From assembly GCF_009936045.1 (NCBI RefSeq), contig NZ_QWEQ01000005.1, forward strand, positions 62,001-126,000: a stretch of 64,000 nt of DNA. The letters run 5' to 3'. Positions 1 through 64,000 of the stretch are shown one piece after another; the first letter of the stretch is position 1, and each line of letters starts with the position of its first letter. Below the pieces are notes generated by a model, which made no database searches, had not been told where the DNA came from, and worked only from the letters and a program-made list of their open reading frames with translations. The position numbers were made by a program, and so were the translations under genes. Source of the stretch: Emergencia sp. 1XD21-10. Its GTDB lineage: Bacteria; Bacillota; Clostridia; Peptostreptococcales; Anaerovoracaceae.

Positions 1-1045
1 CGTCCAGCGAGATTTACATCAATTCTTTTACTTTGATGCCGAAGAATACGGCTTTGAAACCTATCACAGCGTTCTGGGAGAAAACAGAACACGCATCTTT
101 GAAATTGAAAACTCTCTGATTGGCGGTCTTGGCGGCAAAAAAATTCCCCTAACGGAAAAACAGGCACAGTATCTGCTGCAGGAATATGCCGAATTTAACC
201 GTGCTCACAATATCCCTTTGCCGGAGGGCCTTTCCGAATATGAATTCCTTCTTAACGAAAAGGCTACTCTTTCAGAGCCCGAGCTTTACATTTTGATGCA
301 AAAACAGTGTGTCAGACCCGAAAATGCTTACGAATCAATCAACTATTTTCTCATGCGTATTTTTGGCAGAGATTTCAAAGCCGCTGCATTTCTCTCTGAT
401 AGAGACATTTTGCTGGATGTTTTTCCAGAATATGACGCAGGAACCTTCTGCAAAAATACGATCGAGCCCACAGACGCACCGAACACTTTTCTGTGTCAGT
501 CCCTGGTTGAATTTCGCAATTCCTATTATATCGTACTGACGGAAATCACATTGTCTGGTCTGACTGTTTGCAGCTTTGAAAGAAACAGCATCATGAAAAT
601 TTCTCCGATTGAAGCCGCTATGCTGCTATCTCGTTCGGAGTTTGTTACCGTCTATGAAATGCTGGAGGAGCCAGATTCCTTCTCCTCAGAAACGACTCCA
701 AAAGCCATGACTGCAATGGTAACACCTCACGATACCGGAAAACTTTACATGATTTTTCATTCCGATAATAAACATGTCGCACGAAAGGAATATCGTCTCA
801 ATGAAGATGTCCTGGGCATGTATTTCGTTTCCGATGCGGGGCAGGTAATTGCTGCTGCTTATACGCTTGAAGATATCTATCTCTTGGAAAAAGACCTGGC
901 AGGCTCTACCATTTCCAAAAGTCTGATTCCAACTCAGCGTTACGAATTTCAGGAGCCAGTTCTTTATGAATTTATCCAAAGTACTATGGATCGTTTTGAA
1001 ACTTTTGTAGATATTATTCAGAACAATCCTGGTGATGAAATCTAA
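1..1045 (+). CDS. Hypothetical protein, 3' part (5' end outside window)
   Basis: The reading frame is open from base 2 to the stop at 1045, so the gene enters from the left and only its C-terminal 347 or so residues are visible. A TTG at 218 is an internal leucine codon, not a start. I see no transmembrane segment, signal peptide or catalytic motif. The visible protein is acidic and soluble-looking, with an LTEKQ-type helix near its left end. I do not recognise the family. It is followed directly by a bidirectional terminator and converges on the cwlD remnant. Function unknown; confidence refers to the gene being real. Confidence 0.8.
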   Translation, partial: VQRDLHQFFYFDAEEYGFETYHSVLGENRTRIFEIENSLIGGLGGKKIPLTEKQAQYLLQEYAEFNRAHNIPLPEGLSEYEFLLNEKATLSEPELYILMQKQCVRPENAYESINYFLMRIFGRDFKAAAFLSDRDILLDVFPEYDAGTFCKNTIEPTDAPNTFLCQSLVEFRNSYYIVLTEITLSGLTVCSFERNSIMKISPIEAAMLLSRSEFVTVYEMLEEPDSFSSETTPKAMTAMVTPHDTGKLYMIFHSDNKHVARKEYRLNEDVLGMYFVSDAGQVIAAAYTLEDIYLLEKDLAGSTISKSLIPTQRYEFQEPVLYEFIQSTMDRFETFVDIIQNNPGDEI

Positions 1046-1061
1046 TCCCAAATTTACACTC

Positions 1062-1107
1062 AAAAAGAACACAAGTTGTCGTTTTATGTCAACCTGTGTT
1101 CTTTTTT
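1062..1107. terminator. Bidirectional rho-independent terminator
   Basis: AAAGAACACA-AGTTG pairs with CAAC-CTGTGTTCTTT around an 11-nt loop, with a T-run on the plus strand and an A-run (T-run on the minus strand) on the other side. It can end both the partial plus-strand gene and transcription arriving from the minus-strand cwlD remnant. Confidence 0.85.
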
Positions 1108-1160
1108 AACGAAGATTTTTCAACAAGGGAGAATTCCTTGAATTTAGACATTTCAGCGAC

Positions 1161-1293
1161 TTATCCACAAGGATAAGTCGGATTGTATACATTTTTCTGC
1201 ACATTACGATATGGATAACTTTACAAAGCATAAACGTTCATTTTTCAATACTACTTCGTATATTACAAATTTGTCAATAGGAAGTTATCCACA
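1161..1293. promoter_or_regulatory. Cluster of DnaA-box-like 9-mers
   Basis: Two perfect TTATCCACA matches lie at 1161-1169 and 1285-1293, and a near match (TTATCCATA on the minus strand) at 1210-1218. All are in an AT-rich 150-bp stretch between the terminator and the end of the cwlD remnant. The first box is followed by GGATAAG, giving a small inverted repeat. There is no dnaA, dnaN or rpmH nearby, so a replication origin is not supported; a DnaA-binding site is an inference. Confidence 0.35.
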
Positions 1294-1312
1294 TTTTTTG
1301 TATAAATTATCC

Positions 1313-1933
1313 TCATGGATTTGTTCGACTGTCTACAATCTTTGTTCGCCCATTTTTTGGCAAAGATAAATTATAATATTCTGCCACTGCACTGATTATT
1401 CCTTCTGCAATCTTTTGCTGATATGTCGGATTTTTCAGATTTCCAAGGTCCTCCGGGTTAGATAAAAAACCGCATTCCACTAAAATCATCGGATGATCTG
1501 CATTTCGAAACAGATACATCCCGCTCTTAGGAAGTACAATTCTGTCAGCACCATCTCCCAGCTGCTCTTTTAGACTCTCCTGTATCTTCTCTGCAATTTC
1601 CTTGCTATCCTCCATAAGCGACGTTTCCACTTCTTTCGGATAAAACACCTGTGCCCCATGAACACTGCTATCCGATGGAAAACTATTGAGATGTATGCTG
1701 ATAGTCAAGGTGGGTGATGCCGCCTCTATTACCTCTTTTCGCGCTTTTAAATCTCCAACCTTTGTCCATTTTTCTGTCCCTTCAGCAATAAGACCGTCCT
1801 CTGTTGCTCTGGTTAAAATAATCTGCATACCATAATTCTCCGCCTCTTCCTGCAAAGCCTTTACAATATCTAAATTTATCTTCTGCTCTTTTGTTCCGTC
1901 ACCGCCTATCGCACCGCCGTCCATACCTCCATG
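1313..1933 (-). pseudogene. cwlD: cwlD 3' fragment (N-acetylmuramoyl-L-alanine amidase, interrupted)
   Basis: This is the C-terminal roughly 206 residues of an Amidase_3 protein of the CwlD type, which in spore formers removes peptide side chains so that muramic-delta-lactam can form in cortex. The fragment starts inside the DAGHGG zinc-binding motif (HGG-MDGG at the junction) and keeps the SIHLNS motif with its metal-ligand His and the VECGFLSN motif with its catalytic Glu. The first His and the signal anchor are on the other fragment at 25116-25252, across the inserted ICE. Joining the fragments through one copy of CCTCCATG keeps the frame and gives about 249 residues, normal for CwlD. The ATG at 1924 is an internal Met. 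The fragment alone has no signal sequence and lacks a zinc ligand, so it should be inactive. Confidence 0.93.
1926..1933. repeat. ICE left attachment junction (8-bp core copy)
   Basis: CCTCCATG is present here and at 25116-25123. To its left is cwlD coding sequence, to its right element DNA carrying the palindrome TTGCGCAA at 1947-1954. The right end has the same palindrome at 25101-25108, in inverted arrangement relative to the core, as expected for recombinase-bound arms. Confidence 0.8.
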
Positions 1934-2007
1934 TGCTGGGTGTTAATTGCGCAAATTATATATGTATCTTCCCCCAGACTGATTAGGGGATTTAGAAATG
2001 TGTGAGA

Positions 2008-3636
2008 TTAGATAGCCTTTTCCTCCAATTCCACACTGTAAACGCTGGAAAACAAATGCTCCAGCTCATTTCCGAAGTTATAAGTGATTTTGATTTTGCG
2101 GTTTTCATAGACCTTTATTTCACTTATCATTTCCACCACAATATCTCTATCCAGTGCTTCAATGTCTTTTAATTCCAATAGTCTTTTCAACCAAGGTGTT
2201 TCAAAAACATCTTCCGTCACATTGTCTTTCTTCTTTTCTTCCAGTGCTTCAATCTGTTTGGAGTAAAGTTCTTCTTTTTTTAGATAATCCTCTCGGTAAG
2301 AAAGAAATTCTTCTTTGGAAATCAGTTCATCTCTGTAATCTTCGTATATGGATTTTTTGAGTTTTTTCACACGTTCCAATTCTGCTTTTACTTTGCTAAG
2401 TTCCGTATCAGTAATCTTTTTGACCTTTGAAGCTGTGAAACTCTGTGACTGTACCAATTCTTTCAAATCATCTACACTGTGGACGATTGCTTTCAAATCA
2501 TTCAGTACAATATCTTCCAAAACAGCCATTGGAAGTGTATGCGGCGTGCAATACTGCTTACCATTCCTCTTATATGTTCCACAATAAAGACTATATGTTT
2601 TACTCCCATCTGCACGTCGCCACATATTCTTTGCCATTGCCCTGCCGCAATCACCACATTTCACAAAACCAGCAAAGATGTTTTTATTCGTTTCCAAATC
2701 CAGCTCCCTTGTCCTTTTTGACAAAAGGGATTGCGCTTTATCCCAAGTTTCCTTATCTATAATCGGCTCATGGGTATTTTCAACGATTATCCAATCTTCT
2801 TTCGGCATTTTCTTCTGCTTGCTTCTCATGCGCTGGTGCTTTGTTCCCTGTACCATGTTCCCCACATACATTTCTCTGTGAAGAATACTATTGATTGTGG
2901 AATAAGACCAATACGTTGTACTTTCCAGACGGTTACAATTCTTGTAATTCTCACCGTTTACCTTTTTATACTCTGCCGGACAAAGGATACCTTCTGCGTT
3001 CAGCAACTTTGCGATTTTCTGTTTCCCATATCCCTGTATATATAGGGAAAAGATTCTGCGGACAACATCAGCAGCGTAATCATCAATCACCAGCTTGTTT
3101 TTATTTACTGGGGATTTCTTATAGCCATAACTTGTAAACGCCCCGATAAACTCACCAGCTTTTTGTTTTGATTTCACGGTTGCCTGTATCTTTTTGGAAA
3201 TATCCCTTGCATACTGTTCATTGAAAATGTTTTTGATTGGGAGCAGCATATCATACGCCTGTTTCATGCTATCAATACTATCTGTTACTGATATGAAACG
3301 CACTCCCAATTCTGGAAAGTATCGCTCCAAGTATCTTCCAGTATCAATGTAATCACGCCCGAATCTTGACAAATCCTTTACAACAACACAATTTACTTTT
3401 CCATCTTCAATATCCGCAATCATTCTCTGGAAACTAGGTCGGTTGAAATTCGTTCCCGAATAACCGTCGTCAATGTATGTGTCATACACAATAAAATCTT
3501 CTTTTTTAGCAACGTACTCTGTTAAGAGTTTTCTCTGATTTCCTACACTATCGCTTTCTTCCTTATCACCATCTTCTCTTGATAATCTGATATAGATTGC
3601 AACATTAAATAAGCTCAATACTTTTTGAAGTTTCAT
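2008..3636 (-). CDS. Large serine recombinase (ICE integrase/excisionase)
   Basis: At 542 residues it has the size and layout of large serine recombinases such as TndX. An N-terminal resolvase domain (residues about 12-165) carries the nucleophile Ser19 in the YIRLSRED motif, with DDGYSGTNF and KDLSRFGRD motifs further on. A recombinase domain follows, then a zinc ribbon (CGDCGRA and later YC...YC cysteines, about residues 325-370) and a charged coiled coil. The start at 3636 has AGGTGA four bases upstream. It lies 75 bp from the left junction, the usual place for the integrase, and should cut at the CCTCCATG core to integrate or excise the element. It replaces the tyrosine Int/Xis pair of Tn916. 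A small ORF with a strong ribosome site lies 82 bp upstream. Confidence 0.93.
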   Translation of the reverse strand: MKLQKVLSLFNVAIYIRLSREDGDKEESDSVGNQRKLLTEYVAKKEDFIVYDTYIDDGYSGTNFNRPSFQRMIADIEDGKVNCVVVKDLSRFGRDYIDTGRYLERYFPELGVRFISVTDSIDSMKQAYDMLLPIKNIFNEQYARDISKKIQATVKSKQKAGEFIGAFTSYGYKKSPVNKNKLVIDDYAADVVRRIFSLYIQGYGKQKIAKLLNAEGILCPAEYKKVNGENYKNCNRLESTTYWSYSTINSILHREMYVGNMVQGTKHQRMRSKQKKMPKEDWIIVENTHEPIIDKETWDKAQSLLSKRTRELDLETNKNIFAGFVKCGDCGRAMAKNMWRRADGSKTYSLYCGTYKRNGKQYCTPHTLPMAVLEDIVLNDLKAIVHSVDDLKELVQSQSFTASKVKKITDTELSKVKAELERVKKLKKSIYEDYRDELISKEEFLSYREDYLKKEELYSKQIEALEEKKKDNVTEDVFETPWLKRLLELKDIEALDRDIVVEMISEIKVYENRKIKITYNFGNELEHLFSSVYSVELEEKAI

Positions 3637-3718
3637 ACGTTCACCTATTCAACTGTTGCCCTATCAATAATATTATACCATAAAACACGGTATTTTCCCA
3701 TTGTTTTCTCATATCAGA

Positions 3719-3841
3719 CTACCCATTTTGAACCTTTTCGTTAAGGTGAGATTTGATGATACGGATAAGCAATTCTTCTACTGAAAACTTTGATAAAAAT
3801 TCTCTCTCCACAGTATATTGGATTGGTTCTTTCTTTTCCAA
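3719..3841 (-). CDS. Small 40-residue ORF upstream of the recombinase
   Basis: The ORF begins with TTG at 3841, nine bases after a full AAGGAGGA site (3851-3858), and ends at TAG (3719-3721). The product is charged and probably helical: it begins MEKKEPIQYTVEREF, contains FSVEELLIRIIKSHL and ends NEKVQNG. Its strong ribosome site, compact length and position between the leader and the recombinase argue that it is translated. I do not recognise a named family. Possible roles are a directionality factor or regulator for the recombinase, or a coupling ORF; both are inference from position. Confidence 0.6.
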   Translation of the reverse strand: MEKKEPIQYTVEREFLSKFSVEELLIRIIKSHLNEKVQNG

Positions 3842-4284
3842 ACTTTATCGTCCTCCTTGTTTCAGCTATCTATTCTCAACATACGCAAATAGGCTTATCC
3901 AATATGCCTGTTCACACTTCTTTTTCTCAGCAATCAGATGGCTTTAGCAAGCTCCACTGGACTTTCACCATTCCCATTCCTATGGGCAGAATCGCACCAT
4001 GCGAGTGTATCATTATTCAGATATACAGGTCATGGCTAAGCGACCATTCCAAAAGTCGCTCACAGATCATTACATGAATCGCTCACTTTGTTTTGAAAGG
4101 TCATGGCGTACAATATCCGTCGGCTCGCTGCATATCAAACGTATCTGATTGCTTTATTCAGTTGTCAAAGAACGCTCGACTGTATTTGTCAGTCTGTGAA
4201 AATCCATTATCTGAAATAATAGACTTTCATAGATTGACAAGCGGAGCAGAGGGAAAGGGAGAAAAGCTCCGCTCGTCGGAATAG
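3842..4284 (-). other. Non-coding structured leader between orf8 homologue and 40-aa ORF
   Basis: No convincing gene is found in this 443-bp stretch. On the minus strand it begins with a 12-bp stem-loop (4236-4277, arms GAGCGGAGC / GCTCCGCTTG type, no T-run). It then contains two copies of GCCATGACCT (minus strand of 4098-4107 and 4027-4036), a hairpin with arms AGCGAC/GTCGCT (4039-4060), and a purine-rich stretch with GGTGAAAGTCC near 3965. It ends at the ribosome site of the 40-codon ORF. Density of repeats and hairpins suggests a structured RNA or attenuator controlling recombinase expression, which is an inference. Confidence 0.45.
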
Positions 4285-4521
4285 TTAAATTACGATAATC
4301 TCAAAGTTTGCAATCATATCCATGACCGCCGCCTGTATTCTGCCTTTCAATTCAGAATCCACTACCATGTAGACATTTCCGTATTCGTCGTACAATTTGC
4401 GTAAGCTCAACTTTGATATGTAACCGTCATAGAAATTCAAGATTTCCTGTATTGCAGCTTCATCACCATTGGTAGCCGCCACAATCACAGCAAACGGTAT
4501 GTGTTTTGCGTTATTATCCAC
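4285..4521 (-). CDS. Tn916 Orf8-like helix-turn-helix protein
   Basis: The 78-residue protein (KHIPFAVIVAATNGDEAAIQEIL at the start) resembles the short Orf8/HTH_16 proteins of Tn916-like elements, which pair with the Orf7 sigma-like factor and promote excision-gene transcription. It starts 2 bp after the stop of the orf7 homologue, so the two are translationally coupled. A 12-bp stem-loop follows the stop codon. Function by family and neighbourhood only. Confidence 0.75.
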   Translation of the reverse strand: MDNNAKHIPFAVIVAATNGDEAAIQEILNFYDGYISKLSLRKLYDEYGNVYMVVDSELKGRIQAAVMDMIANFEIIVI

Positions 4522-4523
4522 AA

Positions 4524-4940
4524 TTATTCCTCCTCCATCATTTTTCTTATTTCTTCCAGAGTGCTTGTCCTGTGACGGTAAACAGTGGAGCGAACCACGT
4601 TCATAAGCTCTCCGATTTCTGCGTCAGACATATCCATAAAGTATGACAACAAAATGATATTGCGTTTTCTCTCTGGTAAACATTTGAGTGCTTTGCTTAA
4701 CTGGTCGTCAGATACCTGTACTTCCATGCCAAGAACATTGAATGCTGTATAATCGCTGGAATATTTGTCATAAACGCCAGCCTTATTCAATTCCAAATCT
4801 GATATTTCAGAGAATGGAACTTCATGCTGCAAGCGTCTTGAAATATCACGCTTATACTTCATTGCTGCTCTCTTAATGACTTTTTTCGTAAGGCAATCAA
4901 ACTGTGCTTGAATAGCCTGCTCGAAAGAAGATGACTTCAT
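4524..4940 (-). CDS. Tn916 Orf7-like RNA polymerase sigma-70-family factor
   Basis: This 138-residue protein has the C-terminal sigma region 4-like HTH seen in Tn916 Orf7: LPERKRNIILLSYFMDMSDAEIGELMNV then STVYRHRTSTLEEI. In Tn916, Orf7 and Orf8 are needed for transcription of xis/int and the transfer functions. I chose the ATG at 4940 because the GTG at 4949 lies inside the GGAGGTG ribosome site. A minus-strand terminator (5079-5118) stands upstream, so expression may depend on readthrough, as in the attenuated tet(M)-orf7 transcript of Tn916. Coupled to the orf8 homologue. Confidence 0.85.
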   Translation of the reverse strand: MKSSSFEQAIQAQFDCLTKKVIKRAAMKYKRDISRRLQHEVPFSEISDLELNKAGVYDKYSSDYTAFNVLGMEVQVSDDQLSKALKCLPERKRNIILLSYFMDMSDAEIGELMNVVRSTVYRHRTSTLEEIRKMMEEE

Positions 4941-5078
4941 ATTTTTCACCTCCTTTCTGCGTGAGAGTGAATGAGAGTTGTTTTCCCTCTATCCCCCTTT
5001 CCGCACAGTAGCTACCCACGCAGCAGCTATTTGTTGCGTTTTCAGAAAAGAATTTGAAAAATATTTTTAAACAGCAAA

Positions 5079-5118
5079 AAAGCACAAGGGCATAAAAGAA
5101 ATGCTGTTCTTGTGCTTT
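5079..5118 (-). terminator. Minus-strand attenuator/terminator ahead of orf7 homologue
   Basis: On the minus strand AAAGCACAAG pairs with CTTGTGCTTT, followed by a T-run. It sits about 140 bp before the orf7 homologue, so it would limit transcription entering orf7-orf8 from upstream. Confidence 0.75.
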
Positions 5119-5427
5119 GAAAATTGTTCCTGCTATGTAATGTAAAAAACCACATTCAAAGGTATGTTGTGCCGCTGTGAAAGCTAGGATTTTTTTGACA
5201 ATAACGGATATATTGAAGATTGTCGATTATACAGGTCTTTCAATGCGGCTACCTCCCAGAGCCGCTAAACCAAAACCATTATGCTGTTTTCCTATTGATG
5301 GAAAAAGAAAAAAGCGGCTTTTCAACCGCCATCTGAAAAAAGATATTTTTTGACACGCAAAAACGGTACTGTTGATAGCGGTTTTTTTTATTTACCGCTA
5401 GGCAGTACATTTTCACTTTTATACGCA

Positions 5428-5492
5428 TAACAGGAACTATTAAACCATACTATACGTTTTTTTATACCTGTTAGAAAATCAACAGGAACAGT
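5428..5492. promoter_or_regulatory. Repeated AACAGGAAC words upstream of orf9, possible operator
   Basis: AACAGGAAC occurs at 5429-5437 and 5481-5489, with the inverse CCTGTTAG between them (5467-5474), giving an inverted repeat plus a direct copy. A further GTTCCTG is at 5127-5133. The block covers the region just upstream of the orf9 ribosome site (GAGGTG before 5516), where an autoregulating repressor would bind. Binding is inferred. Confidence 0.35.
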
Positions 5493-5515
5493 AAAATGTA
5501 GTGAGGTGATTAAAT

Positions 5516-5872
5516 ATGCGTAAAAAAGAAGATAAGTATGATTTCAGAGCCTTTGGTCTTGCCATCAAAGAAGCTCGTAAAAAACAAGGTTTAACCCGTG
5601 AACAAGTGGGAGCAATGATTGAGATTGACCCACGTTATTTGACGAATATTGAGAATAAAGGTCAGCACCCAAGTTTACAGGTGTTTTATGACCTTGTTCA
5701 TTTGTTAAATGTATCAGCAGACGCTTTTTTCCTACCTGCTTCTGATCTGGAAAAAAGCACCAGAAGAATGCAGTTGGAAAAACAGCTTGATAGCTTGTCC
5801 GAAAAGGATTTGATTATCATAGAAAGCGTTGCTGATGGAATACTTAAATCGAAAAGAGTGGAGGAAAAGTAA
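5516..5872 (+). CDS. Tn916 Orf9-like XRE repressor
   Basis: The 118-residue protein has an N-terminal Cro/C1 HTH ([20 protein letters not shown] ... [12 protein letters not shown]) and closely resembles the Orf9 repressor of Tn916 from its first residues ([14 protein letters not shown]). It is the only plus-strand gene in the element's regulatory block. GAGGTG lies seven bases before the ATG. In Tn916 this protein represses transcription toward orf7/orf8. The AACAGGAAC repeats upstream may be its operator. Confidence 0.9.
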
Positions 5873-5884
5873 CCCTCCACCTTT

Positions 5885-6256
5885 TCAAAAATTCTTTATT
5901 AATTTGCCTAATAAATTGGTTACTTCACTATCTATTACACATTGTCCTTGAGAAACTAATTGTAATGTATTTGGAACAGAAATAATTTGCTCTTTTTTTA
6001 TAAGTCCACTTCCTCCGATATTTAATGCTTTAAAGCATTTTATTAAATTCCATTTTTCCGCAAAGAATATAACATTATCTGTGCTGTATTTTTTGATATA
6101 ATGCTTTATTTTATTAGAACTAATGTCAATATCTAATAGCAATATTATGTTGTCGGACAAAATCTCTTCATGTTGTGAATCTTCCCATAAAATAATGTCT
6201 TTTTTATTTGTTATTAAGACCACTTGTCCATATTCTGTATCAATATATTTGTACAT
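5885..6256 (-). CDS. Hypothetical protein of the exporter cassette
   Basis: This 123-residue AT-rich gene is the last of the minus-strand cargo operon. Its start codon overlaps the stop of the ABC permease, which suggests coupled translation. The product begins MYKYIDTEYGQVVLITNK, has no signal peptide or transmembrane segment, and contains alternating hydrophobic strands (IILLLDIDI). I do not recognise a family. From context it could be an accessory or immunity-like protein for the exporter, but nothing in the sequence proves that. Confidence 0.7.
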   Translation of the reverse strand: MYKYIDTEYGQVVLITNKKDIILWEDSQHEEILSDNIILLLDIDISSNKIKHYIKKYSTDNVIFFAEKWNLIKCFKALNIGGSGLIKKEQIISVPNTLQLVSQGQCVIDSEVTNLLGKLIKNF

Positions 6257-6990
6257 TATCCTTTCATCTTTCGTTTAAATACAATTACTGCTGGAATTAC
6301 AAGCACTATGGCATAGCCTAATATCCAAACTAAATGCAGTAATATATCTGAATAGCTACCACTAATAGCACAGCGCACTGCATCAACTGCATGAGAAAAG
6401 GGTAAAAGATTGCACACTTTTTGAAATGTTCCACCTATACTATCTAATGGAAGAACAGCACCACTTAAAAAGACAGCAGCGTTAACCAAAATTGTTCCAA
6501 ATCCATTGACTGAATTATTTGATGTGAACATACTTCCCATAAACAACCCAAAGGCTATAAATAAAACTGCAACGGGCAATAAAGTGATGATAGCCACCAA
6601 AACATTTTTATTTAATTCTAAGCCGAATATCATTGCTACTGCGAAACAGCAAATAGCCTGTAAAACTGCCAATGGGATAACAGGAATAGAATATCCCAAA
6701 ATATAATCAATGCTTTTTAATGGTGACGCAAATAATCTTGATAAAAATGAACTATCTCTATCGGTAGACATTAGAGTACCTACAAACATTCCTAAAAATG
6801 CCAATCCAAAGATAGTCATACTAGGAGCAAAATTTTGAACCTCAAAAATATCTGCCATTCCACCAATACTTTTTTTCATAAGCGATAATGCAACAATGAG
6901 AAGTACAGGAAATCCTATTCCCATCAAAATACTTGTAGGGTCTCTGGTTATTTCTTTAAAGTTGCGTCCTGCAAAAATTGAAAATTTCAT
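6256..6990 (-). CDS. ABC-2 type transporter permease
   Basis: The 244-residue membrane protein has about six hydrophobic segments and the GRNFKEITRDPTSILMGIGFP start typical of ABC-2 permeases of the DrrB/YadH kind. It overlaps the ATPase gene upstream by one base, so the pair forms an exporter. Family substrates include drugs, lantibiotics and lipids; the substrate here is unknown. The cassette occupies the tet(M) position of Tn916 and may provide resistance or immunity, which is inference. Confidence 0.9.
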   Translation of the reverse strand: MKFSIFAGRNFKEITRDPTSILMGIGFPVLLIVALSLMKKSIGGMADIFEVQNFAPSMTIFGLAFLGMFVGTLMSTDRDSSFLSRLFASPLKSIDYILGYSIPVIPLAVLQAICCFAVAMIFGLELNKNVLVAIITLLPVAVLFIAFGLFMGSMFTSNNSVNGFGTILVNAAVFLSGAVLPLDSIGGTFQKVCNLLPFSHAVDAVRCAISGSYSDILLHLVWILGYAIVLVIPAVIVFKRKMKG

Positions 6991-7718
6991 TAGTTTTTTC
7001 CTCCCTCTGTATACATAAGAAATGCTTCCTCCAAATTTCTACTTCCAGAAGCCTTTACAATTTCTTCAGCAGTTCCTAAAGCTTGAATGACACCTTTATC
7101 CATGATACAAATACGGTCTGCTAATGTTTCTGCTTCGTCTAAGTAATGTGTTGTAAGAATCAAAGTCACTTTACCTTTTAATTTCTCGATAGTTTTAAAC
7201 AAATCATGCCTAGCTCTGACATCAAGTCCTAATCCAGGTTCATCAAGAAAAAGGATTTTAGGATTACTAATTAAAGCCATTGAAATGCTTAATTTTCGTT
7301 GCCAACCACCAGATAAGGATTTTGCTCTGTCATTCTGGCGTTCCTTTAAATCAAAGGTTGCCATCATTCTTTCAGCTTTTTGCTCTGCTTGCTGCTTTGA
7401 ACTCCCATATAATCTTGCAATCATTACAAGGTTTTCTTTCACCGTTAATTTAGGAGCTACTGCGGTTTCCTGTGGAGAAAGATTAATTATTTCTTTTACA
7501 TTTTCTGATGATTTTGTAATGCTATTGCCGAGCATTAGTGCGTCGCCGCTTGTTGGAACAACTAAACAGCTAAGCATTCTGATAGTAGTTGTTTTTCCAG
7601 CACCATTTGAACCCAACATTGCAAAGAATTCGCCTTGTTTAATGTCAAGGTTTAAGGACTTTACAGCAGTTCGATTGCCATATTTTTTTGTCAAATCCCT
7701 AATTTGTATTGCATTCAT
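6990..7718 (-). CDS. ABC transporter ATP-binding protein
   Basis: This 242-residue ATPase has Walker A GSNGAGKTTT (about residue 35), signature LSGGWQRKLS, Walker B ILFLDEPGLGLD and the H-loop TTHYLDEAE. It resembles DrrA/CcmA-type subunits that drive ABC-2 exporters. Its start overlaps the end of the second AbrB gene, and its end overlaps the permease, so the four genes form one operon under the promoter at 8006-8034. Confidence 0.93.
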   Translation of the reverse strand: MNAIQIRDLTKKYGNRTAVKSLNLDIKQGEFFAMLGSNGAGKTTTIRMLSCLVVPTSGDALMLGNSITKSSENVKEIINLSPQETAVAPKLTVKENLVMIARLYGSSKQQAEQKAERMMATFDLKERQNDRAKSLSGGWQRKLSISMALISNPKILFLDEPGLGLDVRARHDLFKTIEKLKGKVTLILTTHYLDEAETLADRICIMDKGVIQALGTAEEIVKASGSRNLEEAFLMYTEGGKN

Positions 7719-7954
7719 TTTGTTTCCTCCTTAATTTGAAATGCCATTTTGAAGGCTTCATCACAACCCTCCATTTTTTGAATTGCTATCCCCCTGTCTT
7801 TATCTGCCAAAAGCAATAGCAACTCACCAATACGAATGTGAAATAAGTCACGAACATCTTTAGGTACAATAATCTGCCCTTTTGAGCCAACTTTAAGTGT
7901 TCCCAAATAGCGTCCGTTGTGATAGAAACTTTCGTTTACTGAATCATTATTCAA
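7715..7954 (-). CDS. AbrB/SpoVT-type DNA-binding regulator (operon copy)
   Basis: The 79-residue protein contains the swapped-hairpin AbrB fold signature LGTLKVGSKGQIIVPKDVRDLF. It starts with TTG at 7954, seven bases after GGAGGTG; no in-frame ATG fits. Its stop overlaps the ABC ATPase start. A perfect 31-bp palindrome lies just upstream, between promoter and gene, so this protein or its paralogue at 8130 is a likely autorepressor of the exporter operon. Confidence 0.88.
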   Translation of the reverse strand: MNNDSVNESFYHNGRYLGTLKVGSKGQIIVPKDVRDLFHIRIGELLLLLADKDRGIAIQKMEGCDEAFKMAFQIKEETK

Positions 7955-7973
7955 TACTCTTCACCTCCGATTC

Positions 7974-8004
7974 TCAGTATAACAAGTAATACTTGTTATA
8001 CTGA
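7974..8004. promoter_or_regulatory. Perfect 31-bp palindrome, likely AbrB-type operator
   Basis: Fifteen-base arms (TCAGTATAACAAGTA and its exact complement) flank one central base. It overlaps the expected transcription start of the exporter operon. Related half sequences (AGTATAAC) recur at 8041-8067 and 8397-8410, next to the second AbrB gene's promoter. Confidence 0.8.
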
Positions 8005-8005
8005 A

Positions 8006-8034
8006 ATGATACACCCAACAACTTACAAAGTCAA
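8006..8034 (-). promoter_or_regulatory. Sigma-A promoter of AbrB-ABC exporter operon
   Basis: On the minus strand TTGACT (8034-8029), a 17-bp spacer and TATCAT (8011-8006). The start point would fall inside the 31-bp palindrome. Confidence 0.7.
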
Positions 8035-8087
8035 GAGAAAAGTATAACTTTTCTTACTTGTTGTATTTTGTAGGAAAAATAACCATT

Positions 8088-8118
8088 AAAAAAGCAGCCC
8101 TGCAATCAGAGCTGCTTT
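8088..8118 (-). terminator. Terminator after the upstream AbrB gene
   Basis: Minus strand AAAGCAGC ... GCTGCTTT stem followed by a T-run, 12 bp after the stop of the AbrB gene at 8130. It separates that gene from the downstream exporter operon. Confidence 0.85.
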
Positions 8119-8129
8119 AACAAATAGGT

Positions 8130-8363
8130 TTATTCAGTTGGTTTTTCTTTTGCCTTGAAAACTTGTTCAAAAAAACTCTCATAAACTTCATATTTTTGAA
8201 CTGCAATACCTTGTTGTGCGTCTGCTAAAAGTACCAATGTATCACCTGTATTAATACCGAGCATTTCTCTAGCTTCTTTTGGTATTACTATTTGTCCTTT
8301 AGGACCAACTTTCACAGAACCCACAAATTTATCGTTTTTAGATTTTTCTTTACTGGCTGCCAT
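8130..8363 (-). CDS. AbrB/SpoVT-type DNA-binding regulator (separate copy)
   Basis: The 77-residue protein carries GSVKVGPKGQIVIPKEAREMLGI, the AbrB/MazE-like swapped hairpin. I chose the ATG at 8363; a GTG at 8375 is too close to the AAAGGA site. It has its own promoter (8416-8444) and terminator (8088-8118), so it is expressed separately from the paralogue at 7715. An AGTATAAC word between promoter and gene suggests shared control of both transcripts. Confidence 0.85.
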   Translation of the reverse strand: MAASKEKSKNDKFVGSVKVGPKGQIVIPKEAREMLGINTGDTLVLLADAQQGIAVQKYEVYESFFEQVFKAKEKPTE

Positions 8364-8396
8364 AATATATATCACGTCCTTTCATTTTTTCTCAAA

Positions 8397-8444
8397 AGTA
8401 TAACTTGTATGATAAATTATACCATTGATTCCAAATTGAATCAA
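8397..8444 (-). promoter_or_regulatory. Promoter and AbrB half-operator of the separate AbrB gene
   Basis: Minus strand TTGATT (8444-8439), 17-bp spacer, TATAAT (8421-8416). Directly downstream is AGTATAACTTGTAT (plus strand 8397-8410), matching one arm of the palindrome at 7974-8004. Confidence 0.7.
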
Positions 8445-8460
8445 GAATCAATTCGTGCAG

Positions 8461-9366
8461 CTATTCTACAATCTTCCAGTTACTATCTTTTTGCAGCGTC
8501 AAATCAAACTGTGAAATCTGTGTTGCTTTCGTTCTCTGGTCGAGATACTTCACCGATACCGACACTTTGACCTGTTCCCCATCTTTAATGAAGATAGGAT
8601 TTACCAACTCTGAAAACAGATAATCACAGTTTACAGGTTCAAGCACATTTCCAGATACATAATAGGCAAGCTCTTTTTCCGTAGCAGTAGGGTACAGCTT
8701 AAAGAATGTTTCCAAAAACTCTGTTACTTCCTCCGTAGTGGCAGCGTCCACCGCTCCGTCAGATTCCTTTGTTTTTGGTTCATAGCTGGATTTTGTTGGT
8801 ATACTGCTGATGGTTGGATTCTGTGTGATAACCATGTTTCCGTCACCATCTACATGAACCACTACCATGTAAGCGGAAGTGTAGCCGATTGATGTTTCGC
8901 CCTCCGTTACCGTCTGATCTACCGAGTAGACAACGGTAAAGTCGTCTGTTCCAGCCTGTTCTATATCCCATATTTTTACGTCTGTAACCGCCACACTTGT
9001 GGGTATATCCTGCCTTATGGTATCGACATTCAAATCCTGCAAGCTCTTAGTCAGATAGTTGCTGATTGCTGCGGTTCTTTTATCAATGGATTCTTGCGTA
9101 TTGCTCCAAGAATAGTAGTCTAAAGCAAAGGCTTTGACAAAGTTCTCTATCCTGTTAGTGTCAACAATTCTTTGTTCAATGACTTCTTTTTCATGTACCG
9201 TGTGCATATCAATGGCGGTGAAATTCTTATACACCCCAAAACTGACGCTTGCAATCAGCACCAGCCATAAGGCAATCACGGTTTTCTTGTGTGTGCCGAC
9301 TTTCATCACAGGCACTCGTTTTTCTTTTTTCGGTTTTGATTCCTTGTCCTTTTTCTTAAATATCAT
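8461..9366 (-). CDS. TcpC/Orf13-type conjugal transfer protein
   Basis: This 301-residue protein has a short charged cytoplasmic N-terminus, one transmembrane helix (about residues 30-50, TVIALWLVLIASVSFGVY) and a large extracellular part, as in TcpC of pCW3 and Tn916 Orf13. These proteins form two NTF2-like domains, resemble VirB8, and anchor the transfer machine at the membrane. It is the last gene of the minus-strand transfer operon, 15 bp after the CwlT gene. Confidence 0.9.
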   Translation of the reverse strand: MIFKKKDKESKPKKEKRVPVMKVGTHKKTVIALWLVLIASVSFGVYKNFTAIDMHTVHEKEVIEQRIVDTNRIENFVKAFALDYYSWSNTQESIDKRTAAISNYLTKSLQDLNVDTIRQDIPTSVAVTDVKIWDIEQAGTDDFTVVYSVDQTVTEGETSIGYTSAYMVVVHVDGDGNMVITQNPTISSIPTKSSYEPKTKESDGAVDAATTEEVTEFLETFFKLYPTATEKELAYYVSGNVLEPVNCDYLFSELVNPIFIKDGEQVKVSVSVKYLDQRTKATQISQFDLTLQKDSNWKIVE

Positions 9367-9381
9367 AGTACCATTTCCTTT

Positions 9382-10383
9382 CTATTTTGATTTTACCCGA
9401 CCAGCACCAATCAAGTGTTTCTGCCAGTACGGGCTTGTTAAATCTGCATATCCGATAGGGTCGCCAGCGTGATACATTCTGTTGTTTCCTGCATAGATTC
9501 CCACATGGGTGACATACGTTCCAGAGTTATAAGTGGAGTGAAAGAATACCAAGTCACCAGCTTTCGCCTGTGACAGCGGTATGTGCTGCGTAGCGTCATA
9601 CTGTGCCTGTGCGGTACGAGGTAGGCTGATACCAGCTTTCCCATAGCACCAAGACGTAAGACCAGAACAGTCAAAGCTGGTGTTTGGATTGCTGCCGCCA
9701 AAGACATATTTCCAGCCTTGATACTTCAATGCTTCTTTGAAAATTGCCCGTGCGGTAGCGTCACTGAAACTGGGAACAGCTAAATACTGGTTCACCAGAC
9801 GGACATAGAACATATTTCCATACTTATAACGCCAGCCGCCATTTTCCTTAATGGAAATTTCATTCTTATAGGTGACTTTAACACCGCCCGATTTATCCTT
9901 AGCAAAGCTGACAGCTAATTCAAAGCTGTACTTTTTCCCATGCCTCGCCACATAGTCAATGAAGCCGCCACCATAGTTATAGGCTTGTACCACTGTGTCA
10001 ATGTCACAGCCTTTCGCTTCTGCGGATTTTAAAAGCTCCGAGAAGTATTTGCACCCCTGTTTGATGGATTCCTCTGTTGAGAGGGAATTAGGCGGCAACC
10101 CCAGTGATTCTGACGACTGCATAACGTCAGTAGCTGTACCGCCAGATTCCACCTGCATGATGGCAAGCAGATAGTTCACGTAGTCCGAAATTCCGTATTC
10201 TTTCGCATATTTTTCTACCGTCGGTTGATGTTTCAGCACTTCCTCTGACAGATTCAGTCCAGAAAAATCAAAGTGGGAAGTGCTGCTTTCTTCATCATCT
10301 GCGGTCACGATAAACATGAACAAAAGCAGACTGATAATCACCGTGAAAATCCCACCGAACACAGCGAAGTGTCTTAGCTTCAT
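9382..10383 (-). CDS. CwlT-like bifunctional wall hydrolase (Orf14)
   Basis: The 333-residue protein has an N-terminal signal-anchor, a lysozyme-like domain (about residues 45-190, with the acidic residue in MQVESGG) and a C-terminal NlpC/P60 domain (about 210-330). The latter has Cys in FDCSGL, His in YVTHVGIY and a third residue in MYHAGDPIG. It corresponds to Tn916 Orf14/CwlT and opens peptidoglycan for the conjugation channel. The start overlaps the stop of the VirB6-like gene by 4 bp, indicating coupling. No group II intron is present here, unlike Tn5397. Confidence 0.93.
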   Translation of the reverse strand: MKLRHFAVFGGIFTVIISLLLFMFIVTADDEESSTSHFDFSGLNLSEEVLKHQPTVEKYAKEYGISDYVNYLLAIMQVESGGTATDVMQSSESLGLPPNSLSTEESIKQGCKYFSELLKSAEAKGCDIDTVVQAYNYGGGFIDYVARHGKKYSFELAVSFAKDKSGGVKVTYKNEISIKENGGWRYKYGNMFYVRLVNQYLAVPSFSDATARAIFKEALKYQGWKYVFGGSNPNTSFDCSGLTSWCYGKAGISLPRTAQAQYDATQHIPLSQAKAGDLVFFHSTYNSGTYVTHVGIYAGNNRMYHAGDPIGYADLTSPYWQKHLIGAGRVKSK

Positions 10384-12533
10384 TTCTTACCACCTTTCCT
10401 GCTGGTCGTTTTCTTCACGGTTGATGGATTTGTGGTCTTTTTCTGTACGGTATTTGTCTGCTTCTGATGTTGCACGGTCTGACGGACGGATTGTTTCGTA
10501 GCTGCTGTTGAAGCCTGTTTCACGGCTGGAGAGGATTCTCTAAAAACCTGCGTCCTCACATTATCCTGTTGCTTCGTAACAGGCTCTTTCTTTACAGAAG
10601 ATTGCTCCCTTGTAACAGTGGCAGGACACTCCTTGACCGTTTGCCCCTGCTTAGAAGCTGCCGCCTGTGGAGCTGCTTTTGCAGATACAGGCGTTGTCAC
10701 TGGTCGCTCATGCACAGGGGCAGTTCCTTTTGTCACTGATCCTGTGCTTTGTTTTGCCTTGTCCAGTTCCATACGTTTTTCCGCAACCGTCTGTCGGTGC
10801 TTATCCTGCTTCTCTACACGACCTTGTTTTCTGGTCGCTTTTTCTTCCACAATGCCACGCTTGAAGTCTGATACATTTTCCTGTATCTGGTTCACGCCGC
10901 TATGTACTGCATACTGTGCCTGTGTCGGCATATCCTTTACCTGTTGTCTGACGGATTTTGCCTTATCTTTCAAGCGGTCTTTACCGTCAAGCACCGCACC
11001 GACTTTCGCACCAGCACGTTTTCCAAAACTGGACGTATCAGAAGCAGTGTCATGGTTTGGTCGTGTATGACCGTTTCCTTTTGCTGTATCAGCCTTGCGG
11101 CTATTTGAAGCGACTACCGCACCAGCGACACCGCCAGCAGCACCAGCCGCAACCGTCCTGCCGATTTTACGTTCCAAGCGTCTTGCACTTCTGCCTAAGA
11201 ACATATAAGGTCGCCGCATGATACGTCTGCCGACCTGCTGTGTATCGGAAGATTGCAGACTGAACATTGCCATCAAGTCACCGAGCTTGAAGTAAATTCC
11301 TGCAAAGGTGACTATCTGTAAAAATGCCACCATGAAGAACGGATAACCACTGGAAATGGAATAAAACATAGTGGATATGCTGAAAGCTGTCGTGATAATC
11401 AGCGTAATACCTGCCCTTAACATGATGGTGTTGAACAGCTTCGTGAGTGCCTTTTTTGCCATGCCCTCATAGGTCGGTATCATGGATAAAATGAAACTGA
11501 CAGGCAAAAACATAGCGTAAATAATAAATAGCACCTGTGAGAAAATCATCATGCCGGTAAGCAGGAATACAAAGATAGAGATTCCGATATTGAAGATGAA
11601 CAAAAATACCACCGTTCCCAAGCGGCTCATAGTCTTAGTAACGCTTAGATTTGCATTGTCCTTATCCTCGATTTCTTCAACTACTATATCCTCTCTGTCG
11701 TCCGTATCTGGGCTTGCTTCTAACAGGCTTTCCACACGGTCAGAGCCTAGCTTGTCAATATCGGATTCTCCATACTGCAAGAGTAGCCAAGGTTGTTTCA
11801 CCTGTATGGAAAACAGGCTGTCCCTTATCAAGTCCACGCTGTCTTTTCCCTTGCTGCTGGAATCGGGCAGCACAATCTTTGTGCCAAGCGATAACGCCGA
11901 GCTGCTTATATCAGCGGAAAAATCGTTGATTTTGCTGATATAGTTTGGAGCGTAGGCGATAAATGACGCGGACAGGATAAAGACCACAAGGAAGTTGACG
12001 ACCGCATGAACCGCCTTTGTCGTTTCCCTTTTGATAAGTCCTGTGTAGGCGACATAGATACCCATTACCAGAATGAGGATAAGCAGGAATCCCACATAAA
12101 ATCCCTCACTGGAAAAGCCGCTTTGCGTCACACCAGCCAACGTCTGAATGTTCTTTCCGATAGAACTTGCGGTATCAGAGATAAAGTCCAGCTTGTAGGC
12201 TTCCTGTACCACATATCCCGTTGCATTGGAAATGTATAAGCTCACCGTCCAGACAAAGTTTGTGATAGCGTACAAGCCATACTGGATACTTTTCCCGATA
12301 CCATCAAGCCAGTTCCAAGGCAGCCAGTCCCAACTTGAATCAACATAAAAATCAAGCTGGTAGTTTTCCAGCGGATATTTTGAATAGGCGTTAGCGTCAC
12401 TCACCGTACTGTCAACCAGACCAGCCGCATGAGCTACCGTACCTGTGATGGATAAGAACACCAGCACACCGAGAATCACCAGCAGAGCGATACCGAAGAA
12501 TCTTAGGATTTTTCGTTTACGCATAGGCTTCAC
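10380..12533 (-). CDS. VirB6-like membrane protein (Orf15)
   Basis: The 717-residue protein begins with a signal-like segment followed by about six further hydrophobic helices up to residue 430. A long basic, Gln/Lys/Thr/Ala-rich low-complexity tail (about 440-717) follows. The layout matches Tn916 Orf15 and TcpH, the polytopic core of the Gram-positive transfer channel. It overlaps VirB4 upstream and CwlT downstream by 4 bp each. Confidence 0.92.
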   Translation of the reverse strand: MKPMRKRKILRFFGIALLVILGVLVFLSITGTVAHAAGLVDSTVSDANAYSKYPLENYQLDFYVDSSWDWLPWNWLDGIGKSIQYGLYAITNFVWTVSLYISNATGYVVQEAYKLDFISDTASSIGKNIQTLAGVTQSGFSSEGFYVGFLLILILVMGIYVAYTGLIKRETTKAVHAVVNFLVVFILSASFIAYAPNYISKINDFSADISSSALSLGTKIVLPDSSSKGKDSVDLIRDSLFSIQVKQPWLLLQYGESDIDKLGSDRVESLLEASPDTDDREDIVVEEIEDKDNANLSVTKTMSRLGTVVFLFIFNIGISIFVFLLTGMMIFSQVLFIIYAMFLPVSFILSMIPTYEGMAKKALTKLFNTIMLRAGITLIITTAFSISTMFYSISSGYPFFMVAFLQIVTFAGIYFKLGDLMAMFSLQSSDTQQVGRRIMRRPYMFLGRSARRLERKIGRTVAAGAAGGVAGAVVASNSRKADTAKGNGHTRPNHDTASDTSSFGKRAGAKVGAVLDGKDRLKDKAKSVRQQVKDMPTQAQYAVHSGVNQIQENVSDFKRGIVEEKATRKQGRVEKQDKHRQTVAEKRMELDKAKQSTGSVTKGTAPVHERPVTTPVSAKAAPQAAASKQGQTVKECPATVTREQSSVKKEPVTKQQDNVRTQVFRESSPAVKQASTAATKQSVRQTVQHQKQTNTVQKKTTNPSTVKKTTSRKGGKK

Positions 12534-14980
12534 CTCGATTCTTCCGTCTGTACGGGCGGTCTGGTATCAAAGGCATGGAACAAATCAGCGAATACAGGGT
12601 GTATCTGGATAACGCCCACTCGTCCGTATAAATCTTGAAACAGGCATTGTCCGTTTTCCAAATCCCTAAGTCGCTTCTGGTTGCTTTCGTCCTCCTTATC
12701 CACACCGAAAAATTCAAGGGTATTCTTGATTTCTTTTATATCCGTACTCCGAAAGGCAAACTTCAAGCCGATATTGTTCTTCATCTTTTCGTCGTCCACA
12801 TCACCAGAGTTTTGTGTGACGAAGTAAACAGCGGCGTTCATGGAACGACCAGCACGAATCAGCTTGTTAGAGAGTGCTTTTCCCTGTGCCACCTGTAAGA
12901 ACGTCCACGCTTCGTCCAAATCCACCATTTTGAAAATGCTGCGGTCTGAATGGATAAAGTCTAAAGCAAAGGTACTGATAACGATAAGCATAGCCACTGA
13001 CAGTAATTCCATAGTGGTGTATTCTTCAAATTTTGTGTCTTTATCGGGTAGTACAAGGTCTGCTACCTGTATGATGTTAAGCTGACGATCTAAACTGATA
13101 GATTGTGTCACATCACCGTCCGAGAACAAGAGGTGTGCAAAGTCATAGTCCGTCATGCTTTCGATATGGTCTGCGATATTCTCTGCCACAGGAGAACCGT
13201 CTTTCCTTAATTCATCAATGACACGGAGTAGTCCTTGTTGCTTACTTTGCGTCACAGAACGGATTGCACGTCTAAGGACAGGGAATTTTTCACCATCACG
13301 GGAAGAAATTCCTGTAAGGAATGTAAGTATATCAATCGCAAGGCTTTCAGCGTCTTTTGTACGCTTCATAATCACATACGGGTCAAGTAGCCCTTTGTTC
13401 CTGTCCTCACTGGTAAGGTTTACTATCTTGATTTCATGTGCAATATCGGGTAGTGTTTCCTGCCAGTCGCCACGCTCTGATTTCGGGTCTACAATGACCG
13501 CTTTCCCTCCAAACAGCACTGCATAATAGATGATAAGATTGTTACAGAATGACTTGCCACCGCCGAGTGAACCAAGAAAGGCGGCAGCCAACGCATTAGT
13601 CACGGAACCTTTCACGCCCTGTGCTGCAAGGCTAGGCTTTAGGTACACATTTTTACCTGTGTCAAGGTTATAGCCGATATAGATTCCGTCCGTTTCCCCA
13701 AGCTGCTGTGTCGCTCCGAACCCAAGACCAGCGAGAAAGTCAGAAGTGACATACTGGATATAGTCATTGATGTAACGCTTGCTTGATGGGATAAATTCAC
13801 CATGTAAGCCGAGCATATCCCCGAATGGGCGAACCAGCTTCACGTTCAAATCGTCGTAGAAGTCCTTGACTTCATCACAGCGGCGTTTGAGTTCGTCCAG
13901 ACTGTCAGCCGCCACACGGATAACATAAGATAATTTATACATGGATTCCTTTGACTGGCCTAAGCTGGTTTCCAGCTCATTCACCGAATCCAGAGCTTCA
14001 ATGACGTTACTTCCTGTTTCATTGTTGGATTCCCAAGCGTGATTATCCAAGTCTTTCAATTCTTTTTTCTTGTTGCGGACTGTGGTTAAGGCTTTCTTAT
14101 TTGTCACAATCTCTACATTCATGGAAGTGGAAACAGGGAATGTGAATTGCTGCTGTTGGTAATAAAATATCTCACTTGACGGGAAGTCCAGCTCGCCCAC
14201 GATATTGTTAATCGTGAAGTAGGCAACATACGTTGTCTGATCTTCACGCTCAATCTTTAGGTATCGCTGGTTTTCCTCTATCATGCAGCGTGTCGGACGG
14301 ATAAGGTCATATCGCTTTACCAGCGTTTCACGCTTTAATTTCTTTACTGGTAGCTCATAGATATAATCACTGTACGCAACACCTGTGTTCCCGTAGATAT
14401 GCTCCAAGAGATAACCGAAGTCGTTCTTATCCAGCCTGCGGAACTGGAAACGTCTTGAGATTTTGCTTTCCAGCAGCTTTTCCATCTTCATGAATCGGTT
14501 GATTTCATCATTGCTTATGGAAACGAAGTCACCCATGAGCTTGTGATTGACCTCATAGATAAAATCGGTAAAGGTCATAGCCGCTGATTTTTTCATTCCC
14601 TTTAGGCTGATTTCTTCCTCATTCACCAGCAACTTGAAGCCAAGAAAAAAGCGGTAGTCAATCTGATTTTCCCCAATCATCTCAACCAACGCTTCTGTCT
14701 GTTCGTCTACCTTTTTACAGGCGATTTCACGAAGTCTGCCTGTGATTCCTTTCTTTGAACGCTCCTGTACTGCACGTAAGCTGTCCTCTGTGGCAATCTG
14801 TAAGGCATGGATTTTTCCGTCACGGTTCTGGGCGATAAGCTGACGGAAGTTGTCATGCACCATGTACTTTTCCTCTGGCGACAGGAACGAATAATTGTAA
14901 GGTGTCAGCTCATAGTAGGCGAAGCACTCACCGTCATGGTTGAACACCAGATTGTTTTCAATATATTTAATCGGGAACAT
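12530..14980 (-). CDS. VirB4-like conjugation ATPase (Orf16)
   Basis: At 816 residues with Walker A in FLGSLGGGKSFCNN (about residue 475), a Walker B-like MVDLDEAWTFL and a downstream VTQNSGDVDD segment, this is the VirB4/TcpF family ATPase, Orf16 of Tn916. It powers assembly or substrate passage of the type IV secretion system. It overlaps tcpE by 14 bp upstream and orf15 by 4 bp downstream. It looks full length. Confidence 0.95.
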   Translation of the reverse strand: MFPIKYIENNLVFNHDGECFAYYELTPYNYSFLSPEEKYMVHDNFRQLIAQNRDGKIHALQIATEDSLRAVQERSKKGITGRLREIACKKVDEQTEALVEMIGENQIDYRFFLGFKLLVNEEEISLKGMKKSAAMTFTDFIYEVNHKLMGDFVSISNDEINRFMKMEKLLESKISRRFQFRRLDKNDFGYLLEHIYGNTGVAYSDYIYELPVKKLKRETLVKRYDLIRPTRCMIEENQRYLKIEREDQTTYVAYFTINNIVGELDFPSSEIFYYQQQQFTFPVSTSMNVEIVTNKKALTTVRNKKKELKDLDNHAWESNNETGSNVIEALDSVNELETSLGQSKESMYKLSYVIRVAADSLDELKRRCDEVKDFYDDLNVKLVRPFGDMLGLHGEFIPSSKRYINDYIQYVTSDFLAGLGFGATQQLGETDGIYIGYNLDTGKNVYLKPSLAAQGVKGSVTNALAAAFLGSLGGGKSFCNNLIIYYAVLFGGKAVIVDPKSERGDWQETLPDIAHEIKIVNLTSEDRNKGLLDPYVIMKRTKDAESLAIDILTFLTGISSRDGEKFPVLRRAIRSVTQSKQQGLLRVIDELRKDGSPVAENIADHIESMTDYDFAHLLFSDGDVTQSISLDRQLNIIQVADLVLPDKDTKFEEYTTMELLSVAMLIVISTFALDFIHSDRSIFKMVDLDEAWTFLQVAQGKALSNKLIRAGRSMNAAVYFVTQNSGDVDDEKMKNNIGLKFAFRSTDIKEIKNTLEFFGVDKEDESNQKRLRDLENGQCLFQDLYGRVGVIQIHPVFADLFHAFDTRPPVQTEESR

Positions 14981-15356
14981 ACATCACACTCCTAACTGCT
15001 GTAACAGCGGTATTGAATTTTTCGTTTTTCAGCTTGATGGCTTTTCCTGCATAGGTCACTTTGGGTCGCAGGAAGAACGAGATACAGGACTTTAAGAATC
15101 CAAAAGGCTTTTTCCCGTCAAAGGTCTTTTGTGATACGAACCATGTAAAAGCGATAGGGATTCCAAAATATTTGAGGAACGCACCGTCAATCATGCTAAA
15201 GGGCGGCAGTTCCCCAAAGAGAATCACGATAAACAGCGATACCACAAACCACGCCATCTGACTGAACGTGAGAGGGAACGGGAGTTGGAAGTCATTGATG
15301 GCATAAATGACTTTTTCCACGCTCCAAATGCTTGTATAGCTTTTGATTTTCTTCAT
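14967..15356 (-). CDS. TcpE-like conjugal transfer membrane protein (Orf17)
   Basis: The 129-residue protein has two central hydrophobic helices (FSQMAWFVVSLFIVILFG and AFLKYFGIPIAFTWFVS) between basic ends. This is the TcpE family architecture and matches Tn916 Orf17. It starts the coupled run orf17-orf16-orf15-orf14-orf13. A terminator (15428-15455) after ardA lies just upstream, so this operon probably has its own promoter or depends on readthrough. Confidence 0.9.
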   Translation of the reverse strand: MKKIKSYTSIWSVEKVIYAINDFQLPFPLTFSQMAWFVVSLFIVILFGELPPFSMIDGAFLKYFGIPIAFTWFVSQKTFDGKKPFGFLKSCISFFLRPKVTYAGKAIKLKNEKFNTAVTAVRSVMYVPD

Positions 15357-15427
15357 TTTTCACAGCTCCTTTCTTTGAAGATTTCTCTTTAAATGGAAAC
15401 AGCAGCCTGTTTTCACAAGCTGCTGCA

Positions 15428-15455
15428 TAAAAAATACCAGTTCATTGGTAACTGG
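15428..15455 (-). terminator. Terminator after the ardA pair
   Basis: Minus strand CCAGTT / AACTGG stem with a 7-nt loop followed by TATTTTTT, 27 bp after the second ardA stop. A further stem with CAGCAGC/GCTGCTG arms follows at about 15400-15425. Confidence 0.75.
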
Positions 15456-15482
15456 CTGATAAAAAATATTCAGTTATAATTG

Positions 15483-15971
15483 TTAATACGGACATTCAAA
15501 CACGCCATGATTGGTGACGACAAAACGTCCCTCTAAATCAAGGTCACGACCATAGGCTTCATAATCTATGTAGTTTCTTATCCTGTCTGGTATCTCACCA
15601 AGGCTTTGACATTCATCTATGAAGTAATAGGCAACGTCTGTCATATCGTCACAATCGGGATAATGGATAATATCGTCTGCGTGTTCGCACAATTCCTCCA
15701 AGCTGCTGTAATAGCAGAGCAGCTCTGAAAGCTCGTCTTGTATGTCCTCTGGTAAGTCCTCCACCATTTCACAAAAGCGGTTGACTTCCTCAATGGGTGT
15801 GTATTCGTCAATCTCAAAGGGCAGCTCATAATCATGGATTGCGTATTCCTCGTATTCGTCGTTCAAGCCGATACGTTCCGCCATTTCGTCATAATCGACA
15901 GGCGGTGTGAACCACGCACCCACAAGCTCACCCTCGTTGTATTTCCCAAGATTGGCGATATAGATTCGCAT
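15483..15971 (-). CDS. ardA: ArdA anti-restriction protein, copy 2
   Basis: This 162-residue, strongly acidic protein matches ArdA (MRIYIANLGKYNEGELVGAW, then repeated Asp/Glu patches). ArdA mimics the shape and charge of B-form DNA and inhibits type I restriction enzymes in the recipient, as shown for Tn916 Orf18. It lies 23 bp downstream of a second, diverged ArdA gene. The pair may cover a wider set of restriction enzymes. A terminator follows. Confidence 0.92.
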   Translation of the reverse strand: MRIYIANLGKYNEGELVGAWFTPPVDYDEMAERIGLNDEYEEYAIHDYELPFEIDEYTPIEEVNRFCEMVEDLPEDIQDELSELLCYYSSLEELCEHADDIIHYPDCDDMTDVAYYFIDECQSLGEIPDRIRNYIDYEAYGRDLDLEGRFVVTNHGVFECPY

Positions 15972-15994
15972 TTCTTCGATACAACATCACCCCT

Positions 15995-16498
15995 TTACTG
16001 ATAACGGAATACACCGCTTGTTGTGAAAAGGTATCTGTCGTCCATTTCCAACTCTTTTCCGTAGGAATGATAGTCGATATGCTTCTGTAATTCATGGGGA
16101 ATCTCACCGAAAATATTTTCCTCACAGACAAGGTATTCTGCCAGTGCTGCACCGTCACCCACATCATAGTAACGTATCTCGTCCTTATGGTCGATAAAGT
16201 CCTCGAAGCTGTCAAACCATTTCTGCTGAATGGCTTTCATTTCGTTACCAATAGGCGTACCGTCTATTTCCAGTACGAAGCGGCAAAGGGCATTGATTTC
16301 CCATATCGGTGTGTCAGTGTTGATATGGAATGGCAGCTCATAGTCTGCAATCTCGACCTGTTCCTCATTCTCTACACCTAACTTTTCTCTGACTTCATCA
16401 AAATTTATCGGGCAGTTGAACCAGTCGCCAGAGTAACCGTCGTCCTCGTCATGGTAAGGCTTTGTATTGTTTAACAGGTAGATTCGCATTTCCTGCAT
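15995..16498 (-). CDS. ardA: ArdA anti-restriction protein, copy 1
   Basis: The 167-residue protein has the ArdA layout (MRIYLLNNTKPYHDEDDGYSG, YELPFHINTDTPIWEINALC) and high acidity. The conserved YELPF-I-TPI-E-N segment is shared with the paralogue at 15483, but the rest has diverged, so this is an old duplication. Its start region overlaps the end of the small upstream gene by 28 bp. Confidence 0.92.
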   Translation of the reverse strand: MQEMRIYLLNNTKPYHDEDDGYSGDWFNCPINFDEVREKLGVENEEQVEIADYELPFHINTDTPIWEINALCRFVLEIDGTPIGNEMKAIQQKWFDSFEDFIDHKDEIRYYDVGDGAALAEYLVCEENIFGEIPHELQKHIDYHSYGKELEMDDRYLFTTSGVFRYQ

Positions 16499-16716
16499 GG
16501 TCTGTCACTTCCTTTCATCATATCCAGTATTCCCATTATAACAGCATAATCTACACCGAATACATAATGGGAAAATTTTTCTAACTGTTCTTTTGGATAG
16601 GCAAGCGGTGACTGTCGTTTGATTTCTTCCCATACCTCACGTTTTCTATAGGGCAGGTCTGAAACATCTTTACAGCCGACCAGCTCTGTCATATCCTCAA
16701 AAATATCTGTTTTCAT
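16471..16716 (-). CDS. Small conserved-type ICE protein upstream of ardA
   Basis: I chose the ATG at 16716 (MKTDIFEDMTELVGCKDVSD), with GGAGGA-like bases upstream; the longer frame to 16758 reads through the preceding terminator. The 81-residue product is soluble, begins with an acidic helix and ends in a CRKC motif. Similar short ORFs are common beside ardA in Tn916-like elements, but I cannot assign a function. The 28-bp overlap with ardA suggests coupled translation. Confidence 0.7.
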   Translation of the reverse strand: MKTDIFEDMTELVGCKDVSDLPYRKREVWEEIKRQSPLAYPKEQLEKFSHYVFGVDYAVIMGILDMMKGSDRPCRKCESTC

Positions 16717-16743
16717 ATTGTCCTCCAATCTTAAAATTTTGCA

Positions 16744-16779
16744 TAAAAAAAGCAGCAAACCATTAAGATTTACTGCTTT
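16744..16779 (-). terminator. Terminator after the DUF6037-like gene
   Basis: Minus strand stem of 11 bp with one mismatch (AAAGCAGTAAA / TTTGCTGCTTT) followed by a T-run, beginning 3 bp after the stop at 16782. Confidence 0.85.
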
Positions 16780-16781
16780 TT

Positions 16782-17324
16782 CTACTTCTCTTTATCAGTA
16801 TAAAATACACTAATATTTTTATCTTTGATTTTTTCATAGATTTCTGGATATAACAATCTTGTTTTTTCTCTATTTTCTTTAGTAGCGTGTTTCCCTAATT
16901 CAGGGTATTTATCCCAATTACGCAATTCACGAATATAGATTTTTTCACTTTCTTCACAATGATATACACGACTAATTGTTGATTTGGATATTTTTTTGTT
17001 TTGTATGACATGAGGTATCTTTTTATTGAACTCTTCAAAAAACTGATTCGTAGAAAATTTAGTTTTCCCGTTTTTTAATTCCAACATATCTTTTAATACT
17101 TGTAATTTTTCTCCTAAATATGTGTTTATCTGATAACCTGCCATAACATCTAAAATAAGATATTGTGTACTTCTCTTTTTTACAAGAATTAATTTAAATG
17201 GAATACAATCTACATCAAACATGACACTAAATTGTATTCCATTATGAGAATAATCAAATACATCATAAGTCCTGCTATGTTTTAAAATATCTATATGTAA
17301 ATCACGCAAATTTAATTTCATCAT
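16782..17324 (-). CDS. DUF6037-like protein, probable accessory insertion
   Basis: The 180-residue protein begins MMKLNLRDLHIDILKHSRTYDVFDYSHNGIQFSVMFDVD and has a basic C-terminal half. I chose 17324 because GGAGGTG (17331-17337) lies six bases upstream; an ATG at 17339 overlaps that site. The start and length suggest the DUF6037 group of small proteins found in mobile elements, an uncertain assignment. The gene is clearly more AT-rich than its neighbours, has its own strong ribosome site and terminator, and sits between two conserved Tn916 genes, so it looks like a later insertion. A host-defence role is possible but unproven. Confidence 0.7.
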   Translation of the reverse strand: MMKLNLRDLHIDILKHSRTYDVFDYSHNGIQFSVMFDVDCIPFKLILVKKRSTQYLILDVMAGYQINTYLGEKLQVLKDMLELKNGKTKFSTNQFFEEFNKKIPHVIQNKKISKSTISRVYHCEESEKIYIRELRNWDKYPELGKHATKENREKTRLLYPEIYEKIKDKNISVFYTDKEK

Positions 17325-17386
17325 AGAAAACACCTCCAATTCTTTAGATTATTATATCAAGTGATTTGTGGTGTTTCAATAATTAC

Positions 17387-17608
17387 TTATGCACCGATAA
17401 TCTTATTGAATAACTGCAACAGTACGTCTTTCACGCCAGCGGCATTGAATACCAAGCCAACAGCGATTAAGGCAATCACCAAGAATCCGATAAGTTTGGA
17501 AAACTCACGCTTGAATCCGAGATACACCCCGATAACAGCGATTGCCATAAGCACAAGGGATTGTGCGTTAGATAAAAACCAGTTGTATAAGTTCTGTCCG
17601 AAATTCAT
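17387..17608 (-). CDS. TcpD-like small membrane protein
   Basis: The 73-residue product has an N-terminal amphipathic part (MNFGQNLYNWFLSNAQ) and two hydrophobic helices (SLVLMAIAVIGVYLGF and LIGFLVIALIAVGLVF). This resembles the TcpD/small pilin-like membrane proteins of Gram-positive transfer systems. It starts where the DUF3789 gene ends, within the relaxase transcription unit. Confidence 0.75.
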   Translation of the reverse strand: MNFGQNLYNWFLSNAQSLVLMAIAVIGVYLGFKREFSKLIGFLVIALIAVGLVFNAAGVKDVLLQLFNKIIGA

Positions 17609-17739
17609 TATCTCTTTCTCCTTTCCATCACTTCAATTTCTCTGTCTGCGGCTTTTGCAGACTGCATAAGACACATAGTAACTACTCCGAATCCTGCCCC
17701 AAGTGAGAACAGGAAGAAGTCAAATAAGATATGCTTCAT
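17608..17739 (-). CDS. DUF3789-type mini membrane protein
   Basis: The 43-residue protein starts at the ATG at 17739 (MKHILFDFFLFSLGAGFGVVTMCL) after the bases GGAGGAATGACAAC; a longer frame to 17793 lies inside the relaxase gene. It has one transmembrane helix, a Cys-Met-Gln turn and a charged tail (REIEVMERRKR), as in the DUF3789 proteins of Tn916-like elements. It starts 4 bp after the relaxase stop. Role unknown. Confidence 0.75.
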   Translation of the reverse strand: MKHILFDFFLFSLGAGFGVVTMCLMQSAKAADREIEVMERRKR

Positions 17740-17743
17740 GTTG

Positions 17744-18955
17744 TCATTCCTCCTTACTGATGATTTCCTCTGTGGAAGTCGTCTGTTGTTCAATCAGTTT
17801 TTTATGACGCTCGGTGAGCTTCGCATGGTCTAAAATATCTTTGAGATAAGTCGTGCCGTTGGTACGATCTATCTGCTGTAAGACTTTCCATGTAGGAGCT
17901 ACCTGTCTGCTTATCCAGTTCAGCGTCCTTGTGAGCGTGTACGGTTCTGGTTTGGTCGTCAGTTTCAGACGCCCACGATCAGAACCGATAAAGTACGCCC
18001 ATTTCTCATTGGTTTTCCATTCGCTGCGTCGCTTATCCACCTCCTTGTCAGCGAACCGCATATAACGGTTGATAATATCAAAAGCGGTACGTTCTGCGTC
18101 ATGGTAGGTCAGCAGGTCACGCACCGCATAATAGGCTCGCTCATTCTTTAGTCTTATTTCAAAACGGTTCTTGATTTTTGTATCTTCAATGGCTATGTCA
18201 TACTTTGCGTACTGTTCATAGTCCTTTTCGTAGATACAGAAATAGACTTCCGATTTGAGCGAACCAATATACAATGTATTTCCCATACCGTATCTGTCCT
18301 GTTCCATGCTTCTTACAAGCTCACCGCTGCGGTAGCTCTTGAAGCTGCGAAATACGGAAATACATTCCTCATGGTTGCATTTCTCTGTCAGCTCTGGAAT
18401 GTCTAAGATTCCTGCCATATCGTTGATGGCAAGGTCAAGACGTTTCATCACACCTCCCTCTATCAGAGCGTCCATGAGAAAGTCATACCAGCTCCTATGC
18501 TGTGCCAAGAGGTAGCTTTCCATCTGGCGGCAGCCTTTGCCTTTCAGCTCTAGTAATGTGCCTTTTTCCTTATCGGGTGAAGTCAGCACGAACACATCAC
18601 CCAAGACGTAATGTTCCGCATAGGAGTAGAAGCCAAAATCCTCATGTATCATCACATCAAGCCTTAATTTGAGAATATCTTCAACAACGTGTTTTACGTC
18701 CTGTGTGGGGAATCGGATTCTGACATAATCCAAGACCATTTCCAGCGGATTTTCTGGATTCAGTTTATCCAGAGCGTCCGTGAGTTTCACCTTGATTTCT
18801 TCCGTCAAGGCTACTTTTCCAGATTCAAGCCTGCTGACATACTCTCGGCTGACACCAGCCATGACCGCAAGCTGATTCTGGGAAACGCCGTACTGCGTCC
18901 GTTGTTCTTTGAGTTTGTTTATCCAGTCGGTATCATTCAGTAAAAATCCCTCCAA
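17744..18955 (-). CDS. mobT: MobT-type relaxase (Orf20)
   Basis: The protein of about 403 residues has an N-terminal XRE HTH (VSQNQLAVMAGVSREYVSRLESGK) followed by a Rep_trans domain with the GDVFVLTSPDKEKGTLLELKG and RLDLAINDM segments. This is the MobT family of Tn916 Orf20 and ICEBs1 NicK. It nicks oriT, present just upstream at 19069-19092, and stays on the transferred strand. The start is uncertain: TTG at 18955 matches the family's N-terminus, but the GGAGGG site lies just inside it and would favour a CTG or later start. Confidence 0.92.
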   Translation of the reverse strand: MEGFLLNDTDWINKLKEQRTQYGVSQNQLAVMAGVSREYVSRLESGKVALTEEIKVKLTDALDKLNPENPLEMVLDYVRIRFPTQDVKHVVEDILKLRLDVMIHEDFGFYSYAEHYVLGDVFVLTSPDKEKGTLLELKGKGCRQMESYLLAQHRSWYDFLMDALIEGGVMKRLDLAINDMAGILDIPELTEKCNHEECISVFRSFKSYRSGELVRSMEQDRYGMGNTLYIGSLKSEVYFCIYEKDYEQYAKYDIAIEDTKIKNRFEIRLKNERAYYAVRDLLTYHDAERTAFDIINRYMRFADKEVDKRRSEWKTNEKWAYFIGSDRGRLKLTTKPEPYTLTRTLNWISRQVAPTWKVLQQIDRTNGTTYLKDILDHAKLTERHKKLIEQQTTSTEEIISKEE

Positions 18956-19059
18956 TCGAAAAAGGAATGTGACATTTACCGATTTTGTCACACTCCCTTG
19001 AATGTTTGAAAAGTCCGCTGTTTTAGGGGACTTTCAGATATTATTATGACTGTTTCCAG

Positions 19060-19121
19060 ATAATTTGTGCCCCCCTGTTAGATAATGGGGGCGAATGGTT
19101 GGTGTGGCAAGCCACACCAAC
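19060..19121. other. oriT-type origin of transfer
   Basis: In the relaxase/coupling-protein gap, 19069-19092 has GCCCCCCTGTTAG and ATAATGGGGGC, forming C6/G5 arms around the core CTAACAGGGGGG on the minus strand. The same core occurs in the Tn916 and ICEBs1 oriT sites nicked by MobT relaxases. A perfect 11-bp inverted repeat (GTTGGTGTGGC / GCCACACCAAC, 2-nt loop) follows at 19098-19121. Position and sequence both match. Confidence 0.85.
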
Positions 19122-19126
19122 ACAGG

Positions 19127-20530
19127 CTAGTCCGTACCTGCGGCTTCCGCTCCGCACGCCGCCTGTCCGTCCTGCCTGTTTTGTGTCAATCTGCCTATTT
19201 CTCTTAGAAAATCGTGTCCTTTTGGTACAAGGGGAGTGTAAAACTCTGATATGACACTTGTTCCTGTATCGACGTAGCCACGTCCTTTGATCTGTTTCAG
19301 AAAAAAGTCCTTGTCTACCTCTCCGAACATCATGGAATAGCCAAGCTCTGACATACGCCCCAATGCGACACGGAAATTGAACTGGTCACGGATTCCGTCA
19401 CCTAAATATTTTGCGTCTGGTCGCTGACAGGCGAGGATAAGAAAGTAACCTGCCTGTCGTCCGAGCATGACTATCTGTTTGAGCTTATTCAGCACAGCAG
19501 CGTTTTCCTTTGTCGTCAGCATTTCCATAAATGCTACATATTCATCAAAGATTAAAAAGTGCGGAGCAAGACCGAGATAGGCATAGTTTTCACCTGTCTT
19601 GTAGTTTTCCATGAGCTTCATAGCTTCACTTCTTGCCATCATACCGTCATAGAACCTATCAATACAAGCAGTTATATCTTCCTTTTTGTAGTAGACTTCT
19701 GGCATGACGACGGATAAATCCGCAAGGTCAGCGTTCTTCGGGTCTAACACATACATGACCGCATTGCAGCGGAGCAGAGCTTCAATGATAGTGAGGATAA
19801 AGTAAGTTTTACCGCCACCAGTGCCGCCAGCAATCAGCATGTGAGGGAGCTTGTCATATTCCCACCAGACATTTTTCATCAGACGCAAGCTGCCATGTTC
19901 CGCTTGTACTTCGTCAATGGTAATTCTGTTTGCGATAGTGTCATAGAGCAGCACATATTCAACGTAGCTGTCCTTTAATTCTTTGGAAACCAGCTCACAG
20001 TACAAGCCTGTTTCCAGCTTCTTTTCCAAATGTAGGAGCTGGTCTTGATATTTTCCCAGTGTGATTTCTGTACGGATATACAATAGTCCGTTATCCATAC
20101 GATAATACAGCTTTGGAAAATAGTTGATTTTCTCTTTTTTGCTGGTCGCTGGTAAATCCTTGAAGAATCCGCTGTCCTGCATGGTTTCCGATTCATACCA
20201 CCCATTTTCGAGTATCATTCTAGCCAGCTTTTGACGGTGAAAGAGCTGCTTTACCCTGTCATACTGGAATCTGCGGTACAAAAGAGCAGCAATCACACAG
20301 ACCAGAGCTGCCACAATGATTGTTACTATCATGTATGTCGTAACGGTAAGATGGACGCTGCCATTTTGCATAAGACGAACCGATTTCCAGTCCGTTGTTA
20401 GGATTGCTTTTAGGTTCAGCAACATAACCACAGTAAGGAACAGCAAAAGCAGCGAACCAGCCGAGAAACGAAAAACCAGCGACTTGTCACTGGCTCTGAT
20501 ACGGTTTCCACGTTTATTGAATTGTGGCAT
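19127..20530 (-). CDS. TcpA/FtsK-type coupling protein (Orf21)
   Basis: The 467-residue protein has two N-terminal transmembrane helices (about residues 24-45 and 65-85), a Walker A GGTGGGKTYF (about 235), Walker B-like MYVLDPKNADL and HFLIFDEYVAFM. It is the FtsK/SpoIIIE-type coupling ATPase of Tn916 (Orf21), which delivers relaxase-bound DNA to the channel. It is 17 bp downstream of orf22. oriT lies just beyond its stop. Confidence 0.95.
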   Translation of the reverse strand: MPQFNKRGNRIRASDKSLVFRFSAGSLLLLFLTVVMLLNLKAILTTDWKSVRLMQNGSVHLTVTTYMIVTIIVAALVCVIAALLYRRFQYDRVKQLFHRQKLARMILENGWYESETMQDSGFFKDLPATSKKEKINYFPKLYYRMDNGLLYIRTEITLGKYQDQLLHLEKKLETGLYCELVSKELKDSYVEYVLLYDTIANRITIDEVQAEHGSLRLMKNVWWEYDKLPHMLIAGGTGGGKTYFILTIIEALLRCNAVMYVLDPKNADLADLSVVMPEVYYKKEDITACIDRFYDGMMARSEAMKLMENYKTGENYAYLGLAPHFLIFDEYVAFMEMLTTKENAAVLNKLKQIVMLGRQAGYFLILACQRPDAKYLGDGIRDQFNFRVALGRMSELGYSMMFGEVDKDFFLKQIKGRGYVDTGTSVISEFYTPLVPKGHDFLREIGRLTQNRQDGQAACGAEAAGTD

Positions 20531-20546
20531 AGGCTAAATCCTTTCT

Positions 20547-20939
20547 TTATTTCTTATTTTGTGGTTGCTGGCTATGGTTGTGGTTCTGCGGATTTCCTGC
20601 TGGTTGACCGTTCTTATTTTTCAAGACAATATCATCTGCCTTGATATACCAGTCAACGTCTGCCCCTTGAAACGTAGCAGTTGCCACCGTATCAGCCACA
20701 GGATTGATGATTTCCACCTCTGCGTTATAATCATATTCTTTTAACGGAACAGAAGCAGGAATACTTACCTGTATCATGCGCCCCTGTTCCTTGCACTTCA
20801 AATCGTAGGTACGTTCTTTGATTTCTTCAGAAACCGTACCGTCCTCATTCTGGATATGTACCTCACGACGCAACGCCGAGAACTTCAATACTCCGAATGT
20901 CTTTTCCTTATCAATGATGATTCCGTTTGCTAATCTCAT
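20547..20939 (-). CDS. DUF961 protein (Orf22-like)
   Basis: This 130-residue protein (MRLANGIIIDKEKTFGVLKF) belongs to the YdcP/DUF961 group represented by Tn916 Orf22 and Orf23. The related ICEBs1 proteins act as helicase-processivity accessories that help rolling-circle replication of the element. It ends in a Gln/Asn/His-rich tail and sits between orf23 and orf21. Confidence 0.9.
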   Translation of the reverse strand: MRLANGIIIDKEKTFGVLKFSALRREVHIQNEDGTVSEEIKERTYDLKCKEQGRMIQVSIPASVPLKEYDYNAEVEIINPVADTVATATFQGADVDWYIKADDIVLKNKNGQPAGNPQNHNHSQQPQNKK

Positions 20940-20954
20940 AATCTTTCTACCTCC

Positions 20955-21269
20955 TTATGCTTTCACCATATCGTCTGCTGACAGGATATAGTTTGTGAAT
21001 CCTCTTGTGCCGATTTTGTAACCCTCTGCGGTGATTTTTGGATTGATAAGTTTTACTTTTTCCTCTGATTCAAAATTTTTCTCACCAGCAGAAGCAGGCA
21101 GCACGACGATAATATCATCTGCCCTCTGTACGTCCGAATAAAGGTTGAAGCTACGGGAAACTACCGTCATACGTCCGTTGATCCTACGCTGTTCAACCTT
21201 ATTCTCACCTGCAAACTCCAAATTTCCGAATGTCTTTTCCATGTTCGGGATAACGTGTTTTAATTCCAT
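20955..21269 (-). CDS. DUF961 protein (Orf23-like)
   Basis: The 104-residue protein (MELKHVIPNMEKTFGNLEFAG) is a paralogue of the next gene; both carry the K-TFG-L-F start and a VKLINP segment. In the Tn916 family Orf23 opens the conjugation operon, and homologues act as replication-processivity factors. AAAGGA-type bases and a likely promoter region lie upstream (21270-21515). Confidence 0.9.
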   Translation of the reverse strand: MELKHVIPNMEKTFGNLEFAGENKVEQRRINGRMTVVSRSFNLYSDVQRADDIIVVLPASAGEKNFESEEKVKLINPKITAEGYKIGTRGFTNYILSADDMVKA

Positions 21270-21359
21270 AAATGTATTTACCTCTTTTCTTTCTGATTTT
21301 GATTGATTTCATATAGTATCATTCTGCTGTCTGGATTGTATCTGTCTGCCTGTGAATCA

Positions 21360-21391
21360 TCAAGGGCAAGCGTTGTGCTTCGCACCCTTGA
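21360..21391. other. Inverted repeat upstream of orf23
   Basis: TCAAGGG and CCCTTGA arms enclose an inner AAGC/GCTT pairing. It has no strong T-run, so it may be a regulatory or processing stem between the adhesin gene and the transfer operon. The rest of 21270-21515 shows no gene. Confidence 0.4.
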
Positions 21392-21515
21392 CAATCCCCA
21401 TTCAGAAAGATAAATGGCAATCAAGCAGAATTTAGTTAAACTGTCAGCCAAAGACTGGCGTTTCTATGATGGGCGGTGGTCGGGGGAGTGCTTTCATGAG
21501 CTGCTACCTCCTGCA

Positions 21516-24500
21516 TTAGTCAGATTTCTTTACTCTGCGGAATCTCTTATAACCTGCAAAGATAAGACCAGCAGCAGAAATTCCCATCATAGCGAGTAAT
21601 GCGGCGAATGGCGTATTGTCACCAGTTTTTGGTGAATCGCTTGGCTTCGTTGGTGTGATAGGTTCTTCTGGTGTAGTAGGGGATTCTGGTTTTTCCTTGA
21701 TTGTCACCGTCTGCCCCTCGTCCTTGATGTCCTTATGTTCCGCTACTTTGATAGGCTTGTCTGGATTTGTCACGTCGTACAATTCTTCAAAAGTGACAAG
21801 CTCTTTACCACCTAGCTCACTGGCATTGAATGTAAATTCAATCTGAACCTCCATCTTAGTATCTGTAGCGGTGAAAGTAAGGTCATTTTTCACACGCTTA
21901 CCATTAACGATAAGTTCTGTATTTTCCGATTTCACCATTTCCCAACCTTTAAGGGTATATTTCACGTCTTTTTCAAGACCATCTAAGGTAACAGTATCAA
22001 CGATAGTTACGTCCTTACCAGCTTCGATTGTCTTTTTACCTGTTGCCTTGTCGGTAGCGGTTGTGTGCATAGTGATGATACGCTCTGTGATTGTCACCGT
22101 CTGTTCGTCGTCTTTGATGTCCTTGTGTTCAGCTACTTTGGTAGACTCGTCTGGATTTGTCATATCGTATAATTCTTCAAAAGTGACAAGCTCCTTACCT
22201 GCAAGCTCACTGGCATTGAAAGTAAATGCAATCTCGACTTCCATTTTGGAATCGTCTGCGGTAAAGTTAAGGTCATTTTCCACAGGTTTACCGTCTATAA
22301 GAAGCTGTGCATTTTCAGACTTCACCATTTCCCAACCTTTAAGGGCGTATTTCACGCCTTTTTCAAGCCCATCTAAAGTGACCGTATCAACGATAGTCAC
22401 GCTCTTACCAGCAACAATCATCTTTTCACCTGTTGCCTTGTTGGTAGCTGTGGTATGAATGGTAATGATTCTTTCCTCGATTTTTACAGTCTGCCCGTCG
22501 TCCTCAATGTCCTTGTGTTCAGCCACCTTGATAGGCTCGTCTGGATTGGAAAGGTCGTACAATTCTTCAAACGTCACAAGGCCTTTGCCACCTAAAGCAC
22601 TGGCATTGAATGTATAGGAAACTTCAACTTCCATTTTGGAATCTTTTGCAGTGAATGAGTAATCACTTTCCACAGGTTTACCATCAATAAGAAGTTGTGC
22701 ATTTTCAGATTTCACCATCTGCCAGCCTTTGAGCTGGTATTTTGTTCCCTTTTTCAATCCGTCTAAAGTGACCGTATCAACGATAGTCACACTCTTACCA
22801 GCAATGATTGACTTTTCGCCTGTTACCTTGTCGGTAGCTGTGGTATGGATAGAGATTTCTGGTTCGTAATCATCTGTCAATGTTCCCAAGTCAACGACAG
22901 TCTTATTGCGTGATACCACCACATCAAAGGCAGGAATCAAGGTCATTCCTTTGTTGGAATCACAGCGTAATTCCTCAATCTCATAAGTATCATAGAGTAA
23001 AGCACCTTTGCTGTCGTCTGGTTCAGATGTTCCAAACCAGATACCGTCCTCACTGGATTTACCAGCGTTTGTATTCTGCTTATGAGATACCCAGTCAGCA
23101 GCAGTAGAGAACTGACCGTTTTTATCAGTCACAATGATGTGGCTTTCACCAGTCGTCTTGCTTGTGATCCTAAACGAAACATTCGCAAGTCGCTTGTGAG
23201 TACCGTCACCGATTTTGACACCCTCAATATCACCACGTTTAATCTGATTGTAAACAGAGTGTACTTCGTCAGTTAAATCAACGATTTTTCCATTCTCTGT
23301 GATTGCAAACTCAATCGGTTTTGCACCGTCAGTCAAATATCCCTCTGGAGCTTTACTTTCTTCGATACGGTATTTTCCGTATGGTAACGTATCTGCGTCA
23401 GTCGTAGCGATACCGTCAATGCCTGTATGGATTGTTTTGACAACTTCATTCTTGCTATATAACTTGCCACCTACCAAGACAGCTTTATCATTCAAGGAAA
23501 CAATCTCAAAGGCAGTATCTTTCAAAGTTGCACCGCCTTGTGCTTTTGTATCTTTTGTTTCAAGGTCACGCTTCTGGATTTTCACACCGCCACGGATAAC
23601 CTTGTCTGATACGGAATACTGGTTGCTGCCGCTTAACGCTGCAAGTTCACCGTTCTCTGTAATCTGTGCCACATACACGCCTTTTATCTGTTCAGAACTT
23701 CCAGCGGCTTGCATATAAGCACCCTCTAACAAGTAACCCTTTGGAGCTGTCTTTTCTTCCACAGTGATAGTACCAAGCGGCAAGCAGATAGTACCATTCT
23801 GTGTATAGAAGCTGTCACCAGATACTTTGTAAGCGTCAGCTAAACGTGTAATGTAATGGACTTCATTCTTGCTGTCTTTTTCAACGATTGTCTTTGTCGT
23901 CCATGTGCGTGTCGGCTCTGATGGGAGATTGTCTTTTGTGTAATATCCGTCATAATATTTCCAGACGAACTCCGCACCCTCCAAAGAAGCGTTACCTTGT
24001 GCGGTTGATTTGGAAGTTTCCATATCAATCTTGAAAAGCTCAACCAATGTGTCTGTGACCTTTGGTGTATCGCTGACTTTTAAGGTAGCAGTTTCACCAG
24101 CTTTGACCGTAAGGGTATAGACGTTCTTATCTAACTGGAATCCCTTTGGAGCTTTTGTTTCTTTCACAAAGTATGTTGCTGCCCTTAATTCCACTGTATC
24201 AGTGTTTCCATTACTATCTGTCGTAAGTGTGGCAACAGATTTCGTGCAGCCCTTATCAGAATAGACACCATAAGTCGCACCAGATAAAGAATAGCAGTCA
24301 TTAGATTGTGTAACCGCTGTATTACTGGACGATTTCTGAATCTTGCCATTTCCGACAGCCAACTTCGCCCAGAACTGTCCTAAGTCCTGCCCCTCACCGA
24401 CGTAGATATAACCGCCACAGTCATAGCGTCCTTTATTTTCTTTGACAAAGGCTTTTGCTCCTGCGAATACTTCATCTTGTACGGATTTTGAAATTTCATC

Positions 24501-24950
24501 ATAAGAAGCTCGGACATTATCACATTTCCAGCCTAGGTGAACACTCAATCTCTGCCAGACAACTAACTGTCTTAACAAGTAAGCGTGTTTGCTACCAAGT
24601 CCGCTGTGGCTTTTCGCATACTGTTTAACGTATTCAATAGATAAGGCAACGTCGGCTATCTGGTCGTCACTCATGCGTGTACTTGCGTCAGCTCTGGTCT
24701 TGTAACCATTTTTAAAGCCAGTATTGATGTCAATGCAGTAAGCGTCCTCGCCATCAACAGTCATGTGTCCTTCGTTGAATGTTTCACTGATTGAGCCATC
24801 ATTATTGACACGTTCAACAATTCCGACACGTTCCTCTGATTCTGTCCAGTATTGCGTTTCCGCTGCATGAACAGCAGTAGTGGGTAATGCAGTAAAAACG
24901 GTTGCAAGGGTGAGAACCCCCGTAAGTAATCGCTTCATAATCTTTTTCAT
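21516..24950 (-). CDS. Thioester/VaFE-repeat surface-anchored adhesin
   Basis: The ATG at 24950, ten bases after GAAAGGAGA, gives 1144 residues with a signal peptide ending near VHAAE. An N-terminal thioester domain follows, with the Cys of DAYCID and the Gln of RQLVVWQ, the pair known to form the intramolecular thioester that binds host ligands covalently. Next are SpaA/Cna-B type Ig domains, each ending in a Lys-Ala-Pro-Glu-Gly-type EESKAPEGY segment, then three VaFE repeats of about 130 residues. A Pro/Thr linker leads to the sorting signal SPKTGDN, a hydrophobic helix and a basic tail. SPKTG instead of LPXTG points to a variant sortase substrate. No sortase gene is in the element. It probably mediates attachment, perhaps mating-pair contact. 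Confidence 0.92.
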   Translation of the reverse strand: MKKIMKRLLTGVLTLATVFTALPTTAVHAAETQYWTESEERVGIVERVNNDGSISETFNEGHMTVDGEDAYCIDINTGFKNGYKTRADASTRMSDDQIADVALSIEYVKQYAKSHSGLGSKHAYLLRQLVVWQRLSVHLGWKCDNVRASYDEISKSVQDEVFAGAKAFVKENKGRYDCGGYIYVGEGQDLGQFWAKLAVGNGKIQKSSSNTAVTQSNDCYSLSGATYGVYSDKGCTKSVATLTTDSNGNTDTVELRAATYFVKETKAPKGFQLDKNVYTLTVKAGETATLKVSDTPKVTDTLVELFKIDMETSKSTAQGNASLEGAEFVWKYYDGYYTKDNLPSEPTRTWTTKTIVEKDSKNEVHYITRLADAYKVSGDSFYTQNGTICLPLGTITVEEKTAPKGYLLEGAYMQAAGSSEQIKGVYVAQITENGELAALSGSNQYSVSDKVIRGGVKIQKRDLETKDTKAQGGATLKDTAFEIVSLNDKAVLVGGKLYSKNEVVKTIHTGIDGIATTDADTLPYGKYRIEESKAPEGYLTDGAKPIEFAITENGKIVDLTDEVHSVYNQIKRGDIEGVKIGDGTHKRLANVSFRITSKTTGESHIIVTDKNGQFSTAADWVSHKQNTNAGKSSEDGIWFGTSEPDDSKGALLYDTYEIEELRCDSNKGMTLIPAFDVVVSRNKTVVDLGTLTDDYEPEISIHTTATDKVTGEKSIIAGKSVTIVDTVTLDGLKKGTKYQLKGWQMVKSENAQLLIDGKPVESDYSFTAKDSKMEVEVSYTFNASALGGKGLVTFEELYDLSNPDEPIKVAEHKDIEDDGQTVKIEERIITIHTTATNKATGEKMIVAGKSVTIVDTVTLDGLEKGVKYALKGWEMVKSENAQLLIDGKPVENDLNFTADDSKMEVEIAFTFNASELAGKELVTFEELYDMTNPDESTKVAEHKDIKDDEQTVTITERIITMHTTATDKATGKKTIEAGKDVTIVDTVTLDGLEKDVKYTLKGWEMVKSENTELIVNGKRVKNDLTFTATDTKMEVQIEFTFNASELGGKELVTFEELYDVTNPDKPIKVAEHKDIKDEGQTVTIKEKPESPTTPEEPITPTKPSDSPKTGDNTPFAALLAMMGISAAGLIFAGYKRFRRVKKSD
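21690..22860 (-). repeat. Three tandem ~390-bp VaFE-domain coding repeats
   Basis: Three near-copies start near 22860, 22470 and 22080, each encoding HTTAT-K-TGEK ... VDTVTLDGL ... LKGWEMVKSENAQL ... VTFEELYD ... VAEHKDI. High nucleotide similarity suggests recent duplication and possible copy-number variation by recombination. Confidence 0.85.
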
Positions 24951-25096
24951 AATATTTGATTCTCCTTTCGATTTTTGGGTAAAAAAATAGACGCTCATTT
25001 CTGAACGTCTACAACTTGAAAGGCTTGTCCTCTCACACATATTTAATTTTGATAGGTACAACAGTTGCCTTTCTTTCAGTAATATCGTTATCAGCC

Positions 25097-25252
25097 TTAC
25101 TTGCGCAACTGTGTTCCTCCATGGCCGGCATCCAGCACCAGGATCACCTGGGGTTCCATCTTCCCTGCCGTTTCGACCACCTTACTGTAGCTCGGACTGA
25201 AACACACAAATGCAAGCAGCAAAAGAACCATCACTCCTTTTTTTACTCTCAA
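25097..25252 (-). pseudogene. cwlD: cwlD 5' fragment
   Basis: The fragment starts with TTG at 25252, after GGAAGGAG, and encodes a signal anchor (MRVKKGVMVLLLLAFVCF) and EPQVILVLDAGHGG, the first zinc-ligand motif of Amidase_3 enzymes. After the junction at 25116-25123 the frame runs into element sequence (TQLRK) and stops at 25097. The 3' fragment is at 1313-1933. Joined through CCTCCATG, the frame is exact. Truncated here before the catalytic domain, so not functional. Confidence 0.92.
25116..25123. repeat. ICE right attachment junction (8-bp core copy)
   Basis: Second copy of CCTCCATG. Element DNA with TTGCGCAA (25101-25108) is on its left and the cwlD 5' coding sequence on its right. Confidence 0.8.
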
Positions 25253-25360
25253 ATTCTCTCTCCTTCCTTCTTTTTTCAATATATGAAGTAAAAACTAAAA
25301 TCATGTAGATGTTTTAAGACCAAAGCTGTGTTATACTGAAAGGAAGAAAAGGAGCACAAA

Positions 25361-26566
25361 ATGGATACAAGAAGACTATTTAAAGAAGATGTATACTTAA
25401 AAACTGCCAAGGCAGTAATCACCGATATACAAAGGGAGGAAGAAAATCTCGTGCTGATTCTCGATCAGACGATTTTCTTTCCCGAAGGCGGCGGTCAGAG
25501 CAGTGATATCGGCACCATTTCTGACCTTACTGTAACACACGTGTATGAAGATAAAGACTACATCTATCACCGCTGTGTCGAAAAAGAAAGCGAATTGTCG
25601 ATAGGCGATGAAGTAGATATTGCAATCGATTGGAAGCATAGATTTGATAATATGCAAAGACACTGCGGGGAGCACATCTTATCCGGCAAATTCTATGAAC
25701 TCTTCGGCGGCGTCAACCGTGGATTTCACATGGGTGAAGATTATATGACCATCGACATCAGTCTGGAAGAAAATCCAGCATATAATATAATCACTTGGGA
25801 AATGGCAAAGGAGGCAGAGCTTGCTGCCAACGAAGCAATCTGGGCAAATCTTCCGGTCATTACCCGCCACTATGACAACAGACAAGAAGCCGAACACCTT
25901 CCGCTGCGCAAAGCCCTTGCCTTTGACGAAGATATTTCCATCGTCTGCGTGGGAAGTATAGAAAATCCTGCCGACTGTGTCGCCTGCTGCGGCACCCACC
26001 CTGCTGCTTCCGGTCAGGTCGGCATAGTAAAACTCTACAAGGTAGAGCCGAATAAAGGCATGTTCCGCATTTACTTTGAAGCCGGCAAGCGTGCCTTTCT
26101 CCACTATCAGAACCGTTACGATATCCTTACGAATCTGGAACATAAACTTTCCGCAGGTACAGACGACCTGCTGGACAAATATAACGCTCAGAACGCAAAA
26201 AACAAGGGTATCCGGGATGAACTTTATCATTTGAAGAAATGGGTCGTTGCACGAGAAATAGAAGATATAAAAGCGCAGATTTCCCCGGCTTTTGTCAGAT
26301 ATTACGATAAATTGTCTATTGACGATATACTGGAGATTGGACGCAGTCTCTCCGGCTGCATCCCCACCATCGCTTTTCTTGTCCATCAGCCGACGAACAC
26401 CATTCTCCTGTTCTCCGATCAGCACGACTGCGGTAAACTGGTAAAAGAAAATGCCCCTATCTACGGCGGCAAAGGCGGCGGCAACCAAAGTTCTGCCAGA
26501 GCCATCTTCCCTAAAACCGAATATGTAGATACTTTTATCGACCTAATAGAAAAACACCTGCGCTAA
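25361..26566 (+). CDS. AlaX-type alanyl-tRNA editing protein with DHHA1 domain
   Basis: The 401-residue protein has the AlaRS second-additional (editing) domain with zinc ligands HCGEH (about residue 102) and CVACCGTH (about 205), and a C-terminal DHHA1 domain ending in YGGKGGGNQSSA. It matches long AlaX proteins, which hydrolyse mischarged Ser- or Gly-tRNA(Ala) in trans. It lacks the aminoacylation domain, so it is not AlaRS itself. GGAGCACAAA precedes the ATG. It ends in a strong bidirectional terminator and is transcribed away from cwlD. Confidence 0.92.
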   Translation: MDTRRLFKEDVYLKTAKAVITDIQREEENLVLILDQTIFFPEGGGQSSDIGTISDLTVTHVYEDKDYIYHRCVEKESELSIGDEVDIAIDWKHRFDNMQRHCGEHILSGKFYELFGGVNRGFHMGEDYMTIDISLEENPAYNIITWEMAKEAELAANEAIWANLPVITRHYDNRQEAEHLPLRKALAFDEDISIVCVGSIENPADCVACCGTHPAASGQVGIVKLYKVEPNKGMFRIYFEAGKRAFLHYQNRYDILTNLEHKLSAGTDDLLDKYNAQNAKNKGIRDELYHLKKWVVAREIEDIKAQISPAFVRYYDKLSIDDILEIGRSLSGCIPTIAFLVHQPTNTILLFSDQHDCGKLVKENAPIYGGKGGGNQSSARAIFPKTEYVDTFIDLIEKHLR

Positions 26567-26579
26567 CAGGTGTTTTTTC
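26551..26579. terminator. Bidirectional terminator between alaX and EamA genes
   Basis: AAAACACCTG pairs with CAGGTGTTTT around a 6-nt loop, with T/A runs on both sides. The left arm overlaps the last alaX codons. Confidence 0.9.
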
Positions 26580-26593
26580 TATATAATTTAGAT

Positions 26594-27487
26594 TTACTTC
26601 TGTCTCTGTCCACCTAGGTTCATAATGGCGATGGACGCTAGCACCAGAACAATTCCGGCAAGCTTCCACAAGCTAAAATCTTCCTGTAAAATAACAAATC
26701 CGATGATTGCAGCAACTACTGTCTCTACCGATGCGATGACTGGTACCTTTGAGGTTTCCAGATTCATGGAAAGCCCTTTCATATAGATAAAGTATGCCAC
26801 CACCGCTGTAATCAGTCCATATGCAAAAGCGCTCGCCATAAAGCCAGCAGAACACAAATCTCCTATCTCCAGCCATGGCTTTGCAATCACCGCCATAGTA
26901 AGAGATGCAAAGAGAAAACTGTAAAAAGTCACCGTCGTTGTATCATAGTCCTTCGCAATGGTTCCAAAGATTGTCATCAACGAGTACAAAAAACCGGCTG
27001 CAATACCGATTAGAACGCCATATCCTAGAAAATCAACTGTATCAAAATTACCGCCGGTTACCGTCAGTGCACAGCCTGCAATATTTACAGCAAGTCCTGC
27101 AATCTTATTTGCACCTATCTTCTCTTTAAAAATGATTCTGCTCATAATGCAGACAAAAATCGGTGATGTATAAAGCAGTACGGCAGCAGTTGCAGCACCA
27201 ATACTGCCGATTGCCTCGGTATAGGCGTAGTTAAACATCGCCTGACATACAACACCTAGAACTGCACAGAGCAGCAGCCCTTTTCCATCGATGCGAAATA
27301 GCTTCGTTCCGCCAAGAAAAAGCATTACCGGTATAATCCAAAGGGCAGCTGATGCCATACGAAAAAATACGATCGTTGCTCCCGATGCACCGTAACTTCC
27401 AAGCAAGTTAATGAAAAGTCCCATGGTTCCCCAAAGGCAGCCGGAAACGAATACATAGATATATCCTTTGTTTGAATGATTTTTCAT
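26594..27487 (-). CDS. EamA/DMT-family transporter
   Basis: The 297-residue protein has ten hydrophobic segments arranged as two EamA repeats (GCLWGTMGLFIN at the start and VVAAIIGFVILQEDF near the end), the drug/metabolite transporter layout. Substrates in this family are often amino acids or metabolites. It lies 81 bp downstream of atoA on the same strand and may be co-transcribed with the lysine genes, so lysine, aminobutyrate or a related compound is conceivable, but the sequence does not show which. Confidence 0.88.
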   Translation of the reverse strand: MKNHSNKGYIYVFVSGCLWGTMGLFINLLGSYGASGATIVFFRMASAALWIIPVMLFLGGTKLFRIDGKGLLLCAVLGVVCQAMFNYAYTEAIGSIGAATAAVLLYTSPIFVCIMSRIIFKEKIGANKIAGLAVNIAGCALTVTGGNFDTVDFLGYGVLIGIAAGFLYSLMTIFGTIAKDYDTTTVTFYSFLFASLTMAVIAKPWLEIGDLCSAGFMASAFAYGLITAVVAYFIYMKGLSMNLETSKVPVIASVETVVAAIIGFVILQEDFSLWKLAGIVLVLASIAIMNLGGQRQK

Positions 27488-27568
27488 AACTTTCCCCGTA
27501 ACAAAGAGGAGATCCGCATGCGGGTCTCCTCCGTAATTCTTAATCAGATTTTTCGTCCTGTTTGAAGA

Positions 27569-28225
27569 TTATTCTTCTTCCATCGGTTTCATTTCTGGAT
27601 CGAAGTGAAGTTTGCAGCCAGTTGCTGTCTGAATATCTTCTTTGCTGTAATCCGGATGTAATTCTGTTACCCAGATGCCATCTTCTCTGACTTCCATTAC
27701 GCCCATTTCAGTAATGATTTTGCTGACGCACTTTTCAGCGGTCAAAGGTAATGTGCACTTTTCTAAGATTTTGTGATTACCCTTCTGGGTGTGCAGCATT
27801 ACGATGATAACCTCCGGACAGCCTGCACAAAGGTCCATAGCACCGCCCATACCAGCAACTTTCTTGCCTGGAACAATCCAGTTTGCCAAATCGCCGTTTT
27901 CAGCAACTTCCATAGCGCCAAGGACTGTAGCTTTTACGTGTCCGCCTCTTACAAGACCGAAAGATTCTGCAGTATCAAAGAACTTTGCTCTTGGCAGTGC
28001 AGTTACATATACACCACCAGAGTTGATGATATCAACATCTGTATTGGTTTCGTCTGCAACAGCATCAATACCTGCAAATCCATTTTCGGAGTGGCAGGTT
28101 ACTGCAATGTCATCTGGAATATAGTCTGCTACCATGGTAGGAAGGCCGATTCCCAGGTTAATAAAATCGCCGTCTTTAAATTCCTTTGCGCATCTCTTCG
28201 CAATTCTCTGTTTTAAATCTGCCAT
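27569..28225 (-). CDS. atoA: Butyryl-CoA:acetoacetate CoA-transferase, beta subunit
   Basis: This 218-residue protein is the B subunit of the 3-oxoacid CoA-transferase family. The catalytic glutamate is in CHSENGFAGI (about residue 50), followed by NSGGVYVTALP and GGAMDLCAG. In lysine fermentation it exchanges CoA between butyryl-CoA and acetoacetate, giving butyrate and acetoacetyl-CoA. Its start overlaps the end of the A subunit by 13 bp. GGAG bases precede the ATG. Confidence 0.93.
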   Translation of the reverse strand: MADLKQRIAKRCAKEFKDGDFINLGIGLPTMVADYIPDDIAVTCHSENGFAGIDAVADETNTDVDIINSGGVYVTALPRAKFFDTAESFGLVRGGHVKATVLGAMEVAENGDLANWIVPGKKVAGMGGAMDLCAGCPEVIIVMLHTQKGNHKILEKCTLPLTAEKCVSKIITEMGVMEVREDGIWVTELHPDYSKEDIQTATGCKLHFDPEMKPMEEE

Positions 28226-28926
28226 CTCTTTTCTCCTTCCACAATAGCATCTACGAGAACGCCTGCAACTGCAAAGTAGTCAGGGTCAATCTCTTTAATT
28301 TCAACAATCTTTTCCGGTGCAATGATGGTGTGCTCTGCAGCACCAGCCATTACATAGTTAAAGTTTTTCGTTGTCTTGGAACAATAGTAGTTACCAAATT
28401 TATCAGCTACAGTAGGTCTGATGAACGCATAGTCAGCGCGCAGCGGCATTTCGAATAAGTACTTCTTGCCTTCCAGTTCTACAACTTTCTTTTCTCTTCC
28501 TAATTCGTCCAGCTCTTCCTGCACCGGTGTACCAACACCAGTCGGAGTCAGAACACCACCAAGACCGTAAGCTGCTGCTCTGATCTTTTCTGCTAAAGTA
28601 CCCTGTGGAACCAGTGTGCACTTCAGTGTGCCTGCTACCATGCCATCGCCAATCAGCGGGTTCATACCTACGTGGGAAGCGATGATGTGGTCAACCATAC
28701 CAGCTTCGAGCAGTTTACCGATACCTCTTGCAGTCTTAGCGCCGTAAGTTCCTACTGGCAGACCGCCGTCGTTACCGATTACTGTCAAATGCTTAACGCC
28801 TTTTCTTACAAGTGCGTCCATGATAACTTCCGGGGAACCTGTGCCCAGGAAACCGCCGACCATAATGGTCATGCCGTCTTTAACGCCTGCAACTGCTTCA
28901 TCAGCAGTCATAATTTTGTTAATCAT
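28213..28926 (-). CDS. atoD: Butyryl-CoA:acetoacetate CoA-transferase, alpha subunit
   Basis: The 237-residue A subunit starts with MINKIMTADEAVAGVKDGMT and has the VGGFLGTGSPE CoA-binding loop and later PLRADYAFIRPT, typical of AtoD/CtfA. It pairs with the overlapping atoA product. It is separated from kamE by a 250-bp structured gap (28927-29177), so it may be differently expressed from the kam genes. GAAAGGTGAT lies before the ATG. Confidence 0.93.
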   Translation of the reverse strand: MINKIMTADEAVAGVKDGMTIMVGGFLGTGSPEVIMDALVRKGVKHLTVIGNDGGLPVGTYGAKTARGIGKLLEAGMVDHIIASHVGMNPLIGDGMVAGTLKCTLVPQGTLAEKIRAAAYGLGGVLTPTGVGTPVQEELDELGREKKVVELEGKKYLFEMPLRADYAFIRPTVADKFGNYYCSKTTKNFNYVMAGAAEHTIIAPEKIVEIKEIDPDYFAVAGVLVDAIVEGEKRWQI

Positions 28927-28966
28927 TTTACAATCACCTTTCTATATCATATTAGTTTAAACAATA

Positions 28967-29153
28967 ACAACCCCACCCTTCCACGAAGCAAAGCTTCGGG
29001 CGGGTGCCCGGGAACCTTGTTGTCCTAAGGCAATAAGTGTTCATGAGAAAATCATACACCAAACGGATACATCTTGCAAGAGGATTCTTGTCCAAAATCT
29101 GTACCCTCCGCATGTGATAATGGGCGCTGAACTTAAAGTTCAGGCGCCCGCAA
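28967..29153 (-). other. Structured intercistronic region between kamE and atoD
   Basis: No gene fits. A nested hairpin at 28967-29023 has AACAA/TTGTT, CACCC/GGGTG and GAAGC/GCTTC helices. A second strong stem at 29125-29153 pairs GGGCGC-TGAACTT with AAGTTCA-GGCGCCC. Neither has a T-run, so RNA processing or stability control, rather than termination, is the likelier role. Confidence 0.5.
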
Positions 29154-29177
29154 CTCATGTCATATTATCATATGAGA

Positions 29178-29972
29178 TTAGCGATCAGCGATATTTTTCT
29201 TATCCTGCCAGCCTCTCTTTTCTACTTCCTGCATGATGTAGGACATAACGTGTTCTGCATACTTTCCAGGACCAAAACCTGCGTCGTAGCCCAGTTCCTG
29301 TGCTAATTCGTGGGAAATTCTAGGACCGCCGCAAGTCAGGATAATTTTGTCACGCAGACCTTCCGCTTCCATCAGTTCAACCATTTTGGTCAGCTGCTGG
29401 ATGTGAATGTCCTTCTGTGTTACTGTCTGGGATACCAGAATTGCATCAGCGTTCAGTTCTTTTGCTTTTGCAATTAACTGTTCACAAGGAACCTGGGAAC
29501 CCATGTTATGCGGATCTACATTCTTAAATCTTTCCAGACCGAAGTGACCGTGGAAGCCCTTCATCTGAATGATTGCGTCGATACCTACAGTATGCGCGTC
29601 AGATTCGATGGATGCACCTACAACGGTGATATCTCTGCCGATGTGTTCGCCAATCCATTCGCCGCATTCCACACGATCCATTACAGTACCTTCAACCTTA
29701 GGAACATTGATAGCTGTAAAGTCGATAGTTGGCTGTGCGGAGCCGTAAACGTTAAAGAATGTATATCCTGTTGTCAGTTCGCAGTAGTAAGCTACGTTTG
29801 GCTCAGCCAAACCTAATTTCTTAGCATACTGCTTTGCGCATTCTTCAGCTTCTTCACCGTAAGGTACAGGAAGAGTGAAGGCTAACTGAACTTTACCGTC
29901 GTTAAGTGCATCGCCGTAAGGCTTAACACAAGTTAAATCTACACTGCTTGTTGCTTTGCATTCTGTTGTCAT
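29178..29972 (-). CDS. kamE: Lysine 5,6-aminomutase beta subunit
   Basis: The 264-residue protein has the cobalamin-binding motif DAHTVG (Asp125-His127-Gly130) and Lys138 eleven residues after the ligand His. This is the same spacing as His133/Lys144 of the characterised clostridial enzyme, where Lys144 holds PLP. With KamD it moves the terminal amino group of beta-lysine to give 3,5-diaminohexanoate, using adenosylcobalamin and PLP. It lies 17 bp after kamD. AAGGAGG precedes the ATG. Confidence 0.95.
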   Translation of the reverse strand: MTTECKATSSVDLTCVKPYGDALNDGKVQLAFTLPVPYGEEAEECAKQYAKKLGLAEPNVAYYCELTTGYTFFNVYGSAQPTIDFTAINVPKVEGTVMDRVECGEWIGEHIGRDITVVGASIESDAHTVGIDAIIQMKGFHGHFGLERFKNVDPHNMGSQVPCEQLIAKAKELNADAILVSQTVTQKDIHIQQLTKMVELMEAEGLRDKIILTCGGPRISHELAQELGYDAGFGPGKYAEHVMSYIMQEVEKRGWQDKKNIADR

Positions 29973-29989
29973 GACCTTGCACCTCCTTA

Positions 29990-31543
29990 TTATTCATGAT
30001 CCATAAACAATTCAATAAACGGATTGAAGTAGTTTTCACCTTTAGTGGAAACACCTTCCAGACCGTGACCACCGTCAAACGGACGTTTCACGCCACCGAA
30101 GATACCCTTTTCGATTGTGGAGAAGAGACCTTCTTTTTCAACTTCAGCAAGAAGAGCGTCTGCTTTGCCCAGAACTTCCTGTGCTCTCTTCTGAATGATA
30201 CCGTCCTTCTTGAACTCAACTTCTTCACCGATGTGTCTGCAGTTGTTGAAAATGTAACGAGCATTTTCAATGGACAGATATCTATCCTGCATCAGCGGTG
30301 TATGAATTGCTTCTGTCAGCATACCAGTCAACAGCAGGGACTGATTCGTCCAAACTGTTACTAAGTTGAACAGCGCATCCTGCAGGTGACCTCTAAAGAT
30401 GTTACCTGTCATGAACTTTGTAGGAGGCATGTATTTTAATCTTGCCTTAGGGAAGATTTCTCTTGCCATCTGTGCCTGAGACAGTTCAAGCAGGAAGCCG
30501 TCTTCAGTAGCAGGATCCATTTCAAATGCGTGACCCAGACCCATCTGTTCTTCAGGAATGTTAGCAAGTACTGCAAACTGTTCGTTGATGAACTGAGAAG
30601 CAGTTACAGTGTGAGCTGCTTCGATTGCGTCGTCTGTTGTCAGGTAGTTGTCTTCACCGGAGTTAAAGATGATACCGCAGTAACCGATGATAACACGGCT
30701 CATGAACTGGTCAACCAGTGTTCTCTGCATGTTGATATCTCTGAACAGGATACCGTAGATAGCGTCATTTAACATTACGTCTAATCTTTCCAGTGCGCCC
30801 ATTGCAGCGATTTCAGGCATACACATACCGGAGGAGTAGTTACACAGTCTGATGTATCTGCCAACTTCTTCACCAACTTCGTCCAGTGCTTTTCTCATGA
30901 TTCTAAAGTTTTCCTGCGTAGCGTAAGTACCACCAAAGCCTTCAGTTGTTGCGCCATAAGGTACATAGTCAAGCAGGGACTGTGCAGTAGTTCTGATTAC
31001 AGCGATGATGTCTGCACCCTGTCTGGCAGCAGCCTGTGCCTGAATCACGTCTTCGTAAATGTTACCAGTAGCAACGATTACGTAGATGTAAGGCTCTGAT
31101 CCTTCACCGATAGTGTCTAAGTACTCCTGACGCTTTGCTTTCTGCATGTCAATTCTTTCGAAAGTAGCTTTGATTGCAGGCTTTAATGCTTCAGCAGCTT
31201 CTGCCTGGGAGCAGGTCGGAAGTTTTGTGATATCCAGTTTGCCTGCAGCCATTTCTTCTGCGATTTCCTGCGGTGTCTTGCCAGTCTGTACGATTGCATT
31301 ACCAATCCAATAAGCGACACCTGTCGGCAGCGCACCCGCATCCTTCAGCTGGTCTACTACCACGTTTGGAAGCGGTGTGTCAACATCGTCTACACCGTCA
31401 ACTCCCAAAAGTCTCAGAATTGTTCTCTCTGTGCTGACTGTAGTGTGTCTGTCAATGAAGTCCTGCATGTCATGTGCAATGTTTGCCGCATGCTGACGAG
31501 CACTGTCAACTACTTTTGGGTCAAGGTTTAATTTGCTTTTCAT
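29990..31543 (-). CDS. kamD: Lysine 5,6-aminomutase alpha subunit
   Basis: The 517-residue protein matches KamD throughout (MKSKLNLDPKVVDSARQHA, DVIQAQAAARQGADIIAVIRTTAQSLL, YGATTEGFGGT). It forms the TIM-barrel catalytic subunit that binds PLP and the adenosyl part of B12 together with KamE. It follows the reactivase gene kamC by 14 bp with GGAGAG bases before the ATG. Confidence 0.95.
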   Translation of the reverse strand: MKSKLNLDPKVVDSARQHAANIAHDMQDFIDRHTTVSTERTILRLLGVDGVDDVDTPLPNVVVDQLKDAGALPTGVAYWIGNAIVQTGKTPQEIAEEMAAGKLDITKLPTCSQAEAAEALKPAIKATFERIDMQKAKRQEYLDTIGEGSEPYIYVIVATGNIYEDVIQAQAAARQGADIIAVIRTTAQSLLDYVPYGATTEGFGGTYATQENFRIMRKALDEVGEEVGRYIRLCNYSSGMCMPEIAAMGALERLDVMLNDAIYGILFRDINMQRTLVDQFMSRVIIGYCGIIFNSGEDNYLTTDDAIEAAHTVTASQFINEQFAVLANIPEEQMGLGHAFEMDPATEDGFLLELSQAQMAREIFPKARLKYMPPTKFMTGNIFRGHLQDALFNLVTVWTNQSLLLTGMLTEAIHTPLMQDRYLSIENARYIFNNCRHIGEEVEFKKDGIIQKRAQEVLGKADALLAEVEKEGLFSTIEKGIFGGVKRPFDGGHGLEGVSTKGENYFNPFIELFMDHE

Positions 31544-31557
31544 CCTTTTCTCTCTCC

Positions 31558-33201
31558 TTATTTTATATATTTTTGTGCTCCATCAATAATTTCCTTATTG
31601 ATGCCTAACATTTTCGCGATATTAAGCGCGTCTTTTGGTATTTGCCCTTGTTTTTCTACCGTATATAAACGATAGTCCATATACTTAGAAATTATATTAA
31701 TCCGCTCTTTCCTATTCGCATATTTTAACTCGCTGTCGAGTTTGCGGAAGTCAACATCTGCCAGGCCTCGCACCTGCATATTCTTAACCCCGTTTTCCTC
31801 GGTCACCGCCTCAAAATGCGTAGTCATGAGGGTAATATACGGTTTGTCTTTGAGGTAATCCACAAGGCTTCTGGTCAGCGCCAGACCCTCAATCGGATTG
31901 GTTCCGCTGGCAATCTCATCGATGAGAAGCAGCGAACGATCTTCACTGTGATCTAAAATTTCTTTGAGTTCTTCCATCTCGCTTCCGAAACTGGAAAGAC
32001 CTCTCTCGACCGACTGGCTGTCTCCAATGAGAATCTGCATATAGTTAGAAAGGCCCACCTTTGCCTTTTGACAAGGAACAAAGAATCCATACTGCGCCAA
32101 AATCGGCACCAGTCCAGAAAGCTTCAGTGAAATGGTCTTTCCTCCCATATTGGCACCTGTAATACAGGTAACTCCGTCAGTCAAGGAAATGCTTACCGGA
32201 CAGTAAGTTTTCCCCTTGGACTTCAGCACGTCTTCAACTTTGGATTGTCTGCCTTCTACGATTTCAACGATATGCGCCTCAACGATTTCCGGCTTTACGC
32301 AGTCGTGCTTGATGGCATAAAGGGCTTTGCCCAATGCCACATCGAGAAGTCCAATTCGTTTACAGTTACGCAGAAGCACATCTGCAAACTCTGCTATTTT
32401 TAGGGAAAGACGCTGCCTTACAACGGTTTCTTCTTCCTCAATTTCGGTAACCAGATTTTCCATCTGCTCTGTCAGTGCATAAATCTTTTCATCAGGTTTT
32501 AATTCAAAGGTTACGGTCATGTAATCTTCATCCACCTGCTGCAAATCCGGCACGGCTTTATACTTTTCCAGCTCTCCGCCGGTCTTCGATACTGCACAGT
32601 CAAACTTCGGCGTTAAAATGATACCGTATTCTCTCTGAATCTCCGCTTTTTTCGCCTTCTGCGTCTTTCTGATAGAAACCTCTATGCTGTGCTTTTCCTT
32701 TCGCAGCTGCGCCAGCTTTTCAGAAAAGTCATCATAGATATAAAAAGTATTAATTCTGTCTTTGCTTGGATCCAGCTCGTCCAAAAGAGCTTCCGTCGGT
32801 TCCAGCGTAAACTCCACCGGAACTTTCGTGGTCGTTTCCCCGCAAATCTTTTCAATTTTTCTCATCATCAGAAGCAGAGTCTTTACTTCGTAGAGTTCTA
32901 CGACGGAAAGTGCATTTCTACTGCTTCGCTCGATGGTATATGTAGTATCCTTGATTTCCATGAAGGCTTCTGAAAGCAGCTCTACGCAGCGCTGATTTTC
33001 CTTCGCAAAGGCAATCATGTCCTCGATTTTATCAAGTTCTGCGCGAAGTTCCTCTTCCTCACCCGGAAAAAAAGGTTTGGTTTCTTTTAATATATTTTTA
33101 CCAAAAGGGGTATTTAAGTCAATCTGCTGCATGACATAGTCAAGACCAGTTTCTGCTTTAGTCTTGACATTGGCAAGCCGCCTGTTTGAACCGTGTTTCA
33201 T
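31558..33201 (-). CDS. kamC: KamC, MutS-related ATPase of aminomutase reactivation
   Basis: The 547-residue protein has a C-terminal MutS-type ATPase domain with Walker A TGANMGGKTIS (about residue 350), Walker B LLLIDEIASGTNP and a TTHFE switch. Its N-terminal part is unlike DNA-binding MutS. In lysine-fermenting clostridia this gene neighbours kamDE, and the product is named the ATPase of the aminomutase reactivase, thought to exchange damaged cobalamin. It lies between kamB and kamD with tight spacing. Confidence 0.85.
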   Translation of the reverse strand: MKHGSNRRLANVKTKAETGLDYVMQQIDLNTPFGKNILKETKPFFPGEEEELRAELDKIEDMIAFAKENQRCVELLSEAFMEIKDTTYTIERSSRNALSVVELYEVKTLLLMMRKIEKICGETTTKVPVEFTLEPTEALLDELDPSKDRINTFYIYDDFSEKLAQLRKEKHSIEVSIRKTQKAKKAEIQREYGIILTPKFDCAVSKTGGELEKYKAVPDLQQVDEDYMTVTFELKPDEKIYALTEQMENLVTEIEEEETVVRQRLSLKIAEFADVLLRNCKRIGLLDVALGKALYAIKHDCVKPEIVEAHIVEIVEGRQSKVEDVLKSKGKTYCPVSISLTDGVTCITGANMGGKTISLKLSGLVPILAQYGFFVPCQKAKVGLSNYMQILIGDSQSVERGLSSFGSEMEELKEILDHSEDRSLLLIDEIASGTNPIEGLALTRSLVDYLKDKPYITLMTTHFEAVTEENGVKNMQVRGLADVDFRKLDSELKYANRKERINIISKYMDYRLYTVEKQGQIPKDALNIAKMLGINKEIIDGAQKYIK

Positions 33202-33216
33202 AAATCCTCCTTCTGT

Positions 33217-34233
33217 TTATATTCTAACGTCAATGACCGGAATATCCGGAAGCGCTTCCTGCATAGCATCTCGCAGAGCTTTGTGGTCGAAAGAGTAGCC
33301 GCTCGGCGCAATAGGGTTGACCGTTACCGCCGCAACTTTGATGTTCTTCATGACACTGACCTTAAACTTCTTCTTGCGAAGCTTGCCCCAATCCATCTGA
33401 TTGATGAAAATCTTAGTCGGGTCTTTGAGAACAAAGTGGACTCTTTTTAGCTTACTTGGGTTGATGTCTGCAATTACGCTGTTTGTAAATGCGCCCGGAA
33501 TGTATACATATTCCGTTTCATCATCAATTGCTTCATCGATAAAGCGGCTGGATCCAAGACCCGTTGCAAGGTCTAAGGCTTCTATATTATCACCTTTGAT
33601 AAGCAAAATCTTGTCCAGATTCATATGCTCTGCAATGAGCGCTCTTGCCTTGCATTCCTCCAATTCGGGGAGGCTGTAAAGCCCGATGATGTGCGCTGTA
33701 TCCTCGATTACTTTCTTCATGCTGCGGGACAAAACTGCGCCGGTGGACAAGATAATCGCGTCTGATGTTTCCGGCGAAGCGATAGACTTTCGGTCGATAG
33801 CTCCGTCGATGAGAATCAGTTCACAGCCCATTTCAAACATCTCCTCACACATCTTCTTCGTGTGAGCAGTCGCCACAGGTCCTGCTATCTGCACATAGCC
33901 GCTATCAGCGACTCTGCAAAGGAGCAAATCTCCAATAGAAGTTCTGTAATCTGATTTTTTTACGATTTCAAGTCCTGCTTCCGCCAAATCATAAAGTTGT
34001 GTCGGAACGGACACGATGGTATCTTCGTAGAGATACACCTTTGGTTTTTCGGTTCCCGTTACTAAGTCCTGTGTTTCCCCGTCTCTGCCGGTAGAAGTAA
34101 TGCCCAGAGTAATACCCTCATCATCAGCTTCTTCAATGAGATAATTGAGCGCTGTAGTCTTTCCTGCATTCTTCGCCATGCCAACGATGGAAAGCGTTTT
34201 ATATTTTTGTGACAAATCGTAAAGTAAACCCAT
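33217..34233 (-). CDS. kamB: KamB, aminomutase reactivase subunit
   Basis: The 338-residue protein has a P-loop near its start (SIVGMAKNAGKTTALNYLIEE) and continues with DLVTGTEKPKVYL, LLLCRVADSGYVQIAGP and LILIDGAIDRKS. This is the KamB family, found with KamC beside lysine 5,6-aminomutase. It probably works with KamC to keep the enzyme active. The precise biochemistry rests on neighbourhood and annotation practice rather than on a visible catalytic motif beyond the P-loop. Confidence 0.82.
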   Translation of the reverse strand: MGLLYDLSQKYKTLSIVGMAKNAGKTTALNYLIEEADDEGITLGITSTGRDGETQDLVTGTEKPKVYLYEDTIVSVPTQLYDLAEAGLEIVKKSDYRTSIGDLLLCRVADSGYVQIAGPVATAHTKKMCEEMFEMGCELILIDGAIDRKSIASPETSDAIILSTGAVLSRSMKKVIEDTAHIIGLYSLPELEECKARALIAEHMNLDKILLIKGDNIEALDLATGLGSSRFIDEAIDDETEYVYIPGAFTNSVIADINPSKLKRVHFVLKDPTKIFINQMDWGKLRKKKFKVSVMKNIKVAAVTVNPIAPSGYSFDHKALRDAMQEALPDIPVIDVRI

Positions 34234-34280
34234 TTCTTATCCCTGTTTGTTCTAAAATTTCTGTATTTCTCGTTATAAAG

Positions 34281-34308
34281 GTATAGGGAGACCCAAGCCT
34301 CCCTATAC
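34281..34308. other. Intercistronic hairpin between kamA and kamB
   Basis: GTATAGGGAG and CTCCCTATAC form a perfect 10-bp stem with an 8-nt loop, without a T-run. It is one of several T-less stems between genes of this operon and may mark an mRNA processing or stability site. Confidence 0.6.
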
Positions 34309-34319
34309 GCATACACCAA

Positions 34320-35579
34320 TTAGTGTTTGTTTCTTTCGTGTCTTGCCAGGTTGGAAGGTTCCATAGATTTAATCTGTAATCCTTCTCCTAATGCAGATAC
34401 ACCCTGATACTTATAAGTCTTCTTACCAGTGCAGTAGTCGCAAGTGCACTTCAGATCCGGCAGACGAGGCTGAGTGTAAGTAGTGATAACGCCTTCGTAG
34501 TTTCTGAGAATTACCTTATCAGGTGTCTCGGAAATAATGTACTGAGGCATTACCGGAGTCTTACCACCACCACCAGGAGCGTCAACTACGAATGTAGGAA
34601 CTGCATAACCGGAAGTGTGTCCTCTCAGACCTTCGATGATTTCGATACCCTTCGCAACGGATGTTCTGAAGTGTTCGATACCAACAGACAGGTCGCAAAT
34701 GTAGATGTAGTAAGGTCTTACTCTATTCTTAACCAGCTTGTGTACTAATTCTCTCATGATGTGCTTACAGTCGTTAACACCTCTGAGCAGTACGGACTGG
34801 TTACCAAGAGGAATACCTGCGTCAGCAAGCTTACGACATGCTTCTGCTGCATCTTCAGTGATTTCCTGTGGGTGGTTGAAGTGAGTGTTCAGCCAGATTG
34901 GGTGATACTTCTTCAGCATGTTAACCAGGTTATCAGTAATTCTCATTGGCATTACAACCGGAGTTCTGGAACCAAGTCTTACGATTTCCACGTGGTCAAT
35001 CTTTCTCAGTTCGCTGATGATGTATTCTAATGTATCATCTTCTACGCACAGAGCGTCACCACCGGAAAGCAGAACGTCTCTAACAACCGGTGTCTTTCTG
35101 ATGTATTCGATACATGCATCGATATCTTCTCTGGATCTAGCACCGTCAGTTTCACCTGCAAGTCTTCTTCTAGTGCAGTGTCTGCAGTACATGGAGCACT
35201 GGTCAGTGATGAGGAACAGTACTCTGTCCGGATATCTGTGAGTCAGACCAGGAGCCGGGGAGTCAGCGTCCTCGTGAAGAGGGTCAGCATCGTCAGCTTC
35301 AGATCTGTGCATTTCAGCCAGTGTAGGAACTGCCTGCATTCTAACTGGATCTCTCGGATCATCTGGATCCATCAGGGAAGCATAGTAAGGAGTGATACCT
35401 ACTCTGAATCCACCGATAACTTTCTGGATTTCTTCTCTTTCCTGGTCAGTCAGGTTTAATACCTGTTCGATATCTTCCAGAGTAGAAAGTCTGTGAGATA
35501 CCTGCCAGTGCCAGTCATTCCACTGTTCATCGGTAACATCCTTAAACAGAGGAATGTCTTTCCAATTTCTGATTGCCAT
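34320..35579 (-). CDS. kamA: Lysine 2,3-aminomutase
   Basis: The 419-residue radical SAM enzyme has the cluster motif Cys128-x3-Cys132-x2-Cys135 (CSMYCRHC), the PGGGGKTP segment containing the PLP lysine, and C-terminal zinc-type cysteines (CTCDYC). It converts L-lysine to L-beta-lysine, the first step of the pathway. AAGGAG lies ten bases before the ATG. A T-less hairpin is found in the gap to the upstream dehydrogenase, and no sigma-54 promoter is seen there, so it is probably transcribed from the kdd promoters. Confidence 0.96.
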   Translation of the reverse strand: MAIRNWKDIPLFKDVTDEQWNDWHWQVSHRLSTLEDIEQVLNLTDQEREEIQKVIGGFRVGITPYYASLMDPDDPRDPVRMQAVPTLAEMHRSEADDADPLHEDADSPAPGLTHRYPDRVLFLITDQCSMYCRHCTRRRLAGETDGARSREDIDACIEYIRKTPVVRDVLLSGGDALCVEDDTLEYIISELRKIDHVEIVRLGSRTPVVMPMRITDNLVNMLKKYHPIWLNTHFNHPQEITEDAAEACRKLADAGIPLGNQSVLLRGVNDCKHIMRELVHKLVKNRVRPYYIYICDLSVGIEHFRTSVAKGIEIIEGLRGHTSGYAVPTFVVDAPGGGGKTPVMPQYIISETPDKVILRNYEGVITTYTQPRLPDLKCTCDYCTGKKTYKYQGVSALGEGLQIKSMEPSNLARHERNKH

Positions 35580-35652
35580 AATAATAAATCTCCTTAAATT
35601 CGTGATTTAAATTTGTATGATTATAAATTAAATTGAAGTTTTTCTTATGATA

Positions 35653-35681
35653 GCCACAGCTTCCGAAAAGGAAGCCGTGGC
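35653..35681. other. Intercistronic hairpin between kdd and kamA
   Basis: A 12-bp stem (GCCACAGCTTCC / GGAAGCCGTGGC, one G-T pair) with a 5-nt loop and no T-run. Likely an mRNA processing or stability element. Confidence 0.6.
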
Positions 35682-35733
35682 AGTAAAGTTTGTGTTATGT
35701 TGATTTTATAATTTGATGTACATCATCGATTGA

Positions 35734-36801
35734 TTATGCGTACATTTCTTCGAATAACTTTCTCAGTCCTTCGTGTTCTCTCAGGCACTGCAGAGTGATT
35801 GCTGCGTGACCCTTAGTGTAACCGTTACCAACGATCATGTTCACGTCTTTACCAACACCTTCTGCACCAAGAGCTGCCTTAGTGAAGGAAGTAGCCATGG
35901 AGAAGAAGTATACAACACCGTCATCCTTAGTAGCTAAGATGGAGGCCATTTCTGTGTTTTCAATGTTTACACAGTTAATAACTACGTCGAACAGTTCGCC
36001 GTCAGTTAATTCCATAGCTTTGTTGTACATGCCAACTGCATCTGTAGCGTCCATGTGGAAATATTCGTCAGCTAAATCTAATGCTCTCGCTCTGTCTTCG
36101 GACTTCTGGGAACCAGCTGCGCAAACAACTTTACCAGTTACGCCAGCTCTCTTCTTTGCTTCGTATAAGCACAGCAGGCCGGATTTTCCGCCGCCACCGA
36201 TAACCAGAATTTTCTGACCGGACTGGCACAGTTTAGCAGCCTGTGCAGGAGCACCAGCTACGTCTAATGCGGATAAAGCAAGTCCTTCCGGCATATCGTC
36301 AGGAATGATTCCGTAGATACCGCTCTGGAACAGGATAGCCTGACCTTTGATATCAACCTGGTCGATGGTTGGTCTCATTTCCAGAATTTCTTCGATTACC
36401 AGTGGAGTCAGGGACAGGGATACTAATGTAGCAATCTTGTCGCCGACTTTCAGTTCTCCAACGTAGTTAGGACCAACTTCTTTAACAGTACCAAGCAGCA
36501 TACCGCCGGAACCAGTCCAAGGGTTCTTGTGCTTACCAGCTTTAGCAACAATGTTCATCATTGTCTGCTTTACTTTTTCCTGATCTTCAGGAGAGTTTTC
36601 GATATCTGCAGGCTTCTTGCCATCGCAGGATCTTCTAACGATTTCAGTGAAAGAAGCAGAGTCAACGTTTAAAGTCTTAACGTCAATCAGTACTTCGTTA
36701 TCGTAAATTTCCATAGTGTTATCGATCACATCTGCTGGCTGTGGTAAAACACCTTTTGGTGAAATAACTCTGTGGGTTCCGTAAGGGCATCCTTTTTTCA
36801 T
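35734..36801 (-). CDS. kdd: 3,5-diaminohexanoate dehydrogenase, copy 1
   Basis: The 355-residue enzyme oxidises L-erythro-3,5-diaminohexanoate to 3-keto-5-aminohexanoate with NAD(P). It begins YGTHRVISPKGVLPQPADV and has KNPWTGSGGM, GQAILFQSGIYG, the Rossmann loop VIGGGGKSGLL (about residue 175) and the NGYTKGHA end. I chose ATG 36801, nine bases after GGAGG; the ATG at 36810 touches that site. It lies 200 bp from a second Kdd and shares high similarity across its length. Confidence 0.93.
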   Translation of the reverse strand: MKKGCPYGTHRVISPKGVLPQPADVIDNTMEIYDNEVLIDVKTLNVDSASFTEIVRRSCDGKKPADIENSPEDQEKVKQTMMNIVAKAGKHKNPWTGSGGMLLGTVKEVGPNYVGELKVGDKIATLVSLSLTPLVIEEILEMRPTIDQVDIKGQAILFQSGIYGIIPDDMPEGLALSALDVAGAPAQAAKLCQSGQKILVIGGGGKSGLLCLYEAKKRAGVTGKVVCAAGSQKSEDRARALDLADEYFHMDATDAVGMYNKAMELTDGELFDVVINCVNIENTEMASILATKDDGVVYFFSMATSFTKAALGAEGVGKDVNMIVGNGYTKGHAAITLQCLREHEGLRKLFEEMYA

Positions 36802-36885
36802 AATAATCATCCTCCTAGAAAAATATTAACTCTTTTAAAATTTATGCCAAGGCATAATTTATGACTATCTATATTATAAAACTGT

Positions 36886-36901
36886 TGCCGCTTAGTGTCC
36901 A
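36886..36901 (-). promoter_or_regulatory. Possible sigma-54 promoter of kdd copy 1
   Basis: Minus strand TGGACACTAAGCGGCA has GG and GC ten bases apart, as in the TGGCAC-N5-TTGCA consensus, but the -12 half is imperfect. Two palindromic sites lie 47 and 79 bp upstream, supporting the call. Confidence 0.5.
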
Positions 36902-36947
36902 TAGTCCAATTTTAGCTCACTTCTAAATAATTTTTAAATTAACAATC

Positions 36948-36995
36948 GAACCGATTTGTGTTCGTTTTTCAAAAGAACAGAACCACTTTCGGTTC
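36948..36995. promoter_or_regulatory. Paired upstream activator sites before kdd copy 1
   Basis: GAACCGATTTGTGTTC (36948-36963) and GAACCACTTTCGGTTC (36980-36995) are 16-bp near-perfect and perfect palindromes with starts 32 bp apart, about three helix turns. The same motif occurs before kdd copy 2 and kal, so it is the probable binding site of the Fis-type HTH of the neighbouring sigma-54 regulator. Confidence 0.75.
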
Positions 36996-37001
36996 ATTCG
37001 T

Positions 37002-38048
37002 TTATGCATAAAGTTCAGCAAACAGTCTCATGATTCTTTCGTCTTCTCTAAGAACCTGAAGAGCTGCATTGGCATGTCCCTTTGTATAACCGTTACCAAT
37101 GAGCATGTTTACGTCTTTGCCGACACCTTCTGCACCTAAAGCAGCCTTTGTAAAGTTGGTCGCCATGGAGAAGAAGTATACCATACCGCCATCTTTGCAT
37201 GCCATAATGGAAGCCATTTCTGTGTTAGGAATATTAACTACGTTGATCACAACATCAGCCAGTTCACCGTCAGTTGCTTCCATGATTTCGTTATACATTT
37301 CCACAGCGTCAGTTGCATTGACTACCATGTATTCGTCAGCACATTTTACAGACATTGCTCTGTTCAGGGATTTCTTGAAGCCGTCAACGCAGATAACTTT
37401 GCCGTTGATACCTACCTGCTTCTTTGCCTGCCAGCAGCACAGGATACCGGATTTTCCGCCGCCGCCCATTACGACAACAGTGTCGCCAGGCTTACAGATC
37501 TTTGCAGTCTGCGCAGGTGCACCAGCTACGTCCAGAACAGACAATGCCAGTTCTTTCGGCATATCTTTCGGCAGAATACCGAAAAGTCCAGACTGGAACA
37601 AAATAGCCTGACCTTTGATATCAACCTGGTCAATGTCAGCTCTCACTTCTTTGATCTCGTCAATCTTCAGCGGTGTCAGAGACAGGGATACCAGTGTTGC
37701 GATTTTATCGCCAACGCGCAGATCCCCTTTGTAGTTCGGTCCGATTTCCTTTACTTTACCGATTAGCATACCGCCGGAACCAGTCCAAGGATTCTTGTGT
37801 TTTCCTGTTTTTTCTACAATGCCCAGAATGATTTCCTTAATTTTTTCTACATCACCCTCCGCTCTCTTTTCAATTTCAGTAAAAGAAGCAGAGTCAATGT
37901 TCAGTGTGTGAACATCGATTAAAACCTCGTTATCATAAATCTCCATTGTATTGTCGATGATGTCAGCCGGCTGCGGAAGTGCTCCTTTCGGACTGATGAC
38001 TCTGTGGGTGCCATAAAGGTCGCCTTTTTTGTAAGTTTTGCTTTCCAT
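37002..38048 (-). CDS. kdd: 3,5-diaminohexanoate dehydrogenase, copy 2
   Basis: The 348-residue protein is a close paralogue of the gene at 35734, with YGTHRVISPKGALPQPAD, KNPWTGSGGMLIG and the intact loop VMGGGGKSGIL. I chose ATG 38048, after AAGGAG with a 6-base gap; the upstream ATG at 38087 lacks a ribosome site. It has its own canonical sigma-54 promoter at 38102-38117 and two activator sites. Why two copies are kept is unclear: expression dosage, cofactor choice or a second diamino acid are possible. Confidence 0.93.
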   Translation of the reverse strand: MESKTYKKGDLYGTHRVISPKGALPQPADIIDNTMEIYDNEVLIDVHTLNIDSASFTEIEKRAEGDVEKIKEIILGIVEKTGKHKNPWTGSGGMLIGKVKEIGPNYKGDLRVGDKIATLVSLSLTPLKIDEIKEVRADIDQVDIKGQAILFQSGLFGILPKDMPKELALSVLDVAGAPAQTAKICKPGDTVVVMGGGGKSGILCCWQAKKQVGINGKVICVDGFKKSLNRAMSVKCADEYMVVNATDAVEMYNEIMEATDGELADVVINVVNIPNTEMASIMACKDGGMVYFFSMATNFTKAALGAEGVGKDVNMLIGNGYTKGHANAALQVLREDERIMRLFAELYA

Positions 38049-38101
38049 ATATATCTCCTTTTTCATTATATTAACGTATTTGTGCAACGATCATTCTAAT
38101 A

Positions 38102-38117
38102 AGCAAAAGTCGTGCCA
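38102..38117 (-). promoter_or_regulatory. Canonical sigma-54 promoter of kdd copy 2
   Basis: Minus strand TGGCAC-GACTT-TTGCT matches the -24/-12 consensus (TGGCAC-N5-TTGCW) completely, about 54 bp before the kdd start codon. Confidence 0.88.
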
Positions 38118-38121
38118 AAAC

Positions 38122-38147
38122 TAAAAACCCACTGTTACCAATGGGTT
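38122..38147 (-). terminator. Terminator of the sigma-54 regulator gene
   Basis: Minus strand AACCCA / TGGGTT stem followed by a T-run. It stands between the regulator gene and the sigma-54 promoter of kdd copy 2, so kdd transcription is independent of the regulator's own transcript. Confidence 0.7.
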
Positions 38148-38180
38148 TGCAGTTTTTCCTGTTTAGTTTTTCTATTTTTC

Positions 38181-38227
38181 GAACCGTTTTGTGTTCATAA
38201 GCTTTTTATGCGAACCGTTTTGTGTTC
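38181..38227. promoter_or_regulatory. Paired upstream activator sites before kdd copy 2
   Basis: Two identical 16-mers, GAACCGTTTTGTGTTC, at 38181-38196 and 38212-38227, with starts 31 bp apart. They lie 64 and 95 bp upstream of the sigma-54 -24 element, a usual enhancer position. Confidence 0.8.
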
Positions 38228-38246
38228 GCTTGTGGTGAGAACTCAT

Positions 38247-40322
38247 TTAAAGCTCATACTTTTTCTTCTTGCGCACCAGCTGTGTCTGGCTAATTCCAAT
38301 AGCTTTAGCAACTTTTCTGGTCGACCCGTACTTTTCACAGGCATGCTTGATAATGTTTTTTTCAAAGTTGTCTACCATCTTCTCCAAATCCATCACCTTT
38401 CCAGTCTCCTCCTGCATAGAAGCAAAGTCCAAGCTGCTGGTTTCAAAGACCTCCGCGTGAAGTTCTCGCATGACATCAAGAAGGGTAATCTGCTCTCCTT
38501 TTGCCGAAATCATCAGCCTCTGCACCATGTTTTCCAGTTCCCTGATATTACCCGGCCACTCGCACTGTTTCAGATATTCCACAGCATCGTCGTCTATCTT
38601 TCTTTGAATTTCAAACTTATCACTATATTTTTTAAGAAAATGGTTCACCAAAGCCGGAATGTCTCCGGAACGTTCCCTCAGATTTGGCACTTTAAGGCGC
38701 ACTACGTTGAGTCTGTAGTAAAGGTCCCGACGAAAGCGCTGTTCTTCTATCATATCCTCAAGATCCCGGTTGGTCGCCGACAGAATTCTCACATTGGTCT
38801 TAATTGGCGTAGTGCCACCGACCCTGAAAAACTCACCATCCTGAATGACACGAAGCAGCTTTGCCTGCATGTCCGCCTGCAGTTCGCCGATCTCATCCAG
38901 AAAAATATCCCCATTATCCGCAAGCTCAAAAAAGCCTTTTTTCCCCGCAGCGTTAGCGCCAGTAAAGGCCCCTTTCTCGTATCCAAAGAATTCAGATTCT
39001 ATCAGGGTTGGGGAAATTGATGCGCAGTTCACTTTGATAAAGGGCTGCATCTTCCGGTTACTGTTTTTGTGAATGATATTGGCAACTTTTTCTTTACCAA
39101 CGCCGGTATCTCCTGTAATCAGCACGTTACAGTCGTATTTTGAAACGGTCAGAATCTCGTCCAAAACGCTTGCCATGGCTCTGCTTTCACATACAAAATC
39201 CTCCAGCAAAGTCTGTCTCATCCCGGAGACCTCCATTAGACGTGTCTGCCTGTTAATCGGATAGGATGGGTCGTCGTCCACACTTCTGTCCGTAGTTTCA
39301 GCCTTTTCGATATACGGCACCAAATCCTTGACAATTTCAATATCGAATTCATCATAAGCCTCCAAATAGCCGTCAGCACATCTGATATCTAGCTGTCTGG
39401 AGATAGATTCCGTGATATAAAGGGCGATATTATAATTGTTAATCAGGTTCGCAAATACAACAGTTCCACCGCTTTTTGTAGCAAGAATATTGATTGTTTC
39501 CGCTCCCGGAATGTCCGCACAGTTAATAGATAAATCAAATAGCGAATCCGCCTGCAGACCGGAAAGACACTCCATCGGCTTTAAAATATCCACATAATGA
39601 ACTTTAGTAAATACTTTTGCAATCAAATCGTCAATGGACTTTCCACACAGCACTGCGTCGGTTTTTTTGTCCAGTAAACACACAACCTCTGCATCTTCGC
39701 GCGCCACTTTACGTACCGCATAGCCAAAGAGCAAATTAGACAAAAGATTGTTTCCTACGATAAGAAATTTTCGTTTGCCAACCGCCGTATTACTGATTCT
39801 GTAAAGGGTTCCCGACTCATTAAATGCAAAAAGCAGCAGGTTAATCGGAATCCCTACAGGTCTTCGAACCAGCGGTACTTCATCATATAAAATAGCGTAG
39901 CCTTCTACCTCTATTTGCCCAAAAGCTTTATCTATAGACAGAATTTTATCTATATAGATTGGCACCGATGCCAAAGATGCATTGCAGACAACCTCTTCCC
40001 CGGGCACAAAATTCTTTTTGTTGTCGTATTCAGGTCCAATTTCTGACACTGTACCATACACCAGTCCGCCTGTATCCGTCACTGGATTGTGCAGCTTGCC
40101 ACGTCTGATTACAATGTCCATTATTTTCTGCTTGATTCGCTGGTCGTTGTCATTGGCTTCCAGACAAATTTGTTTAAAGCTGGTTCCCTCTATATGAATT
40201 CGCTTAATATCCACCCTAATTTCTGCCGGCGACAGCTTACGTCCGTTGTCAAGTCGCCATGCCGAAGTCGGCAAAACATGCTGTGGCTCCAATACACGAT
40301 TGGTTCCATAATTATGGGTCAT
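38247..40322 (-). CDS. Sigma-54-dependent activator with Kdd-like sensor domain
   Basis: The 691-residue protein has three parts. Residues 1 to about 345 are homologous along their length to the Kdd enzymes encoded next door (YGTNRVLEPQHVLPTSAW, HNPVTDTGGLVYGTV, EGYAILYDE, SINCADIPGAE-ILATKSGGTVVF, DGYLEAYDE). However, the enzyme's GGGGKSG nucleotide loop is replaced by VGNNLLSNLL. Residues about 375-610 form a sigma-54 AAA+ domain: Walker A GDTGVGKEK near 402, GAFTGA near 449, Walker B GDIFLDEIGEL and RRDLYYRL. The C-terminus is a Fis-type HTH (GSTRKVAKAIGISQTQLVRKKKKYEL). AAGGAG precedes the ATG. I infer that the pseudo-dehydrogenase domain senses the pathway diamine or keto acid and activates kdd and kal. 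Confidence 0.93.
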   Translation of the reverse strand: MTHNYGTNRVLEPQHVLPTSAWRLDNGRKLSPAEIRVDIKRIHIEGTSFKQICLEANDNDQRIKQKIMDIVIRRGKLHNPVTDTGGLVYGTVSEIGPEYDNKKNFVPGEEVVCNASLASVPIYIDKILSIDKAFGQIEVEGYAILYDEVPLVRRPVGIPINLLLFAFNESGTLYRISNTAVGKRKFLIVGNNLLSNLLFGYAVRKVAREDAEVVCLLDKKTDAVLCGKSIDDLIAKVFTKVHYVDILKPMECLSGLQADSLFDLSINCADIPGAETINILATKSGGTVVFANLINNYNIALYITESISRQLDIRCADGYLEAYDEFDIEIVKDLVPYIEKAETTDRSVDDDPSYPINRQTRLMEVSGMRQTLLEDFVCESRAMASVLDEILTVSKYDCNVLITGDTGVGKEKVANIIHKNSNRKMQPFIKVNCASISPTLIESEFFGYEKGAFTGANAAGKKGFFELADNGDIFLDEIGELQADMQAKLLRVIQDGEFFRVGGTTPIKTNVRILSATNRDLEDMIEEQRFRRDLYYRLNVVRLKVPNLRERSGDIPALVNHFLKKYSDKFEIQRKIDDDAVEYLKQCEWPGNIRELENMVQRLMISAKGEQITLLDVMRELHAEVFETSSLDFASMQEETGKVMDLEKMVDNFEKNIIKHACEKYGSTRKVAKAIGISQTQLVRKKKKYEL

Positions 40323-40362
40323 TTTCGATTCACTCCTTTTTCATGCGAACCCATTTCGGTTC
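40316..40362. promoter_or_regulatory. Upstream activator sites between regulator and kal
   Basis: GAACCCATTTCGGTTC (40347-40362) is a perfect GAACC-N6-GGTTC palindrome. A degenerate partner whose second half is TTTCGATTC (40316-40331) lies 31 bp away over the regulator's start codon. The strong site is 31 bp from the kal sigma-54 promoter, and could also affect the regulator's own transcription. Confidence 0.7.
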
Positions 40363-40392
40363 ATTTCCTTTGTAATTTCAATAATAACCCAT

Positions 40393-40408
40393 TGGCACAT
40401 AATTTGCA
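40393..40408 (+). promoter_or_regulatory. Canonical sigma-54 promoter of kal
   Basis: TGGCAC-ATAAT-TTGCA is an exact -24/-12 consensus, 72 bp before the kal start codon. Confidence 0.92.
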
Positions 40409-40479
40409 ATTATTATTTACAGATAATCTTTTTGGTTATATAATAAAAGTAACTTTTTTACATGATAAGGAGAATTAAA

Positions 40480-40872
40480 ATGGAAGAGAAAATCACATCA
40501 TTAATCAGAGTCAGAATGTCCGCTAAAGATGCTCACTACGGTGGAGAGCTGGTTGACGGCGCACATATGGTTCACCTGTTCGGCGATGTTGCTACTGAAC
40601 TGTTAATCAAGCTAGACGGAGATGAAGGTCTGTTCTGCGCTTACGACAACGTAGAATTCTTAGCTCCTACTTACGCTGGAGACTACATCGAAGCTTACGG
40701 CGAAATCACTAAAATCGGAAACACTTCCAGAAAGATGACTTTCGAAGCTAGAAAAGTTATCGTTTCCAGAAAAGACATCAACGCTTCCGCTGCTGATTTC
40801 TTAGAAGAACCAATCGTAGTTGCAAGAGCTACTGGTACTTGCGTAACTCCGAAAGATTTCAAGAGAAAATAA
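40480..40872 (+). CDS. kal: 3-aminobutyryl-CoA ammonia-lyase
   Basis: The 130-residue protein has a hotdog fold type sequence ([31 protein letters not shown]) characteristic of Kal, which deaminates 3-aminobutyryl-CoA to crotonyl-CoA. The ATG at 40480 follows AAGGAG by seven bases; the upstream ATG at 40462 lacks a ribosome site. It is transcribed divergently from the sigma-54 regulator and has a perfect sigma-54 promoter. A terminator follows within 20 bp. Confidence 0.93.
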
Positions 40873-40889
40873 GTTTTTTGCAAAAACTT

Positions 40890-40919
40890 CCCCTTGCCAT
40901 TCTGTTGGCGAGGGGTTTT
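40890..40919 (+). terminator. Terminator of kal
   Basis: CCCCTTGCCA / TGGCGAGGGG stem (one G-T pair) with a 6-nt loop followed by TTTTC. Confidence 0.88.
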
Positions 40920-41319
40920 CTTTTGCACTTTTACTGGAAAGTAAGAAGGTGCAAAGCATACCATAGTTCGGCTAGCGCAAACAACGTGCAAGAATAGTTC
41001 GCCACGGAGTTGGCGTTCGCCACTTTCACCCGATTTTTTTGCAATTCTTGCGTTCGCCCAATAAAAAACGCCACTTTCCCGCATTAATTTTTAGCATAGC
41101 GGCGCCAAGCGCCACCTTGAAGCCCTTTTCAATGTTTTTCGGCGCAAAACTCCCCAGAAAAGGCACAACTTCCTGCTCTTTCCGCAGGAATCCTCAAAAA
41201 TTAAACCAAGGATGGCGTTTTTGCAGACACCCGCGCAAGAATTCAAAAATAATTCCTCAAAAGTGGCGCGCAGGCATATCTCTGCACTGCATCACAATCC
41301 CGTTCCCGCTTGTAAGGAG
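40920..41319. other. Non-coding gap between kal and first hydrogenase operon
   Basis: I see no gene with a ribosome site here. The region repeats the words GTTCGCCA, GGCGC and GCAAGAAT several times and has a composition unlike the flanking operons. The open frames that cross it start or end inside kal or hydA on the wrong strand. It may be decayed coding DNA; no function can be supported. Confidence 0.3.
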
Positions 41320-41348
41320 AACGCCCCAACTTTACAAGTCGGGGCGTT
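41320..41348. terminator. Terminator of the first hydrogenase operon
   Basis: A 13-bp stem with one mismatch (AACGCCCC-ACTT / AAGT-GGGGCGTT) and a 3-nt loop, 24 bp after the hydA stop. It has only a weak T-run, so efficiency is uncertain. Confidence 0.65.
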
Positions 41349-41371
41349 TAGGAGAATGTTTATTAGAATTA

Positions 41372-43129
41372 TTATCTAGCATGATAATGGGTGTGGAGCA
41401 GGTGGTGCGCTTTCTCACTGCCCGGTTTTTCCAGATATGTCTTATACAGTTCCTTAATCACCGGATTCTTATGAGACTTTCTCACAAAGCTTTCATGATC
41501 GCTTCTGTACAGGGCTTTGGCTCTTTCCTCTCCTAAATCCATCCAGTTGCGAACAGAAGACGGCTGCTGAGGCTGACCGCCTCCATTGACGCATCCACCA
41601 GGACAAGCCATCACTTCCACAAAGTCAAAATGTTCTCCAGCACGAATCCGCTCCATCAGCGCTCTTGCATTGCCAAGACCGTGAGCCGCCGCTGCTTTGA
41701 TGGTTATATCGCCAATCTGCAGTTCCACTTCTTTAATGCCTTTCTCTTTTCCACGCACATCCATATAGTCGATTGAGTCAGAACTTTCCCCTGTAATGAT
41801 ATCTGCTACTGTACGCAGAGCAGCTTCCATTACGCCGCCGGTTGCCCCAAAGATTGTAGCAGCACCGGTGGAAACGCCCAGCGGATTGTCAAAATCGCCG
41901 TCAGGAAGCGCCGGAAAGTCGATACCAAATGCCTGAATTGCCTTGGCAAGTTCTCTGGTAGTCAGCACCAAATCTACATCAGGATAGCCTGTTGCTGCAA
42001 GTTCTTCTCGCTGTGCCTCAAATTTCTTCGCCGTACAAGGCATAATAGAAACAACTGCAATATTAGCAGGATCAATACCAGCCTTCTCCGCATAATAAGA
42101 TTTGATCATCGCACCAAGCATTTCGTGCGGAGATTTGCACGAAGAAAGGTTATCCAACATATCCGGGAAGAAATGCTCGCAGAACTTAATCCAGCCCGGT
42201 GAGCAAGAAGTAATCAATGGCAGTTTTCCGCCGTTCTGCAGACGATTGAGAAGTTCGGTGCCTTCTTCCATAATCGTAAGGTCAGCGCCAGTATCCGTAT
42301 CAAACACTTTATCAAACCCGATCATGCGCAGTGCAGTTACCATCTTTCCTGTTACATCTATGCCCAGCGGCATATCAAATTCTTCACCGAGAGCCGCTCT
42401 AACAGCTGGCGCAGTCTGAACCACGACATGCTTTGTCGAATCTTTCATAATCTCCCAAAGTTCGTCAAGGCTGGAATGCTCCTGCAGCGCACCGGTTGGG
42501 CAAACGTTAATGCACTGTCCACAGTTGACACATTTAGATTCGTCAATCGGACGATTGAATGTTGTGCTAACAACCGTGCCGAAACCTCTGTTGATGACAT
42601 CAATTGCGCCAACTGTCTGTACATTGTGGCAGACACTGATACATCTTCTACATAAAATACACCGATTCGGGTCACGCATGATGGAAATACCGTTGTCGAT
42701 ATCCATAACCTGATTGGCTGTCACCACTTCCTGATTCTTTGCATAATTGGCAAACTCTGTATCCATGGTGTTAGCCAAAGTCTTTAGTTCGCATCCCGTA
42801 GAACCTCTATTGCAGCTCTGGCACATAGCAGGATGATTGGACAGAATCAACTCCAAATTCTTTTTTCTAAAGTTGAGAATGTCCGGCGTATGGGTTTTGA
42901 CCACCATACCCTCCGCAACCTTCTGCACGCAGGAAGCCTGCCAGTTCTTTGCACCTTCCACTTCGACAAGGCACATACGGCAACAACCGATTTCGCAGAC
43001 GTCCTTCAAAAAACACAAGGTAGGAATTTTGATGTTGACCTGTTTTGCCGCCTGTAATATCGTGTAATCCTCTGGCACATTGACATCCATGCCATCTATG
43101 GTTAATTGTACTCTTTTCTTATTCTTCAT
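41372..43129 (-). CDS. hydA: [FeFe]-hydrogenase catalytic subunit, set 1
   Basis: The 585-residue protein has an N-terminal [2Fe-2S] domain (CEIGCCRMC), a His-ligated cluster (HPAMCQSCNRGSTGC), two [4Fe-4S] motifs (CILCRRCISVC, CVNCGQCINVCPTG) and the H-cluster motifs TSCSPGW, MPCTAKKFE and CPGGCVNGGGQ. It fits the catalytic subunit of trimeric, probably electron-bifurcating hydrogenases that make H2 from NADH and reduced ferredoxin. ATG 43129 lies seven bases after GGAGGG. It is the last gene of hydC-hydB-hydA. Confidence 0.95.
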   Translation of the reverse strand: MKNKKRVQLTIDGMDVNVPEDYTILQAAKQVNIKIPTLCFLKDVCEIGCCRMCLVEVEGAKNWQASCVQKVAEGMVVKTHTPDILNFRKKNLELILSNHPAMCQSCNRGSTGCELKTLANTMDTEFANYAKNQEVVTANQVMDIDNGISIMRDPNRCILCRRCISVCHNVQTVGAIDVINRGFGTVVSTTFNRPIDESKCVNCGQCINVCPTGALQEHSSLDELWEIMKDSTKHVVVQTAPAVRAALGEEFDMPLGIDVTGKMVTALRMIGFDKVFDTDTGADLTIMEEGTELLNRLQNGGKLPLITSCSPGWIKFCEHFFPDMLDNLSSCKSPHEMLGAMIKSYYAEKAGIDPANIAVVSIMPCTAKKFEAQREELAATGYPDVDLVLTTRELAKAIQAFGIDFPALPDGDFDNPLGVSTGAATIFGATGGVMEAALRTVADIITGESSDSIDYMDVRGKEKGIKEVELQIGDITIKAAAAHGLGNARALMERIRAGEHFDFVEVMACPGGCVNGGGQPQQPSSVRNWMDLGEERAKALYRSDHESFVRKSHKNPVIKELYKTYLEKPGSEKAHHLLHTHYHAR

Positions 43130-43145
43130 CACTTCGCCCTCCAGT

Positions 43146-44981
43146 TTATGCGTTCTTCATGATAGCCTTAAACGGACATTTTTCCATGCAGACGCCGCAT
43201 TTGAGACATTTTTCATTGTCGATGACGTAAGGTGTTGTCTTGCTGCCAGAAATACACTGCGCAGGACAATTTCTCGCGCAAAGACCACAATGCTTACAAA
43301 GTTCATCATGCACCACGAACCGCAGCATCGATACGCATACGCCAGCCGGACATTTTTTGTCTACCACGTGGGCTTCATACTCGTCGCGGAAATATTTCAG
43401 CGTAGACAGTACCGGGTTCGGCGCCGTCTGACCCAGACCGCAAAGTGCACCCTTCTTGATGTTTTTCGCCAGATATTCCAGTTCGTCCAGATCTTCCAAC
43501 GTACCTTTTCCATCGGTAATCTTCGTCAGAATTTCCAGCATTCTCTTCGTACCGATCCGGCATGGAGGACATTTTCCGCAGGATTCGTCTACGGTAAATT
43601 CCAGATAAAATTTTGCAATATCAACCATACAGGTATCCTCATCCATGACGATCATACCGCCTGAGCCCATCATAGACTGCAGCTCGATCAGAGAGTCATA
43701 GTCGATTGGGCTATCAAGGAATTCTGCCGGAATACAGCCACCGGAAGGTCCACCGGTCTGCACTGCCTTAAATTTCTTTCCGTTTGGAATGCCGCCGCCG
43801 ATTTCGTAAATGATTTCACGCAGCGTCGTACCCATCGGGACTTCTACAAGTCCTGTATTGTTGATCTTTCCGCCAAGGGCAAAGACTTTGGTGCCGTGGG
43901 ATTTCTCCGTACCGATGCCGGCAAACCAATCTGCGCCTTTGATGATAATCTGCGGAATATTAGAAAGCGTTTCCACGTTATTGATAATGGTGGGCTTTGC
44001 AAAGAGACCTTCTACTGCCGGGAATGGCGGTTTCAGTCTTGGTTCGCCGCGGTTTCCTTCGATGGAAGTCAAAAGCGCAGTTTCTTCACCGCATACAAAA
44101 GCGCCAGCACCCAATCTGATATCTAAATCGAATTTAAATTTCAGACCCAGTACATTATCTCCTAAAAGACCATATTCTCTCGCCTGCTCGATGGCAAGGG
44201 CCAGTCTCTGTACTGCAATTGGATATTCCGCACGAACATATACATAGCCCTGGGACGCGCCGATGGCATATCCTGCGATTGCCATTGCTTCAATGACGGC
44301 ATGGGGATCGCCTTCCAGAACAGATCTATCCATGAATGCGCCCGGGTCACCCTCGTCAGCATTACATACGACATACTTTTCCTTTTCCTGCTGATCTGCA
44401 GCAAACTGCCACTTTACGCCGGTCGGGAATCCGCCGCCGCCTCTGCCGCGCAGTCCTGCATCTTTCATCGTCTTGATGACGTCTTCCGGCTCCATCTCTG
44501 TCAGCACCTTTGCCAACGCTTCATATCCGCCGTAAGCGATATATTCGTCGATGTTTTCTGGATCGATTCTGCCGCAGTTTCTCAGAGAAATACGCATCTG
44601 CTTGGAGAAAAAATCCAGCTCATTCTCAGACTGTAAACGTTTTACTACTCTGCCGTTTCTGATGTGAGCCTCCCAGATTTCGTTAATATCATCCGGTGTA
44701 ACATTGGTGTACATGACGTTTTCCGGATAAACCATCAAAATCGGACCCTCCGCACAAAGACCAAAACATCCCGTCTGCACGATATGCACACGATCATGCA
44801 GCCCGTCTCTGTCCATCAGTTCATTGAGTTTTTCCCGATTTTTAATTGCGCCTGATGAAGTACAGCCTGTACCGCAGCAGGTCATTATGTAAATTCTGTT
44901 ATCATCGTTTCCGATTCTGTTGCCAAAAGACTGCAGTGTTGTATCTTTAATCTTCTGGATATCTTTGATTGTCTTAACCAT
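43146..44981 (-). CDS. hydB: NuoF-like hydrogenase subunit, set 1
   Basis: The 611-residue flavoprotein has an N-terminal thioredoxin-like [2Fe-2S] domain (CCGTGC ... CFGLC) and the NADH/FMN-binding region (GLRGRGGGGFPTG, NADEGDPGAFMDR). A [4Fe-4S] motif (ESCGKCPPCRIGT) follows, then two C-terminal ferredoxin clusters (CKHCGLCARNCP, CLKCGVCMEKCP). In HydABC/HndABCD complexes it takes electrons from NAD(P)H. GGGAGG precedes the ATG; it begins 12 bp after hydC. Confidence 0.95.
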   Translation of the reverse strand: MVKTIKDIQKIKDTTLQSFGNRIGNDDNRIYIMTCCGTGCTSSGAIKNREKLNELMDRDGLHDRVHIVQTGCFGLCAEGPILMVYPENVMYTNVTPDDINEIWEAHIRNGRVVKRLQSENELDFFSKQMRISLRNCGRIDPENIDEYIAYGGYEALAKVLTEMEPEDVIKTMKDAGLRGRGGGGFPTGVKWQFAADQQEKEKYVVCNADEGDPGAFMDRSVLEGDPHAVIEAMAIAGYAIGASQGYVYVRAEYPIAVQRLALAIEQAREYGLLGDNVLGLKFKFDLDIRLGAGAFVCGEETALLTSIEGNRGEPRLKPPFPAVEGLFAKPTIINNVETLSNIPQIIIKGADWFAGIGTEKSHGTKVFALGGKINNTGLVEVPMGTTLREIIYEIGGGIPNGKKFKAVQTGGPSGGCIPAEFLDSPIDYDSLIELQSMMGSGGMIVMDEDTCMVDIAKFYLEFTVDESCGKCPPCRIGTKRMLEILTKITDGKGTLEDLDELEYLAKNIKKGALCGLGQTAPNPVLSTLKYFRDEYEAHVVDKKCPAGVCVSMLRFVVHDELCKHCGLCARNCPAQCISGSKTTPYVIDNEKCLKCGVCMEKCPFKAIMKNA

Positions 44982-44993
44982 CGTTTCCTCCCG

Positions 44994-45479
44994 TTATTCC
45001 ATAAACTCATACTGATTCATGATTTCGTCTACCTGTTCCGGGGTCAGTCTTCCGTAAACCTCATCGTTGATGGTGACGACAGGCGCCAGACCGCAAGCGC
45101 CAATACACCGGCAGGAATCCAGGGAGAATTTACCGTCCGGCGTACATTCTCCAACATCAATGGAAAGCCGTTCCAGGAATTTTCCCAAAATGTCTCCAGC
45201 ACCTTTTACGTAACACGCCGTTCCCATACAGACATTAATTTTGTACTTTCCCTTCTTTTTCAGGGAAAATTGGGAATAAAATGTTACGACGCCGTAAACC
45301 TTCGCCATGGAAACGCCCAGCCCGTCGGCAATTCGCTCCTGCACCTCATACGGCAGATAGCCAAAGACCTCCTGCGCCTCATGGAGGATTGGAATCAGCG
45401 CGCCTCGCTCATCTTTATGCTTTTCGATGATTTCGTCAAGCTGCGCAAACTTTGCAGTCATTTCTTTGCAGTTACACAT
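44994..45479 (-). CDS. hydC: NuoE-like hydrogenase subunit, set 1
   Basis: The 161-residue subunit has four [2Fe-2S] cysteines in the pattern CMGTACYVKG and CRCIGACGLAP. I chose ATG 45479 (MCNCKEM) after GAAGGAG; the longer frame runs into the hexanucleotide repeat and would add an artificial Tyr-Leu stretch. It is the first gene of the operon, after a promoter with two Rex-like operators. Confidence 0.94.
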   Translation of the reverse strand: MCNCKEMTAKFAQLDEIIEKHKDERGALIPILHEAQEVFGYLPYEVQERIADGLGVSMAKVYGVVTFYSQFSLKKKGKYKINVCMGTACYVKGAGDILGKFLERLSIDVGECTPDGKFSLDSCRCIGACGLAPVVTINDEVYGRLTPEQVDEIMNQYEFME

Positions 45480-45500
45480 GTTTTTCTCCTTCGAAAATGA

Positions 45501-45526
45501 TAGATATAGATATAGATATAGATATA
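45501..45526. repeat. TAGATA hexanucleotide repeat in hydC leader
   Basis: Four perfect tandem copies of TAGATA plus a partial one lie between the Rex-like sites and the hydC ribosome site. Such repeats can change copy number by slippage, here changing leader length but not a reading frame. Confidence 0.85.
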
Positions 45527-45549
45527 ATTCCATAAGATGGCAACCACCC

Positions 45550-45585
45550 GTTAAATTTTTAACCCGAATTGGTTAATTTTTTAAC
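45550..45585. promoter_or_regulatory. Two Rex-like operators of the hydCBA operon
   Basis: GTTAAATTTTTAAC (45550-45563) and GTTAATTTTTTAAC (45572-45585) both match the core GTTAA-N4-TTAAC of clostridial Rex sites (TTGTTAA-N4-TTAACAA), though the outer bases differ. They sit just downstream of the expected transcription start, suitable for repression at low NADH. Confidence 0.65.
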
Positions 45586-45601
45586 CTTTACCATCGTTTT
45601 C

Positions 45602-45630
45602 ATTTTATAACAAATTTTCTGATTTGTCAA
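45602..45630 (-). promoter_or_regulatory. Sigma-A promoter of hydCBA operon 1
   Basis: Minus strand TTGACA (45630-45625), 17-bp spacer, TAAAAT (45607-45602). Confidence 0.85.
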
Positions 45631-45739
45631 CTTTTCGTCAGATAAAAAATAAAAGATTTTATGACATTAAAGTAAGATTTGTGAATTTACCACAAAATCC
45701 AAATGTATATGCAACGAATTTTATGGGTTTTATCATAAC

Positions 45740-45779
45740 AAAAAACGCAGCACGCCGAACCTGCCGTTCGGCGTGCTGC
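45740..45779 (-). terminator. Terminator of the Ig-domain protein gene
   Basis: A perfect stem (GCAGCACGCCGAAC / GTTCGGCGTGCTGC, 5-nt loop) followed by a T-run on the minus strand. Confidence 0.92.
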
Positions 45780-45809
45780 ATCAATTCTCTACAAAACTGC
45801 TGCCTATGT

Positions 45810-47801
45810 TCAATAAACAAATTGTATCAAGTCTATTACTTTTCCACCTGAGATATATACGTACACCACTTGATTTCCACTTCTGTAAACCCACTCTTTA
45901 ATGCCGTAGTAAGTCGCTTTGCTGACAGGCTTCCCCCAAGTTGTCAAGAGCGCCTGCTTACTGGTCATGCCGACATATAATTTATTCCCAAAATACACCA
46001 TATCGCTATAAGAATCCAATTTCTGCCCGCGCGAATTATATAACGATGCACTTATTTTTGTGCCAGCAGCATGGGTGCCGATATATACCTTAGTCTTCAG
46101 CAATTTCTTCGATTGATTAATTTTTTTCTTATATGTCTTTCCACCAATCTTTATTTTTATCATATCGCCTGCAGAAACATTTGAACACTCCACATACGCA
46201 TATTTTGATGATTTATATACATATTTATAAATCTCAAGATTGGCAGACTTTCTTTTTTTCACCGTCTTTGTGATACTGGTACTGCTTCCATAATCATTGG
46301 TTACAGTAATTTTAATCTTCTTTCCAAATTTTTGTTTTGGAATTTTTAGTTCAAACTCACCGCTTCGTTTATCAGCGACAGTTTTGTAGGTTTTGCCGTT
46401 CAGAACCGTCTTTACCGTTGCGCCAAGAGCTGCTTCGCCGATAATCTTGCTGGTTTTATCGTAAATCTGATTGACCTTAATATAAACTTCTGCATTTTCA
46501 ACAGTTCCTTCTGTTGTAATTACCTTTCCGGAATCATCTTCCGCCGTGATAATTATCTTTTCGCCCAACTTTTGCTGCGGATAAGGGGCATCCAGCGCAA
46601 CAGTAATTTCATCATCAATAATTTTACACGGGTATGTTTCGCCGCCTACCGTAACTGTTGCTTTTACAATTTTCTCATCGGGGAGTTTACTGATAAATGC
46701 CCCCATTCCTTTTCTTTCTGCAATAACAAGAAAGAACTCCGTACTGCTCTGCCCCACATTGACAGTTACAGTCGTAGATACCTCACCAAAAGTTTTCGAG
46801 CCGACTGTCTTTACAGTAATAATGGCAGTCCCCGGCGCCTTTGCCCGAATCACTCCGTTGGCGTCTACTGTCGCTACAGCAGGATTATCCGACGTATAAG
46901 AAAAGCCTGTACCATCTCCCGAAGCCTTCGCCTTTATTTGCACCGGATCACTTTTCGGAAACAAATCAAATGTATTTTCTTTAATTGTGATTTCCTGTTC
47001 TTTCGGTGCAATTTCAAAGTATCTGGTAATAGTGCCGTGAAATTTGCCTCTCCCTATAATATCTACTCGAGCCGTACCAACTTCTATATTATTAGAGTAT
47101 TTAAGAACATAATCACTAAGCTCGCTCAATTTCTTTCCTTGATAAGTTACAATGATTGGCTCGGCATTTTGGCGCTTACCGTTATAAACTTTTTTAGGTT
47201 CGTATTGCACTTCAGCTTTTGCGATGTTGATACGTGTCTCATAACGATAATTCACTTTTCCAGAAAATCCTCCGATACCGCGAATTTCAATATAGCCCCA
47301 GGTTTCTTCATCAGTATAATTACCAACAGTATAGTCTTTTCCTTCTTCTAAAAGCATTTTCCCATAGGTAATGGTAAATTGCGGCCGCTCTCCCTTTTCT
47401 GTGAATTCCGGAAAGTTAAACTTGCAATAAGTTCCGATTGATCTCGGGTAAATGTCTAGCTCACTACGCAGTTCTCCACAGTAATCATTAATTCCTTTAG
47501 CAATAACCTCCATTTTGCCCGGCATCACATTGTTTCTATACTCCAGTGTATAATCAACACCTTCCGTCAATCTGTGATTCGCCACCCATACTTCTACTTT
47601 GTTCGCAACCAGCTCTTCCCCTGTATACGTAAAAGTCGATGGATCTGTACGCATAAATGAATCCCTGGATATATCTATCTTCTGCACTTCTTCCTGTCCA
47701 GGGGACTGTGTCTCATCCCCTGCATCTTCTGCAAAAATACCCGCAGGGAAACTGCAAAGCAGCATCATCAAAGATAATACAATCACAATGGCTCGTTTCA
47801 T
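45810..47801 (-). CDS. Secreted multi-domain Ig-like (BIG2) protein
   Basis: The 663-residue protein has a signal peptide ending near GIFAED. Repeated beta-rich units of the FTYTGEELVANKVEVWV and KVYNGKRQNAEPIIVTY kind follow, then a BIG2 domain (about residues 270-350, PVQIKAKASGDGTGFSYTSDNPAVATVD). Further Ig-like units with KVNQIYDKTSKIIGEAALGATVK and a lysine-rich C-terminal part complete it. There is no LPXTG or membrane anchor. It may be released or bound to the wall by charge; an adhesin or structural role is the usual guess. Flanked by two hydrogenase operons but with its own terminator, so not part of them. Confidence 0.85.
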   Translation of the reverse strand: MKRAIVIVLSLMMLLCSFPAGIFAEDAGDETQSPGQEEVQKIDISRDSFMRTDPSTFTYTGEELVANKVEVWVANHRLTEGVDYTLEYRNNVMPGKMEVIAKGINDYCGELRSELDIYPRSIGTYCKFNFPEFTEKGERPQFTITYGKMLLEEGKDYTVGNYTDEETWGYIEIRGIGGFSGKVNYRYETRINIAKAEVQYEPKKVYNGKRQNAEPIIVTYQGKKLSELSDYVLKYSNNIEVGTARVDIIGRGKFHGTITRYFEIAPKEQEITIKENTFDLFPKSDPVQIKAKASGDGTGFSYTSDNPAVATVDANGVIRAKAPGTAIITVKTVGSKTFGEVSTTVTVNVGQSSTEFFLVIAERKGMGAFISKLPDEKIVKATVTVGGETYPCKIIDDEITVALDAPYPQQKLGEKIIITAEDDSGKVITTEGTVENAEVYIKVNQIYDKTSKIIGEAALGATVKTVLNGKTYKTVADKRSGEFELKIPKQKFGKKIKITVTNDYGSSTSITKTVKKRKSANLEIYKYVYKSSKYAYVECSNVSAGDMIKIKIGGKTYKKKINQSKKLLKTKVYIGTHAAGTKISASLYNSRGQKLDSYSDMVYFGNKLYVGMTSKQALLTTWGKPVSKATYYGIKEWVYRSGNQVVYVYISGGKVIDLIQFVY

Positions 47802-47988
47802 TTCATTCTTCCTTTCTTTCGTTGTGTCTTATTACTTATTATTATATTCCAGCCAATCACATCTGTAAAGCCCCCACTGTTTTTTATAGAAAATACTCAA
47901 TAAATGAAAAGGGATTGTCACTCAAGTAGCCACATGATATAATACAATTAAAAAGACGATTAATTATTATAAATATGGAGGAATCAAC

Positions 47989-49089
47989 ATGATGAAAAAG
48001 AAAATCTTTGTAATTTTTCTTTCACTTGCACTGATTGTTGCATGCATTCCAGGTAATATGCTCCTATCTTATGCTGATTTTAGTCCTGCCTACGATTACG
48101 ATTACGATGATGATGAATTAGGTGGCGACGATTACGAAATCGAATTTATTGACGCAACCGAAGAAAAAGGACAGTTATTTGTTTATTGGGTACCTAAGCA
48201 CGGATTCAACGAGTACGATGTACTCCACTACGAGGTTTCTGTCAAATATCCTGAAAGCGATGAGTTTGTATTTCTTAAAAAAATTGCCAGTGATGACGAA
48301 GAATATCAGTACTGGGTCCCAGTTGAGGTTGAAGACGAATATGGCGATGATGAAGACGGATGGGCAGAAATGGATGCTTACGGATTTGACTTTCCAGTTA
48401 CCAAAAGAGGGTATTACGAATTCAGAGTCCGCGCCTGCTACAGGGACGACTGGGAAGAAGGAGAATTCTACACAGAGTGGGTCACCGGCGGCGGTCTATA
48501 CCTGAATATGAAAAAGCCCGTCGTAAAAACGAAAACTTTAAGTTCTACAGAAGTACTTCTATCTTGGGATCCTATTGAGGGCGCATCCGATTATATCGTT
48601 TACCGCGCAAAGAGCTTAAAAGGTAAATATTACGAAATGGGAACTGTGAATGAATTTTTTCCTGGAGAGGAAGTCTCCACATACTGGATTGACGAAGGTC
48701 TTCCTAACAGAACATACTATTACTATGTAGTACCCGCTGCAAAGTATGTCGGATTTTTGCACCATGGAACTCCTTCCAAAACGGTAACAGGAACCACTGG
48801 CGTCTTAAAATCTAAAATCAGCAGCATCTCTTCTTCCGCAAAGAAAGTAACCATTCGCTGGAAGAAGGACGTGACTGCCAGCGGCTATGAAATTTACAGA
48901 TCTACCAGCCCATCCAGTGGCTACAAAAAAATAACCACCATCAAGAGTAGTTCCAAAACTAGCTATACAGATACCAAAAAAGCCCCTGGAAAAAAATATT
49001 ACTATAAAGTGCGCGCGTATAAAATAATCGATGGCAAAAAAATAACAGGACCTTACAGCAATCGAAAATCTATTACCGTTAAAAAATAA
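47989..49089 (+). CDS. Secreted FN3-type domain protein
   Basis: The 366-residue protein has a signal peptide (KIFVIFLSLALIVACIPGNMLLSYA), a very acidic stretch (DYDYDDDELGGDDYE) and two fibronectin-III-like units (SSTEVLLSWDPIEGASDYIVYRAK and SSAKKVTIRWKKDVTASGYEIYRS) ending in a basic KSITVKK tail. GGAGGAATC precedes the ATG. Similar units occur in surface and secreted proteins of gut Clostridia. It is divergent from the BIG2 gene across about 190 bp and could share control with it. Confidence 0.85.
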   Translation: MMKKKIFVIFLSLALIVACIPGNMLLSYADFSPAYDYDYDDDELGGDDYEIEFIDATEEKGQLFVYWVPKHGFNEYDVLHYEVSVKYPESDEFVFLKKIASDDEEYQYWVPVEVEDEYGDDEDGWAEMDAYGFDFPVTKRGYYEFRVRACYRDDWEEGEFYTEWVTGGGLYLNMKKPVVKTKTLSSTEVLLSWDPIEGASDYIVYRAKSLKGKYYEMGTVNEFFPGEEVSTYWIDEGLPNRTYYYYVVPAAKYVGFLHHGTPSKTVTGTTGVLKSKISSISSSAKKVTIRWKKDVTASGYEIYRSTSPSSGYKKITTIKSSSKTSYTDTKKAPGKKYYYKVRAYKIIDGKKITGPYSNRKSITVKK

Positions 49090-49209
49090 CTATGTCTTAT
49101 CGCGGAGTGCACCGAAAATTTCGGCGCACTCTGTTGCGATTACAGACAAAAACTCGTTTTATGCTGCTTGCGCTGGCCACCTTCACACTTTTGTCTCCAA
49201 AGGCCGCGT

Positions 49210-49258
49210 AAAAATGCCGAAACGGCTGAAATCTTTTCAGCCGCCCCGGCATTTTTCA
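49210..49258. terminator. Bidirectional terminator between FN3 gene and hydrogenase operon 2
   Basis: A long stem AAAATGCCG ... CGGCTGAAA / TTTCAGCCG ... CGGCATTTT with T-runs on both sides. Confidence 0.9.
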
Positions 49259-49272
49259 TAGCGTTCTACATT

Positions 49273-50964
49273 TTATTTCTCGTTATGCAGAAGTTTATGT
49301 TCTTTTCCTTTGAGAATGCCGTCATACAGGCTTAATGCCACCGGGTTCTGATCTGATGACTTAATCTGGGAACGGCTGTCAAAACGATAAAGTCCCGCCT
49401 GTCTTGCCGCACTGTTGGTAGTTTCCTGACCGTTGGAAACCGGCTGACCGCCGCCGTTTACACAGCCGCCAGGACAAGTCATAACCTCAATGAAGTCATA
49501 TTTCACATTACCTGCTTCCATCTCATCAAGAATCTTGCTTGCATTGCCAAGACCGTTTATGATAGCAATTCTTACATCCTTGCCATCAAGGCTCACCGTT
49601 GCTTCCTTAATAGCGTCATTGCCGCGAACGCCAGAGAACTTGATTTCATCCAGTTCTTCCGGTCTGCTGCTCTTTGTCAGATAACGAAGCACCGCTTCTG
49701 TTACGCCTCCTGTGTTTCCGAAGATTGCACCTGCACCGGAGGACATTCCAAACGGCATATCGAGAGCTTCCGGTGTGATTTCAGCCATGTTGATACCAGT
49801 GGATTTAATCATGCTGGCAATCTCGGTTGTAGTCAGAACGTAATCCACATTCTGTTCGCCATCGGTGAAATGTTCCGGACGGATAATTTCACCTTTCTTC
49901 GCAGTACAAGGCATGATAGAAACCACAACAGTTCTTCTGGAATCCTCCGCCTTCTTCATTCTTGCCTCTTCCTTAATCAGCGCCCCAAACATCTGCTGCG
50001 GAGAGCGACAGGTAGAAATATGTTTTGCAAACTGCGGATATTTGTCCTCACAGAACTTCACCCATGCCGGACAGCAAGAAGTGAACAACGGCAGATTTTC
50101 GCCGGATTTCAGTCGCTCTACAAACTCGCCTGCTTCTTCGATGACCGTCAGGTCAGCACCGAAGTCTGTATCGTAAACCTCTTCAAAGCCGATATAACGC
50201 ATTGCAGCTGCCAGATGTCCCAGCGCATTGACGCCTTTTTCCATGCCAAAAGCTTCGCCAACTGCCACACGAACTGCCGGCGCAATCTGTGCGACAACGC
50301 GAACGTTCTTGTCCTCCAATAACTGCCAAACTGGTTCTGTATCAGACTTAATGGTGATTGCGCCGGTCGGACAAACCACACGGCACTGTCCGCAGCCAAC
50401 ACAATTGGTTTCGTTTAAATCTCTCATAAACGGTGTTGTCATCAGCATATTGGAGCCTCTGTTTGTGAAGCCCAGAACACCGACTCCCTCTACTTCGTGG
50501 CACATACGCACGCAGTCACCGCAGAGAATACACTTATTTGCATCCCGCACAACACAAGGAGATGTGGTATCCATCGGATACTGCTCTCTATAATTCTCAA
50601 AACGAATGTCAGTTACGCCCAGACGGTTTGCCAGATTCTGCAGATCGCAGACACCGTTTGCAGCACAAGTTGTGCAGTCTCTGCAGTGAGCAGCAAGCAA
50701 CAGCTCGATGACCATCTTTCTGTGGTGCTGAATTTTACGGGTATGTGTAAAAATTTTCATGCCATCTCTGGGTCTTTCGGAACAAGAAGCAAAGACTTTT
50801 CCCTTGTCATCCTCCACTACACACAGACGACAGGCGCCGTGGGTAGAAAGCTCGGAGTGATAACAGAAAGTAGGGATGTCAATGCCTGCGTTACGAATGA
50901 CCGTCAGGACATTTTTTTCATCTGTAAATTCTACTTTTCTATTGTTGATTGTCATAAATCCCAT
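49273..50964 (-). CDS. hydA: [FeFe]-hydrogenase catalytic subunit, set 2
   Basis: The 563-residue protein has the same layout as the set 1 subunit: [2Fe-2S] CRLCVV region, HCRDCTTCAANGVC His-cluster, CILCGDCVRMC and CVGCGQCRVVCPTG clusters, and H-cluster motifs TSCCPAW, MPCTAKKGE and CPGGCVNGGGQP. The motif TSCCPAW differs from TSCSPGW of set 1, so the two are old paralogues. I chose ATG 50964, ten bases after GGAGG; the GTG at 50985 lies before that site. Confidence 0.95.
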   Translation of the reverse strand: MGFMTINNRKVEFTDEKNVLTVIRNAGIDIPTFCYHSELSTHGACRLCVVEDDKGKVFASCSERPRDGMKIFTHTRKIQHHRKMVIELLLAAHCRDCTTCAANGVCDLQNLANRLGVTDIRFENYREQYPMDTTSPCVVRDANKCILCGDCVRMCHEVEGVGVLGFTNRGSNMLMTTPFMRDLNETNCVGCGQCRVVCPTGAITIKSDTEPVWQLLEDKNVRVVAQIAPAVRVAVGEAFGMEKGVNALGHLAAAMRYIGFEEVYDTDFGADLTVIEEAGEFVERLKSGENLPLFTSCCPAWVKFCEDKYPQFAKHISTCRSPQQMFGALIKEEARMKKAEDSRRTVVVSIMPCTAKKGEIIRPEHFTDGEQNVDYVLTTTEIASMIKSTGINMAEITPEALDMPFGMSSGAGAIFGNTGGVTEAVLRYLTKSSRPEELDEIKFSGVRGNDAIKEATVSLDGKDVRIAIINGLGNASKILDEMEAGNVKYDFIEVMTCPGGCVNGGGQPVSNGQETTNSAARQAGLYRFDSRSQIKSSDQNPVALSLYDGILKGKEHKLLHNEK

Positions 50965-50978
50965 GATTTTTCTTCCTC

Positions 50979-52865
50979 CTACCACTCGATATGAATTGCA
51001 TCAAACGCACAGTCAGACAGACATGCGCCGCACTTGATACAAGTCTCAGTGTCAATATGATATGCTTTTCTAATCTGACCGGAAATCGCACCTGCCGGGC
51101 AGTTTCTTGCACACTTGCTGCAGCCCTTGCACTTATCTGGGTCAATAATAAATTTCTGCAGCGCAGTACAGTTTCTGGAAATACATTTCTTTTCCAGCAC
51201 GTGCTGCTCATATTCTTCACGGAAGAATTTCAGCGTACTCATAACAGGCTGTGCCGCGCACTTTCCAAGACCGCAAAGTGCTGTATCCGTAATAGTTTCC
51301 GCCAGTTCTTCCAGCATGTCGAGATCTTCCAGTGTTCCCTTGCCGCCAACGATTCTCTCTAAGATTTCCAGCATACGCTTGGTGCCTTCACGACATGGAA
51401 CGCACTTACCGCAGCTTTCGTTCTGGGTAAAGTTCATGAAGAAACGGGATACCTCTACCATACAGGTATTTTCATCCATGACTACCATACCGCCGGAACC
51501 GATCATCGCGCCGATTTTCTTCAGGGAGTCAAAGTCCAGCTTCATGTCCAGATGTTCTTCCGTCAAACAACCGCCGGACGGACCGCCAATCTGTACCGCC
51601 TTAAACTTTTTATCGTCCTTAATGCCGCCGCCGATATCAAAGATAACTTCGCGCAAAGTGGTTCCCATCGGCACCTCAATCAGCCCTGTATGTTTTACGC
51701 TTCCGGTCAGGGCGAACGCCTTTGTTCCGGAGTTATTTTCTGTTCCAATGCTTGCAAAAGCCTCAGCGCCGTCTGCGATAATCATCGGCACGTTGGCATA
51801 GGTTTCTACGTTGTTCAAAACAGTCGGCTTGTCAAAGAGCCCCTGTTCTACTGTTCTAGGAGGTTTTACTCTCGGCATACCGCGGTTTCCTTCGATGGAG
51901 GAGGTCAAAGCACTTCCTTCACCACATACAAAAGCGCCGGCACCTCTGTTGATATGTAACGTAAAGCTGAAATCTGTGCCCATAATATGGTCGCCCAGAA
52001 GTCCTGCTTCTTCCGCCTGTGCAATAGCATTTTTCAGACGGCTGATTGCCAGAGGATATTCTGCACGAACGTAGATATAACCTTCATCAGAGCCTACAGC
52101 GTAAGCTGCCAGCGCCATACCTTCGATCATCTTGTGCGGGTCGCCTTCCATGATACTTCTGTCCATAAATGCGCCCGGATCGCCTTCGTCACCGTTACAG
52201 ACAACGTAACGTTTCTTCTCTTCCTGTCTAGCAACCTGGGTCCACTTTTTACCCGTCGGGAAACCTGCACCGCCTCTGCCGCGAAGACCTGCCGCCAGCA
52301 CCTCATCGATGACCTGCTGCGGGCTCATTTCAAATAAAGCCTTCTCCAAAGCCGTGTAGCCGCCGATCGCAATGTATTCCTGAATATGTTCGGCATCGAT
52401 GGAACCGCAGTTTTTCAGTACGCTTCTGTGCTGCTTTTCGTAGAAATGGATTTCATCCTGCTTTGGACATTCCTTACCATCCTGCTGGAACACCAGTCTG
52501 GTAATCAGTTCCCCTCTTTCGATGGTTCTGTGGAAAATCTCTTCGCAGTCAGCAAGCTTCACCTTCGTGTAAAGGATATCCTGCGGCTCAATTTTCATCA
52601 GAGGACCCATTTCGCAGAAACCGTGACAGCCGCTCTTGCGAACTACAACGTCTCCATCACCATGAGCAACCTCCGGTTCAAATACTACCTCCACATCCGG
52701 GTTCTGTGCGACCAGCTCACACATCTTATCGTAAATCTCCGCAGAGCCGCCTGCGATACAGCCGGTGCCCGCACAGATTAAAATTCTGCACTTATTGCTT
52801 TCTATTTCTTTCTTCGAAGCCTCACGAACTTTAGCAAGAGACTGTCTATCTGTAATTTTATTCAT
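50979..52865 (-). CDS. hydB: NuoF-like hydrogenase subunit, set 2
   Basis: The 628-residue flavoprotein has an N-terminal [2Fe-2S] domain (CAGTGCIAGG, CHGFC), the NADH/FMN region (GLRGRGGAGFPTG, NGDEGDPGAFMDR), ESCGKCVPCREGT and two C-terminal clusters (CKGCSKCARNCPAG, CIKCGACLSDC). It follows the NuoE-like gene by 1 bp and precedes hydA by 14 bp. Confidence 0.95.
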   Translation of the reverse strand: MNKITDRQSLAKVREASKKEIESNKCRILICAGTGCIAGGSAEIYDKMCELVAQNPDVEVVFEPEVAHGDGDVVVRKSGCHGFCEMGPLMKIEPQDILYTKVKLADCEEIFHRTIERGELITRLVFQQDGKECPKQDEIHFYEKQHRSVLKNCGSIDAEHIQEYIAIGGYTALEKALFEMSPQQVIDEVLAAGLRGRGGAGFPTGKKWTQVARQEEKKRYVVCNGDEGDPGAFMDRSIMEGDPHKMIEGMALAAYAVGSDEGYIYVRAEYPLAISRLKNAIAQAEEAGLLGDHIMGTDFSFTLHINRGAGAFVCGEGSALTSSIEGNRGMPRVKPPRTVEQGLFDKPTVLNNVETYANVPMIIADGAEAFASIGTENNSGTKAFALTGSVKHTGLIEVPMGTTLREVIFDIGGGIKDDKKFKAVQIGGPSGGCLTEEHLDMKLDFDSLKKIGAMIGSGGMVVMDENTCMVEVSRFFMNFTQNESCGKCVPCREGTKRMLEILERIVGGKGTLEDLDMLEELAETITDTALCGLGKCAAQPVMSTLKFFREEYEQHVLEKKCISRNCTALQKFIIDPDKCKGCSKCARNCPAGAISGQIRKAYHIDTETCIKCGACLSDCAFDAIHIEW

Positions 52866-52866
52866 G

Positions 52867-53340
52867 TTACACTCCTCTCAATTCGCGGACTAAATCGATT
52901 GCCTTTTCCGGCGTCATTGCCGGATACACCTTATCATTGACTGTCAATACCGGCGCAAGACCACATGCTCCCAGGCAGGATACGGTTTCCAAGGTAAACA
53001 GCATGTCTTCTGTAGTCTGCTTTCCCTTAAAAAGCCCTAGCTCACTGTACAGCGCTTCCAGAATTGGAATGGACTTGCGCACATGACAGGCAGTTCCGTC
53101 ACAGACTTTAATCAAATATTTGCCCTTTGGCTCAAATGAGAAGTTCTCATAAAAAGTCGCTACACTGTAGGCCTGGGACTCCGGTATGTTCAGCTTACCT
53201 GCAACATAACTGAGTAGCTCCGGCGGAAGGTAGCGATACTCTTCTTGTATCTCCTGTATAATTGGAATTAGGTCCTTTTGGGTTCGCCCATGGGACGCTA
53301 TGATCTCATCGGTTTTGTCATAATACTCTTTTTCCAGCAT
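52867..53340 (-). CDS. hydC: NuoE-like hydrogenase subunit, set 2
   Basis: The 157-residue subunit has the four [2Fe-2S] cysteines in CDGTACHVRK and CLGACGLAP. It leads the second operon, behind a TTGACA-N17-TAGAAT promoter at 53419-53447. No Rex-like site is seen in its leader, in contrast to set 1. Confidence 0.94.
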   Translation of the reverse strand: MLEKEYYDKTDEIIASHGRTQKDLIPIIQEIQEEYRYLPPELLSYVAGKLNIPESQAYSVATFYENFSFEPKGKYLIKVCDGTACHVRKSIPILEALYSELGLFKGKQTTEDMLFTLETVSCLGACGLAPVLTVNDKVYPAMTPEKAIDLVRELRGV

Positions 53341-53418
53341 GTTTGTTGTACACCTCGCATCAATGCCTTGTTCGGCAAAAACGACGCCTTTTCCTTTCTA
53401 TCTTTTTGTTATGCTTTC

Positions 53419-53447
53419 ATTCTATTGGTTTGATATTTGCTTGTCAA
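53419..53447 (-). promoter_or_regulatory. Sigma-A promoter of hydCBA operon 2
   Basis: Minus strand TTGACA (53447-53442), 17-bp spacer, TAGAAT (53424-53419), about 80 bp before the hydC start. Confidence 0.78.
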
Positions 53448-53499
53448 CAGGCAAACGCGAAATTATCCAAAAAAATATATAAAAATGCGTAAAAAGAAC

Positions 53500-53529
53500 A
53501 AAAACTGCTACTTTTTAGCAGCAGTTTTT
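53500..53529 (-). terminator. Terminator after the flavodiiron protein gene
   Basis: AAAAACTGCT / AGCAGTTTTT stem with T-run on the minus strand, 40 bp after the fprA stop. Confidence 0.85.
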
Positions 53530-53568
53530 GGGTAATAATCCTATTTTATTGTAATATGCACTGTTATC

Positions 53569-54765
53569 TTACTGCAGGCTTTCTGCAATCGTATCAGCCA
53601 GCTGTTCCAGCTGTGCATAAGTATCTTCGTTCAAGGAAGAAGCCACAGTCAGCCCTTCGTTTAAAAGGGTCGTGTTCTTCATCTTGCTGACAGCTTCGAT
53701 CATCTTTGGACCTGCCTGCGGTGCCCATGTGCCGTTGCAAACCGTGGCCACAGTTCGGTTCTGCAGGTTCAGCGCCGCCATGTCCTCCAGGAAATTTGCC
53801 ATAACCGGGAACACATTCAGGTTATATGTAACGGAAAACAGCGCCAGATGGCTGTACTTAAATGCCTCTGCGATTAGATAGGATACGTGAGTGCAGGACA
53901 CATCGTAAAGCGCTACGTTAGCAACGCCTTTTTCGCACAGCTTTGTTGCCAGAATATTAGCTGCCGCCTCTGTATTCCCATACATGGAAGCATAAGCGAT
54001 CATCACGCCCTTTTCTTCCGGCGTATAAGTGGACCACTTGTTATATTTGTCCAGAATGTAGTCAAAATCCTGTCTCCAAACCGGTCCGTGGAGCGGGCAG
54101 ATATATTTAATATCCAGACCAGCCGCTTTTTTCAGTAGGTTCTGCACGTTGGCTCCAAACTTGCCGACGATATTGGTGTAGTATCTTCTGGCATCGTCCA
54201 ACCAGTCTCTATCGAAGTTCACTTCATCTGCAAAGAGTTTACCATCCAGAGATCCAAAAGATCCAAACGCATCAGCAGCAAAGAGCACACCGTTTGTCGT
54301 ATCGAAGGATACCATCGCCTCAGGCCAGTGCACCATCGGCGCCATAACGAAAGTCACCTGATGTTTTCCAAAGGACTTCACGTCGCCTTCTTTCACGGTT
54401 TCCACATTGTCTGTATGGAATCTGAACTGTCTCATAAAGTCAGCTGCCTTGACACTGCAGATAATCTTTACATCCGGATATCTGAGAAGAATCTCCTCAA
54501 TAGATGCACCATGGTCCGGCTCCATATGGTTGATCACCATGTAATCCAGTTTTTTTCCGTCTAATACATATTCAATATTGTCCAGGAACTGTCTGCAGAC
54601 AGACCAGTCCGCTGTATCAAACAGAACCGTCTGCTCATCCATCAGCAAATAGGAATTGTAAGAAGTTCCTCTCGGAATCGGATGAATATTTTCAAATAAA
54701 TTTAATCTCTTGTCGTTTGCTCCAACCCAGTAGAGATCATCTGTTACCTTTCTAACACAATGCAT
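53569..54765 (-). CDS. fprA: Flavodiiron protein (FprA type)
   Basis: The 398-residue protein has an N-terminal metallo-beta-lactamase-like domain with the diiron motif HMEPDHG and later PLHGPVW. A C-terminal flavodoxin domain (about residue 255 on) has the FMN loop ASMYGNTEAAA and CNGTWAPQ. Such proteins reduce O2 to water and protect oxygen-sensitive enzymes, here the hydrogenases and radical SAM enzymes. ATG 54765 gives the usual MHCVRKV start; a GTG at 54771 is nearer to AAGGAGG and is an alternative. Monocistronic. Confidence 0.94.
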   Translation of the reverse strand: MHCVRKVTDDLYWVGANDKRLNLFENIHPIPRGTSYNSYLLMDEQTVLFDTADWSVCRQFLDNIEYVLDGKKLDYMVINHMEPDHGASIEEILLRYPDVKIICSVKAADFMRQFRFHTDNVETVKEGDVKSFGKHQVTFVMAPMVHWPEAMVSFDTTNGVLFAADAFGSFGSLDGKLFADEVNFDRDWLDDARRYYTNIVGKFGANVQNLLKKAAGLDIKYICPLHGPVWRQDFDYILDKYNKWSTYTPEEKGVMIAYASMYGNTEAAANILATKLCEKGVANVALYDVSCTHVSYLIAEAFKYSHLALFSVTYNLNVFPVMANFLEDMAALNLQNRTVATVCNGTWAPQAGPKMIEAVSKMKNTTLLNEGLTVASSLNEDTYAQLEQLADTIAESLQ

Positions 54766-54917
54766 AATCACTCATTCCTCCTTTATCACTCTAATCGTTA
54801 TCATTTTACCACAGAGTTCTTCAATGTCAAACACTGCTGGGATTTTTCGTATCATGAAAAATCTCAGCAAAAGTATAAAAATCTTTAATAGTTCCTTTAT
54901 ACCCTCTTTCTTTCAGC

Positions 54918-55829
54918 TTAAAAGATACTCAGTTCCCATTCTTTGCTCAGTGCTTCCAGCATTTTAATCCCGGCAACGCTGTTGCCTTTGCGATCCAAGG
55001 CAGGTGAATAGATTCCGATTCCCATGCGATTCGGGCAGTCCGCCATAATACCACCGCCAACGCCGCTCTTTGCAGGAATGCCTACTGTCGTTGCAAATTC
55101 GCCGGAGCCATCGTACATACCGCTGGTAATCAGTACTGCATTGAGAAAACGAGCATCAGCTTTTGGAATAATCTGCTCTCCCTGACGATTCTTTCCGTGA
55201 TTCGCAAGCATCAGCGCAATATTTGCAAGGTCCCGGCAGTTGACTTTCATCGAACACATAGCAAAATACACATCTAAAAGTTCATCTACACTGCCGTAAA
55301 TCATGCCGGAATTTTTCAGAAGATAGCCCAGCGCCCGGTTCTTGTTTCCCGTTTCCCGCTCTGAGCGGTAGACCTCTCTGTCGATTTCCAGATCCGGGTT
55401 TCCCGTAATTTTTTTAGAAAACTCCATCAGACGGCGGAATCGCTCTTCATTATCCTTCGCCTTTACCATGCCGCAGACTGCAATCGCACCAATATTTACC
55501 ATTGGATTGATATGCTCCTTCAAAATCACCGAATCACCGTAGTCAATGGCATTAAACGGTTTTCCCGTTGCTTCTACACCTACATGGGACTTCACCACAT
55601 CAATACCATTGTCAATGGCGGCGAGCATGAGAAAAATGGTTTTGGCAATACTTTGAATGGTAAAATTCTTGTCCCAATCGCCTGCACAAAATTCTCCTTC
55701 TTTCATCGCTACATAAACGCCGATTTTCTCATTGTCAGCCTTAGCAAGTTCAGGAATATAGGAGGCAACCTGCCCTTCCAGGGTGTACCTTCTGCAGTCC
55801 TCCAGCACTGCATTTAAAACTTTTTCCAT
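54918..55829 (-). CDS. glsA: Glutaminase
   Basis: The 303-residue enzyme has the serine-dependent beta-lactamase-like fold of GlsA, with the catalytic pair Ser60-x-x-Lys63 in FTIQSIAKT, NPMVNIGAIA, SMKVNCRDLA and PAKSGVGGGI. It hydrolyses glutamine to glutamate and ammonia. The Ser/Thr and Ala changes next to the usual FSIQSISK motif are conservative. It lies 33 bp after the next gene cluster's aldehyde dehydrogenase on the same strand and could be co-transcribed. Confidence 0.93.
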   Translation of the reverse strand: MEKVLNAVLEDCRRYTLEGQVASYIPELAKADNEKIGVYVAMKEGEFCAGDWDKNFTIQSIAKTIFLMLAAIDNGIDVVKSHVGVEATGKPFNAIDYGDSVILKEHINPMVNIGAIAVCGMVKAKDNEERFRRLMEFSKKITGNPDLEIDREVYRSERETGNKNRALGYLLKNSGMIYGSVDELLDVYFAMCSMKVNCRDLANIALMLANHGKNRQGEQIIPKADARFLNAVLITSGMYDGSGEFATTVGIPAKSGVGGGIMADCPNRMGIGIYSPALDRKGNSVAGIKMLEALSKEWELSIF

Positions 55830-55862
55830 AATAAAATCCTCTCATTATCAAACGATCTCAAT

Positions 55863-57230
55863 TTATTTCAAAAACTTTTTCAGAAATCTCAAGCTGTCCG
55901 GATAAGGTGCATAGCGCATCGGCATATCGATCAGCGTAGATTTTTTCAGCACACTCTTTTCATGGGTGAATGTCCTGAAGCTGTATTTTCCATGGTAACC
56001 GCCCATGCCGCTTGCTCCCACGCCGCCAAAAGGCATGGAGTTGCTGACAAGGTGCATGATGGTATCGTTGACGCAGCCGCCGCCAAAGGACAAATGAGTC
56101 ATGAGATACCGTTCCCTTTCTTTTGACTTTGTAAAGAAATACAACGCAAGCGGCTTCGGACGAGCTTCAATTTCCCGCTTTACCTCTTCCAGGTCCTCGA
56201 AGACCACCACCGGCAGAATAGGTCCGAAGATTTCTTCCTGCATGGACAGACTGCTCCAGTCAGCGTCATCCAGAATCACCGGTCCAATCTTGCAGTACTT
56301 GTCGTCTGCACCACCAAAGTAGTAAGGGGTTTCTCCCTCTAACATTGCGCCCAGTCTTAAAAAATGCTTTTCACTGATGATCTTACCATAATCCTTGCTT
56401 TCCAGCGGATATTGCCCATAGAGCGCTTCTATATTAGCAACCATTGCTGCAAGGAGTTTTTCCTTTATACTGCTGTGCACCAGCACGTAATCCGGCGCTA
56501 CACAGGTCTGCCCGCAGTTTAAGAATTTGCCCCAGACAATACGCCGTGCTGCCATAGCAATATCGGCAGTTTCATCTACAATGCAGGGGCTTTTTCCGCC
56601 AAGCTCCAAGGTGACTGGACACAGATGCTTTGCTGCAGCTTCCATGACCTGCCGGCCCACTGTTTTTCCACCGGTAAAGAAGATATAGTCAAACTTTTCA
56701 GCAAGCAAATTCTCATTGGCCTGCCTGCCGCCAGTTACCGTGTACACATAGCCTTCGCTGAAAGTCTCATGCAAGATCTTTTCGATGACTTTGGACGTTT
56801 CCGGTGAATATGCCGAAGGTTTTACGACTGCGCAGTTGCCTGCTGCCAGCGCACCGATCAGCGGCACCAGCGTAAGCTGCAGCGGATAATTCCACGGCGA
56901 CATGATCAAAACAACACCGTAAGGGTCTTTGTAAATGGTACTCTTTGCCGGAAAATTCACCAGTGCCGTGCGCGCCCGCTGAGGTCTTGCCAGAGACGAG
57001 AGATGTCGCACCATATAGGTGATTTCGCTGTATACAATCCCAATCTCCGTTTCATAGGCTTCGTACCTGGATTTGCCCAGATCCGCATATAATGCCGCAT
57101 AGAGTTCCTCTTCGTGACGTCTAAGATTCTCCCGAAGTCGCAAAAGTCCCCGCCGTCTATACTGCAGATTCCTACTAATACCCTCTCGAAAAAAAGTTCT
57201 CTGTTTTTCTAAAATCTCATATAATTCCAT
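55863..57230 (-). CDS. Aldehyde dehydrogenase family protein
   Basis: The 455-residue enzyme belongs to the short, class 3-like group. It has the MSPWNYPLQL cofactor motif, FTGGKTVGRQV, the general base Glu in LELGGKSP, and the catalytic Cys in NCGQTCVAPDYV. A hydrophobic/basic C-terminus (RFLKKFLK) suggests membrane association, as in fatty or medium-chain aldehyde dehydrogenases. Its start overlaps the upstream class II aldolase gene by 14 bp, so the aldehyde may come from that enzyme; the substrate is not known. Confidence 0.9.
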   Translation of the reverse strand: MELYEILEKQRTFFREGISRNLQYRRRGLLRLRENLRRHEEELYAALYADLGKSRYEAYETEIGIVYSEITYMVRHLSSLARPQRARTALVNFPAKSTIYKDPYGVVLIMSPWNYPLQLTLVPLIGALAAGNCAVVKPSAYSPETSKVIEKILHETFSEGYVYTVTGGRQANENLLAEKFDYIFFTGGKTVGRQVMEAAAKHLCPVTLELGGKSPCIVDETADIAMAARRIVWGKFLNCGQTCVAPDYVLVHSSIKEKLLAAMVANIEALYGQYPLESKDYGKIISEKHFLRLGAMLEGETPYYFGGADDKYCKIGPVILDDADWSSLSMQEEIFGPILPVVVFEDLEEVKREIEARPKPLALYFFTKSKERERYLMTHLSFGGGCVNDTIMHLVSNSMPFGGVGASGMGGYHGKYSFRTFTHEKSVLKKSTLIDMPMRYAPYPDSLRFLKKFLK

Positions 57231-57807
57231 TTAATCCACCCGCTTCCCATCTGCTTTCGATATATCTGCCGCAATACTCTTCCAGCATGCAGCAGTTTTC
57301 GAAAGCGTCTTTAAGAGTTTTTCCCACACATAACATGCCGTGACTTGCCATAATACATCCGTTATTTTCCCCTAAAGCCTCCAGCGTATGCGTCCAGAGT
57401 TCCTCGGTTCCCGGCAGTGCATAAGCTGCCAGCTTTACCATCTTTCCAAATATTTCCTGCACTTTCACATCTTCTATGGGAACGTCTTTTCTTGCCGCCG
57501 CAAAAATAGCGCAGTATTTGGAGTGGGTATGGATTACTGCGCCCACATCCCTTCGCACCCTGTAAATTTCCCCATGCAGCCCCTTCTCAGAAGTAGGTCT
57601 CAATGAACCTTCCCAGACAAGAGTTTCCAGATTTACCTTTACCATATCCTTCGGCTGAAGCCCTGCATAGTCCAGTCCCGAAGGCGTCACCAGCATAGAG
57701 CGTTCGTCCTGCCTCACAGACAGATTGCCATAAGTACCTTGGACGAGTCCAGTTTCCAAAAGTTTTTTCCCATAGACGACTAAATTCTCTCTGTACTCAT
57801 GCTCCAT
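57217..57807 (-). CDS. Class II aldolase/adducin family protein
   Basis: This 196-residue protein has the full motif set of L-fuculose-phosphate-type aldolases: GTYGNLSVR, TPSGLDY, the catalytic Glu in SEKGLHGEIYR, zinc ligands HTHSKYC and ASHGMLCVGK. It probably cleaves a phosphorylated sugar into dihydroxyacetone phosphate and an aldehyde, which the overlapping aldehyde dehydrogenase could oxidise. It overlaps its degenerate paralogue upstream by 11 bp. Confidence 0.88.
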   Translation of the reverse strand: MEHEYRENLVVYGKKLLETGLVQGTYGNLSVRQDERSMLVTPSGLDYAGLQPKDMVKVNLETLVWEGSLRPTSEKGLHGEIYRVRRDVGAVIHTHSKYCAIFAAARKDVPIEDVKVQEIFGKMVKLAAYALPGTEELWTHTLEALGENNGCIMASHGMLCVGKTLKDAFENCCMLEEYCGRYIESRWEAGGLNGII

Positions 57808-58423
57808 GGTTCGCCCTTCCTTCCTGGGATTTCACAGCGTTTTCTGCCTTAGAATAATTCTGCAGATAATTCTCCCGCATGAAAACCGCCTCTTCTTCGG
57901 AAACAGGGACCGCACCGCCGAGTACCTGGGCTTTGAGTGCGACTTCTGCCTGTTTTTCCAAAACCTGCAGCGCAGTTACCGCTTCAAAAAGGCTGCGCCC
58001 CGTGCAGATGGTATAACGATCTTTTACAAAACAGCCTGCTGCATGCTGCAGCGCCGCTTTAATCTGGGGTTCCTCGTAAGGCAGCACTTCTACTTTCGGA
58101 CCTATAACCTGCGCCATATCATCGAGGGAAACCCTAAGAGGTTTTTGTCCCTGTGCTGCCTGCCTGCAATAACGAGTATTGGAAAGCACGATTGCACAGA
58201 CTTCACTGCCGCCCATAAGGATTGATCCTTCGACAGGATAGATCTGCCGAAGTCTATCACCAGCATTTTCTCTAATCGTAAATGCGCCGGCAAGATCACC
58301 CTCAGTCTCGTAAAAAACGCCGTCCACCCTTACGAGGACTTTATACTTTGCCAGCTGACTATCATCTATCTGCGTCAGCATTTTGGCGTATTTATTTATC
58401 ATTACAGCAATTTGATTATTCAC
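57797..58423 (-). CDS. Class II aldolase-like protein lacking zinc ligands
   Basis: I chose the GTG at 58423, six bases after AGAGGG, giving 208 residues (VNNQIAVMINKYAKML). The fold pattern (RVDGVFYETEGDLAGAF, GSEVCAIVLSNTRYCRQAA, HAAGCFVKDRYTICTGRSLFEAV) resembles the class II aldolase family but lacks the HTH and ASHG metal motifs of its neighbour. It may be a non-catalytic partner subunit. It overlaps the GtrA gene by 8 bp. Confidence 0.7.
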   Translation of the reverse strand: MNNQIAVMINKYAKMLTQIDDSQLAKYKVLVRVDGVFYETEGDLAGAFTIRENAGDRLRQIYPVEGSILMGGSEVCAIVLSNTRYCRQAAQGQKPLRVSLDDMAQVIGPKVEVLPYEEPQIKAALQHAAGCFVKDRYTICTGRSLFEAVTALQVLEKQAEVALKAQVLGGAVPVSEEEAVFMRENYLQNYSKAENAVKSQEGRANHGA

Positions 58424-58841
58424 GGCTTGCCCTCTTATTCGTATTGATACTGCTGCCAAATACAAAAAATCTGTCATAAAGAAATTCGGTTATCAGGTTG
58501 ATTAACATGGTGCCAAAGAGCACAATATACTCGTTTATGCCGCCATCAGTCAGTACGCTGCCCCACCAGGTAGATAGCGGTGTAAACACACAGTAAAACC
58601 CGAATACCTTTGCCATGGCAAGAGGCACGTTGCCCGCCGATTTAAAGGTAAATTCCCGATTCAGCGTAAAGTTCCACAGTACTGATGCGATCAGCGCAAT
58701 CAGATAACACGGCCAATACCTCCAGTGCAACAACTCATTGAGCAGTGTAAACACACCGGTCTGAATGACACCTGCCGATATGGAAAACAATACAAACTTT
58801 AACACCTGTAAACGATTTTCTTGCTTCGATAGTTTCTTCAT
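58416..58841 (-). CDS. GtrA-like membrane protein
   Basis: The 141-residue protein has four hydrophobic helices and the GtrA signature (FVLFSISAGVIQTGVFTLLNEL, SVLWNFTLNREFTFKS, FLYDRFFVF). GtrA proteins are thought to move lipid-linked sugars or to support cell-surface glycosylation. ATG 58841 lies six bases after GGTGGAG; a GTG at 58853 is possible. It opens the aldolase/aldehyde dehydrogenase cluster, after a terminator. Confidence 0.88.
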   Translation of the reverse strand: MKKLSKQENRLQVLKFVLFSISAGVIQTGVFTLLNELLHWRYWPCYLIALIASVLWNFTLNREFTFKSAGNVPLAMAKVFGFYCVFTPLSTWWGSVLTDGGINEYIVLFGTMLINLITEFLYDRFFVFGSSINTNKRASRE

Positions 58842-58861
58842 CTCCTTCTCCACCCTTACTT

Positions 58862-58894
58862 TTAAAAAAATATACCGCAGCCATTGGCTACGGT
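58862..58894 (-). terminator. Terminator after the B3/4 gene
   Basis: Minus strand ACCGTAGCC / GGCTGCGGT stem with a 3-nt loop, followed by ATATTTTTTT. It separates the B3/4 gene from the GtrA cluster. Confidence 0.88.
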
Positions 58895-59059
58895 AATATT
58901 ATCTCAATAATTCAACCTAAAGTCAAGCCGGCTGCCTAATGCGTCCATGGCAAACGTGTCAGGCAGAAAATGTGGGGTCTTGCCTTGCTGTCATGGCCAA
59001 ATTCGTTGACAAAAATAGAAATCCGTCAACGCTGGTTCAGCGCTTTAGAGCGGCTGCCC

Positions 59060-59764
59060 CTATTCTACCTCAAAGACTCTATTGTCCTTGTCGATATATC
59101 CGACAGACGCCTTGACTTTGAAAAATTTCTCAGCAAGAGCTGCCAGTTCCTGCGCCGCTTCCTCTACCTTGTCCTTATTCAGATCTGTAAATCCATCGAT
59201 CGGGAACAGCACATCACTGGTTTCCTCTGTGATCTTACCGATCTCGCTCTGTCTCCATGTCCAGCGGCGTGTTCTGACCTCGCCTGCGGAAACATATACG
59301 ACTTCTCCCTCTTCCGGCTTTTCCATCTCGCCGTTTCCAAAAGGTATGAATGTATCTTCTGACTTAGAATGGCGCACCTCCAGCGCTTCATCGATGGTTG
59401 CCATATCATGCGCGCCAATCGGCAGATGATACTTAATCGATACAGCATTGCCCAAATCTACGATGGCGTTGATGTGCGGGAATCCCTTGCCCTTAGCAAT
59501 GCGGTCAAGCAGTGCCTCTATGGAACACATATATCTGTTAGGGTTGATGCCCATTGCACGAAATGCTTCTCTGTAAGGAACGATATCGTCAGCATTCTTT
59601 ACTTTAATTCCCTCAAAATCCTTCTCGCAGACTTCGATATTTGCCTGCAGCATTGCCTCAAGTTCCGGAATTTCCTTGGTATTGTCCATGCCCTTTACTG
59701 CTACAATACCAAAATATCCATTAGGCAGAAGGTCAAATACTTCTTTTGCAATTTCAAATCTCAT
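59060..59764 (-). CDS. B3/4-domain protein (PheRS beta-like)
   Basis: The 234-residue protein has the B3/4 editing-like domain of phenylalanyl-tRNA synthetase beta subunit (FRAMGINPNRYMCSIEALLDRI, INAIVDLGNAVSIKYHLPIGAHD, VLFPIDGFTD) without the rest of the synthetase. Stand-alone B3/4 proteins are widespread and may edit or bind aminoacyl compounds; the role is unproven. Monocistronic with its own terminator. Confidence 0.88.
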   Translation of the reverse strand: MRFEIAKEVFDLLPNGYFGIVAVKGMDNTKEIPELEAMLQANIEVCEKDFEGIKVKNADDIVPYREAFRAMGINPNRYMCSIEALLDRIAKGKGFPHINAIVDLGNAVSIKYHLPIGAHDMATIDEALEVRHSKSEDTFIPFGNGEMEKPEEGEVVYVSAGEVRTRRWTWRQSEIGKITEETSDVLFPIDGFTDLNKDKVEEAAQELAALAEKFFKVKASVGYIDKDNRVFEVE

Positions 59765-60208
59765 ATTCTCTTGTCTCCTTTACATTTTTTGCCCCAGTAA
59801 AGTCTACAACTTCTCCTATTTTTTTAGTCTAACACAGTTCTGGAGTAAAGTGCAAGAGTATATTTTACTTCTGCCACGGCAAACCTGTGAAATGCCATGG
59901 ATATTGGATTTTCATACCTAATCCGTTTTTTTGCAAAAAAGGTACTAAGAATTAGGAGCTATTTTATATTAATTAAAAGATTTTTAGCAAATAAAACGGA
60001 ATTTATCGTATTTTTCTGTTTTTCATGCGTCTATTCTCGTAAAAACTTGCCATCTTATGAAAGTCAACCCCTCAAATTCCATATAATGGATAGTACAATT
60101 CAAAGGTTTTAGTACCTTTTTTGCAAAAAACGGCTAAAGGTACTAGTCCTACATTTCGTAGGAAGGGGATTCATGCATCTGCCGTGTTACCTCTGCTTGC
60201 CTTCTACG
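59765..60208. other. Intergenic region with MITE-like segment
   Basis: No gene is supported. The left part (59765-59922) is the leader of the B3/4 gene. The centre is a 211-bp AT-rich segment bounded by long inverted repeats (59923-60133). The right part carries a third partial copy, AAAGGTACTAG at 60137-60147. Confidence 0.6.
59923..60133. repeat. 211-bp segment with 25/26-bp terminal inverted repeats
   Basis: The left arm (59923-59948) reads CCG, seven T, GC, six A, GGTACTAA. The right arm (60109-60133) is its exact reverse complement except for one T fewer. CTAA occurs just outside both ends. No transposase is encoded inside. The layout fits a miniature inverted-repeat element, but no relative was seen elsewhere in the window. 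Confidence 0.6.
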
Positions 60209-60721
60209 TTACTCCCAGGGTTCTATCCGAAGCACCAGTCCGCCGGGAACCCCTGTCTCCATATTGGTCGGGTAAAGCCCCACGCGAAATTTCTGTTCGC
60301 CTGCCCGATAATACCAGATATAATAATTGAGCGGTTCCTGCCGTTTGGAAGCCTCCGTCATGCTGGCATAGTGATAGCCGCTGCTGCTTTGATTTGACTC
60401 GCCACTTCGTTTTTCACAAGCGCGCCATATACTTTGCGCATAGCCGTCCACCAGTTCCTGGTTCATTTCTTCATCAATGTCAAAAAGGATACTATATGTA
60501 CCATCCACTACTTCCAAACTCTCTTTTGCTGTACCACAAGGTCTCCCAAAGTCTTTGATTTCACACGCTTTTTCGATGACGTCAGTCCAGGCTGCGCAGC
60601 TTTTTTCCATTAAAATCTGTCCTTTTGTCTGCACTTGCGTTTTGCCTGAGCATGCTGTCACGAGAAACATCATCACCGCTGCAAAAGAAACTAGAGTGAT
60701 TGTCCTTATTTTTACTTTCAT
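60209..60721 (-). CDS. Small lipoprotein
   Basis: ATG 60721, nine bases after GGAGG, gives 170 residues with a lipoprotein signal (MMFLVTACSGK, lipobox Cys) and a soluble part of about 150 residues (GQILMEKSCAAWTDVIEKACEI ... YYIWYYRAGEQKFRVGLYP). It should be anchored on the outer face of the membrane. I do not recognise a named family. It is divergent from the AraC regulator gene. Confidence 0.8.
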   Translation of the reverse strand: MKVKIRTITLVSFAAVMMFLVTACSGKTQVQTKGQILMEKSCAAWTDVIEKACEIKDFGRPCGTAKESLEVVDGTYSILFDIDEEMNQELVDGYAQSIWRACEKRSGESNQSSSGYHYASMTEASKRQEPLNYYIWYYRAGEQKFRVGLYPTNMETGVPGGLVLRIEPWE

Positions 60722-60853
60722 TCCATACCGCCTCCTGCAAACAGTGTATGTGCGGACAAAAAAAACAGAACTCAAAATGAAGATATCTTACAAGCATGTA
60801 TTTAAAATCCATGATACACTATCACTAATCAAAACCAGAAAGGATGGCTTTCC

Positions 60854-61690
60854 ATGGAAAAAGAAACTAGAACAATCTGCTACGATACCGATTTAAAAAT
60901 TGAAGCCTATCGCTTCGCACATATAAGGCAGCCCTTTCCCAATCACTTCCACGGTTACTATGTACTTGGAATTATCGCTGAGGGTTCGCGGAATATGACT
61001 GTCAAAAATATCGACTACTGTGCTCGCGCAGGTGATGTGATAGTCTTTTCTCCTTACCAGAATCACGCATGCCTGCCCGATGGCAACGCCGCTCTTTCCT
61101 ATTATGGGCTCAACGTTTCCTCGAAAATCATGGAAGAAAGATGCCTAGAGCTAACCGGCAAAAAGTTTCTTCCTGCTTTCGTATCACCGCTGCTGCAGGA
61201 CGAGGAACTTTACTCGTACATCTACCAGCTTAACCAGTTAATCTTTGAAGAAAGTAAGGAATTTCAGAAAGAGGAACTTTTCCTTTGCCTCATTGAACGT
61301 CTGCTCCGCCGTCATGGGTTTGTCCAAGAGGATGATTCGCAGAAAGACTGCGCTAATCCTAGCAGCATAGAAAAAGTCTGTAATTATATCGACGAAAATT
61401 TTGATCGGCACATTTCACTGAATGACCTATGCGATATTGCCTGTCAGAGCAAGTCCACCCTGCTGCGCACGTTTACCAGGGAAAAGGGAATCACACCCTA
61501 TCGATATCTGGAAACGGTTCGGATTAACAAAGCCCGCCAACTTCTGGAGGACGGTTTAAATCCTGCTGAGGCTGCTCTCAACACAGGCTTTTCGGACCAA
61601 AGCCATTTCAATCGCTATTTCACCATGTTTACCGGTCTGACACCAGCCCTGTACCGTGATATCCTTCAAAAAAAATTAACAAGAAAGTGA
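60854..61690 (+). CDS. AraC-family transcriptional regulator
   Basis: The 278-residue protein has an N-terminal cupin sensor (FPNHFHGYYVLGIIAEG) and two C-terminal AraC HTH motifs (ISLNDLCDIACQSKSTLLRTFT and NPAEAALNTGFSDQSHFNRYFTMFTG). AAAGGATGG lies before the ATG. It is followed after 10 bp by a DUF2000 gene, a pairing often seen and probably the regulator's target or partner. The ligand is unknown. Confidence 0.92.
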   Translation: MEKETRTICYDTDLKIEAYRFAHIRQPFPNHFHGYYVLGIIAEGSRNMTVKNIDYCARAGDVIVFSPYQNHACLPDGNAALSYYGLNVSSKIMEERCLELTGKKFLPAFVSPLLQDEELYSYIYQLNQLIFEESKEFQKEELFLCLIERLLRRHGFVQEDDSQKDCANPSSIEKVCNYIDENFDRHISLNDLCDIACQSKSTLLRTFTREKGITPYRYLETVRINKARQLLEDGLNPAEAALNTGFSDQSHFNRYFTMFTGLTPALYRDILQKKLTRK

Positions 61691-61700
61691 GAATTTTGTC

Positions 61701-62123
61701 ATGAATTTACAAGAAGAAAAATGTGTTATGATTATTGATGAGACGCTGCCCCTTGGCATTATTGCCAACACCGCAGCAATTTTGGGAATTACTCTGGGTA
61801 AAGAACTGCCTGAGGTCGTTGGCTGTGATGTGACCGACAATTCCGGCTCTTTACACAAAGGAATCATCGAATTTCCTGTTCCCATCCTTTCAGGAAACAA
61901 AAAAATTCTGCGGGAAATTCGAGAAAAACTCTGCAGACCGGAATTTTCCGACTTGCTGACAGTAGATTTTTCGGATTTGGCGCAGACCTGTAAAACCTAT
62001 GAAGAGTTCACTTTCAAGATGGGCAACACTGCCGAAAGCAACTTAAATTACATAGGGATTGCCATATGCGGATCCAAGAAAAAAGTCAATAAGCTAGCAG
62101 GCAGCATTGCACTGCTTCGATAA
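61701..62123 (+). CDS. DUF2000 family protein
   Basis: The 140-residue protein starts MNLQEEKCVMIIDETLPLGIIANTAAILGITLGK and continues with GCDVTDNSGSLHKGIIEFPVPIL, typical of DUF2000. The family is of unknown function and often adjoins AraC regulators, as here. A perfect 12-bp stem-loop follows. Confidence 0.85.
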   Translation: MNLQEEKCVMIIDETLPLGIIANTAAILGITLGKELPEVVGCDVTDNSGSLHKGIIEFPVPILSGNKKILREIREKLCRPEFSDLLTVDFSDLAQTCKTYEEFTFKMGNTAESNLNYIGIAICGSKKKVNKLAGSIALLR

Positions 62124-62141
62124 AATAGATGCATAAAAAGG

Positions 62142-62169
62142 CAGAAACAGCAGTAATCTGCTGTTTCTG
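62142..62169 (+). terminator. Stem-loop after DUF2000 gene
   Basis: CAGAAACAGCAG / CTGCTGTTTCTG, a perfect 12-bp stem with a 4-nt loop. The T-run is weak, but position supports termination. Confidence 0.7.
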
Positions 62170-62242
62170 TTCGTGACCCTTCGTCAAGGTTTTTCTGCGG
62201 GTACACTCTAACCCTAATCGATATCTTTCACTGTTCATAAAG

Positions 62243-62311
62243 TTTTTATAAAAATTCCATAGAACTTTTATAAAAAAGTGTTAGATTTAAGAAAAAATGT
62301 GGTACAATAGA
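62243..62311 (+). promoter_or_regulatory. Promoter region of reverse rubrerythrin with AT-rich repeats
   Basis: Two TTTTATAAAAA-type palindromes (about 62243-62254 and 62264-62279) lie just upstream of a TTAGAT-N16-TACAAT promoter ending near 62309. They resemble the AT-rich inverted repeats of peroxide regulators, but the match to a PerR box is loose. Confidence 0.35.
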
Positions 62312-62349
62312 CATAATTAAAAAATGAAATTCAAGGAGGATTTAACATT

Positions 62350-62892
62350 ATGAAATGGGTATGTTCAGTTTGCGGATATGTTCACGAAGGCGACCAGCCA
62401 CCTGAAAAATGTCCACAGTGCAAAGTTCCTGCAGACAAGTTCATCAAGCAGGAAGAAGGTAAAGTAGAATTTGCAGACAAGCACGTTGTAGGCGTTGCTC
62501 AGGGAGTTGACCAGGAAATCATCGACGGTCTTCGCGCTAACTTTGAAGGTGAATGTTCTGAGGTAGGCATGTACTTAGCAATGGCTAGAGTTGCTCACAG
62601 AGAAGGTTATCCGGAAATCGGTCTGTACTGGGAAAAGGCTGCTTGGGAAGAAGCTGAGCACGCTGCTAAATTTGCAGAACTGCTGGGCGAAGTTGTAACC
62701 GACTCCACTAAGAAGAATCTGGAAATGAGAGTAGAAGCTGAAGCTGGCGCTTGCGCTGGTAAAAAAGCTCTGGCTACTATGGCTAAACAGCAGAATCTGG
62801 ATGCAATTCACGACACCGTACATGAAATGGCTAAGGATGAGGCAAGACACGGCGCTGCTTTCGAAGGTCTGTTAAAGAGATACTTCGGTTAA
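62350..62892 (+). CDS. Reverse rubrerythrin (peroxide reductase)
   Basis: The 180-residue protein has a rubredoxin domain first ([20 protein letters not shown], residues 5-24) and a ferritin-like diiron domain after it ([25 protein letters not shown] ... [14 protein letters not shown] ... [13 protein letters not shown]). This reversed order defines reverse rubrerythrins, which in clostridia reduce H2O2 and help in O2 defence. AAGGAGG is nine bases before the ATG. Single gene with a terminator. Confidence 0.95.
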
Positions 62893-62928
62893 GCAAAATT
62901 GTTTAAAATTCAATGCTTAGAAAATAGA

Positions 62929-62954
62929 GGAAGCTTGGAAGGGCTTCCTTTTTT
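62929..62954 (+). terminator. Terminator of reverse rubrerythrin
   Basis: GGAAGC / GCTTCC stem with an 8-nt loop followed by six T. Confidence 0.88.
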
Positions 62955-63178
62955 CGTGGGAGATTCAGCGTGAGAGAGCGGATGAAGTTGTCACTTTCTG
63001 ATTGTGCAATCAATAATTCTTAAAGAACTTGTCACTTTTTACAATAATATTATACTACAATTTCATTGAAATTTCAACGTTTTAAAACATTTTCGCAACA
63101 TATTTTAACATCATTTTACAAATCCGAACTACATCGTAACATCTCACAACAGCTTAAGAAAGTTACCGCAAATGTGCA

Positions 63179-63223
63179 TAAAAAAAAGAAAAGGTATGAC
63201 TGCAAAAGCAGCCACGCCTTTTC
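63179..63223 (-). terminator. Terminator of the toxin-antitoxin unit
   Basis: Minus strand GAAAAGG ... GCTGC / GCAGt ... CCTTTTC stem followed by eight T. Confidence 0.85.
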
Positions 63224-63239
63224 TGCGTTTTTGAGTTCT

Positions 63240-63502
63240 TTAGTTACCATAATGACCTTTGCACTGATAAACCTCTCTTTCACCATCTACTATGCGATAA
63301 ACCAAGCGATTCACCCCATCTATACGTCTGCTCCAGTAGCCATTCAGATTTACTTTTAATCCTTCAGGTTTTCCAAATCCTTCAAAAGGATTTCGCCCAA
63401 TATCCTTTAGCAAAGCATTGATTCTTTTTAAGGTTTTCTTATCCTGCGACTGCCAATAAAGATATCCTTCAAAAGCCCTTTGTGTAAAATGATTTTACTC
63501 AT
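63240..63502 (-). pseudogene. YoeB/Txe-type toxin, frameshifted near its start
   Basis: From about 63487 downward the frame encodes FTQRAFEGYLYWQSQDKKTLKRI ... GNPFEGFGKPEGLK-type sequence ending in DGVNRLVYRIVDGEREVYQCKGHYGN, a clear YoeB family mRNA interferase with its C-terminal His-Tyr. The expected ATG (63502), overlapping the antitoxin stop, begins MSKII but is one base out of frame: the run ATTTTA lacks one T, and a TAA closes the toxin frame upstream. One inserted T would give exactly 87 residues, the normal length. No other start with a ribosome site is seen, so the toxin is probably silent, unless this is an assembly error. Confidence 0.85.
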
Positions 63503-63761
63503 CTGCCATTGCCTCTAATTCTTCCATCGTTTTCACTATCACGTTTCCCTTTTCCATCTGTTCAATGCTTTCACGTAAGCAAGTCATATTCATATCACTA
63601 TAAAACGGGTCTATGGAAACATCAAAAGGAATTCTCTTTTCCCGGCTAAGCTTTTTGGCAAAAATAGTAAATGCCGCGCTCATGCTCAAACCTAGTTCCT
63701 CACATACATTTTCAACATCCTTTTTCAGATTATCGTCCATTCTAATGGAAATAGTAGCCAT
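63495..63761 (-). CDS. RelB/DinJ-type antitoxin
   Basis: ATG 63761, after GAAAGGAG, gives 88 residues. The N-terminal ribbon-helix-helix (MATISIRMDDNLKKDVENVCEELGLSMSAAFTIFAKKL) is typical of RelB/DinJ antitoxins, and the acidic C-terminus would wrap the toxin. A TTGACA-N16-TACAAT promoter lies at 63784-63811. The toxin gene overlaps its stop but is frameshifted. Confidence 0.92.
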   Translation of the reverse strand: MATISIRMDDNLKKDVENVCEELGLSMSAAFTIFAKKLSREKRIPFDVSIDPFYSDMNMTCLRESIEQMEKGNVIVKTMEELEAMADE

Positions 63762-63783
63762 GTTATCAACTCCTTTCAAGATT

Positions 63784-63811
63784 ATTGTACTTCTTTTTCA
63801 TACTATGTCAA
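63784..63811 (-). promoter_or_regulatory. Promoter of the toxin-antitoxin unit
   Basis: Minus strand TTGACA (63811-63806), 16-bp spacer, TACAAT (63789-63784). The remaining sequence to 64000 shows no gene. Confidence 0.8.
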
Positions 63812-64000
63812 TACAACGTATTCGCTTTTCGCGAGTCAGAGGATAGATTCTGTGAAAAGAGCGAATTTCTAAAGTAAAACTATTTTACCCCAGAAACATA
63901 CGTCCCATGAAAGAATTCTGCAGATACCTATAACCGATTTTTTAAAATCCATCTCCCATTTCATTCTTCCCTTAAAACCCTAGGACTTTCGCCGTCATCA

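Follow-up and report, generated by a model that had tools for sequence, protein, structure and literature searches.

The window, by which we mean the whole 64-kb stretch of DNA analysed, contains a cassette of five open reading frames on the minus strand that encode two AbrB-type regulators (AbrB2 and AbrB1), an ABC ATPase, a permease and a protein of 123 amino acids. The cassette, its candidate regulatory sequences and the genes around it are as follows.

2008-3636: large serine recombinase (domain search)
5516-5872, plus strand: orf9-like XRE/HTH protein (PF01381, 50.9 bits), one edge of the slot
5885-6256, minus strand: 123-aa protein, tentatively NarL-type-receiver-like in part, without HTH (weak matches)
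6256-6990, minus strand: ABC-2 permease, DrrB-like (PF01061, 91.1 bits; cut-off 26.9)
6990-7718, minus strand: ABC ATPase, DrrA-like (PF00005, 108.8 bits)
7715-7954, minus strand: AbrB1, 79 aa, with a TTG start
7974-8004, no strand assigned: 31-bp perfect palindrome holding candidate operator O1 (7976-8002, 35.1 bits)
8006-8034, minus strand: predicted AbrB1-exporter promoter, TTGACT-17-TATCAT (consensus scan, 10 of 12)
8041-8067, minus strand: candidate operator O2, imperfect, just upstream of the AbrB1 -35 (22.8 bits)
8091-8118, minus strand: predicted intrinsic terminator after AbrB2 (fold -18.4 kcal/mol, z -5.1, then a T-run)
8130-8363, minus strand: AbrB2, 77 aa
8397-8423, minus strand: candidate operator O3, three 9-bp units, the first holding the -10 (29.2 bits)
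8416-8444, minus strand: predicted AbrB2 promoter, TTGATT-17-TATAAT (consensus scan, 10 of 12)
8461-9366, minus strand: TcpC/orf13, ICE backbone, the opposite edge of the slot (PF12642, 209.3 bits; cut-off 27)

Position of the cassette in the element

The cassette is flanked by the TcpC gene and the XRE-type regulator gene, which we take to correspond to orf13 and orf9 in the ORF numbering of Tn916. Conjugation genes lie on one side of this slot, while the orf9-like regulator, a sigma-like gene, an HTH_16 gene and the recombinase lie on the other, and by this gene content the element is a Tn916-like ICE (domain order PF12642, Sigma70_r4, HTH_16, Recombinase, HTH_3). The recombinase is presumably comparable with that of Tn5397. 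The sequence-only reading had placed the cassette where Tn916 holds tet(M), and comparison bore this out: in three related elements (of genomes G482, G011 and G574), Tet(M) is found between the same two flanking genes, adjoining the counterpart of the orf9-like gene, and scores 1492-1503 bits with NF012155 (cut-off 1420). As in Tn916/Tn5397-type elements, the slot is framed by TcpC/orf13 and orf9-like genes and the accessory cargo is swapped, whereas the cargo here consists of two AbrB genes, an ATPase, a permease and the 123-aa gene.

The AbrB proteins, the exporter and the 123-aa gene

Both regulators exceed the cut-offs of the Pfam MazE_antitoxin domain (PF04014; AbrB1 35.2 and AbrB2 39.4 bits, cut-off 24.7) and of the NCBIfam family lp_hng_hel_AbrB (TIGR01439; 44.5 and 47.6 bits, cut-off 28.3), in agreement with their initial identification as AbrB-type proteins, and from this domain alone they would be expected to bind DNA as swapped-hairpin dimers. 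The TTG start of AbrB1 is preceded by GGAGGTG 7 bases upstream. In the phylogenetic tree (74 columns), AbrB2 fell, together with exporter-linked AbrBs, into a group of 21 rows that was well supported, and AbrB1 was on a long branch; a sister relationship between them lacked support, and forcing them to pair was not rejected (p-AU 0.168). A second AbrB pair was met only at L076 and L136, which look like one locus. None of the neighbours of the AbrB genes (AbrB, ABC ATPase and TcpC) matched a toxin family, and the toxin gene that lies beside the antitoxin gene in type II (mazEF/parD-like) systems was not found. While the domains are those of the MazE/Kis/AbrB swapped-hairpin regulators, the proteins here differ in having no toxin partner, in having sites of three 9-bp GT-N3-AC units and in leading an exporter. 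The idea that AbrB2 is a backbone gene of the ICE was dropped because 12 other TcpC loci, 11 of them from 10 additional genomes and one from a second element here, had no AbrB gene within about 1.5 kb (L186 ends at a contig edge).

The ATPase and the permease are both above the cut-offs of PF00005 and PF01061 and their genes are adjacent, which confirmed the proposed ABC-2 exporter, its transport function being predicted. Their best NCBIfam matches are DrrA (TIGR01188, 256.9 bits, cut-off 312.45) and DrrB (TIGR00025, 61 bits, cut-off 146.9), and because both are below these curated cut-offs, they do not belong to the DrrAB exporters as defined by these families and the substrate class is not fixed. 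The pair resembles DrrAB exporters in having a separate ATPase and permease and differs from them in being led by AbrB. A profile search at 0.001 turned up no relative of the permease with a solved structure. The hits of the ATPase in PADLOC were put down to the shared ATP-binding fold. A wide permease alignment found 468 related stretches in genome_contigs and none in viral_contigs; a scan of genome_contigs with the single protein found no relative, and the close form of the permease is therefore rare there.

Among 77 named loci with room upstream (3 of 80 were excluded for lack of it), the order AbrB-ATPase-permease was present in 34, of which 10 are fusions. The 24 AbrB-only loci have the gene order and operator of the window but, as a rule, one AbrB and no relative of the 123-aa gene. 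The same order and operator were also found on the Staphylococcus xylosus plasmid NZ_CP066723, where the ATPase was detected by tblastn only and the permease is 54% identical to that of the window. Of the cassette looked for in other elements, the AbrB-ATPase-permease core is widespread, but no second case that adds an AbrB pair and the 123-aa gene to it was found.

The ATG of the 123-aa gene shares letters with the permease stop (TAATG), so the overlap that had been reported is real. No relative of this gene was found in the named loci (tblastn, E 0.01) or in viral_contigs. A NarL-type response regulator combines a PF00072 receiver with a LuxR-type HTH, and neither was found in the 123-aa protein. 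It matches two true response regulators with both domains (L175 and L197) at 22-23 bits; with a profile of two rows built around L175 it scored 25.6 bits, the highest of 2000 shuffles reaching 11.9. However, a chance match, L198, which by eye is antisense to a tRNA-synthetase-like ORF, scores equally (22.9 bits); when the pooled loci were searched with tblastn at E 10, L198 was recovered and neither L175 nor L197; and with a broader receiver profile the scores were 11.5 versus 8.5 bits. The assignment as a degenerate NarL-type receiver is thus no stronger than this chance match, and we keep it as a tentative label. The AlphaFold model was poor (pLDDT 44), and a match to Nucleoporin_N (Pfam, E 0.017) was below the cut-off and was set aside.

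A 27-bp motif tracks the AbrB-only regulator

The palindrome consists of 15 perfect pairs around one base. The runner-up in the window has 8 pairs, the longest palindromes in 60 Markov-simulated windows had 7 to 11, and 7e-5 such palindromes are expected by chance; the perfect 31-bp palindrome noticed by the sequence-only reading is therefore genuine and goes far beyond what chance would give.

Of 55 AbrB upstream regions, 6 were removed as identical, leaving 37 from AbrB-only exporter loci and 12 from XRE-AbrB fusions. A motif trained on the 37, with the window left out, had an information content of 23.9 bits, compared with 9.3-10.1 in shuffled sets (made by shuffling letters and run with 3 restarts of 40 rounds instead of 8 of 60). 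What is conserved is three 9-bp units, GT-N3-AC, rather than palindromy: GT is kept in 36/37, 32/37 and 23/37 at units one, two and three and AC in 33/37 at unit two and 35/37 at unit three, while no relative has a perfect palindrome, the number of matched pairs among the 12 core pairs being 2 to 11 and most commonly 7. In leave-one-out scoring, 34/37 AbrB-only loci reached at least 12 bits and three stayed below. The 37 are partly dependent on one another, L004 and L009 having one site in common. No site at L091 (-7 bits) or L077 (8 bits) was convincing. At the same threshold the motif was found in 0/33 loci where the same exporter has TetR (the start motif identified TetR in 33 of 43 ORFs upstream at non-AbrB loci) and in 5 of 1000 random stretches. 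It was absent from all 12 fusion loci, in which the highest score over 505-700 bp was 6.9 bits. Outside the training set it was present in 25 of 26 other AbrB loci, all within one bacterial family, with L021 alone lacking a site (L031, an XRE-AbrB fusion exporter, was counted among the 12). The motif tracks the AbrB-only regulator, not the pump. A strict pattern, GTATAAY-N11-RTTATAC, occurred in 39 of the 291 genomes examined from the class, compared with 42 for the reversed control; it was too loose for this reason, and the 27-bp matrix was used instead.

In 27/37 relatives the -10 is inside or beside the operator (shuffled mean 3.2, highest 8), the position expected of a putative repressor site. 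In addition, 19 of the other AbrB loci lie directly before a macrolide-family glycosyltransferase, with the regulator-operator pair 3-38 bases ahead of it on the same strand in 19/19; the enzyme at L007 passes TIGR01426 (283.3 bits, cut-off 260).

When the matrix was run over the 64 kb of the window, its top three sites were O1, O3 and O2, and no further non-overlapping site exceeded 7.3 bits. The palindrome thus holds as a candidate operator, being the best site in the window, but the operator is better described as an array of 9-bp dyads, three in number, with the long palindrome as one particular form; likewise, the supposed half sites at 8041-8067 and at the AbrB2 promoter are real but prove to be complete sites whose outer halves keep the same spacing. 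The palindrome begins one base past the -10 of the AbrB1-exporter promoter and would lie at a start point as proposed, but it is probably not that of a single operon: because a hairpin and T-run (8091-8118) separate AbrB2 from AbrB1, there are probably two transcription units. The terminator is missing from the consensus-scan matches, and both promoters are predictions in a region where promoter-like matches are not above shuffles (6 versus 13.7).

Alternative explanations

The palindrome could instead act as RNA: at the 5' end of the AbrB1 transcript it would fold into a hairpin and either make the transcript more stable or mask its start, the likeness of the palindrome to other sites being secondary. 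The transcript from the predicted start does open with a 14-bp stem (-17.3 kcal/mol, z -5.0). However, the letters of the units are conserved in relatives that all lack the perfect palindrome, and in 15/37 the first unit holds the predicted -10, so that the whole site cannot be in the RNA there; we regard this explanation as improbable. Still less probable is that the AbrB proteins form an antitoxin-like or ICE-control pair with targets elsewhere, among conjugation or host genes, and that the exporter is a passenger. Although both proteins match the MazE antitoxin domain, the matrix scan of the window left no extra site above 7.3 bits, the neighbours include no toxin family, the 12 other TcpC loci are without AbrB at distances up to about 1.5 kb and the AbrB-exporter core is present in many other genomes.

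The nature of the cargo leaves more room. Accessory modules of Clostridium difficile conjugative transposons often hold ABC transporters for which an action on antimicrobial peptides has been proposed (PMC3158075), so that ABC-transporter cargo as such is already published. This would suit an exporter that confers immunity or self-protection against bacteriocins or lantibiotics instead of pumping out small-molecule drugs, and the best NCBIfam match of the ABC ATPase of a related element is a bacteriocin-export family, below cut-off. On the other hand, the cassette has no recognisable gene for a peptide, a protease or a known immunity protein, and the ATPase scored 256.9 bits with the DrrA family compared with 136.2 for the lantibiotic-protection family, both below cut-off. 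We therefore consider an immunity exporter unlikely, though clearly the strongest of these rivals.

Proposed mechanism and significance

The reading we favour, with a probability of roughly 0.7, is that a Tn916-like element carries in its tet(M) slot, as cargo, a resistance-type ABC-2 exporter cassette that represses itself. Comparison strongly supports the predicted self-control through the motif sites and the association of motif and regulator, and the earlier suggestion of a resistance or immunity module is a fair inference from the slot, the DrrAB-like proteins (below cut-off) and the occurrence of the pair before macrolide-family glycosyltransferases. In the predicted layout, the small AbrB1 leads the exporter and AbrB2 lies just upstream with its own promoter and terminator, and three like operators serve two promoters, one over the AbrB2 -10 and two bracketing the AbrB1-exporter promoter. 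This bracketing matches the operator layout of Kis, a protein of the same fold, in which a perfect palindrome covers the -10 and a second, imperfect palindrome lies upstream of the -35 (PMC4803016). AbrB dimers would occupy the 9-bp units side by side and shut both promoters, which would keep the AbrB proteins as well as the pump at low levels, until the pumped compound, or stress caused by it, releases the promoters and pump synthesis starts. The 123-aa protein, which would be coupled to the permease by translation, may be a helper of either the pump or the regulators. A counter-example, should it be of this kind, is an AbrB homologue in a C. difficile element that was reported to leave nearby genes unrepressed in exponential phase (PMC6814731).

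More tentatively, these proteins may represent an undescribed class of drug-responsive one-domain regulators: AbrBs of about 70-105 aa that bind as one dimer per 9-bp GT-N3-AC dyad, three stacked on 27 bp over the -10, and serve as a portable switch on unrelated detoxifying genes (ABC-2 exporters and macrolide-family glycosyltransferases) across several phyla, partly spread by conjugative elements. If such a class is real, the doubled AbrB and three operators here would make a sharper, two-tier switch. No AbrB-exporter or AbrB-glycosyltransferase operon appeared among the papers listed in searches of the open literature, which covers few subscription papers. A short operator and small proteins make the main proposal quick to test. 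If it is right, a widespread group of small AbrB regulators would gain a named DNA site, their target genes would become predictable from sequence, they would be tied to drug-handling genes, and a regulated efflux cassette would join the cargo of tet(M)-type mobile elements.

The cassette and its slot

We found the pair of AbrB regulators, the ABC-2 exporter and the overlapping gene that the sequence-only reading had described to be present as five ORFs on the minus strand within 5885-8444:

8130-8363, minus strand, AbrB2
7715-7954, minus strand, AbrB1
6990-7718, minus strand, ABC ATPase
6256-6990, minus strand, ABC-2 permease
5885-6256, minus strand, 123-aa gene, with its start on the permease stop

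The cassette is flanked by TcpC, which we take to be orf13, and an orf9-like HTH gene. A TcpC match at 1e-20 was found in 11 of the 297 genomes of the order, including its own. We compared the 19-20 kb surrounding each of six TcpC loci, among them one in a second element of the same genome. In three related elements (genomes G482, G011 and G574), Tet(M), scoring above its curated cut-off, is encoded between a TcpC gene and a similar orf9 gene, confirming that the cassette occupies the tet(M) position. Elsewhere the slot carries an Mg-type P-type ATPase (genome G1042) or an ABC transporter followed by two-component-system-like genes (G1098). The second Tn916-like element of the Emergencia genome has a TcpC with 66% identity (G000:C71:178413-179309; loci L188, L191), and its slot holds a TetR-like gene (PF00440, 22.6 bits; cut-off 24, narrowly missed) together with a protein that matches no family. 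No AbrB gene lay within about 1.5 kb of any of 12 other TcpC loci, as far as the contigs reach.

Two further regions of the window were read by eye. Next to conjugation genes, a 1181-aa ORF with a TTG start (21516-25061) has repeated stretches and an SPKTGD motif ahead of a hydrophobic C-terminal end, and reads like a sortase-anchored surface protein; the flanking genes at 27569-36810 read like a lysine-fermentation cluster.

Palindrome and predicted promoters

The perfect 31-bp palindrome at 7974-8004, also noted earlier, is by a wide margin the longest in the window: it has 15 pairs, and the runner-up has 8. The longest palindrome in each of 60 simulated windows had 7 to 11 pairs, and the expected number of palindromes like the observed one was 7e-5. 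It starts 1 base past the -10 of a predicted promoter, TTGACT-17-TATCAT. A second site, 8041-8067, lies upstream of this promoter, 65 bp centre to centre from the site inside the palindrome, and a third, 8397-8423, overlies the -10 of the predicted AbrB2 promoter. Because a strong terminator-like hairpin separates AbrB2 from AbrB1, the cassette probably forms two transcription units.

Related exporters and their regulators

A search with a permease alignment gave matches at 1e-30 in 17 of 397 additional genomes from the phylum. A Staphylococcus xylosus plasmid carries AbrB, ATPase and permease genes in that order (permease 54% identity), the ATPase being absent from the gene table and identified by tblastn. 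Among 468 permease-related stretches in the named genome collection, the best 80 were retained as named loci, and all 80 had an ATPase match directly upstream of the permease. AbrB was found upstream in 34 of the 77 loci with upstream room (one with two AbrBs) and was lacking in 43. Ten of the 34 were fusions of an XRE HTH to AbrB, with both families matched in every case, while 38 of the 43 upstream ORFs at the non-AbrB loci matched a TetR C-terminal family. Since AbrB-only regulators, XRE-AbrB fusions and TetR ORFs were all counted upstream, three regulator types serve one exporter type. The cassette recurs in part: AbrB with ATPase and permease is found elsewhere, but none of the 80 loci has a relative of the 123-aa gene at a tblastn E of 0.01. 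The named AbrB holders are mostly contigs titled as Bacillota lineages; single contigs are titled Kosmotogaceae, Fervidobacterium, Anaerolineaceae and Spirochaetia, but these are metagenome bins in which stray contigs are possible.

A putative operator of three 9-bp units

A Gibbs search of 37 non-identical regions upstream of AbrB-only exporter loci, with the window excluded, yielded a 27-bp motif of 23.9 bits, compared with 9.3, 9.8 and 10.1 bits in three letter-shuffled sets run with fewer restarts. The three best non-overlapping sites in the window were 7976-8002 (35.1 bits), inside the palindrome, 8397-8423 (29.2) and 8041-8067 (22.8); the fourth scored 7.3. The latter two sites of these three had been called related half sites: their outer halves are indeed spaced as in the palindrome, but both score as full operator sites. 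The majority motif consists of three units, AGTATAATA AGTTATACA AGTAATACT, each a GT-N3-AC dyad. GT is kept in 36, 32 and 23 of the 37 sites (units 1, 2 and 3), and AC in 14, 33 and 35. Unit 1, which often doubles as the -10, ends mostly in AT (18/37). As none of the 37 relative sites is a perfect palindrome, the symmetry is a special case of the unit array. The centres of units 1 and 3 still show a weak symmetry to each other, with p 0.017 by shuffling as one of six comparisons.

The -10 of the best promoter lay in or beside the operator in 27 of the 37 regions, compared with a mean of 3.2 and a maximum of 8 in shuffled regions. Among these 27, it occupied a single fixed position within unit 1 in 15, the layout of 8397-8423, and just before unit 1 in 7, nearly that of 7976-8002.

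In leave-one-out scoring, 34 of the 37 AbrB-only exporter loci reached at least 12 bits, as did 5 of 1000 random 150-bp stretches from longer loci; none of 33 TetR loci did, nor any of 12 XRE-AbrB fusions, also over wider stretches. The fusion-regulated exporter loci without the motif include L111, L112, L121-L123, L128, L141, L142, L158 and L159. An independent set of AbrB loci outside the training data was retrieved by AbrB alone, one fusion being excluded; 25 of these 26 had a site of at least 16.7 bits, although all come from the family of this bacterium and are mutually non-independent. In 19 of the 26, the AbrB match is followed after 3 to 38 bases by a macrolide-family glycosyltransferase gene in the same orientation (one such gene is cut by a contig end).

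Loci with AbrB, operator and glycosyltransferase on the same strand
L005-L008, L010-L018, L020, L022, L023, L025, L029, L032

The glycosyltransferase of L007 exceeds the NCBIfam cut-off for the macrolide family. Some of the remaining untrained loci lie near a different, distant ABC ATPase (27-34% identity). The Emergencia genome also has a broken AbrB gene with one internal TGA (L003, G000:C71:4394-4576) and an operator-like site of 19.4 bits upstream. The only other tandem AbrB pair encountered, with a site before each gene, is at L076 and L136, probably one and the same locus.

The 123-aa gene

The 123-aa protein matched nothing in NCBIfam, PADLOC, or the plasmid and viral sequences, and nothing in Pfam exceeded a cut-off. 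At 1e-3 and outside its own genome, it matched 1 genome among 296 from the order and 3 among 330 from the class, with one genome common to both. Two (L175 and L197) are NarL-type response regulators with a receiver and a LuxR-type HTH, L175 adjoining a histidine kinase, and the likeness covers the receiver's second half plus the linker. The third, L198, is attributed to chance because it runs antisense to another gene; its 22.9 bits do not differ in effect from the 23.1 and 23.4 of the other two, so the likeness to NarL-type receivers is at the level of a chance match. A two-row profile around L175, which was picked as the best of many, scored 25.6 bits, and 2000 shuffles reached at most 11.9; with a wider receiver profile the score was 11.5, and 500 shuffles reached at most 8.5. 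A PF00072 search found nothing in the protein. We make no family assignment for this gene and offer a receiver relic as a tentative idea.

Relation to known systems and proposed mechanism

AbrB/MazE regulators are a known family. Varied cargo in Tn916-like elements (PMC7288454), ABC-transporter cargo in C. difficile conjugative transposons (PMC3158075) and AbrB-family genes on mobile elements of C. difficile (PMC6814731, PMC6435816) have been published, and a C. thermocellum regulon study makes no mention of AbrB (PMC8457756). In the open literature searched, we found no description of the AbrB-only operator, its ties to the exporter and the macrolide-family glycosyltransferase, or the cassette.

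The sequence evidence establishes the gene order, three similar candidate operators, their positions at predicted promoters and the link of the operator to AbrB-only regulators. Kis, which has the same fold as the AbrB regulators here, represses parD through two palindromes, of which the perfect one covers the -10 and the imperfect one lies upstream of the -35 (PMC4803016). We propose that AbrB dimers stacked on the 9-bp units would act as repressors, that both AbrB regulators would control their own expression, and that a substrate or stress would release repression. Having two AbrBs and three sites could make the response sharper, and export may confer resistance.
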